Positions 1 to 64,000 of a DNA stretch of 64,000 nt are shown here, one piece after another. The stretch comes from Odiellus spinosus (Eukaryota; Arthropoda; Arachnida; Opiliones; Phalangiidae): NCBI GenBank assembly GCA_963920705.1, contig OY987230.1, forward strand, positions 16,889,320 through 16,953,319, written 5' to 3'. A model generated the notes under the pieces. That model made no database searches, was not told the origin of the DNA, and saw only the letters and a list, made by a program, of their open reading frames with translations. Position numbers and translations under genes: made by a program. The first letter of the stretch is position 1. Every line of letters starts with the position of its first letter.

Positions 1-975
1 TGAATTATACTAACCCTAGTTTCTCACCCATTCTACGCGTACGAGTTTCGCGTCCTTTTGTGATAAAATACAAAATTGTTTTGCATTCTTAATTCTACCT
101 AAATGGCTCCCTTCCGATCAGGAAAAGTCGGAATGATCTCGTATAATTACAGCTACCAATTTGCCGTTTTTGACGCTGGAATAATTTTAAACTTTTCATA
201 ACGAAATAATTTTAAGAAAACAAAAAAAAAAAATCTATCAAATTAAAATACAAATTGGATTATTAGATGTTGGCTCTTTGCGCCAACGATTTTTCTATTT
301 CAAAACTTAATATTCCTCTGTATGGCTGGTGGTGGTTTATATTTTTGTATACTTGTCTGATTCATTTGTTAAATGTGAATTCAATTAATGTCACAGCAGA
401 TTTAGTTAAAGCTTTCGAATGGAACGGACCTTTATCTTTAGGTATCAGAATGATAAGATGGTTCTGACAGTTTTTGATTAATTTATCCGTTAAGTTTAAT
501 TTCAAATTAATGAATATATATATATATAGAGAACGTATAAATCTTTAATTAAGATGAAAATTAACGAGCAATCGTTACGAATCAAATTTGAAAGCTTAAT
601 TAATCTGCTGTATTTAATGCGAAACATTTTTGGTTTCATAAACGTTTTATTTATCAGCTCTCAATTGCGAATTAAAACATTTATACCAACTTAAATATTT
701 CGCTGTGAATGTTGGAAGTTAAAGAAACGTTTTTTAAACGTCTAAACGTTTGTAGTTTATTGAAAACCTGTAGCAGACGACTATATTGTTTTTAAATTTG
801 GCGTACCTTGTCCCGTTACCGTTTATAAAATATTTCTTAAGCTTCTAAAATATTTATCACGTGACGTGATGAAAAAGTGTGATTACGTGATTGTGCGTTT
901 GTGTGGTGTTAAAACGGAGTTTTTCCCCCCAAAATCCATTATCCCGTGTTGCGTCAATTAAACGCAAAATCGTAG
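1..975. other. Left edge, likely intron of the receptor gene
   Basis: AT-rich sequence with a short TA run near 515-527. I looked for an upstream exon with the cysteine pattern of type I receptor N-termini and a phase-2 end, and saw none. The 66-residue open frame at 267-467 has no recognisable domain. Confidence 0.5.
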
Positions 976-1130
976 GTGTTTTCCGAAGAAAGATTTACTT
1001 CCGCCGGAACAACCGATATTCTGTCAGCATTCGGAACATCGTCATACAAATTTCGTCATCAAATGCTGTTCGGGTTACGATTATTGTAACCGTGACTTAT
1101 CACCTACCTTAGCCCCTCCTATAACCCCAG
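976..1130 (+). CDS. Receptor alternative extracellular exon A
   Basis: This exon encodes the second half of the three-finger ligand-binding domain. It opens after an AG at 974-975 as g|TGT and closes before GTAAGT at 1131, so it begins one base before a codon boundary and ends with one base of the next codon. Length is 155 nt (2 mod 3). Cysteine pattern is C-x14-C-x13-CC-x5-C, ending [16 protein letters not shown]. The upstream frame is closed by a TAA just before the acceptor. The tract before the acceptor is weak, although a C/T run lies about 50 bases further up. It is homologous to exon B and has identical phases. Confidence 0.85.
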
Positions 1131-4100
1131 GTAAGTGGACAACGAAAACTTTCCTCTTCTAGTATTATTCACACTTTTTTCCTTTTTTTTTTTTTTCGTT
1201 TTTTTTTTCTCCTTACCTCCTTTCTTTTTTTCCTTCTACATCCCCAAAAATCCTTCTACATTTCCGATAAACCCCATCTTCGTTACCAATTCCTATCACC
1301 TCAAAAATTGTTGCGAACATTTGCCTTCTTATTTATTTTATATATTTAATTTTCGTTTTTATTTTTTTGTTTATAATTGGCTTATCATTTAATATTATTT
1401 TAATCGGTTGCGTTCGTAAACGGAATATAACGGATACGCGAATCATTAATAAACGCGCTTATAATTAAATACACATACCCTTATCCGTCTTCGTTTATAC
1501 CGAGATAAAATTCCTTCCTTTCCTCACATCCCAAAAATCTTGGATGTTTATTAACTTTCCCATTTTCCGAAAAATAAAATTAACACCTTAAATTTTTTCA
1601 TTTCAAAAATGACTTCGAAAAAAAAAAAAAAAAAAAAACTTTTGTCTTTGTTTAAATTGTTTTCGTTAAACCAACGTGTTTCCTTCAAATATCATCTGTT
1701 TCGAATTTCTTTCACCTTTTCCTGGATTTCTTTTCCTTAATTCCGCAACTTTGACACCCATTTTTCTTAATCTCCCCTTGACACGCCTCTTACCTTGATC
1801 CCGCCCCTTTGACACGTCTTTTCCTTGATCCCGTCCTTTTGACACGCCTTTTCCCTGATGCCTGTCACTCTGACACGCCTTTTCCCTGGTCACAACACTC
1901 TTGACACGCCTTTTCCCTGATCCACGTCACTTTGACACGCCTTTCCCTGATCCACGTCACTTTGACACGCCTTTTCCATGGTCCCGTCCCTCTGACACGC
2001 CTTTTCCTTGGTACCGCCCCTTTGGAACGACCCCTTTGTATAAAACATGGACGAACAGGTGTTTGGACAAGGAAAAGTATTTACCACCAGATAGTCCGTT
2101 CTGGTGCAAAAAATCCAGGTCCGCAAGCGAAAGCAAAATGGAAATAGAATGCTGTGACTCTCCTGACTTTTGCAACCGAGACCTCCGCCCTACACTGCCC
2201 CCTGCCACCCAGGAGACAGGTGGGTTGAACCTGACAAGGAGTCCTGGAGAGAGAGAAAGAGAGAGAGATGATATGTTGAGATATCAGTTTTTAAAAAACC
2301 TTTTTTTTTTTTTCTGGGAAGGATTGAGACGTATTGTCTTAATTATTTATTTTGTTTGTTTAGGATAGTTTATTAGCTACGTAGATTATAAAGATTTTTA
2401 TAAATTTAAGGGAGAGTGTTTTAATTGGGTTTCGAAAAGTCGCCTCGTTTTCCGATGAGCTTCGTATCGAATTTTAACACGTATTCCATCGACTTAATGA
2501 ACAAATATGGATGTATGGATGCGCGATTTAGCTCATTGGTGAACGTGGCGTTTTAGTATTTAATAATAAGACGTAGTAGTAATTGGTACCCATTGGTAGC
2601 AGTTATCATTCAATACTTTCATCTATTAACAACACAAAAACGAAGCTGGTTTTGCCTGAAAAACTAACGCTCTGGCGCTTTTTATGTTAAGCCTTTTTTT
2701 TTATTTTTTGTCTGATCTGGTTTGGTTTCAACAGAAGCGGATGAGTTACATGAAGTACACTAAGGTGAAACATCGTTTTTAACAAAATATTCGGAAACTC
2801 AAGTAAATTCCAAACCCCCTTAGCCCACGAAACTTTTCCGTTCGCCATGGTTGTGATATAAAAATTCACAAGAGCGTCGTAAGCCAATAAGAGAACGGAT
2901 AACGCTGGGAGTCCGGGCCTCGGCAAAGCTCGAATTTTATGCCCATAGAATGGGATATATAACCAAAGATTCTACCATGAGAACTTCAATATTTTCCTGG
3001 CTACTTCGAGTAACTCAATCGGTTCTGGTTTTATAAATTAAGAGTGAAGTTTGTGATTAATTTAGCTTGGCTTTTTTTCCAATATATTTTTAGTAGTAAA
3101 ACCCAGCTTTTTGTAGATAATAATCTGGCTGTGGCTGTTAATTTATTATAATTATTAGATGAGTGTCCCGTTAATTTTTATTTTAATTTTTGTTGGATAG
3201 TCTATCCACCCAAGGTCTCCCTCTCCTATCCCTGTCATGGCTCATCCCACCTATGAAAGAAAAGCCTAATGAAGTAGAAGTTCAAAATTGATATGATATT
3301 AAATCGTTGGGGGTGACACTCATAATTCTGGCGTACACCTGAGTTTTTTGACTTCAGCCTTAAAAATGAGTTCTAACTCTTATTATGACAGTGCCCGTAT
3401 TCCGCAAAATATTTTCTCACGACCCCCTTAATCCTGATTCATTAGTGTTCAGTTGAGACATAATTCTCCTATGCTTTCTAATAAGCGGTGACGTATTTGA
3501 TCTAAGAGCTGTGATAGGTTGACCAGAAATATTGTCGTAAATGGCAGGAAATGACGTCTTATTTCTGACCAATCACAGACCTTAGGGAAAATACGTCATC
3601 GCCAATTACAAAAGCATATAGGGCGATTAGAGGCTAACGAATCAGACAGCTTATTGGAAAGGGGGTCTTGCGGAATACACGCACTGGTGCAGTGAGTGCG
3701 AATAGTTCAAACATTTTGTACACCGGAAGTTCAACGTGTATTAAATAGACGTTTTTATAATTAATTTTTGAACTTAGTCAACTTGTTAAAGTTATTCAAA
3801 GTTACTGGTAACGCGTAAACAAAAGATAGGTTTACTGACACTCTGCAGGTGTCCAGAGACAGTTAAATTTTATATAACTTTCTATTTTAATTTTCTTTTT
3901 AAATTTTTTAAAGTTAGAATTTTTTTTTATTTTAAATTTATGCATATAATGAAAAATATAAAAATGGGACTCCTTGGTCGGATTGAGAGAATCGGCTTTT
4001 ATGATAATTTTTTTTTTTTTTTTTTTTTCATATATTTTAATCTCCTAGATGAATAGAAACGAGATATATAGATCCGAATATTTTTTTATCGAAAGTACAT

Positions 4101-7100
4101 TCGGAAAGATAAATTTTATTCTCAGACCTAAAAAAGTTGATTCTCACCCCTTATACTGTCTGTCTCCACCCCAATTTGAATATAAAAATTTGTTCGCATT
4201 AGATCAATTTAAATTTAAATTAAAATTTTAATACATCGATCTTAAAATTAATGAAATGAAATCAAGCTTATATAATTTAATAAGATTAAGTTAATTTTTA
4301 TAATTATATTAGTGGGGTAAACCCTAAATACTCCTAAAAGAAATTTAAATTTAATTCTATAACCCATAATGCGAACGAATTTTGATTTGTTTTATCAATC
4401 TAATAAATGTTTACGCAAATTAATCTCTTCCCTTCAAAATAATATCCTTTCTTATCCTAATTGCCATTGTCTTACTGCTTTTATACATAATTTTGTTTTT
4501 TAACTTGTTGAATGCTTTATTTAACCCCATATTTTTTGATTGAAAAATCGTCTGCTAATTTTTATCCCTTTACTTATGTTTATGTTTAAGCCTACTTTTT
4601 AGTTTTTCCCTTGAAATATATCTTTGCCTTTTCATTCGATTACGTACCGTTAAAAAGGAATTGACATGGTCTATACACGATCTGCAAAACTAATGGAATT
4701 TGAAAATGGGTCCAAAAAGTCAGGGAATTTAAAAATGACCTCAAAAGGTCAGGGAAAAATGGTTGTTGCCTGAGAAATTGGTTTTCCAAATGTTGTTAGA
4801 ACCCTGAATGAAGACTAGAGGAAGGCATAGAGAAAGAGATAGGTTTAAAGACGTCATTAACCGCCTTTCTTACCGACTTCCAATTTTGTTGCCTATAAGC
4901 CGTACACTAGAACAATAGATAGTTCAGATCTTAAGATTTATTTTTATCTTATAGCTGTAAATTTTTATACAAAAGCTTATTGTATACTTTTTAAAATGAA
5001 TATAGGATTATTGAGAGAGAGAGAGAGACGTGACTTCGTGCTAAGCCTGCACTGATATAATTAGAATATTAATTGGCAGCCATCCATTGGCGTAACAAAT
5101 GGGTGTCTACTTGATTCTTAGAATCTTGTTAGCCACGCCTACTTCAATGTTAGTGTCAAACTTTTGCGAAATTAAGAAAAGTACAAAACTTAGTATCTAC
5201 GGGTTTGATTCTTTGGCGGAAATTGACAAGACAACACGAGCAGACGACTTAATGAAGATCCAGGGAGCGTGTACACGCCCCAAATAAAAACTCCACTTAC
5301 AACTCATCTTAGCTGAAGAAAATAATATACAATTGTATCCTCGTACACTATTTTTATCCCTTATGAGGTTTAGCATTATGTGTGAATCCGCCTTACCGTT
5401 TGCTAGTACGCGATTTTTAAAAAAAAGGGAAAAAAGAAGACCCTACAGCGAATCGAGAAGCCAATAATGGATAAAAACATCTCGCCATCTCAGCAATATT
5501 GGCAGATTTATCTATTCTTCTCCAGTCCCCGGCAATCTCGAGAGTTATTGGAGGTTATAGGGTTAGGCCTAAGATTTAGGCTTAAGGTTTCAATGAAAAA
5601 TCAACTTCCGCGTTGCCAGAATTGATCTTTTACGAAGTCAGTATCGGTTTTCATTTGCAACGGACAAAAATAGTGGAAGGAGACTTAGTAGAGCGTCAGG
5701 ATGGCTGCCAAATAAACATCATTCTCTAGTTTTTCCTTTAGTGCCACTTTATGAAAGTTGAATTGAACTGCAGACTCTCGTCCCCAAATATCATAACCCT
5801 TTACCAAAATCGAAGGCGTGTTTTCAAATGCATTTTTAATCATCGGGATAGTTCAACTATGATCAGAATCAAACTAAAATGTCGGCACGAACAAATCAAG
5901 GTTTCCCTTTATCGCTTGTTTGAACTTTTTAGTAGAGAAAAAAGTGGACTTAGTTATCTTCTCGCTGTTTACTGCGATTGATTTTGGATATATGATTATT
6001 ATAGGTTATATGGGTGACTCTGGGCCCAGCTTTTTAAGAAACGCGCCTCTGTGTATATGTCGATCCGAGTGAAAAGGCAATCAATCTCTTACTATATAAA
6101 CCCCTTTATTAGAGTTAGGCTTAGCGAAAGTTTTTCGTTTAGTCATATCAGAATCCAATTTAGCGCGTGCGAAGCAAGTTTCCACTCTTATCTCATTGAC
6201 ACGGTGTCTTGGAAATAGCAGAGAGCTCGGGTTTCTACCCACTGAAATACACCATTGAAATTTCTAATGTAGGGAAAAAACACACACACACAAAAACGCA
6301 TTCATTCTAGCCATAACGCGAGAGTAATTAAAAAAAAAAAAAAAAAAAGGGTTAGTCTTATGAAAATTTTCGATTTTGGGCCAACAAGTTTTTATCGAGA
6401 ACTTTGAAATTAGACCCCACTCGTCAAAATACGGAATTAATTAATGTTTAAAGTTAATTAAATTAAATTTTAACTTGTTTTGCGATCTTGAAGTCACAAG
6501 AAATATTTAATAGACCGATTTTGGAATAATTAGACTTATTTTAAAGTTTAAAAATCATCTCTATTAAAATCTTGAGGCTTATCCCCAAAACTTTTAAATC
6601 TAGGTTTATCAGAAAATGATTATACTTTTATCCCATCCGTTCTATATTTTTTTCGCCTTATTTTAAAAAACTTTACAGTTTTCTATATTTTTTATAAATT
6701 TCTTATTTCCAAATTTTATTTTCTATCCCAAAGAAAATCCTTTTCACCCTCTCTCTAAATCTTATTTTCAATACTTATAATTTGATTTATTTATTTTTGT
6801 TTACTCGTTTCATTGGTTCTAAGTTGAAGTTGTTTTTTAATTTTTATGAAAGATCCGGATACGTAGGTTATAATTATATAAACAAGTTTTTAGATTTAAT
6901 TTGCTTCGAAAAATGAAAAATTCAATCATTTCGGCTTCACGGTTTAACCTCCCAATTACGTAGTGAATTAATCTTTGCTCTTACCAGTTAAAGGGATTGT
7001 GAAAGAGAGTTTTTTAAAGCATTATATGAACTCAAAAAAGGTCTAGTAAAGTATTCGCGAATCAAAAGGGGAGTAGAAGTCTTTTTATAAAATTTAGCTA

Positions 7101-8065
7101 AGCCTAATTTGAGTGTTCTTGTTTTCGTAATAATATTATGATTGTCATAACGAAGAGGGACTTGGCCACCTCTTTGCTTTTAAAATGACAAAAACCGGAC
7201 GGCGCGAGGCATTCATATTTTGCGAACAAATTTGCTAGGCCTAATTTTAGAATTTTAGGGTTAGGATAGCACTTAAAAAGTAGTCACGTGTAACATTGAT
7301 TACATTTTAGGGTAGAGATGAATTAGCTTACTTTTTTCACTATCCCTTGATATTACGCGTATTTAAACCCAGTGGAAATTTCATCTTACAGAAGTTCAAA
7401 GAAATATGATGGACGTATCTTTAATAAAAGGTTAAAAAAACTTCAACTTTTCGCAATTACTCAAGCTAAAATTATTAAAGTAATTTTTCAAAATTTGCCG
7501 AGTGATTATCTAGTAAAATTGAGTGTTTGACTAGACCTCACGAATGAACCAGGAATTAATTTAAATTACGCGAGATATTTTTCATGTTTTATTTACACGC
7601 TTTTGCGCCGTTGCTTCAAGTGTTAAGCGAAAACTGGCTGTAGGTCGTAGGTCAAAACTGAATTACTTATTAGCCAATCGGAGACTGAGAATCTAAATCT
7701 AGATTTATAAATTAAGAATAACTCCTTTATTGCGGGAGCCAATTGTAACAGGTTTCGGTAAAAGGCTTATTTCATCAATATACTTAAAATTAATCAGCCT
7801 TTTGCGTGTACCTCGAATTTTTTATTTAATAATTAATCAATTTCAATGAGTGTGCCGTACAGTTATTCCAGGCGATTTTTGGCTTTTTTTGCTCCTAAAT
7901 CACCTCATTCCGCCGAATATAATGGCTATCTTCGGGTAAGTCATTATGCTTACTTCGCTTCATTCGTTGCTTTGCGGGAAAATTAAATCCTACCGTATTT
8001 TACTTCACTTTCGGAGATTCGTAATTTGGACGTTTGTTTTACAGGAAACGAGTGGGGTGATTTCT

Positions 8066-8100
<35 letters not shown>

Positions 8101-11100
8101 CAATATAAATATTTATACCTGGTTATAGAAAAAAAAAGCTAGAAATTCTTGGAAATAATCACGTTGGCCATTTATTGAATGTAACTTTTTTTTTTTTGGT
8201 TTTTATTCGTTTTATGTTTCAATTTCAATTTGGGTTGAATCAAATAGTTCGAATTTACGCTTCAAGTGTAATCTAATATTGCCGGAAGTTAGGCTTAACA
8301 CGGAAGATTTTCAACTGTTTCATTGTCTGCTTCGTCGTCTCTATGAATATAAAATGTTAAGTGAGAGTTAAGCCTAATATCAGTTTATTTGAAAATGGTG
8401 GAGAAAATTAGGCTTAACTTGGCTTAAAGTTCTTATCCGTTTAAGCGTTATGTCACTTAGTTCCGAAAGATTATTTTCGAGTTTGAAACTGCCGCGTTTC
8501 TTAGACCCGAAATTTGGCAAAATACAAACACCCAATCTGTTAAGCCTAACTGAATCTAAATATCGAACTATAAATTCAACCCTAGTTCTTTTAAGCTCAA
8601 CTGTTATTAGATTCTGATTTTTTTTTTCTCTTTTTCTTCTTTATTTTTCATTTTTGTTCCCTACCCCGGTTTCCACGGTCAGCAGTAACTTTTTTAAAAG
8701 ATGCCACCTCGAGTCCGATGGGGACGGTAGAATTGGCCGTCTTGATCGCCGGTCCCATTTGTTTAATTTGCATCATCATCATGGTTGCCATCTCTTTCTG
8801 GCAACAGAAGCAACGGTTGCGTCGTTACAGACGCCAAGTGGAGATCAGCAGCATGGAGAGTGCCGAACCTATCATCCCATCCGGTCAGTCCATCAAGGAC
8901 ATGATGGAACTTACGACTTCCGGTTCCGGGTCCGGGTTGCCCTTGTTGGTGCAACGTAGTATAGCTCGACAAATCAACTTAATAGAGGTCATAGGTCGCG
9001 GGCGTTTCGGCGAAGTGTGGCGCGGACGATGGAGGGGCGAATCGGTCGCGGTCAAGATCTTTTCGTCACGCGAAGAGAGGTCCTGGTTTCGGGAAGTGGA
9101 AATCTACCAGACCGTCATGTTGAGACACGATAACATCTTGGGATTCATCGCCGCTGATAATAAAGGTAATAACTATTGTCTCCGATGGGAAAGGTTACTC
9201 GCGACCCGTGGAAACCGTTGTTCGATCATGTTATCAGAAACTGATTCTGGGAATCAGAGCAGTTGACGTTAACACCGAGTAAAATCAAAACATTTTATTG
9301 GTACTAGCGAAATACGCATTTACTAGCGATAAATTACGCGGATTAATACGCAATTTTAAATCTTAAGTTTAAAAATAGCTTTTGCTAACTGGTTTTGAGC
9401 GGAAGGAAGTATAGTAACCTTTTCCGAAAACGAAAAATTTATCTCATTTAAATCTCCTAAATTCCGCGTCGCTTTTTTGCACCCCCGCTTCGGAAAATCG
9501 TTAATATTTCGGCCTAAGACTATATCTAGAACGACTAAGATTTCCGCTTAACGATATTACAATGCAAATTTCTGCACAAACCATCGTTTAGCACCAATCT
9601 TAATCGAAACTCGTTGTTAATCTAGCTCCAATTTTTTTATATAGTCAGAATGCGGTCGAAATGATTAAAGATCTTCAATTCTATATTTAATTATGATTAT
9701 TATTTTCCATTCATTTCTTGATGAACTAACGTGGCATTTTACGTGGGAAAATCCTATTAGGCTTTCCTCTGTCTATATGATACCGTAAGTTTATAACGCA
9801 CTATCCATAAGTATGAAACTTTCTGGACACAAAATTCTCTCACTTTAGAATATACTGTTCGCCTTTTAACCCGCTTCATTTACAAAAATCTAAACTCCGA
9901 ATTAAAAATAAAAATTTAGTCTTTACGAGAGCTTGTCTGTGTTTTAAAGAGAGGATTATAAGGGGAATAAGACTAGTTTTCATATTAAAACATTCAGGAA
10001 ATTGCACAAAAGCTTCATATTTTGGCATTCACCAGAAAAAAGAACCTTCGACGAATCAAAATCCGCCCCTACTTTGGCAAAATAAAATCGCGAATATTTT
10101 TAAGACGGAAAGTATTTTATTAGTTTACCTTTCAATTAAATGTCAATATCGCGAGATTTTACGAAGTTGATCGTGATTTCGAATAGCTCGGATCAGACTT
10201 ACGGAAAATACGTTATAGACTTACTACGCTGCGCCCCAGCAGGTTGCTTTCGTCTCTCTCTATCGCGGGAAATGATTTCTAGTTAATCGGAGCTTAATAA
10301 CCTAATGCGCACTCCCCAATGCCTCTTCCGCCGTATTTTTTCAACGAACAACGCAGAGTTGTATTATACAATGTGCGAGGCGTTGGTAATTGCAGATAAC
10401 GGTACGTGGACGCAGTTATGGTTGATTACGGACTACCACGAGAACGGCTCGCTTTTCGACTATTTGACCCGTTGCACGGTGACGACGCAGGGTATGTGCA
10501 AGATGGCCTACTCGATCGCCAACGGGCTGTCTCACTTGCACATGGAGATCTTGGGGACGCAAGGCAAACCGGCCATCGCTCACCGCGACTTCAAGAGCAA
10601 GAACATCTTGGTGAAGAACAACGGCACTTGCGCTATCGCCGACTTGGGTTTGGCCGTCCGATACGATTCCGCCACCAACACGGTGGATATCCCTCCCACC
10701 GCCCGAGTAGGAACCAAACGTTACCTGGCCCCCGAAGTCCTCGACGACTCCATCAATAGCACCCATTTCGATTCCTTCAAAAGAGCCGATATCTACGCCT
10801 TTGGTCTCATTCTCTGGGAGATTGGCAGAAGATGCAACGTCGGAGGTCAGTAACGACACTTTTCTTAGCTCTTTCTAATACAAGCTTAAATAAATCCGTT
10901 AAGTCGTCTATAGACAACTCCGCGCTAGTCGAGTTAAATGGATTTTAATCTAGCCGCGATCAGATGACTAAAAAGGGAGTCTTTCGATACGTGGGGCCAC
11001 ATTTTACAGTTTTGTCATCGCCAAAATTATAACCCATCAAAACCAAGGCCGTGTTTAGAGACGGAACGGTGATACCTAAGCGATCTCGAAAGAAACCGAG

Positions 11101-14100
11101 CGAATAGGCTATTTGAGTTGATCCTTTCGGTACGACAGTACTAACCAGAAATGAATATTTTGGTAGCTTACGTCATTGAATGCGGTCCAAGTAGACAACA
11201 AATGTAAGCCTACTCTTCTACTATTTGCAAACCTTTAGCGCAGACCCGTAGAGCGATAAAATCAGGGAGACAAAGCTTCAACACGTTACTGTACCGAAAC
11301 TTTTGGTCGTGTTGTTATTGATTGCTCCACTGACCAAAAGTAAAAGTTTCCAGTTATAATGGCTATAAGAAAATACCCGTTCCTAATATTTTCAGATGGA
11401 GATATGAGTATAAAGTCAGGTTTGTTTTTATAAAAAGTTTTTTGACAGTGTTTATCGTTGTCGTCGCTATTCTTCAGGGGTCGGGGAAACTCTAGAACAC
11501 TGATATCATCTAAAAGACAATCATTGTCGCGTAGTCCATCCGATAATATCCGAATTATCAATCCCAGGAGTTCGTCCCCAAAATCCAGGGTTTAAAAACT
11601 GAAGTCCTTATTCGTATCAGAAATTCATTTATAAATATGGAAGAACATTGGACAGGCTTTAGTGAATGCGCGTTAAGGTCCACTGTCCTTCTGAAAGGGG
11701 ATTGGAAAGATGAGGCGGATCTTATATTCCTTAGGCAAAACCGGGGTCGCAACTATGTCAACCAGTTATATTTTTCCCACTCCCCTCGGCAACATTAATT
11801 CAAAAGAAATTTAGGTAAAGTAAAGGCAACAAATCAAATATTCTTTATCTATTTATATTTGAATTCCTGTTCGTAGCAAATTCGCATTTATATGACGAAA
11901 GTAACAAATTCGAGCTTACGTAACTTGAATTTTAAAAAGACTAGTGTTTTTTATATATATGCTAAGATTAGAAAATCTACTGTTCTATATTAGAATTTTT
12001 GAAGCAAGAAAGATAAACCGGGAAAGGTGGATTTGTTCGGTGTTCATTTTCTTTACCTGTTTCCCCTCATTGCCGAATGTTTGTTCTAGATAATATGAGG
12101 CTGATTGATAAACAATGTTAAGCTTGATATAGCAGAAAGTAGTCCGTGCAAACTCCTCTCAACACGAATATATTCGATCAAAAAAGTTGAATAAAGAATT
12201 ATGTGGGAGCTTAGGGAATTTGGCAATGTCTATATGCCGATCGAAATTCAAAACCCAAATCTCTTTCAGAATACAAATAGATTGAATTAATTCTAAACGA
12301 GAGGGAAAAGCAATGCTTTTTTGATATTATTAACTCTCTCGCTATGTATAAGAAAGTATAATACATCTTCTTGCCTTTTGAAAAATCTGATTTGGGAAAT
12401 CATCCGGCTATTCTGGCGTGACCTCGTTTCAGTTCAAGACTAATACTGCCGCCAATCTTGATTTTCTAAACGAGTAAACACGGCCGGGAATCTTCCACGC
12501 GTTCGCCTCGCTATACTAGATATATAAGCATTCTAATAAAGGGTTGAGGTAGAGATTTAGGACAAATTTGACCTACTTAATACCTTGATACAATCAGATG
12601 CAATTTATTCGGGTATGAACAACAAGCATGGATAAAAGTTACCCCTTTTCCATTATGACACAGGGTTGCCACGCAACCCGAAATACCTGGAAAAATTACT
12701 GAATTTCAAAATTGGCTTCAAAGGTTGGGGAATTGGAAAATTGTGTTTAATGGTCAGAATTTGAATTTAGTTCAAAGGTCAAAGGATATTAAAATTGGGT
12801 TAAAAAGTCAAGGATAAGATTAAAATTGGATTAAAAAATCAAGGATATGATTAAAATATTAAACTTGGGTTTAAAGTACGGAAAGATACATATATTAGGT
12901 TTCCACGGGTCAGGGAACGCAGGGTTGCCACGCAACCCGAAATACCTGGAAAAATTACTGAATTTCAAAATTGGCTTCAAAGGTTGGGGAATTGGAAAAT
13001 TGTGTTTAATGGTCAGAATTTGAATTTAGTTCAAAGATCAAAGAATATTAAAATTGGGTTAAAAAGTCAAGGATAAGATTAAAATTGGATTAAAAAATCA
13101 AGGATATGATTAAAATATTAAACTTGGGTTTAATGTACGGAAAGATACATATATTAGGTTTCCACGGGTCAGGGAACGCTTAGAAAAGTCAAGGAAATTG
13201 GGCCAAAAGGTCAGCGTATTTAATAATGGCGCCAAAAGGTCTAGGAATTTGCAATCCTTCTAAATGAAGTCGTGGAAAAACTATCAGGGAAAATGGTCAA
13301 AGATGGTCTGTGAAAGCCTGGAAAAGTCAGGGAATTCAAAATGCCAAGTTTTGTAGCAACACTGTATATATATTTTGAAAATTGGATTAAAACATTTAGG
13401 ATAAATCTGGAAAAGTTAGCGGCAACCCTCCATTGTGTACGCTTGAAATCATACCCGAGTAAACATGCCCTGCTTTGATTAAATCCCGCTTCTAAAGCTT
13501 CCTTCGCGAGAAAGTCCAAATTTTCGTTTAAGATATTTCAATCAACACAATGATGTTCTAGGCCTATAAGTAGGAAAGATAAAAAATTGATTTTCGTAGG
13601 TCTTTATATTAGATTTACACTTCGAAACTTTGTATACGTATATAGGCCTATAATAAATCAATTTGATCAAACTCGAGCAGACTCTAGTTTCGGAATATAT
13701 TTTATATTACCCTTTCGCGAGTAATTGATGGCGAAATATGATTCGATAATGATGGATGGATATATCTCTCTATACTAATAGGAATCTACGAGGAATATCA
13801 GCTACCTTATTACGATCAGGTGCCTTCCGATCCTACAATAGAAGATATGCGCAAAGTCGTTTGCGTCGATAGAAGCAGGCCACCTTTACCCAATAGATGG
13901 CAAGCTTGCGAGGTATGCGCTTTTTGTTTCTAATTCATTATTAATTTAAATTAATATTAAAATACATATTGTGGATAAAATGAGTTTTATTACCAATATA
14001 TCAATAAGTTTAAGATAAACATAAAGTTTGAGTCCCAGAGGCCAGAAAATCGGCGTAATCAGTGTACAGGCTGTACCTTTGACTGTACTAAAGCGATTAC

Positions 14101-14587
14101 GCGTAATCTTTAAAATCCATGCATTTGACAGTGCTAAAATAATCACCCGTAATCCGTAATCGATGTACAGTGAATACAAGAATTATTAGCCCCTCGTTAA
14201 TTTGAGACCTTATTTAATTTCGCAAGGTGACCACATTTTCTAAGTTTAATTTTCATATCCTTTCAAGGTGTTCCTATAATTTCGACAGGCTCTTTTTTAA
14301 ATATTAGAATTATTTCTTATATTATCTTTATATTCAAGAAATATATTTAAATTATAATTAGTCCAATTCCATATCATTTGTGCATGTTAAATGCTAAGCT
14401 CACAAAGTTATACGCTCGCCACACTAACAAGTTTCTTTATCTTCGTTATTTAAAGGCACTTAGGGTCATGTCCAAAATCATGAAAGAGTGCTGGTATCAA
14501 AACGCAGCGGCTAGGTTGACCGCTTTGAGAATCAAAAAAACAATAGCTAATTTAGGCGCTCAAGAAGACATTAAAATGTCCATTTGA
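976..14587 (+). CDS. TGF-beta/activin type I receptor (ALK4/5/7, baboon-like), 5' end missing
   Basis: This is a transmembrane Ser/Thr kinase receptor that phosphorylates Smad2/3-type R-Smads after type II receptor activation. Coding exons: alternative 976-1130 or 2059-2219, then about 8683-9165, 10396-10845, 13782-13912 and 14456-14587 (stop TGA). Phases agree at each junction. In order the protein shows the end of the ligand-binding domain (CC-x5-CN), a membrane segment ([20 protein letters not shown]), the GS box [10 protein letters not shown], the glycine loop [11 protein letters not shown], the catalytic Lys in VAVKIF, the HRD loop, ADLGLAV (DFG position) and YLAPEVLDD. The L45 loop reads [11 protein letters not shown], which is the activin/TGF-beta class and not the BMP class. 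HRDFKSKN replaces the usual HRDLKSKN. The signal peptide and first extracellular exon are not visible and probably lie upstream of the window. Family assignment is very secure; orthology to baboon specifically is inference. Confidence 0.95.
1780..2030. repeat. 30-31 bp minisatellite, about 9 copies
   Basis: The core GACACGCCTTTTCC recurs at about 1780, 1811, 1841, 1872, 1903, 1934, 1964 and 1994, with a degenerate copy at about 2024. Spacing is 30 or 31 bases. Units are rich in C and T on the plus strand and run almost up to the acceptor of exon B, so they form an unusually long split pyrimidine region there. Confidence 0.9.
2059..2219 (+). CDS. Receptor alternative extracellular exon B
   Basis: This is a second version of the same ligand-binding half-domain, 161 nt long (2 mod 3). 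It opens after CAG as g|TGT and ends before GTGGGT at 2220. Cysteine pattern is C-x14-C-x14-CC-x5-C, ending [16 protein letters not shown]. Both phases match exon A, so either exon can join the membrane-segment exon, but using both or neither shifts the frame. A 30-31 bp pyrimidine-rich minisatellite ends a few tens of bases before its acceptor, and a GA-rich run follows at about 2249-2269. It could be an inactive duplicate, but all cysteines are intact. Confidence 0.87.
3389..3686. mobile_element. Palindromic foldback element (MITE-like), about 298 bp
   Basis: The ends are inverted copies: CAGTGCCCGTATTCCGC on the left and GCGGAATACACGCACTG on the right. Inner arms also match, for example GGTGACGTATTT on the left against the complement of AAATACGTCATCGCC on the right, and the flanks of GACCCCCTT against AAGGGGGTC. 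Arms are imperfect. No coding capacity and no clear target-site duplication seen. Confidence 0.75.
8069..8099. repeat. TA microsatellite
   Basis: Alternating A and T for about 30 bases within the large receptor intron. Confidence 0.9.
8681..8701 (+). promoter_or_regulatory. NAGNAG acceptor of the membrane-segment exon
   Basis: A pyrimidine-rich tract at about 8618-8670 leads to TCAGCAG (acceptors after 8682 and 8685), with a further AAAAG ending at 8700. All three keep the reading frame, so the mature receptor could vary by one or six residues just before the membrane segment. The long tract favours the first two. Which is used cannot be told from sequence. Confidence 0.6.
9166..10395. other. 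Receptor intron between glycine-loop and catalytic exons
   Basis: Donor GTAATA at 9166, acceptor TTGCAG ending at 10395. AT-rich; I see no repeats or exons in it. Confidence 0.75.
10846..13781. other. Receptor intron containing a tandem duplication
   Basis: Donor GTCAGT at 10846 and acceptor AATAG ending at 13781. The minus-strand open frames in 11286-11752 and 13241-13519 show no domain. The main content is the 259-bp duplication at 12661-13178, followed by more degenerate AAAAGGTC-type repeats to about 13420. Confidence 0.75.
12661..13178. repeat. Tandem duplication, 2 x 259 bp
   Basis: CAGGGTTGCCACGCAACCCG starts at 12661 and again at 12920, and the following 239 bases are near identical, with only a few substitutions (for example GGTCAAAGG versus GATCAAAGA). 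Each unit contains shorter degenerate repeats of the form AAAATTGGNTTAAAAAGTCAAGG. The high identity implies a recent duplication. Confidence 0.92.
13913..14455. other. Last receptor intron
   Basis: Donor GTATGC at 13913, acceptor AAAG ending at 14455. Contains a small cluster of CGTAATC-type words at about 14050-14165; nothing else seen. Confidence 0.75.
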
Positions 14588-17500
14588 ACATAATTTAAAA
14601 ATACAATAAATACAAAAAAAACAAAAACAAAATACAAATAATTTTTTTATTTCAAGATCAACGTTTAAATTGACTTCAGTTTTTGTTTATTCATTTTTTT
14701 TAAAATAAAAACAGCAACAAAAATTTAAATAAAAAATCTACGGGAATCCTAAAAACGGTAAAGTGTTTTGTGCGCGCAGTGAATACGTGGAAAAAACATT
14801 CTGCCCATTTTTCACCATTACAAAAAACTTCAAAAATTTAAATTTATTTTAGGCCTACTGCTTATTTGAAAGAAAGAGAAAAACAAAGGGAAAATACAAC
14901 GCAAAAATAAAGCAATCCTAGGCCTTTAGTAGTTTAAATTAAAACTTTAAATTATTCGGTTTAGAAATAAAAAAATGAAACAACAGCATCAACTGCCTTA
15001 AATAAAATGAACAGATAGGATTTTTAAATATAATTAAGATGGGACGACGAATTATTATTAAAAAGTTAACTATTTTTTTTTTTTAATTTCTTGAAACCTC
15101 TTCGATTAAAATCCAAAATAATCTTTCAAACTAAATTCTTATTCAATTTTGGTTTAAATTGGTCAAAATTTTGAATTAATAATTCAAAAACCATTAATAC
15201 CCTGATCCTCCCCAAAATTTAAACCCGATTTAAATTTATTTTTTAACTAATAATAACACTAGTCAGGTGATCATCATTTAAGCTAAGATATCAAATCAAA
15301 ACAAAATCAAATTTGAGATAATTAAAAAACAAAAAAACTTTCTATATTAATTTTTAATTATATTTTAAAGTAAAATTTAAAAATCGTGATAAATTTAATA
15401 GATTTTTTTTTCGTTACGGTAGGTGTATATTTCTTTTTTTTTTTGAGTTAATTTTGAATAATTTTCTAACCTTCAAATAAATTTAATTACGATATCCTCA
15501 ATATTTTTATTTTCAATAAGAAAAAAAACGAAGGAAATGGAAATAGGGTGCGAGCTTCTTTTAACTTAAACAAAAAAATACAAAAAAAAAATGGAAAAAG
15601 GCCCAACCTTTTCAACGATGGTGCGCGAAATTTGAATCGTACGGTTTGATATTGAAGACAAATTTTTGTTTTTGCGCTGTGCAAAAATCGTCGAAGTCAA
15701 AAACAAAAAACAAACGAAAATAAATCAAAATTCCATTTTATGGAATTTTTGACGAAACAAAAAAAAGGTTCTTTAAGTTATAAGTGACCTTCAATGTTAA
15801 TTATTATAATTAACAAAAAGTGACTCAAACTAATTCGTTTTTATATATATATGTATATCAGGGATTCAAAAAAACAAAGAAACAAAAAGTTAAAAGAAAA
15901 AACTTTAATAATATTAAAACTGGACCAAAAAAAATTAACCCTAAAACTCAAGGTTTTTTTTATACTTTAATTTAAGAAAGCGAGTTAAATTTTTTTTAAA
16001 TTCATTAAAACTGTATACTTCCGCCAAATGTGTCAACAAACAAACAAACAAATTGGCGAGTTAGAAAATGATATCGGTGCTGCTATATAGTAATTCGCGA
16101 GAGGATAACTTCTGATTAACTATTTGAACGAATAACTTGATCAATTTTAAAGTTACAACAAATGGTTTTTGTGTTGAATCATATGGGACCATTTAAACAC
16201 AAGAATAGACTAATACATCGTTTAGGGGAAATAAACAAATTGCAAAAAAATAACCCCCCCCCCTTTTTTTATTTTCTAAAAAAAAAAAGCAACTGAAAAC
16301 CTTTTCTCAAATATTTTTAATCTGTAAATTAGTACTTTATAAGAAAATCAACACTAATATTGACTTACAGGGGCATGGGCTAAATATGTTTGGGCCAAAC
16401 TGATCGCGCATTAGGCCTATTTAAAATACTAGTTTTCTTGGTGCCAAAATGTAGTTTTTTTTATAGGTTTAAAAAACTTTTACCTTTTCTTTGAATTATA
16501 TTTTTAGGCTATTTCTTACTATGTGACTATTAAAGGCAAAGTGAAATAGTAACTATAGGAAAACGGCAGGAGTGTGGGAGTGAAAACCAGAAGGTCCTGG
16601 TAGGAACTGTTGACCCTACGCAGCTTGGCCCTACCTAAAATTTTGGGATGGTCACTGCCCCTAAGAAAACCTTACGAGCGAATACTGGCTTCCCCCACTT
16701 ACAAGATTGACCCCAAAGCCAAACTGCCGTCTTTCTATAGACCAAAATCGGCGAAGAAATGTAATTAATTGTTTTAAACGTTTCCAACGCGTTTGAAACG
16801 TTTCCAACACCTATGAAACGTTTCCAAAACGCCTTTGAAAGGTTTCCAACGCGTTTATATTGTTTAAAATATATATTTCAACTTTATTGACCGATTTTTT
16901 ACTTTATTAATATAAAGCTCTATGATTAATTTCTACAATACATTATTAAACAATTACCCAAAAAATATTGAAAATAAGAATGCAGGTTTTACAATTAACA
17001 AAACAAGCAGAGAAAAGAAGTTGCCAGCTACAAAGCTACCTCAAAGTGAAAATAATCATTTCTTCTCTTTAATTATTACCTAAAAAATAAAACGAAATAA
17101 TCTTCAAACTATTAAAAACAACAGAATGGACTCAAAAACCGAGAAAATAACATTTTTTCCTCAAATATTTTTTTTTGGATTTTTTTTTTAAATGACCATA
17201 AAATGAAAAAGTTCAAAATAATAATAATAATAATAACAATACAGCACACAAACTACAGTTCATCAGATATTTTTAAGGTTTTTTTTTTTTGTAAAACTAA
17301 AGTTTAAAACCAACGCACACAGCGTATGTAAGCTGGCAGACTTCATAAATGAAAAAAAAAAAAAAAAAAAAAAAAAACATAATTTTTTATGATTCATTAT
17401 TTTCATTCGAAACGTCTTCAAATTGTTTCTATCGACAGCTATAACACCCTGTACTTTTAATAATACGCCTTTAAGAAAAGAAATAAACCCGAAATTATAA

Positions 17501-19437
17501 AATTACACAATTTAGCCTACTTTTTTTTTTTTTAAATAAAAATTGTTAAGTTTTTAAAACTATGATTATATTTGTTTTACATACAGTTCGGATTATAGGC
17601 GTATTGTTAAAAACTTTCATCATCAAATATAATGAAGAAAAAAAACTAAGATTTAAAAGTATTTAACAGGTAATTCTGTACTTAAGAAGGAACCATCCGA
17701 ATTACCTATGCGGGTTTATTAATTTAAATAATCATTAATTAAATCTTTGTTTTTTCACTGATTTTTTAACGAATTTAAAAATATTCGCAATTTTTTTTAT
17801 TAATTTTTAGTGCCTTTTTTATTCCCCCAAAAACGTTATGAAAATTAGAAATAAAATCGGGAAAAGTTAATTGCGAATTAAATTTTGCATTATCTTAATT
17901 TTGTGGTTGAAGGTACTGTGTAAAGTAAAACTTAAATACTGGGAAAAACGCATTCATCTTTTTGAAGAAAAAAGAAACAGAAAACTACTGTTATCATTCA
18001 TGTTGATATCATCTTATAGTTAAGCCTAAATCCCCCTGTCCTATGTCCCATATAACAAAAACTTTACATCACTGTTTTGTCAAGTACAAAAAATGAAAAA
18101 AACCAACCTATTTGTTGCATAATTTTTTTTTTTCTTTTAAAGCCGTGTAAGCTATAATGTGGCATTAAAAAAAATAATAAACTGTCATAATTATCATTTT
18201 TCAGTGGCTGAAAATCCATTCGTCTGCAGAAACTCCACGAAAAGCTTTTTTTTTTTTTTTAAGCCTTTGTCACCGAGTTCTTAATTATGCGTTTTCGGGG
18301 ACTTTCTCCGAACTTTTTAGTTTGAATTAATTCATAAACTTTTAATTAAGTTTCGCCCCGTCTTTAATTTATTGTTTTTCCCTGTTTCCTTTATAACCGT
18401 GAATATCAGGAAAATAGTTTTTAGTTGTAGGCTTAAAGCAAAATGGCCACCAAATTATGGACTCAAGGTTTTGTGCTTCTTTTTATGTTATTTCCACGCT
18501 ATTTATTTACCGTGTCTACAGTCTATGGATGGATAATAAAAGAAACGCACTTTTTATATATATAAAGTACGAGGTAATAATAATAAAAATATAATAAGAG
18601 AGTTGGGTCTGGTAATTTTCGTAAGATTTTTTTATTATTTTTTTTTTTTTTTTCATTGCAGATTCTTTGTCTAGGGTTTTTATTTTTGGTATTAGCAAAT
18701 GTTGGATTACGTTCAAATCTTCTGACTGGCTCGATACAGAAACGCAATTTATCAGAATACTAGGTTTAATTAATCAAACTGGACGAGACGATTAGTATGC
18801 GTAAAGAATTGACCCTAAAAATACCAACTACAAACTACCAAGTTCTTTGCTGATTCTTAGCTTTATCATTTCAAAATCTTGTTTAGGTAGGCCTTGGTCG
18901 AGGCCCGAAAAGAACATTCTTTGTTCTTTTTCTGTTAGAATAAGAAATATTTCTTAAAAATTCCAGACCTAATAATAGTTATGATTAACAGAAGAGACTG
19001 AAAAATCTGACCTCTGCTTTTTGGAGGAGTAAGAAAAGATCTACTTAGAAGAACTTAAAAGTTTTGGCAAGACTGTTTTATTTATTTTATCAGTGGTTAT
19101 TAATGGGTTTTTGGGGGAGGGAGGATTTCAGTCTTTAGGTGGTCTGGAATTTTTTTCATTCAAAGAAAAGGTCTAAAGTAGGCCTATGCTAAAAAGTAAA
19201 ATTTTAAATTTAGCGCCTGTTATTAGTTTCATGACCTGTCGATTGAGGCGCTCTCTAATTACATTTTTTTTGACAAGAGAATATTTTTCAGGGCAGTCTG
19301 CTAATAGTCATGGATCTGGAAGGGCGAATTTCGTCGTTCAAGTTTCCTTTTATTAAACTCAAATTTTAGTTTAGTTCATTTAATTAAAAGTTTATATATT
19401 ACTCAATTACTAGTTAATAAACCAAATAAGTACAAAA
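14588..19437. other. Intergenic region, receptor to TSC1
   Basis: Strongly AT-rich with long A and T runs (for example about 17352-17377) and a C run near 16253. A short repeat of about 20 bp based on AACGTTTCCAACGCG recurs four times at about 16776-16855. No convincing coding frame: the open frames near 15487 and 18516 are lysine, phenylalanine or isoleucine runs. The last part should hold the TSC1 promoter and 5' UTR. Confidence 0.6.
14605..14610 (+). terminator. Poly(A) signal of the receptor gene
   Basis: AATAAA 18 nt after the receptor stop codon. Position is plausible, but the region is so A-rich that a chance match is possible. Confidence 0.45.
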
Positions 19438-22400
19438 ATGGCGTCAATAACTGATGGTGAGTTTTTTGGTCAAGAGACTTTAAACTTTAGTGACCAAGGC
19501 TTAAAAAAATTGAAGAGCTCATTCAGCTCAATAATGCCCATTTTAATGAGATATATTTTAAAATTAATAATTCTCAATCTAAAACCATGTTGATCCGTGG
19601 TTGATCAATTTTTTATATATTTAATTCAAACGTTTTCAGATAAAGAAACTTCTAGAAATTTAGCATCGGCTAAAATGGATGTTACCGAGCTCTTTGCATT
19701 GCTCGAATCCAAGGAAAGTAACATTGTGGATGATGTCAAAACTCTTATTCACGAAAATTTGAAAAGCTGTAAGTAAATTCTTTAGTAAAATTATTGAATT
19801 TGCTGGGAACTGTTTATTAATTGATAATTCTGGGACGCAGCTCGAGACTCTTGGTTATTATCCGCCTTGGTTGATTATTATATGGCTACAAAGTCTAATA
19901 GAGCTTTAGACATTCTTATCGGCATTCGACAACCACATGACAAAGTATACATCACTTTTTTTAATGTAATTTAGACAAAAATGTGTTCTAATTTTATCAC
20001 ATTATAATATTGGTTAGCATTTGTTCGATAAGATGGCAGATAGCCTGAAACACGAAGCTCGCGAAGAAGCATTAGATCTTTTGGGCCACATTGTTAGGCG
20101 ACAGCCTTCGTGGGTTCACAAAATAGCCAACCACAAAGTTTTCAGCATATTATTAAACTTGTTGAAGGTAGGAAAATAAAAAACAAAAAAAAACTTAACA
20201 GGGTAATTTTTTTAATTGCTTCGGTTGCAGACTGACATTAGCGCTCAAAATCTGATGAGTGGAGTTTTAGTTGTAATTACTCTACTGCCTATTATTCCGT
20301 CGTTAGTTGGACCACACCTCCCCGATATGTTTGATATTTTTTCCCGTCTCTGCGCCTGGAGCACGCAGAAACCCGGTTAGGCCTTGTTTACCACTTATTA
20401 AATGTCAAGTCTCTTTCTAAATTCTAAAAAAAAAAAAAAACCTTGCAGGAAACGTACCTGAAGTTTATTTCTTACATTTGCGAGTCCCACTCTACGTTTT
20501 ATTCCAACTTTTGTATACCATGTACCCTTGCAACTTTTTGGCTTATTTGAGACTACATTACGGTGGCCGAGAGCACAGTTTGGAAAATCAGAGTATTTTT
20601 AGCGAAACAATCAAAGTAGGAATGCTATTTGATTATATTTGGTAAAAAAAAAAAATATTAAAAAAGCTATTGATGATTGTAATTTTAGCCCATGCTTGAA
20701 AGAGTTAGATTACATCCATTATTAGTAACAGCTTCGAAAGAAACTGAGCTACAAGTAAACAGGTACATGTAAGTTTTCGTTTACTGGATGACATTTTTGG
20801 AATTAACAAAGATATATCTTAATTTTAGATGGAAAAATCTCGAACCACACGACATTATAGTTCAATGTGGAATATTGTCCTTGGATGGTGGCGAGAGTAT
20901 GAATGAAACAAACTCTTTAACTGGAGTTAACACTAACAAGAATAATTCTTCAACTTGTCGTACCGGCAATATCACTGTTGCCATTGAGCCTGGTTCAATT
21001 CTTTACGAAATTTCTGAGAATTTAAGCATTTCAGTTAACCCTACTCCTCTAGTCATCTCCGACATGTCTCCTTCTGGAGTAAATGAAGAAACTGAAGCTT
21101 CTTCGAGCGTGAATGAAGGTATGTTGGTCTTATCGAATGTATACAGATAAGAGCTAAATTTAATCAAATTCAGATGTCACATCGAGTTCTCAAGTTGGAC
21201 CGAGTGAAGATGACGTTGTTGAAACCGAAACTCAAAGAGATGAGACTGACGGAGTTAAAGAAGATTTGGAATCGAGTGGCAAAGGTTTAATAAATGACGT
21301 TGTTCAGGCTGAAGAAGCTATTGAACAATCGGGTGGCTTGGAACAACCCAAAGTTGAAACCAAGCTTTGGTCGAAAGAATGCCAATTTCAATCAACAACC
21401 AACACTTTGACAACTTCAGTAAGCGTAACTTTGTCGCACGAATTTGGAGAATTAACTTCGTCTTTGGAAGAGGAAGCCAATAATTCCATGCCATCATTGC
21501 CCATGAAAGAATTGGATCAGTGCGGGAGTACCACCGAAAGCGGAGCTTCGAACGTTTTGATTGAGAGATTAGTTCACGGGATAAACAGACTGAGATTTTT
21601 CAGTCACTGCGGACATCCACCCGAAATACCTATTGAATGGATTAAAAAGACTTCTTTATTGAGCAAATCTTATTCGTGGCCGAATTTAGCAACTTTGAAT
21701 AAAACCTCTGTACCACCTTCAAGCAGCGTCAATGTTGGGGTTCGGCTTAGTTCCTCGCCTGATGATCTTCCCACTATTGAAATTCGTAGTCCCGGTAAAT
21801 CACTTATGTATTTGTCCTTTTAGGATAAGTATTGAAACATTATCTGAGACAATCTTGCGAATTTTTTTCAATTTCTGGAAATAAAATTCCAGAGTTTGGT
21901 GCGAGATCAATTTGAAAGGTTTTTGTCTACTATAAGTATTTCACAATATTAACTTGGTTTTTTTATTCAATTTCAGTTCAAAGTACACCCAAAAAACAGC
22001 AAGTTTTACCCAACATAAAGACTAGTCAGAGCACGAAGACATCTTCGAATGATAGCCCTAGTGTCGTAACATCTCCTACTTTAAAAACTACTCCAACTGC
22101 TTCGAAACCGTCGGAAACCATTATTCCAGCCATACCAAAACCTGATACCATTAAATTTTCCATGCTTTCGCCATCGGAAGTTCTAGATCGTCATTTACAA
22201 TTGGGTTGCGAAATTTACATGAAAGAGTTAAAGACAATGTCTTTGACTAATAACATGAAAGATACTGATTGGACGCACTTTGGTGGTAAGGTTTTGATTT
22301 TTGAACTTAAATTAAATTAAATCGTATTTTTTTTAATTTATTAGTAATTTTTCAGGACCCCCACCAGTCGATGAGCTTAATATTTTACGTGGGCAGATTT

Positions 22401-24670
22401 CTTTGTTACACATGCAAGTTTTGTTTGAAAGGTATCGACGGGAAATTCACGCAGAACGAAATCGCAGATTGTTGGGAAAGGCCAAAAAATCTCGTACTCT
22501 TGAAGAACAGAATGCTGCTATGGTAATAATAGTTCTAGTGATGGGTTAATACAAATTTTTTCAAAGTATTAATGAATATCAAATACCAAAATTAAAATTT
22601 TAATATCGGGATGGATATTAGTTTTTGAACGAAAAATCTGCCATATTTCTCACTATTTCATATTCTTTTGACCAAGAATAGTGCAATTAAAATTAATGTC
22701 AAGACATATTTGTCTCAGTATTTGATTTAATATTTGTTAGCGTTAAGATTGGAATTCACCCATCCCTATTTGTTGTAATAAATTACTGAAATAAAAACTT
22801 ATTTTTTTGTGACGTACGCAGAGAGAACAAATGTACCTACAAGAAGAAGAGATTCGAAACTTAAATCGAATGCTAACGGAAAAAGAGACTAAATTGCAAC
22901 AGCTCAAAGTGGAAATAATGCAGAAAAATTTGTCAGATCTTTTACGTCAAAGAACAAGAGAAAACGAGTGCCTCAATTACACAAATAAGGAGCTTCAACA
23001 TTCGCTCGATATGCAAAAACATGAAATTAAAAAACTAGAGAAAGTAATACCAGCTTTATCTGGAAATTTTCCTTTCCGCATTGTTATTAGAAATATTATT
23101 CTTGACAGATTTTGGATGATGAAAGAGGTCGCTTATCAAAATTGGAACTTGATTTATCCGATTATCATAAAATAGCCGAACGATGTTCGCAATTGGAAAG
23201 CGAAGTTAAAAAGCTCGTGAATCAGCAAGCCGTTCTTCACGAACTTCACAATAGATACGTCGACAAACAATCGTGTTCTACCCGACCTCCGGAATTAGAA
23301 TTTGAGTTCCAGGAATTAAAGAAGGCCGCAAAAGAAGAAGTTACTGGTAGAAATAAATTCTTAGTTAACTCATTAACTAAGAAACTTTGAAAATCTTAAG
23401 AGTTTTCTTATAACTTTTGAAGAATTGAAAATGACGATTCGAACGCAGAATAATACCATTGACTCCCTTCGAACGAAGGTGGAATGCTTAGAGGAGCAAC
23501 TGAGTAGCAAGGTATAATTTTGAAATCTGTTTATCGAATAATCTTCCTTAAAGGGACCAGGAAACCTGGGTTGTAGAATTTCGATTTAAACAGTTTTGTA
23601 GAAAATCAAAATACCGGAAAAAATTATAAAATATAAATTTTGGTAGTAAATGAACAAATTAGTGTCCAAAAAGCATTTCCAAATTATGTAATTTTTTGTC
23701 ATGTTCAAAAGCAACTCAATAGCCAATTATGGAACAGGGTTAGTTAATTGAGCTTAACAAGTAATCAAAAGGTCACTTAGACCACCTAACTTCTAGATAT
23801 TTAATTATAATTGAACAATAACTAAATAAAATGACTTGCTGAAACAAAAAATATATTATTCTTGCTATTATCCATAAGATTGTTCACTTTAATGCTCAGA
23901 AAAGTCATTTCTGGTTTATTTTACTCTAAGCCTAATTCGGGACTAAATCCTTTAGAAAGTAAAGAACATAACCCTCATGTGCATTGTCATGGCTACAATC
24001 TGATCTTATGTGTGAGAATCTTTAATTGGCTTGAAAATCAGTTTTATCAGTGATTAGCAATTGAATTGGTTTGAAATTTAAACAGTTTAGACATGGGTTT
24101 TGTGGGGTAAATAACAAAATATAGATAATTAGAACTAACATATAATTGGAGATTTGTTTCAAATGACCTGGTCTAAAAAAATTCAGAAGAATTAGACATT
24201 TTGAGAACAGATTTCCTGGTCCCTTTTAAAGAATTGTCTGAATTGATCAGAAATAACTTTATCCTTAAATATCAACAGGATTTGGTCTTGGAAGAGCAAA
24301 AACAACTTTTAGAGAGTGTAAAATCTTTCAACAAGGATAAGATCGATGTTTTGGAGGAAAGAGTCAAATCGTTACAAAGAGCGTGCCAAACGCAGGAACA
24401 AAGAATTTTAGTTTTAAATCATAAACTTAGTATCCAAGATTCCGCAGCTAGACCAGGTTTGTTAATTCTTTAGAAAAATAAAGTGCTAATCGATAAAACT
24501 TAAAAATTACTTAAATTTCAGTTCCTAATATGCCAAATGCGGACGATGCAGCATTATCTTATCCCGTCAATTGGCATCCTGCCCAGTCTGAACTGTCTTA
24601 CGGGATATCGTTAAAAGAAGAGGATGGGAAGAAAATGGAAGGTGCCATTGGAGGAATTGATCGATCATGA
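19438..24670 (+). CDS. TSC1: Hamartin (TSC1)
   Basis: This is the scaffold of the TSC1-TSC2-TBC1D7 complex, which inhibits Rheb and mTORC1. Sixteen coding exons: 19438-19456, 19640-19768, 19841-19944, 20018-20167, 20231-20375, 20449-20615, 20689-20762, 20829-21118, 21174-21794, 21977-22285, 22356-22522, 22822-23043, 23109-23346, 23423-23511, 24279-24456 and 24522-24670. They sum to 3051 nt, 1016 residues, near the known size of about 1160. The N-terminal helical core (about 1-280) has family stretches such as LVDYYMATKS, RQPHDKHL and TMYPCNFLAYLR. A Ser/Thr-rich linker runs to about 650. DWTHFGGPPPVDEL and a coiled coil (about 675-965) follow, the part that binds TSC2. The stop is TGA. Exon 15 could be read further upstream, but phase and an adjacent transposon end argue against that. 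Confidence 0.96.
23552..24225. mobile_element. TTAA-flanked inverted-repeat element in TSC1 intron 14
   Basis: TTAA followed by AGGGACCAGGAAA at 23548-23564, and inverted TTTCCTGGTCCCTT followed by TTAA at 24212-24229. The layout of TTAA duplication plus short terminal repeats resembles piggyBac-type non-autonomous elements. The interior has no transposase frame. Terminal similarity covers only about 14 bases, so the call is moderate. Confidence 0.6.
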
Positions 24671-24791
24671 TCCCGCTGAAATTGAGACAAATTAACTGAA
24701 TTTTACGGTATGTTGTCAACTTTTTTATTAGAATATATTATATTTAAGAAATTAAAGATTGTAAATATAACTAGAAGGAAAAAAAATTGGT

Positions 24792-24797
24792 AATAAA
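24792..24797 (+). terminator. Candidate TSC1 poly(A) signal
   Basis: AATAAA about 120 nt after the TSC1 stop codon, just before a palindromic element. Confidence 0.4.
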
Positions 24798-24872
24798 AAC
24801 CTGTTTATGTCAAATGATAAAAAAAGGTTTTCCAATTTTGATATCGACGAATGAAGCCTATTTTAGTTTTAT

Positions 24873-25153
24873 CAAGAAGGATCAGATAAGGAGAGGAAAT
24901 GTGGGGACGGCGCGGTTCCTACTGCGTCGGCCTAAACTCCCACTCTGGGAGAACGGGGGTAGAGACGTTTCGTGGTAAATTGTTGTCACGTGGGTAAAAC
25001 GAATCCTTTATGAGACGCACTAGCTAGCGACCACGTGACAACAGTTTACCTCGAGAATTTCCTATCCCCCCTTTCCACCCGAGTGGGAGGTTGGCTCTTC
25101 TCTCTCTAACTCAACGCAGCCCCACATTTCCTCTCCTTATCTGATCCTTCTTG
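24873..25153. mobile_element. Palindromic element with 7-bp target duplication
   Basis: Left end CAAGAAGGATCAGATAAGGA and right end TCCTTATCTGATCCTTCTTG are perfect inverted copies. The arms continue with GAGGAAATGTGGGG against CCCCACATTTCCTC and with TTGTCACGTGG against CCACGTGACAA near the centre. The repeat is flanked on both sides by GTTTTAT, a likely target-site duplication. It is more GC-rich than its surroundings, and the open frame at 24787-24978 is an artefact of it. The clean ends imply a recent insertion. Confidence 0.85.
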
Positions 25154-26969
25154 GTTTTATGTACAAATCATTGGTTTATGGCAAGGTGTCCACAAATTCT
25201 TATATTCTATGTTTTTACACAAAATCTTTACTTAAACTATGGGTGAAGTTGTTAATCATTATAATAATTTGTGTAAAAGTTATTGCTAAAGGTTGTCAAA
25301 GCTATAGAGTTTTTGCCAGATATTGTCGAATGGCGCCCACCATTATCTCCCAACCAATGGGATAAAGGCGACTTTCGTGACGTTTCTCACCTTTTCTAGC
25401 GTCACACCTTGCATAAAATTTTTTCCTCCCACCGCAAAAAGTCTATACAGACCATATACGTACTCTATTTTTAGGTTTAGAAGGGATTATAGTATAATTT
25501 CTAGAATGGGATTGGTTCAGAAGTCGTTTTCTAGAACGGGATTGGTTCAGAAGTCGTTTTACTAAAATTCAAACACATTGCTAAGCCTAATGAAGTTCAA
25601 AAATTCTAGTTTGGCTAAAATATTGTTTTAAAAATGTGAAAAAGTCAGGAGCATATATTTTATAAGTTTGAACTTTGTTGATAGAAATTAGAAATATTTA
25701 CTCTTGGGAAAAAAAAACGCTGCTCGACCCTATCGCCTGCAACCCAACTTATATATATTATAAATAAAATGTCAGTCAATATGATTAAGGAATTTTCAAG
25801 TTTTATTTATTCTCTTTTGAACTATAAGGTTTTTATAATATGAAAAGGTTTTCCAGGGAAACATTCAATTATTTTTTTTTTCCTATTAAACCGTTACCAT
25901 TATAATTAAAACCTTAGTTGAGACGTGGGAGGAAAATCAATATACAAATACTTTTTCATCTTTCAAATTCCAAGCTTATTTTAATTTTTAGATATTTTTT
26001 TGAAACTAATTTCACGTCTCGCTATAATTTAGTATATTTCTTCATAAACTCCCTATATTATATTTTGAGATAAAAAAATATTTTAAAACCAATTTAAAGA
26101 CGTGACAAAAATACTAGACATTTTAATTGCGCCAAAAGTGTGAAAATGTTTTTAACCATTAATTAGATTAGCCTTTTTTTTTTAATTAAAACGGGGCCCA
26201 GGATTTTAAAAATTAAAACTAAAAATACACGAAATCAGATTTCTAACCTTCACAGATTAATTATTAGTTTTTCAAAAAAACTAAAAAGTACGTGAAATTA
26301 TTCAAATAAAAAAAATTGCAAAAACTTCTAAACCAAAAACGAATTAAAATTTAAAAAAGCGAGAACCTCGAGTTATTGTTTTCTTATAAAAACGACGTGG
26401 GGTGGCGATTATTTTTATACTAAGTTTACCGCTGTAAGCAGTTTTTACGTTCAAAAAACGACGATTAAACATTATCTTAGAACCACGGAAACCGTCGAAA
26501 AACAATAAAGTTTACAATTATTGGTTATTTTTTTTGTTTTAGGTTTTTTTTTGCGAGAGACGAGAGATTTACATTTTATTCTCAGTCTTAGGCGATAGCT
26601 TTATTTTTAGGGTTTAACTTTTTTGGTTTTTTAGAGAAAGCCTTAATATAAATTCACCGTTAACTATCTTCTCCTTAATTCCCCACCGAAATCAGAAATC
26701 TCACTCAACCTGAATTTGTTTTATAGAGAGATTTCTACGCCATTAATTGTATTATATCTTTCAGGCTAACAAATTTTTGGTGCCGTGTTAACGTTATATT
26801 TTTTTTTTTTTTTTTTTTTGTTTACTCAAGTCGTGTCATCGTGGTTTTGGGGAAAGAAATATTTCCTCAAATGATTTGAATTTTTTTTTCCAAACCTGCC
26901 ATTTCGAAGTTTAGGTGTTTTTTAGTCGATATTTGGGGTTTTTTTTCGATTAAAAAGTTAAGTTTTTAA
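25154..26969. other. Intergenic region between converging TSC1 and SMG7 ends
   Basis: AT-rich, probably including the SMG7 3' UTR. A 30-bp sequence containing GGGATTGGTTCAGAAGTCG occurs twice in tandem at about 25503-25561. Long T run at about 26800-26819. No coding frame supported. Confidence 0.6.
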
Positions 26970-29900
26970 TTAATTTCCGTGTGATGAAGCGTCGCGACGT
27001 TGCTTTTGTTGTTCCAATAATCGTTCTAAGGGTGACGGTCCTGGTCCTGACCAAAGAGACTATAAAAGAGAGGAATATAAGACCTTACTGTCTCAAAATA
27101 GTCTGGAAACACGTTATTTTTAATCACTTTAGAGTTAAAATATGACTTTAACATTATCAAAACTCTCAACAAAGGTTTCATGGTCATTAAGAGTTAATTA
27201 TCAAAGGTGCGAAAATATGCTGGAATAAACTTCAGATTTATTTCAGTTCGTCTTTTGAGTTTCTACGCATATTTTAACACTCTTAAATCGATTAAAAAAC
27301 TTGTTATTATCCCTTTTAAATTACAATATCTGGCAACGCTAGTAGAAAGGCTAAATTGTGAATGAGTTTTAAAAGGTATGTTCTTACCTGGGTCCGATGC
27401 TGCATCATATGTGGTTCCATTCCACTATTTTGCGCTGCAAATAAAAATACAGGGAACTAGTTAAAGCGATAGTTAAACCTGACAAAAAGTATTTATTTTT
27501 CGTTCCTCAAACCGAGACCTAATACTCAAAAAAAGAAAAATTCAAGTCTTTGAATTTTTCTTTTTCGGGTATGAGTCCGATACTCTTGATTACTCGCACA
27601 GCTCTACCAATAATTAATCACTCATCCTATGTTAAAATATTTAAACTAGGTTTACTAGGTTGGCTATGGACTACAGTTCCTTGTTACCCCTACTTCCCAA
27701 GTTACTACTATAAGAAAGAAAAAAAAAAAATTTACAATCTTTGCTTCGAGCTGTCAGTCCAGACGACCATGGAGAACTAAAGAGGGAATAAGTATTGACT
27801 GATAAATCCACTGCAGCTTGGTTATTCGAGCTAGAGCCCTGGTTCATACGATTTATGGATGAACCGTAAGTTTGATTCATAGTGCCAAAATGTCCTCGCT
27901 GAGGTTCATCCAAACTCTAGATGACAAAGTTAGATTACAACAAAATTTATTAATAAAATTAGATTAATGGTGGAAATAGTAAAGTGAATATGGGCATTGC
28001 GCGCAAGTTTTTAGGTCAAACCGAGAGGTCATACACTTCCTAAAATCAAGTGTAACCATTCCTCAAAATTACTTCGAAATCCTCAAAATCAGATAATGAT
28101 TTTGAAAATGAGCGGGAGCATTTCAACGCACTCGACAGAGTGAGAAACAGTTATTTATGTTTTTATCCTGCACTTTTGCGTTAAACGTTTAAAAATCCCC
28201 CCCCCCCCCCCCTAAATAGGATAGATATTTACTTGGATTCCCATTCGATTCCCCATTTGCAATCCGTAAGGCGATTGAGGCGTATCTAATTGTAATTGAT
28301 CTCTGCGACGCATCATGGAGTTGTTATACTGAGTTTGTTGGAGGCTTTCGTTACTTAATAGCCCCTGCAAAATTGGTTCGTGCATTTTCTCCCTTTGGGC
28401 TTGCATGTTTTGTGGAAACATGTGGAAACCCGATTGCATTTGCTAAAATAAATTAAGATTGTTAACACCTATCATGGGCGTATTTCGAAATTCTTTTGAT
28501 ATATACCGATTGCGAAGAGTTAGGTGGAGTTAGACGCTGCTGAGCTTGCAACATTTGTTGTTGCATCATTAACGAATGTACGTTCGAAGTATTTTGACTC
28601 TGCTGCTGTTGTTGTTGAACTTGCGGGTTTGGTGGCGGAGGAGTCGAGAAGTTCATGTTGTAATTCCATAGAAGGCGATTTTGGGGGACATTATTCATGT
28701 AAGGTGGTGGTGGCATATTGGCAGGCTTGTTAGCTTGAATTGGAACTTGATTCTGAGGCGAGAGGGCTTGTTGTTGAGAAGGATGCGGCCCCATCGGAGA
28801 TTGATGCGGTTGTTGCTGCATACCGTATTGAGAGGGAGGGGGTGGAGGCATTTGACCGTGTTGACTGTATGGCAAGTCCATATTGGGCATGGGGAATTGA
28901 TTAGGATTTCCCCCGGGAGTTTGACTGTTGTATCGTACTTTCATTTCAGACATTTGGTTCATTTGAGGTGACATATTTCTGTTGTGATATTTAGGTAAAT
29001 ATTTTTAGATACTTTCTCAATTAAAGTGAAGCTGCCACAATTTTCTCGAACGTATATGGATTATAGTTGGTTTATCATACTATTAAAACGACAGGCGTTC
29101 TTAAGAAACTTTAAAATTAAAGTGTGAAAAATATAAAGGTAATTTTTGTCCTGTATGCCGTAGTTTATTTCAGAAACTTACGGTAATTTTGTTTCCGTTT
29201 GGAGTTCGTGAAAAATCCTTGACAGCCTTATTTTAAGTAGATCACTAATTGTTTGATTTTAAGTTGTATTTATTTAATCCTCTACTTAAAACTAAGCCCT
29301 TAATATTTTATACGGTTAAGAAGCATTCATGAGTGAGTGCCAATGTAGCTGAAGCTCAAAACCACTTCTCGCACTTGTGTGAACCACATATTTAATATTT
29401 TAATAGAATCAGACTTCAAAAGTGTGTAAAACACACCAAATTTTCGTGGTATTTCGCAGATAATGCTTTAAAACATATTTTAAGTCTAAATCACTTAGAA
29501 ATAATGTATTTTAATGACTTAAAATAAGTTTCGTATAAACAATTTTGTATTTTCCAATTTTTGTAGTTTAAGGAAGCTTAATGTTAATCATTTTAATTTT
29601 ATTCAACTTAATTCTCAAATAATTAGTGATCAGTCGGCGTAAGAAACAAAAATATTTACTGCATTGGGTTATAATTTGGCATCCAATTAGGCTTTTCACT
29701 CTCTGTCATTTGGGGAACGTTAGTTTCTTTAGCGCTTCGATTATAATTCGATTGATTGGCTCGTTGCTGAAGTATGGCTTGTAAGGCGACGTTTTGTCTC
29801 CCTCCTTTTCGTTGTTCCCTATTCCCTTGTTGAGACATATTCTCCATTTTTATCGGTGGAGGTGGAGATCGTTTATCGTAATTATTACGAGTATCGCATC

Positions 29901-32678
29901 TAAGTTTTTCATTTAAATCTCCAGGAGAAGTAGTATCCTTAAAGATTAAATCTTTCTTTTTCGCATTATGATCCTTTTGCTCATCTAGTTTAAAGCGAAC
30001 TTCTTGGAAAATGGGAGTCGCAGTTTCGGGCATTTGAATCTTAGTTTGGTTGGTAGTCGATGGTTCCGCTTTTTCATTAAGTGTCGAAGCTAAATTATTT
30101 GAATTGTTATTGGAAATTGCTAATTCCTGGATTTGTTGTAGTAGCATTTGGTCGGTAGCGACGGGCGACTGAGTAGCTGCATACTTTTTCAATCCCTTTT
30201 CATTTTCGTTTATAGAAAACAGATGATTTCTGTCAAGGGTTTAGTAATTTAAAATAATATTCAATGTAAGCTAAGTTTATTTAAAATGGATAATGAAGCC
30301 GGATCAGTTACTTTATCAATTTCTTATGACGTTAAAATAGGTTTATTTTGCTAATAAAAAAAAATCACTTATCCAACTATATTCTCCCTTTAAATTTATA
30401 TTTACCCAAAAATTTGAAGCTCGCTCAACTGTTTTCCAATTTTAATTAAACGTTGGGCTCTTAGTTTACACGCTTCACTATCAGAGAGCGTTTTTTGGTT
30501 CTGGTTTTGAAATTGAAGATTTCTACAAAACAGGGTTTTAATTTTAATAATCCTTTTTAAAACTTAATTGAAATGATTTATAATTACGTATGCGAGCTTT
30601 GCAACGGTAAGAAACATTGTAAATCCCAATCTTCTGGTAATGGAACGCATTCGACTATAATTAAAATAAAAAAAATACATTAAATTACTGTTAAATTTAA
30701 TATAGAATAAACAAGGAAAACTTACGATCTTGAACATCATTACTTAAAATTTCTTCTGAATTAAGATCGTTCAAAAGTTTGCATAAACCGTGCCAGATTC
30801 TGAAATTAGATTAAACAATTTTAAATAATTCAAAACTTTCTCAATTTTATCAGATTTTAAGAAGAAATCAATTTATTTGAAACTTACTGGGGTTTTTTCA
30901 AGAAAGATTCTTCTGTAAGTATACCGTAAAGTTTGTGGTGTCTTAAGGTCCAATCTAATACAATTTTTACCGCTGGTAAAGTGAAATAATCTTTACTCTC
31001 GTTAACGTCCAAAACGGCGTGAATTGGCAGTAAAAAGGCACTGAGCATCGAGGCTTAAAAATATTTAAAATTTCTTTGTCAAAACAAATTAGAATCAAAA
31101 GTAAAATATAAATCATTCAAATACCAATTAGATCGAGACCAATATTAACAGTTTGAATTTCGTCAGTGCTCATTCGTGATTTAATATTTTCTTTTTCTGC
31201 ATGATCGTTTTTTTCATCCTCTCCTTCTAAACTACTCCAAGCGTGACCAATTGTAAACATACAGACTGTTGCCATTTGTAGCAATTGCCAAGTTTCGAGC
31301 TTTTCCGCGATAATCAACGCAGGTAATGAAGTTGTTAATTGGCTCAAAACTTTTTCAGCTTTTGGAAAATCTTAAAAATGATATAAAATTTGAACATTTA
31401 GTTTCAAATGTATAAGCTAAAGTTTCTTAACGAACCATTTCCAACGTGAACTAGTGCTTGAAATTGCAAGAATGCGCTTAAATATTCGTACGAGGACATT
31501 CTTGATTTAGCATCCAGTGGGCTGCTACTATAATTCAATTTATTATTTATATAATTAAACTTATTATGTAATAAGAAGAATACAATTCTTACTTGTCAGA
31601 GATCAATTTTAAATATAATTTTTGAAGATTTGTAGCCGCGAGTGGGAATGGATGTAGTACAGCCAAACTACGAATGTAGAAAAACACTGTAGAGAGTTTT
31701 TCACCACTAGCCGCCTCTAAGATGGCTAGTTGGTTGTAAGGTTGGCCTTTAAAGATAAGATGAAAATTTAAACACGTTCTTAAGATTAATTTTAGAAGTT
31801 AAATTGGTGATGGTACTCACCATTACTAGGAATTAACTCTATGGCGTGGCGATAAAATGTTTCGGCTTGTAAACTTTGTCCTCGATATCGAGCTATATCA
31901 CCTAAGTGAACCATACAATGTTGGCAGATATAAACTACCGATGATTTATTAGCCACTTTATCCTTTTTGATATAATCTTTGAAAGATAATTAAAATTGAT
32001 ACGTGTTTTTGTTTTTATTAATATGTTTATTTGTGTACCAGATGATTGGCTGAAAGCCGAGCCTCTTGGATAGTAAAAACTATCAACATTATGAATGTGG
32101 GATAGTTTTTGAAGGAGCTAAATGAGAAAATTTTGAGAGGATGATTGAAGATGTCAGAAAAATTGAATTACCTGAAGGTAAAATCCACTGGCAGCCTCGA
32201 GGGTAAGGGCTAACTGTCCTTGGTGAGTCTGACTAGAGTTCTTTTGATCCTTAGACTTGCTTTGCAATTCGGTAATGGGACTTCGAAAAACAATACTCCA
32301 TAGATCCTGTTCTACCTTTTTATCAAGAGCGTAATCCAAATCTGTCAATAGTAAGCGTTCCAATACTTGTCCCAGCTTTCTCCGGGTTTGATGGGTTTCC
32401 TTTGATGTTGACAGTGTTGTTGGGTCTAAGAAAACGATAGAAATAACCCAATTGATGCGCCAAAAGTAAGAATTTACTATGATTTAAGGATCTTACCCAA
32501 GAGATGGGCTTTAATCGCCTCCGCCTCACTAAAAATTTGCGAACAAAGAACGATGTCAATACTTTGTTTATGGTAAAAAGGTCCCTAAGCCTTAGCTACT
32601 TTATACTTCGCTGAGCAAAAGTTTTTACCTGAAAAGTTGAGGCGCTGACAATTTGGCTTGCTCTTTGCTTAAACCCAT
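26970..32678 (-). CDS. SMG7: SMG7 nonsense-mediated decay factor
   Basis: SMG7 binds phosphorylated UPF1 through its 14-3-3-like N-terminus and recruits decay enzymes, including the CCR4-NOT deadenylase. Eighteen coding exons on the minus strand, 5' to 3': 32678-32629, 32528-32497, 32425-32172, 32117-32039, 31976-31821, 31746-31593, 31527-31436, 31370-31125, 31053-30888, 30799-30726, 30654-30588, 30522-30406, 30229-29660, 28978-28507, 28442-28233, 27916-27736, 27434-27388 and 27059-26970. Total 3057 nt, 1018 residues; human SMG7 is about 1100-1140. Family blocks seen: LLTDLDYALDKKVEQDLW, YICQHCMVHLGDIARYR, PSNGQPYNQLAIL, LAATNLQKLYLKL, LPEDWDLQCFLPL. A Gln/Pro/Asn-rich region follows (about 500-930), then TYSLFSSPW and the C-terminal LERLLEQQKQRR. 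The donor after 27736 (GTAAAT preceded by T) is weak; the others are good. Confidence 0.96.
28979..29659. other. Largest SMG7 intron (681 bp)
   Basis: AT-rich, no exon or repeat recognised. A run of 16 C residues at about 28197-28212 lies in a neighbouring SMG7 intron. Confidence 0.7.
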
Positions 32679-33394
32679 TTTAGCGAACTGAAACTGTACA
32701 AAACTAAAAGAAAAACGGCGGCTACTTGTTCGCGACGTTTTTCCCGGTTGTTTTGTTACATAATTGTCACTTTCTCTCAAGCCGCGTCAAAAAGGTAAAC
32801 AAACTGCGGCCATTTTTAGAATTTAAATTTTTTTCAAAGTTCGCCATTTGGAGGCGCTGAATGCGTACCATAATAATAATAAGCCCATGCTTTCAAATAT
32901 TTTTCCGCCAGTCCTTCGGAAGTTCGGACTTATTAATTAATTCAAATATTTATTAATTTGTAGATTGTAATATTTTTTTAGAAATATCGTAAGGGGACTT
33001 CTAATTAAACATTAGTTTTTCGAGGCCCATGAAAAAAAAATATTTCTAGTCCTGGCCTGATTTACCAATTAGGTGTCGTCTGCTTTCGGTATTATGGCTT
33101 TGAGGTGTACAGTTGTCAGATTTTCACTGGCCGGTTTAGATTTTTAACACGTTGACCTACTTTTCTATTCCTTTATTTAATTTGACCGTACATGAAACTA
33201 AAATTATAGAAAAGTAAACCTTAAAATGTTTCAAACTGGTTGTATACGAAATTATTTAAACCATTTTTTTAATTCCATTTCGAAATTAAGCCTTGGCTGA
33301 ATCTCCTTGGCGGCTTGGCCAGCTAACCGAGCAAACCATAAGATATTATATTTTTGTAGTACGTGTGATATAATCAATTAAACATTGTTAAAAT
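32679..33394. promoter_or_regulatory. Shared upstream region of SMG7 and SLC35E1
   Basis: The start codons of the two divergent genes are 716 bp apart, so both promoters must lie here or overlap. I see no clear TATA box. The part next to SMG7 (about 32720-32820) is the most GC-rich. A bidirectional promoter is inference. Confidence 0.5.
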
Positions 33395-36300
33395 ATGGAT
33401 AGCGCCTCCGAAAAAGCAGCGTTTAGGAAAGAAGTCTTAAAAATATTTGGTCTATGTGTTATTTGGTATACATGTAGTTCTGGTAATGGCGTAGTTGGAA
33501 AAACAATTTTAAATGACTTTCCTTACCCACTGACGCTAACTCTATGCCAATTGATTACCGTTACCTTTTTATCTGGACCATTGTTTTATGTCTGGAGAAT
33601 TCGCCCCAAAAGCGAAATTCCCTGGCAGTATTTTGTTAAAATGTTGATACCTTTAGCCCTTGGTAAATTAATAGCATCAGTTTCTTCGCACATTAGTATA
33701 TGGAAAGTACCAGTTTCGTACGCTCATACCGGTGAGTTTGTTAATTTATTATAGTGTTAATTTTTAAGCCTAAAAAAATATTAATTTACCCCACAGTTAA
33801 GGCTACTATGCCTCTGTTTACCGTTATCCTATCAAGAATTATAACGAGGGAAGTTCAAACTACAAAGGTAAGGATTATTCCTCTTTTTCATTGGCAAAAA
33901 ATAAATAACTCTTTCTTTTTAGGTTTATTTATCATTAGTTCCAATTATGGTTGGAGTTTTGATTTCCACCACCACTGAACTCTCGTTTGACCTGGTGGGC
34001 TTAATCAGTGCCTTAGCAGCCACGGCAGGGTTTTCTTTACAACATATTTTCTCTAAAAAAGTAAATAATTGTTTTATTAATTGAGGGGAAAACAAATCTG
34101 ACTTAATTAGCTTAAAATTATGATTTTTTTTATCTTTATTGGCAGGTTTTACAGGAAGCTGGAATTCATCATCTCTGGCTACTTTATACTTTAGCCAAGA
34201 TAGCATTGATTATGTGTCTTCCCGTTTGGCTCTTGTTCGATGTCAGAAAAATGATGAATGATACTAATTTAGTAAGTATTCCTTTTTCGTAACCAAAAAT
34301 CATATTTTATTTAGATAATCAAGTTGGTTGGGGTTATTATGATGGTTCCACAACCAGTTTTAATTTTTTTTTATATAATTATGGTAAAACCTTGTTATAA
34401 TATCTCTTACTATAACAAAAAGAACAATTTTTAAAAATCTTTACCATAAAAAACAAATTCATCGAATTTGGTTATACCAAATTATCACTTAGAAAAGGGC
34501 TAAAAGAAAATTTCACCCCTCTTACCCAACTTTGCATTCATTGCAGGGTTTTGCCAAGAGCTTGTGAGCGCAGTTGAGAACAGATCAGTTACGAAACTGA
34601 ACTGTTAGTCTTTCTCTCTACTTCAGTTTGCGCTCACAAGTGGCTGGCTAAACTTGGGGGAATGTCATTTACCCACTTCAATGAAAACTATGTATTGTAC
34701 TTATGATAATACTGATGTCATAAGTCATGTTGAGGTGTTCAAAAAGCTCACTTGATATCGTATGTTTAGAATGTATGAGAAAATATAATTACTCTAATTC
34801 AGTGATAACAAATTTTTAAATTCTAAACTTCTTATTTTTAATTTTATTTACAAACAAATATTCTTCATTTTGATTTTTGAAAATGGCCAACTTGGATCAT
34901 CTCCTCCTCCTGGACACGTGATGGAGAGCTGCTCTAAGTTGGCCATCTCTAGATCTAGAGCAACGCCTCCTATATTTTATCAGAGTGGGTGAGTGGTCTA
35001 CTCTAGACTCTAGAGAGAGCCGCTTTTGTTCTGTGTTTAAAAAGTATAATTAAATCTTATTAATTATAAAGGGGATTAATAAGTTTGATTTAAAAAGGTA
35101 ATTTTATACTTAAAAAATTACTAAATTAGCTTTATTTAGTGTTTAAAAGTTAAGACAAAATGGTTGAACCTGTTAAGCCTAGGCTTAAATTGAATACTGA
35201 ATTTCTGAAATAGCATGGCCAAGGCCAAACGGTCCAAAGTTCCAAACCATGATCCATGCTTTAATTATGGAAATAGTCAAGCCTTGGCTCTTAAATTATG
35301 GAAATATTAAGCCTTGGCTCCTTAATTATTGAAAATTTTGATGCTATAATTTTGTTTTTAGTATTTTATAGTCTATGATTCTAATTAACTTTACTTCTTT
35401 TCTCGCTCTCTCTCTACAGTTACAAAATACGGATCCCTTCATGGTGTTATTTCTGCTGGCAGTTGATGGCTTCCTAAATTTCATTCAAAACGTCATTGCA
35501 TTTAGCGTCTTGTCCCTGGTTTCACCGCTTACTTACTCAGTGTGCAGTACAACCAAAAGGATTTTGGTCATCACTGTCTCATTGTTATTTATGAAGAATC
35601 CAATCACTCTCTCCAATTTCTTTGGAATGCTTCTGGCAATTTTCGGCGTGGGACTTTATAACAAGGTAACCAGCGAGTTTTGATTCTTATTTGTTACGCT
35701 TTGGTGCATGGATGTTAGCATTCGTAGATTATATGAACTTGTAGTTCACTTAAATATCAGGAAAATAGGTTTTTGGCATAGAAAAATTATTATATCATTT
35801 ATTCTTGATAAAAATAATTCTTTAAGGAATATTTCATTGATAACATTCCTGAATGGTCACTGAAAAATCATTGTTTTTAGGTGGGAAAAATACCATTTAG
35901 GAAATGTAAATTTAATACCGCCACTAGTTTGAAAGTTTAATCTATCCCACGCAATCATAATATCATGATCACATGGGAATGTCATTGTAAAATCGTGATC
36001 AAATAGGAATGTCATTACAAAATTGTGATCAAATTCCGAATTTCATTGCAAAATCGTGATTAGATAAGAATGGCATTACACAATCGTGATTATTATTCTT
36101 ATACCCACTTCAGTTAATTGAAATTATCTGGAGACTGTGATACCTCATGTTTTTCAATTGTGGGAATTGGAAAATGGTTTTTACAATGCTAGTCTTAACC
36201 GAATCACGTGTACTACAATTATTCTACTGTGGTCAATTCCAATTAGTGTTTTTCAATTGTGGGGTTTGGAAAATGGTTTCACACAAACCCGGAATATCAG

Positions 36301-37179
36301 GGAAACTCTTATAAACTTGGCAGAAATCAGGAAGATTTATTGAATTGCAAGTACTTCATTGACACTATATTGGTACGACCTCTATCAGCTAAATTTCATT
36401 GCATTTTTTATGGTTTTTATAATCATTTGGTGAACCTAGTGAATATCAGGGAAAATTCAGTAGTGAAATGTGAAGAAATTGGGGAAATTGATTGTTCAAA
36501 TGTTGTATGAACCCTGCGTTATCAGATGGGAGTGTTATTACGCAATCTTCATTTAATAGAGAAATTTCATTACAAAATCTTCATTTGATAGAGAAATGTC
36601 AATACAACATCGTGATATGACAAAGAAATTCCATAACAAAATCGTTATTTGATAGAGAAATTTCATTAAAAAATCGTCATTAAATAAGTAGAGTCCTGGT
36701 AGAATGAACATGAATACTACCTAGAGTCATTTTCCAGATATTATTTTAATTTCGCACATATGAACTGTAGTGTTTTATTTTTAATTGGCTGCCTCTGTGG
36801 CCTTTGTTCTGGTGCCTTTACGTCGTAATGTTTGTACTCGGTTTTGTGCACAACCGTTTAACTTACGTAGCTCATTAGCTGTGTTTTTAACATAGCTTTA
36901 TTGTAGTTAATTGCATGGTAACAATGCACAAAATATTTGCTTGATTGGGTGGTGGGTGTCTTTTCAAAGACAACTGTGCCGAAAATAGGTCTATTTTATT
37001 TTTAGGCCAAATACGACGCTAACAAAGTTAAACTGGCAGAACCTGTACTTCCGTACGCCAGTAAAGCCATGTTAAATGGATTTATACCCGAAAGAAATGG
37101 AAAATATTCCGAAACTTTCATACGACCTATGGATCCGTTCTTGCCCAGCTCTAATCGGGTAGATTTTAGAGTTATATGA
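33395..37179 (+). CDS. SLC35E1: SLC35E1-like solute transporter
   Basis: Member of the SLC35E, triose-phosphate-translocator-related branch of the drug/metabolite transporter superfamily. Substrate unknown; Golgi or ER membrane is likely for the family. Six coding exons: 33395-33731, 33797-33867, 33923-34060, 34146-34271, 35420-35665 and 37006-37179 (TGA). Total 1092 nt, 363 residues, close to the usual length of about 400. About ten hydrophobic segments are visible. Family motifs are [45 protein letters not shown] and GVGLYNKAKYDAN. The last exon gives the hydrophilic tail. The next ATG after 33395 is well inside the first membrane region, so this start is preferred. Assignment to E1 rather than other SLC35E members rests on the tail (YNKAKYDAN). 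Confidence 0.93.
34272..35419. other. SLC35E1 intron 4 with two hairpin repeats
   Basis: Inverted repeat at about 34561-34640 (outer arms CTTGTGAGCGCA and TGCGCTCACAAG). A second at 34883-34946 (ATGGCCAACTT and AAGTTGGCCAT). Both could be worn MITEs. The word AAGCCTTGGCTC appears twice at about 35280-35320. No coding exon seen. Confidence 0.7.
35666..37005. repeat. SLC35E1 intron 5 with interrupted minisatellite
   Basis: A degenerate unit of about 34 bp (AAATCGTGATCAAATAGGAA followed by a TGTCATTAC-like stretch) repeats at about 35945-36095 and resumes at about 36520-36690. The gap between holds a different repeat: TTTTTCAATTGTGGG at about 36149 and again at about 36248, with TCAGGGAAA-type words. 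The open frames at 36137-36510 come from these repeats. Confidence 0.75.
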
Positions 37180-37485
37180 CCATGCATTTAATTTTAGGAT
37201 TAATTATTTTAAGTTAAATTATGAGTTTCGTGAAAAAAATAAACCATTTTGGTTAACAATGGATGTTTTATCGGGTCCAAGAAATACCTAATTGAATTGA
37301 TGGCAAATTTATTAATTTATGATGATTACAGTGATAGTGATATTAGTTAAAAAAGTATATTAGGGAAGATGAAAAAAATACCAAAACAACAAGGAGAAGT
37401 CAGTAACTAAAGAAAAGTAGTCGAGTTGTCGCTGTAAGTTTAAGGAAAACTGGGAAAGTTACAAAGACATCCCAAGGTCAAAAAG

Positions 37486-37521
<36 letters not shown>

Positions 37522-39447
37522 CCAAGGTCAGAAGGTAGTTGTAAAAACGTCCCAAGGTCAGAAAGTTGTAAAAATGTACCAAGGTCAGAAAGTTGTAAAA
37601 AAGTACCAAGGTCAGAAAGTTTTAAATAAAAGTCCTAAGGTCAAGATTAAGGTCAAGAAGTTGTTAAATCAAACTCCCCAAGGTCAGAAAGCTCTAAAAA
37701 GGTCTTAAGGTCTTGAAACATTTTTCAGATCGAAAATAATAAAATAGTTAATAATGGTTTTGTTCTTAATTAATGATCATTTAAAACAGCAGGAAAGTTT
37801 CCTAAAATAATTATTGGTATATTTTGATTTAATTGTACTCAAAGCTTTTTTTGCGTGTTTTATCAAATTAGATCAGTTACCTCTAAATAGACTTAAAATG
37901 TTTAAAGGAACAAAGTTGTTTTAAAATACTCATATTTCGATGAATTTTAACTCTTATTTTATTATTAATTAGTCAATTTTGCCATGTTTGATATATTTTT
38001 TATGGCTAACTTCGGTTCATACTAAATCTATTGTTAACCAAAAATGGTATAATTTCACGAAACTTCAAATTTTAAAAAACTTAATTTATTCTCATTGTAT
38101 TTTTCATAAACGTTTTTTGCATACGTAATTTATTAATGCAAATTGATTTCAAAATAGTAGAAATTTAAAAATATTTATTAGCGTTACGAATTAAGGCTTT
38201 AAAATGATCAATTATATACATAAAAATAATAATTAGAGCCCCTTTTGGCTCGCAATTATATTTTTCTTGCGAAATATCAAACATTTAGATCTTTTTTTAT
38301 TTTCTTCTTTGCTACATGTCTTCCACGCGCGTTTAAATATTTGAAATTTTAAGAATCTCAAGTAAGCTTATATTTTTCAAATGTCCCAAATTTCTTTTGG
38401 TCCCTTTCCTCTAATTTTAAGTTTATTTGAAAGAAAATAAACAATGACAAATTTAAGTTTTGATAAAAAGTATATTTTTCAGAGATTGTTAATTTTTTCA
38501 AAAAAGGAAATAACTTAATCCCCCATTCCAAATTATAAAATATAAGCAGACAACGTTTTAGGCAAGCAGCAGGAAACCTTTAAAAAATCAGATTTTGAAG
38601 GGAGTATAAGCCAAAACGAAAAATCGTCTGCTATCGCGTAAATTTCTTGACGTAAATTGCACCTATTTTAAAGAACATTTGTTAAACATAGTGGCCAGAA
38701 TGTCAAGCTACACCTTCCACTTTAGGCCCCTGAACTTTTATTCTCCTTAGGCCCATAAAGTGAATAGAATCCCCCAAATTATCGGAAAAGCCCAAGGTTT
38801 CTATAGAATTTACTAATATAAAGCCATATAGGTGAGTTACGAAGTTACCGCCCCTTTTTTCCTAAACTTGTTCCGTCAAGTATGGACAGCGGCGTACCGA
38901 CCGTTAGTGTCAACCACTGACAAAGACCTTCAGGCAACACATCGCGACTCTCTTCAACGTTTGCGAACCCCACTTTTCTCTGCTAATTTTATCGCTGGTT
39001 AGAATAATAGAACTAATACACCTACACCAAATTAACGTATCGCATTCATACGTAGAAAGTTAGCCACCTTTCCCGCAGACTACAGCAATTTGTCAGAGTA
39101 TTCCGACACAAAGGGGTCAAAATTTCCTGCCGAAACACACCCACTTATTTATATGGATCTGGGGGAATATACTTCTTGTACTTCGTACTCGTATATTTAA
39201 GACCTACATAGGATTATGGTAGGGGAAGTAAAAAAACGCGCGAAATATTATAAATCATTAGCACGTGGTCGTTCCGGTAGCCGATGCCATTGACCGTTAA
39301 GCCGAGAGAGATCGAGCGCTCTCTCGCAGTTGAAAGCCTCGGAGTCGCGAGACTCTTACAGCAGCTGTATAATATATACACCGGTGTTTTGTTGTCTCTA
39401 CTTTTCCCTCACGATAATCGTCGAGAGATACTAAAACGGTTAAAAGC
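37180..39447. other. Intergenic region with AAGGTCAGAAAG minisatellite
   Basis: From about 37440 to 37720 a degenerate unit CCCAAGGTCAGAAAGTTGTA of about 25-30 bp repeats some eight times, broken by an A run at about 37490-37519. The region close to the next gene (about 39240-39447) should be its promoter: a GAGA-rich palindrome GAGCGCTC flanked by GAGA and TCTC lies at about 39304-39327, and a TATA-like TATAATATATA about 75 nt before the ATG. Confidence 0.6.
37238..37243 (+). terminator. Poly(A) signal of SLC35E1
   Basis: AATAAA about 60 nt after the stop codon. Confidence 0.5.
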
Positions 39448-42400
39448 ATGACCAGCGGTTTAGCAACGAGTCGACGAGGTTCGTTCGGTAATAGTTTAAC
39501 TCAACTGAGGAAGTCGGCTTTTTCCGCTTTACCGGAAGATACGGGTTCGGAATCTCCAGAAATGGTGTTAACCGGTTCGATTTCGGGACGTTCGACCTCG
39601 CCTGATTCGGCCCTTTTCGACGCTATTAGACAACAGAGATTTCGCCAAGCTACGTTGCTTTTGGAAGCCGGCGCTGACCCGAATGCTAGGTCGAGGGATT
39701 TGCTAGGAGATACGCCCTTGATCTATTGCTGTAAAAGGGCTTGCGATATTCCACGACAGATTCAGACCAAGTTCGCCAAGTTGTTGCTCGATTACGGGGC
39801 TGACGCCAATGCTAGCGACGATCGAGGATTGACACCTTTGATGCACGCTGCCATTTTGGGTCTCAAAGATTTGGCCATCGCTCTTTTGGAAAGAGTGAGT
39901 TCACGTCGATTGGAAAATATAGCCCTTACAAGAATTAAGTTCTTGCTGAATCACTTCTGAAATATTCGGCTAGGTTATCGCGCTCTTAATGTTCATTAGA
40001 TTTTGTTAAACAAGTTCTTTTAAGTTCACAACGTATCTTTTAGACTAATTTTTTTTATTATTTTATTGTTTTGATGTTTGGCTTATCTTTTGGATATCCG
40101 ATTGAACTTGTTCTTTGTTATTTTTGATCGTTAGTTTTTGATTTGATCAATTTATCCCAAATCCGTTGAATCTATGTTATATGGATTTGATTCAGCAAAT
40201 TGTTTTAACAGCCCACAGTTATCTCTGTAAATATCACCAATTTTAGCTATCTTACTCGTCAGATGAATTTGAGTTTCGAAATTTAACCCTCGTAAAATTC
40301 AATTAATGAAATGCACCATAATTCTACGATTTTGCAATTTATCGCGAATCAAACCTGACAATACAAATCACCAAATTTACCATTAATTCTCTCGTAAAAG
40401 ACTAAATGTTGGTAGCAAATCTTTATCTATTAAGCGTCTTTCCTCTTTTGGTTTCTGTCGATATACGAAATCAATCCTTATACGAGTTTTAGCCTTGACA
40501 AATCTCCACGAATTTTCTTTCGCAATGCCGATTCATTTCGTTTTCCGCATCCCTACAACCAATCGAAGCTTCGGGAAAAGTTTTTTCTGATTGGCTGTTT
40601 ACTTATCCCAAAATTTCCCCCAATATATAAGACGAAAATAACACAAATCTCGTATAATACTTGGGTCAGAAACTGTTTAAGATTTCAACACGTATGACGC
40701 GAAGTTTCTGTATCTGAAACAATTCTACTGAAGATCTAATTTTCTTCTCGTTGCAATCTCGGGTTGATTTGACTTTAGGTGGAAGTTATTATATCCCGAT
40801 TGTTTTCTTTTGAACCGGAAAAACCATTGAAAGCATTTACTTTTCGTTATTGATCGCCCTTGGTGTAAGCAATATAAATCTGGCATTATGGAGAAAGGCA
40901 AATAATTCCTCTTTATCTAAAAACTTACGCAGTAAAAAGGTTCATTAACCCTTACTGATTTTATGGAATGATTTTCAGAAAGTTTAACACGCCATTCGCG
41001 CCAAGAGTTGTTCGAAAGTTTGTAAATTGTTGCCTGGGAAATTTTGTATAGATACTTGTCTTATGTTCAAGAGCAGATTAAGGACAGTCCAGAATTGGGG
41101 AGATTTTAAAAGAAATATTAAACCTCAAAAGGACATGTTAGCTGTTGACAATTTCTTGCTATTGTTTGATTAATATTTTGAGTGAAGTTAAAAGGAGGGT
41201 GAATAACCAGTTAATTCCGAAATTATCATGAAATAATTTTCAGAATATACAGTCGAGAATACTGCCTTTATAACCGCTATATGCCGGTAAAATAATGATT
41301 GAGATAAAATATTGACATAATAAATCGATATACTCGAATAATGAGAGACGTATAGAGTTTATAAAATAATTCTGAAACGATATTTTTCTCTCACGTTTAA
41401 ATACGGAAGTTTTCTAAGGCACTAACGCGGAAGCTTTTTTACATATTTAGATCCCCGTATTTCCGTGTTCGCGAACGAAATATTAGCGTTTAGCTACTTA
41501 TAAATCCCTTATAACCAGCCAATCATGTTTTTGGTTAATACTCGCAAAGTTAAGAGAAGTGTAATACTTCAAACATCATCTCTCAGGTTAAATCATATTC
41601 CCCCAACATACCTTTCATTAACTTATAAAACTAGAATGGAATAAATATAGAAACAGTTGGAAATTTCAATGTCTAAATCTAGATTGCACTTTTAACAGGA
41701 TGAGACAAGTTGGTTAGAGATAGAAGGTTAGGTTACGTTTATGCGTGTTGAAGACTTGAAATGGTTACTGATTGTACAATTCCCCGTGTTAAAAAGTCTG
41801 GACAGAAGAACGCACGCCATTTCGCGTGTTCTTCAAAGTTCAACGAACGCTGTTCACTGCCAGTGTTTTCTATATTCAAAATCAATCTTACTTTTCAACG
41901 TGTACGTGTGCTATATTCTTTCTTTATTTTTACGAAACAAAGTCAATAGAAATTGAGCTAATCCTAGCTTTATACTCGTTGTAATCTATGAATGATTCTA
42001 TCTGTTAATATCCATAAACATTGAGGCATTTTTCCCCCCTCTTAAATTTTCCGAAGTCCTAACTCCCAGCAACGCTGTGGACAACTGATTCCCGGAAAAA
42101 ATTGTGTTGTAATGAAATTCTAAGGTCTTTGAACCTTATTCTGTTCATTATTCTCGTGAAGCTCATTTATAGCCTTGAAAAAGGCTTAAATTTTCATAGA
42201 AATCAAGACTGTAATTATGCTATAATATTTAAAGACTTTTTACAATTTTTTTAATCCTGGCATAAGAGAGCATATTCAAAGATATAAATGCACTACTACA
42301 AAAGCATTTTTACAGGCGTTCTATGGAAAACTAATGTTAAGGTTTCATCCTGGTAGCTATCTTTTCCTTGAACACCGATGCCCGACTGTTAGAACATTTC

Positions 42401-45400
42401 TACAGGCGCCATGATATATTGTAGCCTTCACAAAACCAGTAATGTTTTGCAGTGGTTCGATCCAAACCTTTTGTAGACCACGAACTCTACTTTAAAGCCA
42501 CATGCACACAGACCTAACGCGAGAAATAGATCTGTGTACATAAGGCTTAAATACTTTCATTTTGAGTCTACAGGGGTGAGGAAAAGGTAGGAGTGATTGT
42601 GTAATATGTTTACTACTTTGGAATCGAAGGAAAAGCTACGAATGTTATGGCATTAGCTCTTTTAGAAGTGGGCGTAACTTTTATCTCATGCTTGTGTTCA
42701 TTATTTTAGAAGACTTCAAAGGTCTTAGGGTTGGGTATGAAGTTCTATATCATCAAATAATCTTAGACCTCCTTTAATATTAGATTACATTCTCATTAAT
42801 ATTCAATTGGAATGCACCAATCTGTGTTTTAATAAATTCGCCAAGTTTTATATAGAGTTATGAAATATATTTAATATTAAAATTTAAATTTAAAATTTAC
42901 TATTATATTTAAAATTCCTGTTCTGACATTTAAAATGATTACGAATTTAATTCCAATTTGAAATTATTTAGTAGGAACCTTCCTTAAATATCAAAGGCGA
43001 GAATTTTTACGAACAAATGAATATTTTGAATTATTCCGTCAAATTTAAAAAAATACTTAAAGGGAGAATGAAGGCCGAAACAACCTATTTTTAATCGATT
43101 AAGAATGCTAAAATAGTGAGAAAAACTATAATATAACTCACCAAAAATATTTCGTTATTTTATAATCAATTTCCAAAGTTCCGATGCTAAGCCTAGGCTG
43201 TCTAGCTCGGTGAACTAGGCTAGCACGACCTGTATTTTTTTAATATTCGCGGCTGTTCCTGTCACCAATCATGAGCGAGTACGCGTATTTAAAAAATACG
43301 CGTACTCGCTTGTGATTGGCGACTAGATCAGACGGGAATATTAAAAATACGGCTCGTGCTCGCCTAGTTCGCCGAGCTAGGCAGCCAAGTCTTAGCATCT
43401 GCAAGTTTCGGAACTTTGGAAATTGATTATAAAGTAACGAAATATTTTTGGTGAGTTATATTATTGTTTTTCTCATTATTTTAGCATTCTTAATCGATTA
43501 AAAATAGATTGTTTTGGCCTTTCATTCTCCCTTTAAATTGATAAGAGATTAGTACATCCGAAAGCTCTACATAAACCTTTATTTACTAAACTGTTTTTCA
43601 TAACTATAAAGGAGTATGCTAGTTAATTTAATAACATTTTAAAAATACACAGCTTTGATAACCTACAGAAAATGCTGTTGTTTGTCAAATTATTAACTCT
43701 CACATTTAATTATTGTTCACTATTATTTTGATCCTTGTCATCTATAATTATAGTCACGTTGAAATTAACGCGCTTTCTTAGCTTTGTTCCTTTATAAATT
43801 ACGATTTTATTTGGCTTATCGATAGAACCTGTCAGTTAAATTTGTACGTGCTGAAATTTCACATTTAGGCTTAGCTATTTTTGACCTTTATGCGGGATAA
43901 AATCATAAATAGGCCACTCTCGCGCGGGGAAAAAAATAGGCTTAGTAAAACCAAGTTTATTCTCGCTATTTATAACTTACTTATATGTGAAACAGGAGAT
44001 AATTTGTCCTACATCACGGGAAAGTAGATCATGAGCTTCACCCCAATCTCATTAGTTAATGAATTTCTTATTTTTTGATCGCAGCCCCCTCAGCTGTTTT
44101 CGTATATAGTTTAACTACATGGAGGCAATGAAGTGTAAGTTAAGATGAAAGAAAAACCATAATGAGTTCCTATTTAACCCTAAATTTCATTCTATTACTT
44201 CTAAGTGTAATGGATAATAATTTCTCCTGTTCTATTAATTATCTCTTTCTCTGTTTTCATTCAAAACCCAGCCCTTTAAAACTAGAGTAAAACCACTCCC
44301 ATTGGGCTTCAGTGTTTACAGAACTACTTTTATAAAATATGAAATTAAACCCCGTGTATAATTCCGCCTTAGTTTTTTGCTTATTATTAAATTGTACTCG
44401 AACGAAATCAAAATGTTAGTACGTTTTGTTATGTTTTATTTTTACAGAATCAATTTTGTAAGCTCTTTAGTGGTATCATCACCAAACTATCCTTTATTCG
44501 TGCAATTAATTTATTTTTACTTCATAAATACCTTGAGTAATAATTTACAGTCATGGTTATAAAACCCTTACCAAAGGAGGTTTTTTTTATTTTATTTTTC
44601 TGTTAAGATCTCACAAGAATAATTTATATATTTTTGGACAAAAGGAATCTATTATAATATTGTTCTTTCACCCTCTATTTGAAAAGCTACGACTAAGCCT
44701 TTTGTTGAACCCTCTCACGTACGTCAAAAGCACGTTAGATGACAATTGAGGGGTATTAAATTTATATAATTGGAGTTCAGTTTTTACCTGTTATTCTTTG
44801 GAAAGATTCACCGTTATTTTCCTACCTTCAACGACGCTCTAGGGTGATTTGATCCTCGCTTTGTAGGCGTGGTTTTTAACCTAGTTTTCGTACTTTCTCC
44901 TCTTCGTTTGCCACAAATTATTCGTTCCCAATTTTCTCTGGTGGTTGCTGAAATTGAGTTAAAAACCATACCAGCTGATTCGGCTTGATGTTTTTTTTTC
45001 CATACCCAGTTCGTTAGCCTAATATTGTCGTTAAATTGCCATTAAGAGCGATTAAATGAGCTCTCGTAAGGTTTTTTTTTCTTATCCTGCATCCTGTGGT
45101 TGTTAAGGATTCTTACCCGACCATTCATAATTACTTTATTCGCGTTCTAGGTCTTAAACTTTTGCAATTTTTGCTCTTTCTTATTGCAAGGTTTGATTCA
45201 GTGATAAATCGAAATCAACTTATCTTACACACGTAGAGAACAAGTACGAATTAAAGTAAAACACTTAACTACGAGGTGTTTCTTTTTTACCACTCACGTC
45301 ATCAACGTCAGTTAAAGAGAGCCAATTATATATTTATAAAGTCGATATGTGAAGATTTTAGAATTTTTCATAGGTTACCGAAATTGAAACCAAATAAATA

Positions 45401-48376
45401 CGTACTCATATATAAAGTACATATAATTTAGCGTGATAACTCAAAAGGTGTCATATTTCCATCTCAAATTCATCTGATCGTGATGGTCTAAATTGATATA
45501 GTCCAGAAGAAATTTTTCATTTAGTACGCGTCTGACCCCATAGAATAGTTCTTCTGGACACGACTGTACCCGTATTTAGCATAAACTTACAAAATTAGGC
45601 CTAATTCTAATTGATTAACCGCGACAGGATCAAACTGATCCGTCTATGGAAGACCGAGACGGCAATACGGCGGTGATGTACGCCGCCATGTTTGGTCGAA
45701 GAGATATTTTAATATCCACTATCGAAAAGTTTCGACATTCTTTGCAATCGATTCAACTGGACAAGAAAAACAAGCAAGGTCGAACGGCCCTGAACTTGGC
45801 CATCCGTGGTCAACACGAATCTTGCGTCCGACTTCTGATGAGGGAAGCGAGACAATTTCCTCTAGTGGCCCTCGAATTCCCAGACCCTTGCGACTTGGAT
45901 AGAGGACCGACACCAGGTACACTAGCGGACGACGAAGACACCCTTTTTGACTCGTCGGTAGAGTTAGAGGAGTTTGAACCGCCTAAATTAAATCGCCCCC
46001 AATCGGTCTTGAAACCAGCCACCAAAGATGTTTTCGTCAGCGAGCCTAAACGCCACGGAGAATCGTTTTGGGTACATGTTTTAAAATATATAAATTCAGT
46101 TAGTAGATTTTAAAGAAAAATTCCATCTTAATACGTGGTATTTCTATTTTTGAAAAACCTTAAGAAATCCGTTAATTTTTTTCCGGTTTGAAAAAGTTAA
46201 AATAGCCAGTTGGGCTGCCCAACTAGAATGGAAGGTTTTGTCACAGACATTAACTTAGAATGGGCAGATATTAAATTATGAAATCAGCGCAATTCAAATA
46301 TTGCATTGACCGAAAACGTGTCTTATAGTCGTGAAAAATTCTCGAATACGTTTTTTGGCATGTTGATTCTGAAAATAAATTCTAAAACTATTCCATTTTT
46401 AGCTCATAGCTGCCCTTTAATGATTAATACTAATGTACTTAAAAATATATTACATTTCAAACGCGTATGACTCGATTGAGAAAACACTAATAACAAAATT
46501 AGTCTCATTTTAATAAGACGAACCCGATTGCTTTGACGCATTTATGTCAAAAGAGGGGAAACAAGAAAAATGTGAGGAACTTAGTAACGGATAGTCTGAT
46601 TGCTCTGCGTCTGATGTTCGTCCTTAATGCGCTAATTCTTAATCCAACCGATTTCAAAAATAAAAATATTAAGATGAATTTTCCTTTTAAGGATTTTAGA
46701 ATCTGTAGCAAAGATGCTTTTTGATTGGCCGGCTGATAAGTGTATTTGTCTTTCTGTTCAAAAGGAGGTGGCGTATTGGGAATACGTAAGGCGGATCGAT
46801 ACGCAATATTAAAACGCAATAGAGAATGTGTAATAGAATACCCCTTTAACTCAGTTATTTAAAAGCCTTTCATCTCTTTTAGAAGTTATGCCACGTGATT
46901 AAATCTCTTTTATCATTATATAGCTTATAGTTCTATAAAATTCTGAGTGGTGAATTCAGTTCGTTTATCTCCCTTTGATGTCGATTAATATAAGATGAAA
47001 CATATTGAAAGTGAGGCTGTTACGGATTTTCATGAATTCCAAATCTAAATTGAGTACCATTTTCGGAAAGATCGTTAAAAAACGATTCAAAATGGTACAT
47101 ATGTCTTTGAAAAAATTACAGCGACAGTAAAAATACCTAATTTATAATCGCCGTTTTCGAAATTTTTAAAATAAAAATTCCCCGCAACCCTACCTCATTA
47201 CTATGGTCAGGTGGTTATTGTAGAGCCTGTACTTAATTCTCTCACGTTCTGGCACGTGCTAAGGTTGCTTTCGTAAAAGTCCTACCTTCTTCGATCGTTA
47301 GACAACAACGAAACTTGATATTTAATGTTTTTCAACATACCACAAGAGAAACTTCCCCCGAATGGGGGTTTATAGATTTTTAGTTAAACTCATTCGCGGA
47401 AAATTAGTTTAAGAGCCCGAGTAAATTCTTTTACCTCGTAGTCCTAACGAAGTTTTCCCTTTTACTTAATTTTCGAGGGGACTAAAGACAAAAATAAATA
47501 AAGTCTAACACATTCTTTAACACATGTGATATAGCCGGCCAATAAAAAACATTTTGATGAAGTAATCCTTCCCTGGGAATATCTCGAGTCTGATGGCTCA
47601 AGGTTTAGCAAATGCAGAGGCCCTTCCTCCTCGGTGGCTGTGTCCTAGAGTATATTTCATTTTTGCTAAAATTGGATGTAATGCACTAACCACTTTTCAC
47701 GGGTTTAAATGGAATGCGGCTTAAGAAGGATTAACTATAATCCGATTTCTTGTCTCTTTCTCTACCTTTACTTTTACTCTTAATACCTAAGGTATATAAG
47801 TTCGACGGAAACAATTCCAAACACAAAGACAACTCTTCATTTCCGTGCAATTTTAATAATATACCCCCGGTTAATTTTCGTCGCAAGATTGGCTCTGTTT
47901 TCCAACCAATTCAAAAAAGTTACGAAGCCGAAGACGGCGACGTTACAAATCGAACTTTCTCGGAAAACGATCGACCTTTGACCGTGGTCACGCGCTCCGA
48001 TTCGGTTGAAAGAAAAGAAGGATCTCGGGCCTCGCCTATTGACGAGGAAAACGCGTCGAAATCGCCTCCTGTGGTCGTTAAAGATTCTGTCGTTTGGCAT
48101 AAGAGTTTACGGCGTTTCAATAAGCGATGTTCTCGCATCTATAACTCGGAATCTTTACCATGTATCGTTCTGGCCGGAAATACGCCATCCCAGCGTATGA
48201 TACGGAAACGAGCGTCGTGGACTTCCGGTTCCGAGGACAATCAGTTTGATCTCAAAGCGTTGATACCGAAACTCAAATCTAGTTTGGGTTTTCACGAGAA
48301 TGTTAAAGAACATTTGATGGAATCGTCTAATTCTAATAGAAGGAATTCGATGATTTTCGGAGCCGTTGCTAATTAA
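39448..48376 (+). CDS. Ankyrin-repeat protein, ANKRD34/ANKRD63-like
   Basis: Three coding exons: 39448-39894, 45628-46071 and 47792-48376, all joined at phase 0. Total 1476 nt, 491 residues, stop TAA. After a Ser-rich N-terminus (about 1-50) come about five ankyrin repeats (about 52-225), with typical blocks GDTPLIYCC, LLLDYGADANA, RGLTPLMHAA, DGNTAVMYAA and QGRTALNLAI. Then an acidic stretch and a basic Ser-rich C-terminus containing RKRASWTSGS, a likely basophilic kinase site. Repeat order and the QLDKKNKQGRTAL region resemble vertebrate ANKRD63 and ANKRD34, proteins of poorly known function. The final donor (GTACAT) is weak, but the acceptor after it has a strong pyrimidine tract. Introns are 5.7 and 1.7 kb. 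The gene may have further non-coding 5' exons. Confidence 0.85.
39895..45627. other. Large intron of the ankyrin gene
   Basis: AT-rich 5.7 kb with one clear element, the palindrome at 43057-43536. The open frames at 41741-41956 and 44377-44562 have no recognisable domain. Confidence 0.7.
43057..43536. mobile_element. 480-bp near-perfect palindrome with TTAA ends
   Basis: Left end TTAAAGGGAGAATGAAGGCC and right end GGCCTTTCATTCTCCCTTTAA are inverted copies. The arms match almost throughout: TTTTAATCGATTAAGAATGC, ACTCACCAAAAATATTTCG, TTTCCAAAGTTCCG and others. The centre is AATACGCGTACTCGC against its complement near 43285-43312. TTAA at both ends is the likely target duplication. No coding capacity; the whole unit could fold into one hairpin. 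The same end sequence AGGGAGAATG marks elements in the UNC-93 array. Confidence 0.92.
46072..47791. other. Second intron of the ankyrin gene
   Basis: AT-rich. A 17-bp hairpin AGTTGGGCTGCCCAACT lies at about 46207-46223. Ends in a long pyrimidine tract before the last exon. No exon recognised. Confidence 0.65.
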
Positions 48377-50189
48377 TTGATATACAAAAGAAATTATTAA
48401 AATTAATTTAAAAATTTATGCCGTTGATGTTATTCGAGATTTACAGATTTTTAATGATAAAAAAGTGGTTTGATAAATTGGATTAATTGAATTGCAATCC
48501 AGATTTTAAACTGATAAGCCCAATACACGCGTTAATCAGTGAGAGATATTCTGACTCGGATATGAAATATCGAACACGGTATTGATTCCTATATAAGCAT
48601 CATATCTTTATCTGCCATTTTTGATACAAAATTAACGTTTTAATTTTATCTTCATTAGAATCTATCTTTCTACCATAATAACCTAAAGTTATATTACTAT
48701 TATTAAAATCTATCACACTGTTTCCTGTTAATTTATAGAATATGTTAATTATTTTAATTAGACGAATAAAATTATCTTTTAAAGTTCAGTAGCAAGTTTT
48801 ACATATATATTTTTCAAAATATGAGGCTTATCTAAAACGCGTCAACCCAGAGGTATAAAATTTTGAATATGACGTTTTAATAGTATAATGTAACAAAAAA
48901 TATAATCCATAGGCATTTAAAAAAAATGGTTACAGAAGTGTAAAATTTTGAATGTTTTTAATAGTATAAAAAAAGTATTGACATTCGAAAAAAATTGGTG
49001 GTAGAATCACTTTAACAGTTAACTGGCGAATATTTCTAGCACCCCATATGTAGTCGGTGCACTCATCCGAATCTTTAGTACAAGGTGTTTTGAATCAACG
49101 CCGCCTGCTCCCTTTCTGATATCTCACTACTTTTCTAAGCTTCAAACGCGCCAGTAAAATGACATTGAACAGAAGTTTATTAAAATAAACACCTTTTGGG
49201 TGAAGTTACTTCGTAAGGTAATCTTTATACACTAAAAGTTTTCGAGGAGCATTGGGAGATATGGGAATTACATCATCAAAGAGGGCTGATCAAAGGCTAC
49301 ACATTTTTTTGTGACCAAACTCTGTTTTTCATTAAAACTCTGAAAGCGCCCCTAGTGGCAATAAAACGCAAACAATATTCTAATTCTAGCAATGTTAAAT
49401 TCGTGAAACATATTTGACTAAAAAAGTAATTAGACCTAATCCAATTAGTGTTTAGAAGAAGGGTAAAAAGGGAAACGAAGTATTTTTATAGGTTCTTCTG
49501 TTAATAATAATAATTCAATTAGAAGGAGAACCTCCTTCCAACAAAATTCTAATGTTTCACTAAAACCCGCGTATAGCTAACTTCCCATTGAAGAATTTTT
49601 AATACACTTCTGATAAAACACAATATTTAACGCTCTACTGATTTTGTTTTATACAAATTGTACTTACCATCTAGGATGAACGAAAGATGCTTGTTCCAAC
49701 CAATGAATGCAATACGTTTAAAACTAAATACGCCAAGGATCCCTTAATCTTATGTTAAAAGTTTTATATATACTTAAACTAAGAAAAATTAGGCTACTTT
49801 GATTTATTTTATACCCTAAAACGTGTGAAATGTTCTCTCACATCTGTTTCTGTAAGCTTCCAAAGTTTTAATCTTCCGAGTTCATAGTTTAAACCAAGAA
49901 CTTCGTCATATTGCATACTGTTCGTGTTTATCAAGTACCATATCTTGCCCTAAAATTAAATACAGTTGTAGTAGGCCAATCGGAGGTTTCTGTACGTACC
50001 AAAAAAAGTCCCTGTCTATGTCTTTTAGAAATATTTTATTAGCAATGTACTTCATGTTATCTCCGACTGATTAGTATAGTCTTATTTTATATCATAGGTG
50101 TTCAATGTTGTAACCTAACCATTTGGGTTATAGCTCGCTTCACGGTGAAGTTCAGATAAAATTAGAAACTACTCCCGTATATAATAGAC
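48377..50189. other. Intergenic region, ankyrin gene to UNC-93 array
   Basis: AT-rich, including the ankyrin gene 3' UTR and the promoter of the first UNC-93 copy. No repeats of note and no coding frame seen. Confidence 0.6.
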
Positions 50190-51917
50190 ATGAGTTCGGA
50201 AAAAGCGGAAAAAAAATCGGATGAAACGTCCAATCCTGGTTCGTTATTCACTCTGAAAAGTGTTTTTCGTAACGGGACCATCTTACTAGTCACTGGTATG
50301 CTATTGACCATGGGGATGGTACCCAACGTGCATTTGCAAAGTAGTATTAACGTGGAAAGGGGTCTGGGAACTAAAACGATGAGCGTAGGTCGCGCCGTTT
50401 CGATTTTAACTTTTTTGTTACTACCGACATATTTCATTCAAAAATTCGGTCTTAAAATTACTTTAACCGTTTCAAGTTGCTTCGTCTCGCTATCGTATTT
50501 AACCAATTACTATCCGGCGTGGTATTCGTTACTGATTGGTAACGTTATGCAAGGGTTAGGTTTCGGTTTGGCTGTAATTTGTGTTAAAACGTGTATCGCT
50601 GGTTTGACTGAACAGTACGATACACTTCGCGGTCGCGAAGTTGCCTCCTCGAACTCTACCGCTTTTGCAATTTTCTATACCGCTAATAGGTATGTATCGC
50701 TGTTTTGAAAGTTTTATAGACAGATTTATAAATTCATCCAGAGAAACATGAATGAGGAGGGCAATGAGTGATTTAAAATTCTCTTTTAGTTTAGCAAGTG
50801 CAATTGGCAATTTGATATCCTACGAGATTTTGCACAAATCATCGACGTACTCGACTAACAACGTGACTTCTGATTCTCATTGCGGTTTCGGTTTTTGTCC
50901 CGGCGATTATAAATCTAACAAGAACTTTGTTCGGCCTGACGATATGAAAATTTATCTGCTATTTGGGTTTTTTTGCGCGTCCGGTGTTCTAGCTAGTTTG
51001 ATCGGACTGACTCTCTTCATGGATTCCAGGATTATCCAAACTAACAAGCACCATGCCGGTGGTTTTACTTATTTCATGCAGACTATGAGAATGTACAAGG
51101 ACAAGTACTTGTTACTTTTGGTGCCTTTAGGATTATTTCGCGGTTTAGCCGCTGCTTTCAAAGAAATAGAATTTAACAGGGTGAGTAGACACGCAACCTG
51201 ACTCAATTCGGGACTCGACAAAATGAAATTCTGATTCATTTTCCTTAAAATAGGCTTACACTACTTGCACACTTGGCGAAGAATATATTGGTTTGTTATC
51301 CGTGTCGCAAGCTTTGTCACACGCATTCTTTAGTATATCGTTTGGACTTTTGGTCAAATACACTGGACGACCACTTCTGTGTACCATTGCTGGCGTGAAC
51401 ACAAGTGCCCTTGTTTTCGCGTTGATTTTCTGGAAGCCCACAGTGGCTGATTTCCCCGTATTTTTCATAATAAGTTCACTTTGGGTTCTTAGCAGAGCCA
51501 TATGGGAAACTCAAGTTGCAGGTAGACTTTAAACAATAGAAATTAACCCTAATAAACACCTAAACCTAATTTAAAAATCTTTAATTCGTAGTTTTGTACA
51601 TAACGCTATTTCCTACCAAGATATCGTCCGCTCTATCAAATCTAATGCTGGCCGAAGCGATTGGTAACATGATTGGCTACGCGTATAGCGAATTCTTATG
51701 CGTCCGGATTAAAGTATTTGTGGTTCTCGGTTCTCTTCTAATCGCCTACTCTTGCTATATATACGTTGAGGTTCAAGGTCATAAGGTTAAGGAAGAAAAA
51801 GTCGTGATTGAATCCGTTATGGTACCTGAAAAAATAACGAAGAGAGTTAGGTTCGCGATTGCTTCGAACAATAATAATATTAGTTTCAACGCCTATCCCT
51901 TTGAAATTTCACTTTAG
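50190..51917 (+). CDS. UNC-93-like membrane protein, array copy 1
   Basis: Major-facilitator-like protein of the UNC-93 family (UNC93A type). Four coding exons: 50190-50689, 50790-51180, 51254-51521 and 51592-51917, total 1485 nt, 494 residues. Family signature LQSSINVERGLGT follows the first membrane segment, then FLLLP, FGLK, NYYPAWYSL, AIGNLISY, GLFRGL and the final AEAIGNMIGYAYS. About eleven or twelve hydrophobic segments. The first intron (phase 2, after FYTAN) is not found at that place in the other copies; the last two (phases 0 and 1) are shared. Known relatives modulate a K+ channel (C. elegans UNC-93) or Toll-like receptor trafficking (UNC93B1); the role of this copy is unknown. 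There is a predicted Asn glycosylation site in the NVTSDS loop. Confidence 0.9.
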
Positions 51918-53114
51918 AATTCCTGTTTTAAAGCAAGCATTGAAGAAATGGGAAAGTTCGGTATTGTGGCGCCTCTTAGTGAATTTTTTCGGGAAACTTC
52001 AATTTTAATTGACAAGTGGGATTAGGGACCCTTCAAAAACCATTTTATTTATGGTGACAGTCTAAGTCTATTAGTGGAGGCAGACAGGCGACAACCGTAT
52101 GGTTGAAACTGTCGGACACCCGTAGAGTAAACAACACGATGGCCATGAAGCAATATATGTGAAAGAATGATTGACGCTCGGGGAAAGGTGGAGTGTCGGT
52201 AATTCAATTTATTCTGAATTTATTGGAACAAAAATTTAAATACAAAATTGATAATTATTCTTGTTATATATAAAAGTTTCTACTCATAACATTGGCTTTT
52301 ATAGCTGACTACGTTTGAATTTTAACATTGGAGGAACAGAACTTTAGATTCAAGTTAAGGAAAATTTGTTATTTATAATCAAATTTTACTAATATTAATT
52401 AAACTTAAAAAAAATTTCCAAAAATAAATCAATTATATATACTAAAATAGATATTCAATTCAACTGTTCTAACTGTCAATTCCCAGCTTAAGAAAATTAG
52501 CACCTTTACACCATGAAACCGAACTTCCCCCTTAAATCGATAAAGGCCCATTTACAAAAGAGTGGAAAGCTGAAGCGTAATCTGATGCATGGAGCAATAA
52601 CAACAGGAGGCATAGGTTCATACATCGTTTAAAAATGAGATTTTGGAACCTATGCCTCCTCTTGTTATTGTTCCATGCATCGGCTTACGCTTAAGCTTGC
52701 CGCTCTTTTGTAAACGGACCTTTAGATGTCTGATATTTCAAGTCCTGAAAACTTTCAGTTTTAGCTTCTAAATTCTATTGAACTTAATTTTGGAAAACCT
52801 ACTTTTTTTCTATAATAATATACGTGTATATATTAAATGATGTTCACTTTTGTGACTTGATGGGAAAACTCCGTGTTTATTGTTTAATAGTTTGCCAAAG
52901 AGGGACCCTTTTTACGGTCTAAATGTATTTTATTTCAAAGAATACCCTGTTTTGGTAACGAGTATATAGAGCATGTACACCATTTTGAAAAACAGTATAT
53001 GCCACGAAACACCTGGCGATGTTAAGACGTAGATGTTGTAGGATTAACGTTATATTTTATATTAGTACCTCGATAAATTTCAGACGTATAAGTTAGTAAG
53101 GTGATAAAAGTATC
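51918..53114. other. Spacer between array copies 1 and 2
   Basis: AT-rich. Contains the palindromic element at 52541-52724. No coding frame. Confidence 0.7.
52541..52724. mobile_element. Palindromic MITE with TA flanks, about 184 bp
   Basis: Left end TAAAGGCCCATTTACAAAAG and right end CTTTTGTAAACGGACCTTTA are inverted copies with two mismatches. Arms continue through GATGCATGGAGCAATAACAA against TTGTTATTGTTCCATGCATC and GAGGCATAGGTTC against GAACCTATGCCTC. A TA dinucleotide at each end fits a Tc1/mariner-type insertion. No coding capacity. Confidence 0.85.
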
Positions 53115-54871
53115 ATGGAAAACTCCGTTAAACCTGCTTACCAAAAATGGAAAGCTCTGAAGAATTTCGTGGTTTTAATAACGGCCATCTTTCTGATAGT
53201 ATCGGCTAACCAACCAACCACCCAACTTCAAAGCAGTTTGAACATCAAAGGCGGTATTGGAACGACAAGTACCGGTATTGGTCAAGGAGCGTCCATAGTA
53301 GCTTTCCTCTTACTGCCTACCATCTTCAGCGACCTTTTGGGCTTAAAGTACACGATGGTACTTGGATTCTTAATCGAATCTTTAAGTATCTTAGCCAATT
53401 TTTACCCGGCCTGGTATACCTTAGCACCGGCAGCCATATTTTCCTACTCCTTTACCGGTTTAGGGCGGGTCTGCCAAGGCGCATATACTACCATACTCGC
53501 CGAACGGTACACGGAAAACACCGGAGGCAATAAAAACCAAATAATATCTTTTATGTTTGGCATCTATAACACTGTAAGTAGCTTCGGATACGTCGTGGGT
53601 AATCTGATATCTTACAACGTTTTGAAGCAAGCCGAACTCACGGTCAATACCACCAGAACCAACCGATCTACTTGCGGAAGATTTTTTATTGATGATGAAC
53701 ATCAAGATAAGGATAATTTTAAAAGACCTCCTCAACTTTACATTTACATTTTGTTCGGCTGTTTAACTATCGTTGGGATTTTGAGTGTCGTGACTTTGAT
53801 ATTTCTCGATTCAATGCCTAAATCGAAATGTAAGAAAAATTATCGTCAGATGTTGTTCGAGACTTTGACGTTCAATAAGGATTGGAGAGCAGCTTTATTG
53901 TGGCCGAGTAATTTTAATCGAGGTTTGGTGGTAGTTTATGTTGTCGCTGATATTACCAAGGTTTGCTACGTCCCTCGATATTTATAAGGGTCAAGTGATT
54001 CAGATCTCATATTGGGTTGAGGAAAATATATGTTTAAGAACTTTAACCAACGAATACTTACATTGTAATTCCTTGTGAGAATATAGTATGTCCTCAGTAA
54101 CGATATTGAGAAATCTGGATTGCTGGATGCACAGAAAGAGTATTGAAATATTTTACTTATGCCTAATTCTGGGGGTGTGCACTGTTATATTTTGTAGGCG
54201 TTCTCGACTTGCTTAATTGGAATGCAAAGCGTCGGTCTCTTTTGCATGGCGTACGGTGCTAGCATGACCGTATTTTGTTTCGGTTTTGGCTTTCTGGCAA
54301 AGTATTTCGGTCGAGTACCCGTCTTTACCATTTCGGTGATTCTCGAAATGGCCCTTCTTATTTTCTCTCTCGTTTGGACACCGGCTATGTCCCACGATTC
54401 TGTCACCGTCTATCTCATGGCCATTCTAGGGGGTTCCGTCATAGCTGGACTCACGATCAATTTCCATGGTAATTATGCTCAAGGTCAAATGGAAAATTAA
54501 GTGTTTTCTCCCAAATACGTTCCTAATTATAAGGAATGGAATCGATTAAAATTGCCTTAATTTTCCTTTTCATCTGGGTGCTAAATATTAGTTTTGTTTA
54601 CGACCGTTTTGGTACAATTTTACAAGTATTTCACGGTGCTGAGTTTCCCGACACTAAGGAATCTTCCATGGCCAATTACATGTTGGCTGAGAATGCGGGA
54701 TCCATGGTCGGCAACGCTTACAGCAGTTCCTTAACCATGGTACTTAAAGCCGGTATCCTTTTTGGAGTTTTATTTATCTCTTGCGTATCGTACGCGGCCA
54801 TTGAAATCTCGTTGGCTCTCAGGAAACGACGCTCGTCAAAAGACGAATTAGCGATGGAACAAGTGAGATAA
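53115..54871 (+). CDS. UNC-93-like membrane protein, array copy 2
   Basis: Three coding exons: 53115-53960, 54198-54468 and 54627-54871, total 1362 nt, 453 residues. Shows the family signature LQSSLNIKGGIGT, then AFLLLPTIFSDLLGLK, NFYPAWYTL, VVGNLISYNV, FNRGLVV, FGFLAKYFGR and LAENAGSMVGNAYS. The first coding exon is uninterrupted through the positions where copies 1, 3 and 4 carry their own introns. The donor after 53960 (GTTTGC) is weak, but its phase and place match the DFTK|A intron of the other copies. Asn sites in NTTRTNRS suggest a glycosylated loop. Function unknown, as for copy 1. Confidence 0.9.
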
Positions 54872-55114
54872 TTAAAAGCGAGTTACGGATAACTATAATA
54901 CCGCTGTCTGTATGCTCTATACCAGAGGCTGATGAGTTACTCGAAGTACACATCAACACCGGAATCCTCCTTGTTTAACCAAATAATCCTAAACCGGATG
55001 AAAGTAAACGTTAGAGCTCCCTACCTCCAAGAACATTCGTGTTTCCGCGAGATTTTTTTTAAACCCTCTCAACCTACCTAGCGTTTCAGTGTGACTCTAC
55101 AATCCTTGTTAGCC

Positions 55115-55528
55115 CCTAAAAGACTAACAAGTGATATTTTATCGATTACTCATCATTTAAATAGGCCTAATACACCAGTAAAAAAAATTACATTCAAATA
55201 TTAAACTAGAAATAAAATTGAAACTTACCCGGAAAATAGGCTTAGTTTGATTCATGGAGATCCTGAATTTCTTTGCGTTGATGGGTCAAGAACCAATGAA
55301 CAAGGGCCGTCGTTAAGGCAAGATCTCCACGAGACTTCGCATATCAATAAATCTTTCGCTGACTCATCGATGCGAAGAAATTCAGTATCTCCATGAATAC
55401 AGCTAAGCCTAATTTCCGGGTAAGTTTTAAATTTATTTCTATATTTTTCTGTAAATTTTTTACTGGTGGATTATGCCTAGAAGGAATCGATAAATATCAA
55501 TTGTTCTTATATAGCATTCTCCCTTTAA
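55115..55528. mobile_element. TTAA-type foldback element, array spacer copy
   Basis: The right end GCATTCTCCCTTTAA matches the ends of the 43057 palindrome. Inverted arms: TTATCGATTACTC with AGGAATCGATAAA; CACCAGTAA with TTACTGGTG; AAACTTACCCGGAAAATAGG with CCGGGTAAGTTTTAAATTT; TTCATGGAGAT with ATCTCCATGAA. The left end is decayed, so that boundary is approximate. Confidence 0.75.
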
Positions 55529-56823
55529 GGGCTCCCGAAACGTGGATCGGAGATACATTTTAGGCAAAAGCTAGAGGGGGCAAAAATAAAGAGTTAAACC
55601 ATGAGGTTTCTTAAGAATGGTCTCCTGAGTACTTCGGGTCTCATTATATCCTTCTTCATATATATTTTAGATAATATAAATAAATTAGGAAAATAAACGA
55701 CACTGGATTTCTTTTAACTCATGTTTTCGATATATAAATAAATGAGATGCCAGCCAATCAAAAAGTTTATACGTTCTCGAATTTCAAAAATTAGTTCCTA
55801 TTTCTCTTTTATGTTTCTACATTATATATACGCATCAAACCTTTAAAGTAAGGCTTCTTCTCCCATCTGCGCTTAACCTGTACACCATACTCCAAATCAG
55901 TTTCAGTTTTCGACAAGTTATCTACAAAAAAGCCTTGGCTCTTTTAAAGTCATATTCACACGATCCACATTTTTCAAACAGCTAGATTCAGAACGGTTCA
56001 GAAAGTTGAATTAATCTGGTATAAACTAAACGAAACGAAATGTTTCCATAAACCTACGGTTTAAAAACGAAAACGGAAAATAAAATATTTAGCAGATATT
56101 TAAAACGAAGCGTTGAACCCAAAAATTTAAGCCAGTCTAGTGTTTTTTTTTTTTTATTTCATTGATTGTTAATATAAAAAATTTAAAACTAAAATTTGTT
56201 CTAATAATTATGTTTATAGCATTAAATAATTGAAGATAAAATAAACTTATTTGTATCAAATTTCTATGTTATAGTCCCATGGGTTTGGTTATGAGCAATA
56301 TAATTTAAACATGGCAGTTAGAAAATTTCTAATTTTATTTGCACATAAAACATTTTACACCACAATTTTGTTTATGACGTAAGGATTATTAAAATTATTT
56401 ATAAATTGGAGCCTGGGGGCTATTCTTGATAATTTTGAGTGCTATTTGGTTAGAAAAAATAACAAGATCTAAAATATATTTGCACCATTTCTAGTTCGTT
56501 GATGAAATCGAATTTTAACGTTTTTCACATCGAGTTGGCAGCACTCTCAAATCTAGGTTACCTTAAACTATAACTCAACTGCTGATCATATATATATTGA
56601 TATAGCCTAGCTGCGCTCGTATTGTCAATTCACTGTGTATTAGACTATATAGTTGTATTTAAAAGTAGAATCGTGTGAATAGGGTTTATGAAAGTAACAA
56701 TAACAAGTATACAATGGTAAACCTTGGTTTCTAACATGTGGTGAAAACTTCGACTGCGTTATTGAGCTGACTTTGTCGTTGGCCAAGGTTCGAGTAACAT
56801 CTTTAGTTCGTAAAACCTGCATC

Positions 56824-56831
56824 TATATAAA
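56824..56831 (+). promoter_or_regulatory. TATA box candidate for array copy 3
   Basis: TATATAAA lies 77 nt before the start codon of copy 3, with no upstream ATG before 56890. Such a spacing fits a short 5' UTR, but AT-rich sequence makes chance matches common. Confidence 0.35.
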
Positions 56832-56907
56832 TGTGGGTCAAAACTTTTGTCACTACCGTCGGAATCTCATCTGAAATTACTACGCCATAAATGTTCAGTT
56901 ATTTACC

Positions 56908-58835
56908 ATGGCAGATCATGAAAGTGAAAGGCAAAAGAAGAGGCGAATCGTCTTGAACTTAATCGTTTGCTCCTTGTATTTGACACTACTCGCGACTTCG
57001 GATATACCGCTTGAATCCATGCAAAGTAGCTACAACATTGAATCCGGAATGGGTACCATTAGTTTATCAATCGGTATCGCGGTATCATTGGTGTCTTTGT
57101 TCTTTTTTACGTCTTTGCTGACGGAATGGTTGGGTTTGAAGACGTTGGTAGTAGCTGGAACTTTGTCAGTGTCCCTGTTTTCGTTGGCTAACTTGCATCC
57201 CACTTGGGCGACTTTGATTCCCACCGCTATCGTTCTCAAGGTCGTCAGTTGCTTAGGAAGGTCGTCTAGTTACGCTATGATTACGTACTTCAGTGAAAAT
57301 TTCTCCAAACTCAGCAATCTATCTAAAGAAAAGATTTACAGCGTTATTTTCGGTGTAGCGATGACCATGGAAAGTTCGGGTTGCATTTTCGGTAATTTGG
57401 TGTCGTACTTTGTTAGTAATTACAGTTGCGATAGTCCAAAAATTAACGCGACTTCGGCTTTGACTGGATTTAGTAGGGAGCGTTGCGGATCCTATTTTAA
57501 AGGTATGATTTACGATCGTGAAGAACGTATCTCTAATGTAAATATTAAATTATTATTATGTTACGAGCAACTAAGAGCCAATTGAAAGCTAAGTGACGGA
57601 CGCTCTTTAACACTAAAATTGGAAAACTTAACCTATTTGGAGCCTTAAAATATACGTAAAAAACTGAAAATGCATCTCAAATTTTATTTGGAGCTCATGA
57701 AAAAACCGTGACAATCTCACTTTAATTAACAAGAAACGTTCGTCGAGTTTAATGTTGTTTTTTGAATATTTTTAAGGCTTCTAATAGACAGAAAATATAA
57801 TTTTCCACAACTTTATTATCAATTTAACGTTAGGTATTCGTTTACAGATGGCGAATACGCCAGTAATTCCAACTTCGAGAAGTTGCCACAGTTCTATTTG
57901 TACATTTTGTTCGGAACTTTCGCGGGCTTGGCTGCCCTGGCAAGTCTTATGGCTTTCCTGTTTTTGGATACTGTGGTTCGCGTTGAATCGGGTGGTAATA
58001 GTTGTAGTTTAGTTTTGGACACGTTTAGACTTGCCAAGAATAAGACCGCTATTTTATTAATTATATGCGATTTTCATCGTGGTTTTTGGAATGGTGTATT
58101 GGTCACTGATTTCGCCAAGGTAATGTATTTGAAAGGTTTCTTTTGATTACGCAATCCCGCTAGATTTCTTTGATGACAAGACACAGATTACTTGGAATAA
58201 TAAACCTCTCGTGTTTCTAAAAGGCTTTCGACGTTTGTTTGGGTGGTCTTCAACTACTTGGTTTGGCCGCTGCCTGCTTCGGAATCGGAACTGCTATATT
58301 TGCTGCCTTCTTTTCGTGGCTTGCGAAACAATTTAACCGTTGGTTGGTCTTTCTTATTATAACTGTTTTGGAAGTCGGGAGCATCGCTGTTTCTCTATTA
58401 TGGAGTCCAAACTGGTTTCCCAACCATGACCAGGCTTTCGTTCTGATTCTTTCCGCCATCATGGGAGCAGGATACGCCGGCAACGCTTTTCTCTTTTACA
58501 GTACGTTTATAGGGAAAGAGAAATAACGAAAAGTGTATAGTAATATATTATTTTCCTAATAATTAGTGTTGCATGGATATTTGTATCCGAATAAGAAGGA
58601 AGCGTCGATGGCTCTTTGCACCTTATCGGAAAATCTTGGAATCAGCGTATCATTGGGTCTTAGTTCGATATTACCCTTCACTTCCAAACTTTATATTCTT
58701 ATGGCTATTATGAGTGTAGCCATCGTTTCCTATCTCGGTGTAGAAATACCTTTGAACAGACCTATAAAGCTGGATACCAAGGAGACTTCAACATCTTCCG
58801 GTGTTTGCGAAACCGATTTGAGTTTACCGGACTAA
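56908..58835 (+). CDS. UNC-93-like membrane protein, array copy 3
   Basis: Four coding exons: 56908-57502, 57848-58119, 58224-58500 and 58567-58835, total 1413 nt, 470 residues. Signature MQSSYNIESGMGT, then WLGLKTLVVAGTL, HPTWATLIP, KEKIYSVIFG, CDFHRGFW, DFAK|AF, FNRWLVF and LHGYLYPNKKEASMALCTLSE split across the last junction. The first intron (phase 1, after the CGSYFK loop) is private to this copy. The first residues ESERQKKRRI form a basic cytosolic N-terminus. It is closest to copy 4, with which it shares MTSSxPxETMQS-like and KEKIYSVIFG blocks. Function unknown beyond family. Confidence 0.9.
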
Positions 58836-59718
58836 TTATAAAAATAACGAGCCGAGAAGTCATCGCTTGGAAAGTAACATTGACCTTGAAATTACGATTA
58901 CCCAAAATAAGGAGCCAAAATCGTGCTTTTCAGAGTAGTGTGAGAAATATCACAGATCTACTGGTTAAAAAGGGTTTAGTGTAGTCATAATCTGGGGGTC
59001 ATTTATCTCAAGAACTAGTTTATATTTTCAAAATTAGAAATAAAGCAAAATTTTAATATAACTTTTTTTTTTTAATTATTTTCGAGTATTAAATAAGCCA
59101 TATAGGAGAGCTTCCGGAAATACTAGTCCCCTTTCAATCCATTTTCAATAACATTCGATTAGGAAGAAATACACGATATCTCCATGAATTCAGCTAAGCC
59201 TATTTTTCCGGGTCAGTTTTAAATTTATTTCTAGTTTAATATTTGTTTGTATTTTTTTTTATTGGTGGATTATGCCTTTTTAAAAGATAAGGAATCGATA
59301 AAATCATTTGTTGTTAGGTTTCATTCTCCCTTTAACGTGAAAAAGTGAACGTAAAATACTTGAAAAAGTCACACCATCTACGACACTAATCACCTTATTG
59401 ACTTTGGGCTATTTGCAACTATTTTAAAGGGCTTGATCATCTTGTTAAATGCAGCGCTATTGAAGATTGTCAAGCGAATATTCACCTGATTTAAGGCTTA
59501 TAGTTTTAGCACGGTAAATGTATTTCAAATAGCGTGACATGCTGGGTACGAGTTCAAACATTATGACTATACCAAACACCTGGGATGCTTTTTCCTCTTT
59601 CGTGGCAGTTAAAAATCGCATCCCCAGTAGAATCTGTATGTTCGTTGGCTCTGTGTATATTGCTCTTCTGTTGAACATCGCGAATTTAAATAACATACAT
59701 ATTAATTAATATACTATC
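58836..59718. other. Spacer between array copies 3 and 4
   Basis: Contains half of a TTAA-type foldback element (about 59172-59335). A possible poly(A) signal AATAAA lies at about 59039. The minus-strand open frame at 59457-59696 shows no domain. Confidence 0.6.
59172..59335. mobile_element. Half copy of the TTAA foldback element
   Basis: ATATCTCCATGAATTCAGCTAAGCCTA and following sequence match the right arms of the copies at 55115 and 62803, ending TTTCATTCTCCC then TTTAA. The left arm is missing, so the element is broken. Confidence 0.75.
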
Positions 59719-62700
59719 ATGGAAGCGGAAACTAAAATAGAGAAAAGAAGAATTATCAAAAATTTGATTATTTCTTGTTCGTGGTCTTTAATGTTAATGA
59801 CATCATCTGTACCGATGGAAACCATGCAGAGTACAGTAAATAACTCTGATGGTATCGGAACACTTAGCCTATCTATTGGCGTAGGAATTTCTTTGATTTC
59901 GTTGTTTTTTATGCCATATCTTGCCGATTTCTTCGGTTTAAAGGTGAGTTTTAAAATAAAGATTATTTAATTTTAAATATATAATCATTTTTAAAGCGAT
60001 TGAAATAATTTATAAAATATTTATACGCTTATTATTAATAATGTTATTGAAGACGAATCAGAGTTCATACAAACCAGGAAAGCCTGGAATAGCTGGAAAT
60101 ATTACGGAATTGGATGTGGCCAAAAAATTAGGGAAATATGAGGGACATAAATCAGGGAAATTATAATTAAAATTAATTATAAATTAAATGAATGCGTAAA
60201 ATCATAAATGCTATAAAATATGCACCATTTTCTTTCTGGATCTTGTAGTTGACAGCCAAACCTTAAAGTTGAACTCAAACGTTAAATCTTACATCTGAGT
60301 CTTACGAGTTCATTCCCACTCAAACTGGGAAGCCCTCTTTATAACGGTTACCCGAAACAGTGGTTTAATAAAACGCGGGTTAGATCTCAGCGGCTTGATG
60401 TCATAATTATGGTCTTTGGATGTTACCCCTAGTTATCCGTCCCCGAAACAGCGTTCGCTGTTTAAAAACAGAGCAGCTGCTGTTTTGGGAAATGCTATTA
60501 TAGGGTACACCTACTCGATCTCTTCTCCCCCTTAGATTTCTTATCTACTATAAATTTCTGGTTAAAATCGTAACTCGATTTTTCTATTCATCTTGCCTTG
60601 CCGTAAATTAAAGAAACTGGTTGTAGTCGGGACTCTAGCCGTGTCTTTGTACGCCTTGGCCAATATGTACCCCACATGGGGCTTTCTCGTTGCTGGGGCG
60701 ATTATCTTTAAAACCTTTTCTTGCCTCGCTGTTTCATCGAATCTCGCCATCTTAACGTGGTACGCTGAAAGTTACGCCAAATTAAGTTCCGTACCCAAGG
60801 AAAAAATTTACAGCGTAATTTTTGGTGCCTTAGTCACCTTCACTAGTTTGGGTGGTATCGTTGGTAGCTCGATTACCACCTTCAAAACAAATGGATTAAC
60901 CGGAAACGGAAACGAAATGGAAAACGCCACCAGTAACGTCACGGATCGGGAAAAATGCGGCATCTATTTTGTAGACAGCCAACTCGCGATCGAACACAGT
61001 GAAACGACGCCACCCGTTACTTTGTTTGTCATATTCGCGGTAATTGGATTACTGGCCAGCGTCATGACGGGATTATTCATGGATTACATTCCACCCCCAC
61101 CGAAAGTTGAGAACTTGATCACGGAAACTTTTCGTTTGATGAAAAACAAGTACGCCCTCCTAATGATCATGAATGATTTTCATCGAGGCTTGACCTTGGG
61201 TGCCGTTAACGCTGATTTTACTAAAGTAAGCCTTTTTTCATCATATGTAAATCCAACGCCTAAAACACAGTATATGATTTTCGATATTATCAAAAATAAA
61301 TAAAGCCTAGGGCAAGTCCTGCCTCTGCCCGTAGAAAAGACGTTCTCATCTAAATCCGCAACTACTCGTGTAATTTTAATTTTTGCATTTAGCAATCCAT
61401 ATGTCAGGAACTGAAACTCTCATAGCTGTTTGATTACTTGTTTTATTTCTATCGATAAATTTATCTTGAGTCTTAGGTGGGACATTTAAGGAAAGTATAG
61501 AGTCCTTCAGCTCAAAGGTAATAGAGTCGGTTTTTTTTATATCATTCCTTGTGTGTATTTTATATAGGCCTATTCGAGCTGCTTGGGAGGACTTCCTTTA
61601 CTCGGAATGTCAATCATAACTTTGTCTGGAGCTGTCACTGTTTCCTCTCCCGTAATATCTTTCATATCCAAAAAATTTAATCGAATCTGGGTCTTCGGTA
61701 TCATCATGTCGATGGAATTTGTCTTGCTCGTCCTTTTGTGGAGTTGGTCGCCAACTCTTTTTCCCTACGATCGGCCTTTCGTCTTGACCGTTTCATTTTT
61801 CCTCGGAGTCGATGGTGCCGGAAACAATTTCTTGTTGTACAGTAAGATGGTTATACTGTTACACCCTATAAAGTTTTAGATTCTTGGACTAGTCTGTCTG
61901 TACTTCTTTGGTACGCACTCTAGTATCTTGTCACTACTGTATTTCTCGGCCCTTTATAGGTCGCTGCTCTAGTTTAAATAGAGCCGAAGCTTTCCATTGC
62001 TTGGTCTTTATCATTTTCACTAAGATACTCTGTCTTGAGCTCTTATGTACCATATTCTTTAACTAATCCACACTATGCACGAGTCGTATATCCTTGGCCG
62101 AAGCCAGGATTTAAGTTCAAACTGCTCTTCTAGAGGATTCCGCTAATTTGAATGTCTTTGGGGCTGTAAAAGGTGGAGGAGTTTAATTCTTGTTAGGACT
62201 ATTAATAATGGACACCTTAACTTAACAAAACCTGCCTTTCATTACAGTTCTCTAATGGTAAATAGTGCTAGGTAAAATATTGTTCGTCTGCCGTGGATAA
62301 AGAATAGGCAGACATGCACGTGGTTTTATTAGTTAATACATTTGCCCTCACTGTTTGACGTTAGAGGACGCTTATCAAAGCCAGGTTTTTGTTATTCATC
62401 TTTATCAAGATAGGTTCCCTTGTTAATAGTCCCTAGATTCTTGTGGACTATCCCTGTCCCGCCGAGGTACCTCTGATTTAATTTATGATTTTCATTTGTT
62501 TATTTGAAATTAAGTGCTACACGGATATTTGTTTCCGGATATGAAGGAAGCGACCATGGCTCTTTGCATTTTAGCGGAGAATTTGGGTATATCAGTATCT
62601 TACGCCTTAAGCTCTGTTTTAAGCGTGTACTACAAAATATTGTTTATCTTCGTTGCCATGATATTATCTTGCGTTTGTTATTTGACCATCGAAATATCAC

Positions 62701-62741
62701 TTTTGCGTACCAAGCAATACCTCTTGAAATCTTCCAATTAA
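59719..62741 (+). CDS. UNC-93-like membrane protein, array copy 4
   Basis: Four coding exons: 59719-59943, 60614-61225, 61568-61841 and 62515-62741, total 1338 nt, 445 residues. Signature MQSTVNNSDGIGT, then FFGLK|KLVVVGTL across the first junction, MYPTWGFL, KEKIYSVIFG, NDFHRGLTLG, DFTK|AYSSCLGG and LHGYLFPDMKEATMALCILAE. The first intron (phase 0, 670 bp, directly after GLK) is private to this copy; copies 1, 2, 3 and 5 read through the site. That intron contains degenerate AAATCAGGGAAATT words like those seen elsewhere. Last intron is 673 bp with no element recognised. Function unknown beyond family. Confidence 0.9.
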
Positions 62742-62802
62742 ATTTTTGTCTTTAAAAAATGTTTTTTTTTATTCGCATTTTCACATAAAATAATATTTTT
62801 AA

Positions 62803-63140
62803 AAGGAAAAAGGCAACCTTATCGATTCCTTATCGTTTAAATAGGCCTAATCCAACAGTAAAACAATTTAAAAACAAATAATAAACTTAACAGGAAAATA
62901 GGCTTAGCTAGATTGATGGAGAACTCCCCATATAAGAACTAGCGACCAATGACATTGATCAATGGCTCTTATACGGGGAATTCAGGATATCTCCATGAAT
63001 CCAGCTAAGCCTATTTTTATGGCAAGTTTTAAATTTATTTCTAATTTAATATATCTTTAATTTTTTTACTGTTGGATTATAGGCTTATTTAAACGATAAG
63101 GACTTGATAAAAAAACACTTGTTAAGGTTGCATCCTACCT
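62803..63140. mobile_element. TTAA foldback element between array copies 4 and 5
   Basis: TTAA flanks at 62799-62802 and 63141-63144. Arms: CCTTATCGTTTAAATAGGCC against GGCTTATTTAAACGATAAGG; TCCAACAGTAAA against TTTACTGTTGGA; GGAAAATAGGCTTAGCT against AGCTAAGCCTATTTTT; GAACTCCCCATATAAGA against TCTTATACGGGGAATTC near the centre. It shares arm sequence with the copies at 55115 and 59172. Confidence 0.82.
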
Positions 63141-63338
63141 TTAAGCTATGTTTTATCAGGAATTCATGAATAAATATAGAAGGAATATTTGACTTTGTTC
63201 CGACTCATAACCAAGGAACAGCTCCATTGGAAGAGTGAGATTCAGAGCACCTTTAGAGTGGTTCAGTGAAATTTGCTATTAAATAGTGAAGATTTGGTAC
63301 TTGTTTAAACCTTTATAAAAGTAATGAAGTACTTCTAG

Positions 63339-63412
63339 AAGGTGTATATGTTCAACCAATAATTTTTCGATATCAAAGGTGTATATGTTCAACCAATCGT
63401 TTTTCGATATCA
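63339..63412. repeat. Two tandem 37-bp units upstream of copy 5
   Basis: Unit starts AAGGTGTATATGTTCAACCA and ends TTTTTCGATATCA; the two copies differ at two bases. A third partial start (AAGGTGTATT) follows. Confidence 0.88.
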
Positions 63413-63590
63413 AAGGTGTATTAGTAACAACCACGCTAACTACGCGATAATTCACGATTTTATATCACAGCTGCTCTAATTTTCATCTGTGTTCCTTATT
63501 GTTGTGATAAAAGGCGCAATATAATTCGAAAACAATTCAGTCTTTTTTGTATCTTATAGAATAACTATACATTTAGGCTTAGTTAAAAAG

Positions 63591-64000
63591 ATGAAAGACA
63601 TTAAGGAAATTCGCCGAGAAAAACTAAACGTGTGCAAGAACATGTTTGCCCTTCTTGTATCCATCATGATCATGGATATAGGTAGATATCCAACCTTAGA
63701 ATTGCAAAGCAGCTATAACGCGGATAAAGGTTTAGGTACTATTTCGAAAAGTATCGGAGAAGGAACTTCGGTATTATTTTTATTATTTTTATCACCGTTT
63801 CTAATTGGTAAAATCGGCTTGAAAATCACCATCATCATAGGATTCTTCTTCCAAACTCTGTACATCGTATCAAATTTTTACCCAACTTGGCTTACTTTGA
63901 TCCCGGCTAACGTGTTATCTTTCGGTTTTAACCACGTAGGTCAAGTAGCCCAAAATACGCTGCTAACCATTTACTCTCAACGCTTATCCAACGTCTTCGA
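63591..64000 (+). CDS. UNC-93-like membrane protein, array copy 5 (cut by window end)
   Basis: Start ATG at 63591 and open to the last base, 136 complete codons. Shows a basic N-terminus, the first membrane segment, the signature LQSSYNADKGLGT, IGLKITIIIGF and NFYPTWLTLIP. No intron in the visible part, so it lacks the GLK intron of copy 4. The rest of the gene lies beyond the window. Confidence 0.88.
   Translation, partial: MKDIKEIRREKLNVCKNMFALLVSIMIMDIGRYPTLELQSSYNADKGLGTISKSIGEGTSVLFLLFLSPFLIGKIGLKITIIIGFFFQTLYIVSNFYPTWLTLIPANVLSFGFNHVGQVAQNTLLTIYSQRLSNVF

Follow-up and report, generated by a model that had tools for sequence, protein, structure and literature searches.

How can a single receptor gene carry two ligand-binding surfaces and place only one of them in each mRNA? 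The question is raised by a locus in the arachnid Odiellus spinosus (Opiliones), analysed here as one window of 64,000 nt (contig OY987230.1 of assembly GCA_963920705.1, positions 16,889,320 to 16,953,319 of the forward strand), in which two related exons, A and B, precede a series of common exons (Table 1). The window very probably covers the 3' portion of a type I receptor gene of the baboon (ALK4/5/7) type, with the exons as read here. When A or B was joined in silico to the common exons, an open frame with a single stop at its end was obtained. The earlier note had called the gene a TGF-beta type I receptor, an identity supported by a TGFBR1-class kinase and a GS motif (TGF_beta_GS, E = 4e-15), beside which a hydrophobic stretch in the exon C translation was read as the membrane segment. 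The best solved relatives of the GS-kinase part were TGFBR1 (607 bits), BMPR1B (519 bits) and ACVR1 (474 bits), in a comparison of 34 listed chains with no ALK4 or ALK7 kinase among them; its sequence assigns the gene to the baboon/ALK4-5-7 class, within which ALK4, ALK5 and ALK7 cannot be separated here. A 13-residue stretch of the kinase is identical to TGFBR1 and corresponds to what we take to be the Smad-choosing L45 region, and an output of the Smad2/3 type would be expected. Among the 21 ORFs (28 aa or more) of positions 1-975, no first half of the ectodomain and no signal peptide were recognised by eye; both presumably lie upstream of the window. Scans of viral and genome contigs with the exon D kinase peptide matched 6 and 32 stretches, respectively, and tblastn gave no relative. 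Neither a tRNA scan of the window nor an Rfam search at gathering thresholds returned a match (0 each).

Table 1. Features of the receptor locus, numbered from the first nucleotide of the window.
Feature	Positions	Strand	Details
Alternative exon A	976..1130	+	155 nt, intron phases 2 then 1, second half of receptor ectodomain
Alternative exon B	2059..2219	+	161 nt, intron phases 2 then 1
Common exon C	8683..9165	+	juxtamembrane, membrane segment, GS motif, kinase start
Common exon D	10396..10845	+	kinase
Common exon E	13782..13912	+	kinase
Last coding exon F	14456..14587	+	stop TGA 14585-14587
Strongest pyrimidine tract of 1-9200	1149..1245	+	score 62, 5' end of A-B intron
Candidate distant branch site TTCAC	1168..1172	+	A at 1171, 41 nt after exon A; predicted
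AG-depleted zone	1172..2056	+	885 nt, 1 AG vs 16.3 expected
Only AG inside depleted zone	1503..1504	+	context CCGAGAT (a GAG)
Minisatellite	1730..2024	+	period about 30, 9.8 copies, no AG

The borders first proposed for the alternative exons proved exact. Exon A follows an AG at 974-975, starts with g976/TGT977 and is followed by GT after 1130, and exon B follows an AG at 2057-2058, starts with g2059/TGT2060 and is followed by GT after 2219. Their lengths, each 2 mod 3, were confirmed, as were entry after the second base of a codon, exit after the first base, and a cysteine spacing (C-x14-C and CC-x5-CNRDL) common to the two translations. The products of 51 aa (exon A) and 53 aa (exon B) were identical in 21 of 48 columns (44%) by BLASTP (E = 5e-14). 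Scored singly against the Pfam family Activin_recp (cut-off 20.9 bits), they reached 25 and 29.6 bits, with matches covering profile positions 39-78 of 79, the C-terminal half. For leave-one-out searches, all 1,794 six-frame ORFs of the window (22 aa or more) were compared with receptor profiles. A profile built without A recovered exon A (E = 2e-12), one built without B recovered exon B (E = 7e-14), and one made from three human receptors only found both at about 5e-8, with the next-best match of each run at E = 0.08-0.13. The proposed homology of A and B was thus borne out and, by these sequence comparisons, is far beyond chance. Six-frame regular expressions, and four profiles run on the same ORFs, returned only A and B when a third alternative exon was sought in the window. 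The best other profile match, at 18141-18281, was rejected as an exon, as it sits 3' of the gene's stop.

Pyrimidines are scarce at the acceptors of both exons (35% for A and 29% for B, positions -20 to -4), as might be seen if A or B were a decaying duplicate left out of the mRNA. The acceptor of the constitutive exon D is also low (41%); weakness of the acceptor thus does not set B apart. Decay of either copy is highly improbable, given that A and B keep their cysteines, the frame, both phases and the GT/AG sites, that each matches receptor profiles independently of the other, and that the differences between them concentrate at third codon positions (21, 13 and 33 differences at the first, second and third position of 47 aligned codons).

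A swap of these exons would, by homology, replace the known contact surface of a type I receptor. Human TGFBR1 touches its ligand and the type II receptor through the PRDRP pre-helix extension, beta5 and the C-terminal tail (PMC9163516). The counterpart of PRDRP is PPEQP in exon A and PPDSP in exon B; the later TGFBR1 contacts likewise align within the alternative exons. We infer from the sequence that both forms are transcribed and that they differ in ligand choice. Among solved structures, exon B was best matched by BMPR1B/1A (E of 2e-4 and up) rather than by ALK4 (0.24) or TGFBR1 (0.44), in alignments that centre on its CNxxLxPTLPP end; the matches of exon A were weak and mixed (BMPR1B 0.008, ALK4 0.01, TGFBR1 0.04). 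That exon B might present a BMP-receptor-like face is a remark only, from which no functional conclusion is drawn.

The first element that would keep A and B apart is the reading frame. As proposed, inclusion of both exons or of neither breaks the frame, and premature stops arose in silico in either case. With A+B, the stop comes within exon B, 72 nt short of the B/C junction; in the product lacking A and B it comes within exon C, 206 nt short of the C/D junction. Both wrong products are expected to be NMD targets. From an A+B mRNA that escaped decay, the half-domain of exon A would be made, followed by a short tail and lacking any membrane anchor. For exon C, the acceptor placed at about 8683 by the earlier note may be 8683, 8686 or 8701; all three keep the frame, so the logic of exclusion stands unaffected. 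Judged by the pyrimidine tract and the first-AG rule, 8683 or 8686 is preferred, and a Drosophila-like junction would point to 8701, where g|AT likewise makes D.

The second element would be the A-B intron, a feature beyond the earlier note, which measures 928 nt and is almost devoid of AG on the sense strand. No other AG-free runs among the 6,596 gaps on both strands of the 64 kb are as long as two that lie inside it (552 and 340 nt); the longer of these ends at the acceptor of exon B. Counted strictly, the AG-free zone spans 553 nt (1505-2057); with a single GAG allowed it spans 885 nt. The depletion in 1172-2056 was significant when composition and A-runs were controlled (P = 5e-7), although all AG tests were post hoc, made after the depletion was noticed. 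In 25,248 overlapping windows of 885 nt (step 5, both strands), the observed/expected ratio (O/E) had a mean of 1.04, an SD of 0.14 and a first percentile of 0.69, and the value of 0.06 for 1172-2056 was the lowest. When plus-strand windows starting at 700-2000 were dropped, the lowest printed ratios were 0.62-0.63, at starts of 596-671 that still overlap the region. Ratios of 0.95-1.18 were obtained for the other four introns of the gene and 0.74 for the stretch upstream of exon A. A plain base shuffle gave 2 AG vs 22.4 expected in the A-B intron; it also put AG somewhat low in 1-973 (30 vs 48.9) and in the D-E intron (169 vs 192), and by the same measure the A-B intron also deviates strongly in further dinucleotides (AA and TT up, TA down).

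A plausible explanation for such a zone is a branch point far upstream of exon B. The first AG after a branch point is normally the one used, so AG would be purged from the 885 nt that lead up to exon B. The strongest pyrimidine tract of 1-9200 lies at the very start of the A-B intron (other segments listed for this range scored 36, 32 and 22) and contains the candidate branch site TTCAC, whose A would lie 886 nt from the AG of exon B; the acceptor of exon B itself, by contrast, is poor in pyrimidines, as noted above. The consensus YTNAY is common on the plus strand (27 per kb; 2 found in 1137-1240, about 2.8 expected), so that the motif by itself is weak, and it is the AG depletion together with the tract that carries the argument. 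The GAG at 1503-1504 counts against a branch point at 1171, since by the first-AG rule it should then be used.

With the same gene and exons, exclusivity could instead come only from the frame, decay of the wrong products and trans-acting factors acting on two weak acceptors. The branch point of B would then lie in the minisatellite, and the poverty in AG would reflect the repeat together with pyrimidine-rich drift. The premature stops in both wrong products and the pyrimidine-poor acceptors of A and B fit this explanation, as do 23 further YTNAY sites in 1505-2056, 62-531 nt from the AG of exon B; many of these lie in the minisatellite, most units of which combine a branch-like site, YTGA(C/T), with pyrimidines. 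Were the branch point inside 1505-2056, the steric argument set out below would be void and frame and decay would be left as the enforcers. The repeat itself lacks AG (0 vs 5.7 expected in 1730-2024, P = 0.002), and randomly mutated versions of it were free of AG in about 2.5% of simulations. The depletion, however, reaches into 1172-1502, upstream of the minisatellite (0 AG vs 5.6 expected, P = 0.003), and this speaks for a branch point ahead of 1502. Outside the minisatellite, the depleted zone as a whole holds 1 AG vs 10.3 expected (P = 2e-4); its remaining parts, 1505-1729 and the last 32 nt before exon B, hold none vs 2.9 (P = 0.046) and 2.1 (P = 0.08) expected, respectively. In 1131-1171, ahead of the zone, the frequency is normal (2 AG vs 1.5 expected, one of them in the donor). 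The depletion is, moreover, limited to the sense strand, the minus strand of 1172-2056 carrying 69 AG vs 71.5 expected. A human precedent is PTB exon 11, which needed the branch site at -351 and not a good branch-like site at -51 (PMC1431707). Exclusion by frame, decay and trans-acting factors, with the branch point in the repeat, is a less probable explanation, to which we would give about one chance in three.

Exclusivity might instead be set by pairing between intron elements of the docking/selector type, as in Dscam. PMC7969005 cites exon 17 of the Drosophila gene as a case in which RNA structure goes together with distant branch points, and a 30-nt imperfect match here (1706-1735 with 2233-2262) would loop out exon B. 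In an ungapped, local search of sequence inside the window, nine of ten region pairs nevertheless stayed within the maximum of their shuffles (30 dinucleotide shuffles each), the tenth (45 vs a maximum of 43) was poly-A against poly-T, and the 1706/2233 match, with a score of 40, fell inside the shuffled range. Long-range duplex folding of 6 of 21 region pairs placed each within 2 SD of 8 shuffles; with one chained duplex per pair, this result is uninformative. Among the 25 inverted repeats listed out of 247 pairs, most were poly-A/T or AT repeats and no convincing docking element was seen. We regard pairing as a very unlikely basis of the choice.

The distant branch point, by comparison, has a somewhat better than even chance of accounting for the exclusion of A and B. 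The mechanism may be pictured as follows. An exon upstream of the window, shared by both forms, would be joined to A or B and then to the common exons for membrane segment, GS motif and kinase, so that two receptors would result that differ in the surface offered to ligands and share a single signalling output. The choice would be enforced in two layers, first by the reading frame and then by branch-point geometry. For exon B, the branch point and long pyrimidine tract in use would be those far upstream, at the very beginning of the A-B intron, so that U1 on the donor of exon A and U2 on a branch point about 41 nt away could not assemble together; owing to this steric clash, A could not be spliced to B. 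If A were skipped, the upstream exon would be spliced to B, and if A were included it would be spliced to C. Taken as a whole, the account of a baboon-type gene with exons A and B, enforced by frame and branch point, is only slightly better than an even bet. More tentatively, and with less than an even chance of being right in full, one branch point may hard-wire the ligand choice of an activin receptor, with factors that act on the tract setting which ligand is heard and leaked A+B mRNA possibly encoding a decoy.

In the fly, baboon isoform choice decides which activin-like ligand a cell answers. The distant-branch-point reading gives a testable hypothesis for babo-type splicing, and its signature can be searched for in any sequenced baboon gene. 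If true, it would bring to ligand choice in a signalling receptor a splicing logic known from muscle and metabolic genes of vertebrates, in the form of a receptor-specificity switch on the tropomyosin/OGDH principle with a branch-to-AG distance beyond the mapped cases found in the literature. Among the papers listed by searches of the open-licence literature, none described baboon isoforms outside Drosophila or a distant branch point in baboon in its title or the start of its abstract, which does not prove their absence. The main text of a Tribolium paper contains neither 'isoform' nor 'splic', and a pea aphid paper does not contain 'babo'. PMC13174539 names a tick baboon orthologue, and PMC5336696 and PMC7326492 deal with ligands.

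The intron can be set beside three systems with distant branch points. According to PMC1431707, such exons are recognised by a long stretch free of AG that has a pyrimidine tract close to its 5' end. Their mapped branch points lie 100-400 nt from the AG, which tells against a candidate at 886 nt, although the paper also mentions one predicted human exon with an AG-free zone of 1126 nt. Alpha-tropomyosin exon 3 and the other exons treated there share with the present locus a far-upstream branch point (a candidate here), an AG exclusion zone and a link to alternative and mutually exclusive splicing; the alpha-tropomyosin branch point was mapped at 175 nt, and the candidate lies at 886 nt. The intron also resembles that of vertebrate OGDH, as described in PMC7969005. 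Exons 4a and 4b of the human gene are kept apart by branch points that sit 25-41 nt downstream of the 4a donor, closer than a steric limit of about 50 nt, and a large pyrimidine tract is accompanied there by an extended AG exclusion zone; the branch site at +41 is the least used (4/132 clones), which weighs against a candidate at that distance. Both loci have duplicated exons, a long tract, a long AG exclusion zone and a combined exon length that is not a multiple of 3. To the OGDH branch sites within about 50 nt of the donor of the first exon there corresponds here a candidate whose motif is expected by chance. The sole AG interrupting the zone here is a GAG, as in ocean sunfish OGDH, where the GAG is not used (PMC7969005). 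The two differ in gene and function, in the branch points (mapped in OGDH, predicted here) and in the length of the zone (about 280 nt in OGDH). Dscam exon 17, as cited in PMC7969005, provides an arthropod precedent for distant branch points in mutually exclusive splicing and adds RNA secondary structure, whereas intron pairing at the present locus did not exceed shuffles except for the homopolymer match.

The exons themselves are best compared with Drosophila baboon, where the mutually exclusive exons 4a, 4b and 4c give rise to BaboA, BaboB and BaboC (PMC12124520, PMC7371420, PMC11195991). In both cases a single activin-type type I receptor gene carries alternative exons that alter only the extracellular ligand-binding part and contain a CC-x-CN cysteine box. 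The 3' phase matches as well, one exon-final g completing a codon with the common exon: the last 'g' of Drosophila exon 4 contributes to a common D (PMC12124520), and translation of the babo primers given in PMC7371420 showed that g plus AT makes this D at the Drosophila junction. A published babo-c primer reads DQLPPE, where exon A has DLLPPE and exon B KYLPPD. Drosophila has three alternatives, whereas two lie in the window and more could lie upstream, and those found here span only the second half of the ectodomain. By the account of PMC12124520 (2025), the mechanism behind alternative splicing of babo is unknown. In kind, mutually exclusive exons for ligand binding are thus already familiar from Drosophila baboon, and it is the architecture of the A-B intron that goes beyond the open-licence literature found.

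The intron between the alternative ligand-binding exons A and B contains a minisatellite, most of whose units consist of (C/T)TGACACGCC followed by TTTTCC and (C/T)TGAT, so that branch-like sites and pyrimidine tracts are arranged in a tandem array. Not a single AG dinucleotide was found within this minisatellite. At the common exon C, three candidate acceptors follow each other at 8681-8701 (AGCAG at 8681-8685 and AG at 8699-8700). The reading frame is identical with any of the three, and the choice among them would add or remove one or six residues directly outside the membrane.

Repeats were also detected elsewhere in the window. The arms of an inverted repeat are 78% complementary and separated by 48 nt, and the dispersed short motif TTAGGCTTA occurs six times on the + strand and eight times on the - strand, compared with an expectation of ~0.4-0.5 per strand.

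Coordinates of repeat features in the window.
Feature	Position	Location
Minisatellite, period ~30 nt	1730-2024	A-B intron
Inverted repeat, 45-nt arms	3475-3519 and 3568-3612	within the intron from exon B to exon C
TTAGGCTTA, examples	5576, 6115, 8289, 8408, 43865, 63573	

Neighbouring genes at 33392-35680 and 39418-46110 comprise a triose-phosphate-transporter-family protein and ankyrin-repeat ORFs. Several ORFs at 50166-63998, mutually similar as judged by eye and rich in membrane spans, possibly represent a tandem family; the only one tested (53100-53984) gave no Pfam match at E 0.01.

Among solved structures, exon B (2059-2219) matched BMP receptors 1B/1A best, in contrast to the kinase encoded by the common exons, which is of the TGFBR1 class.
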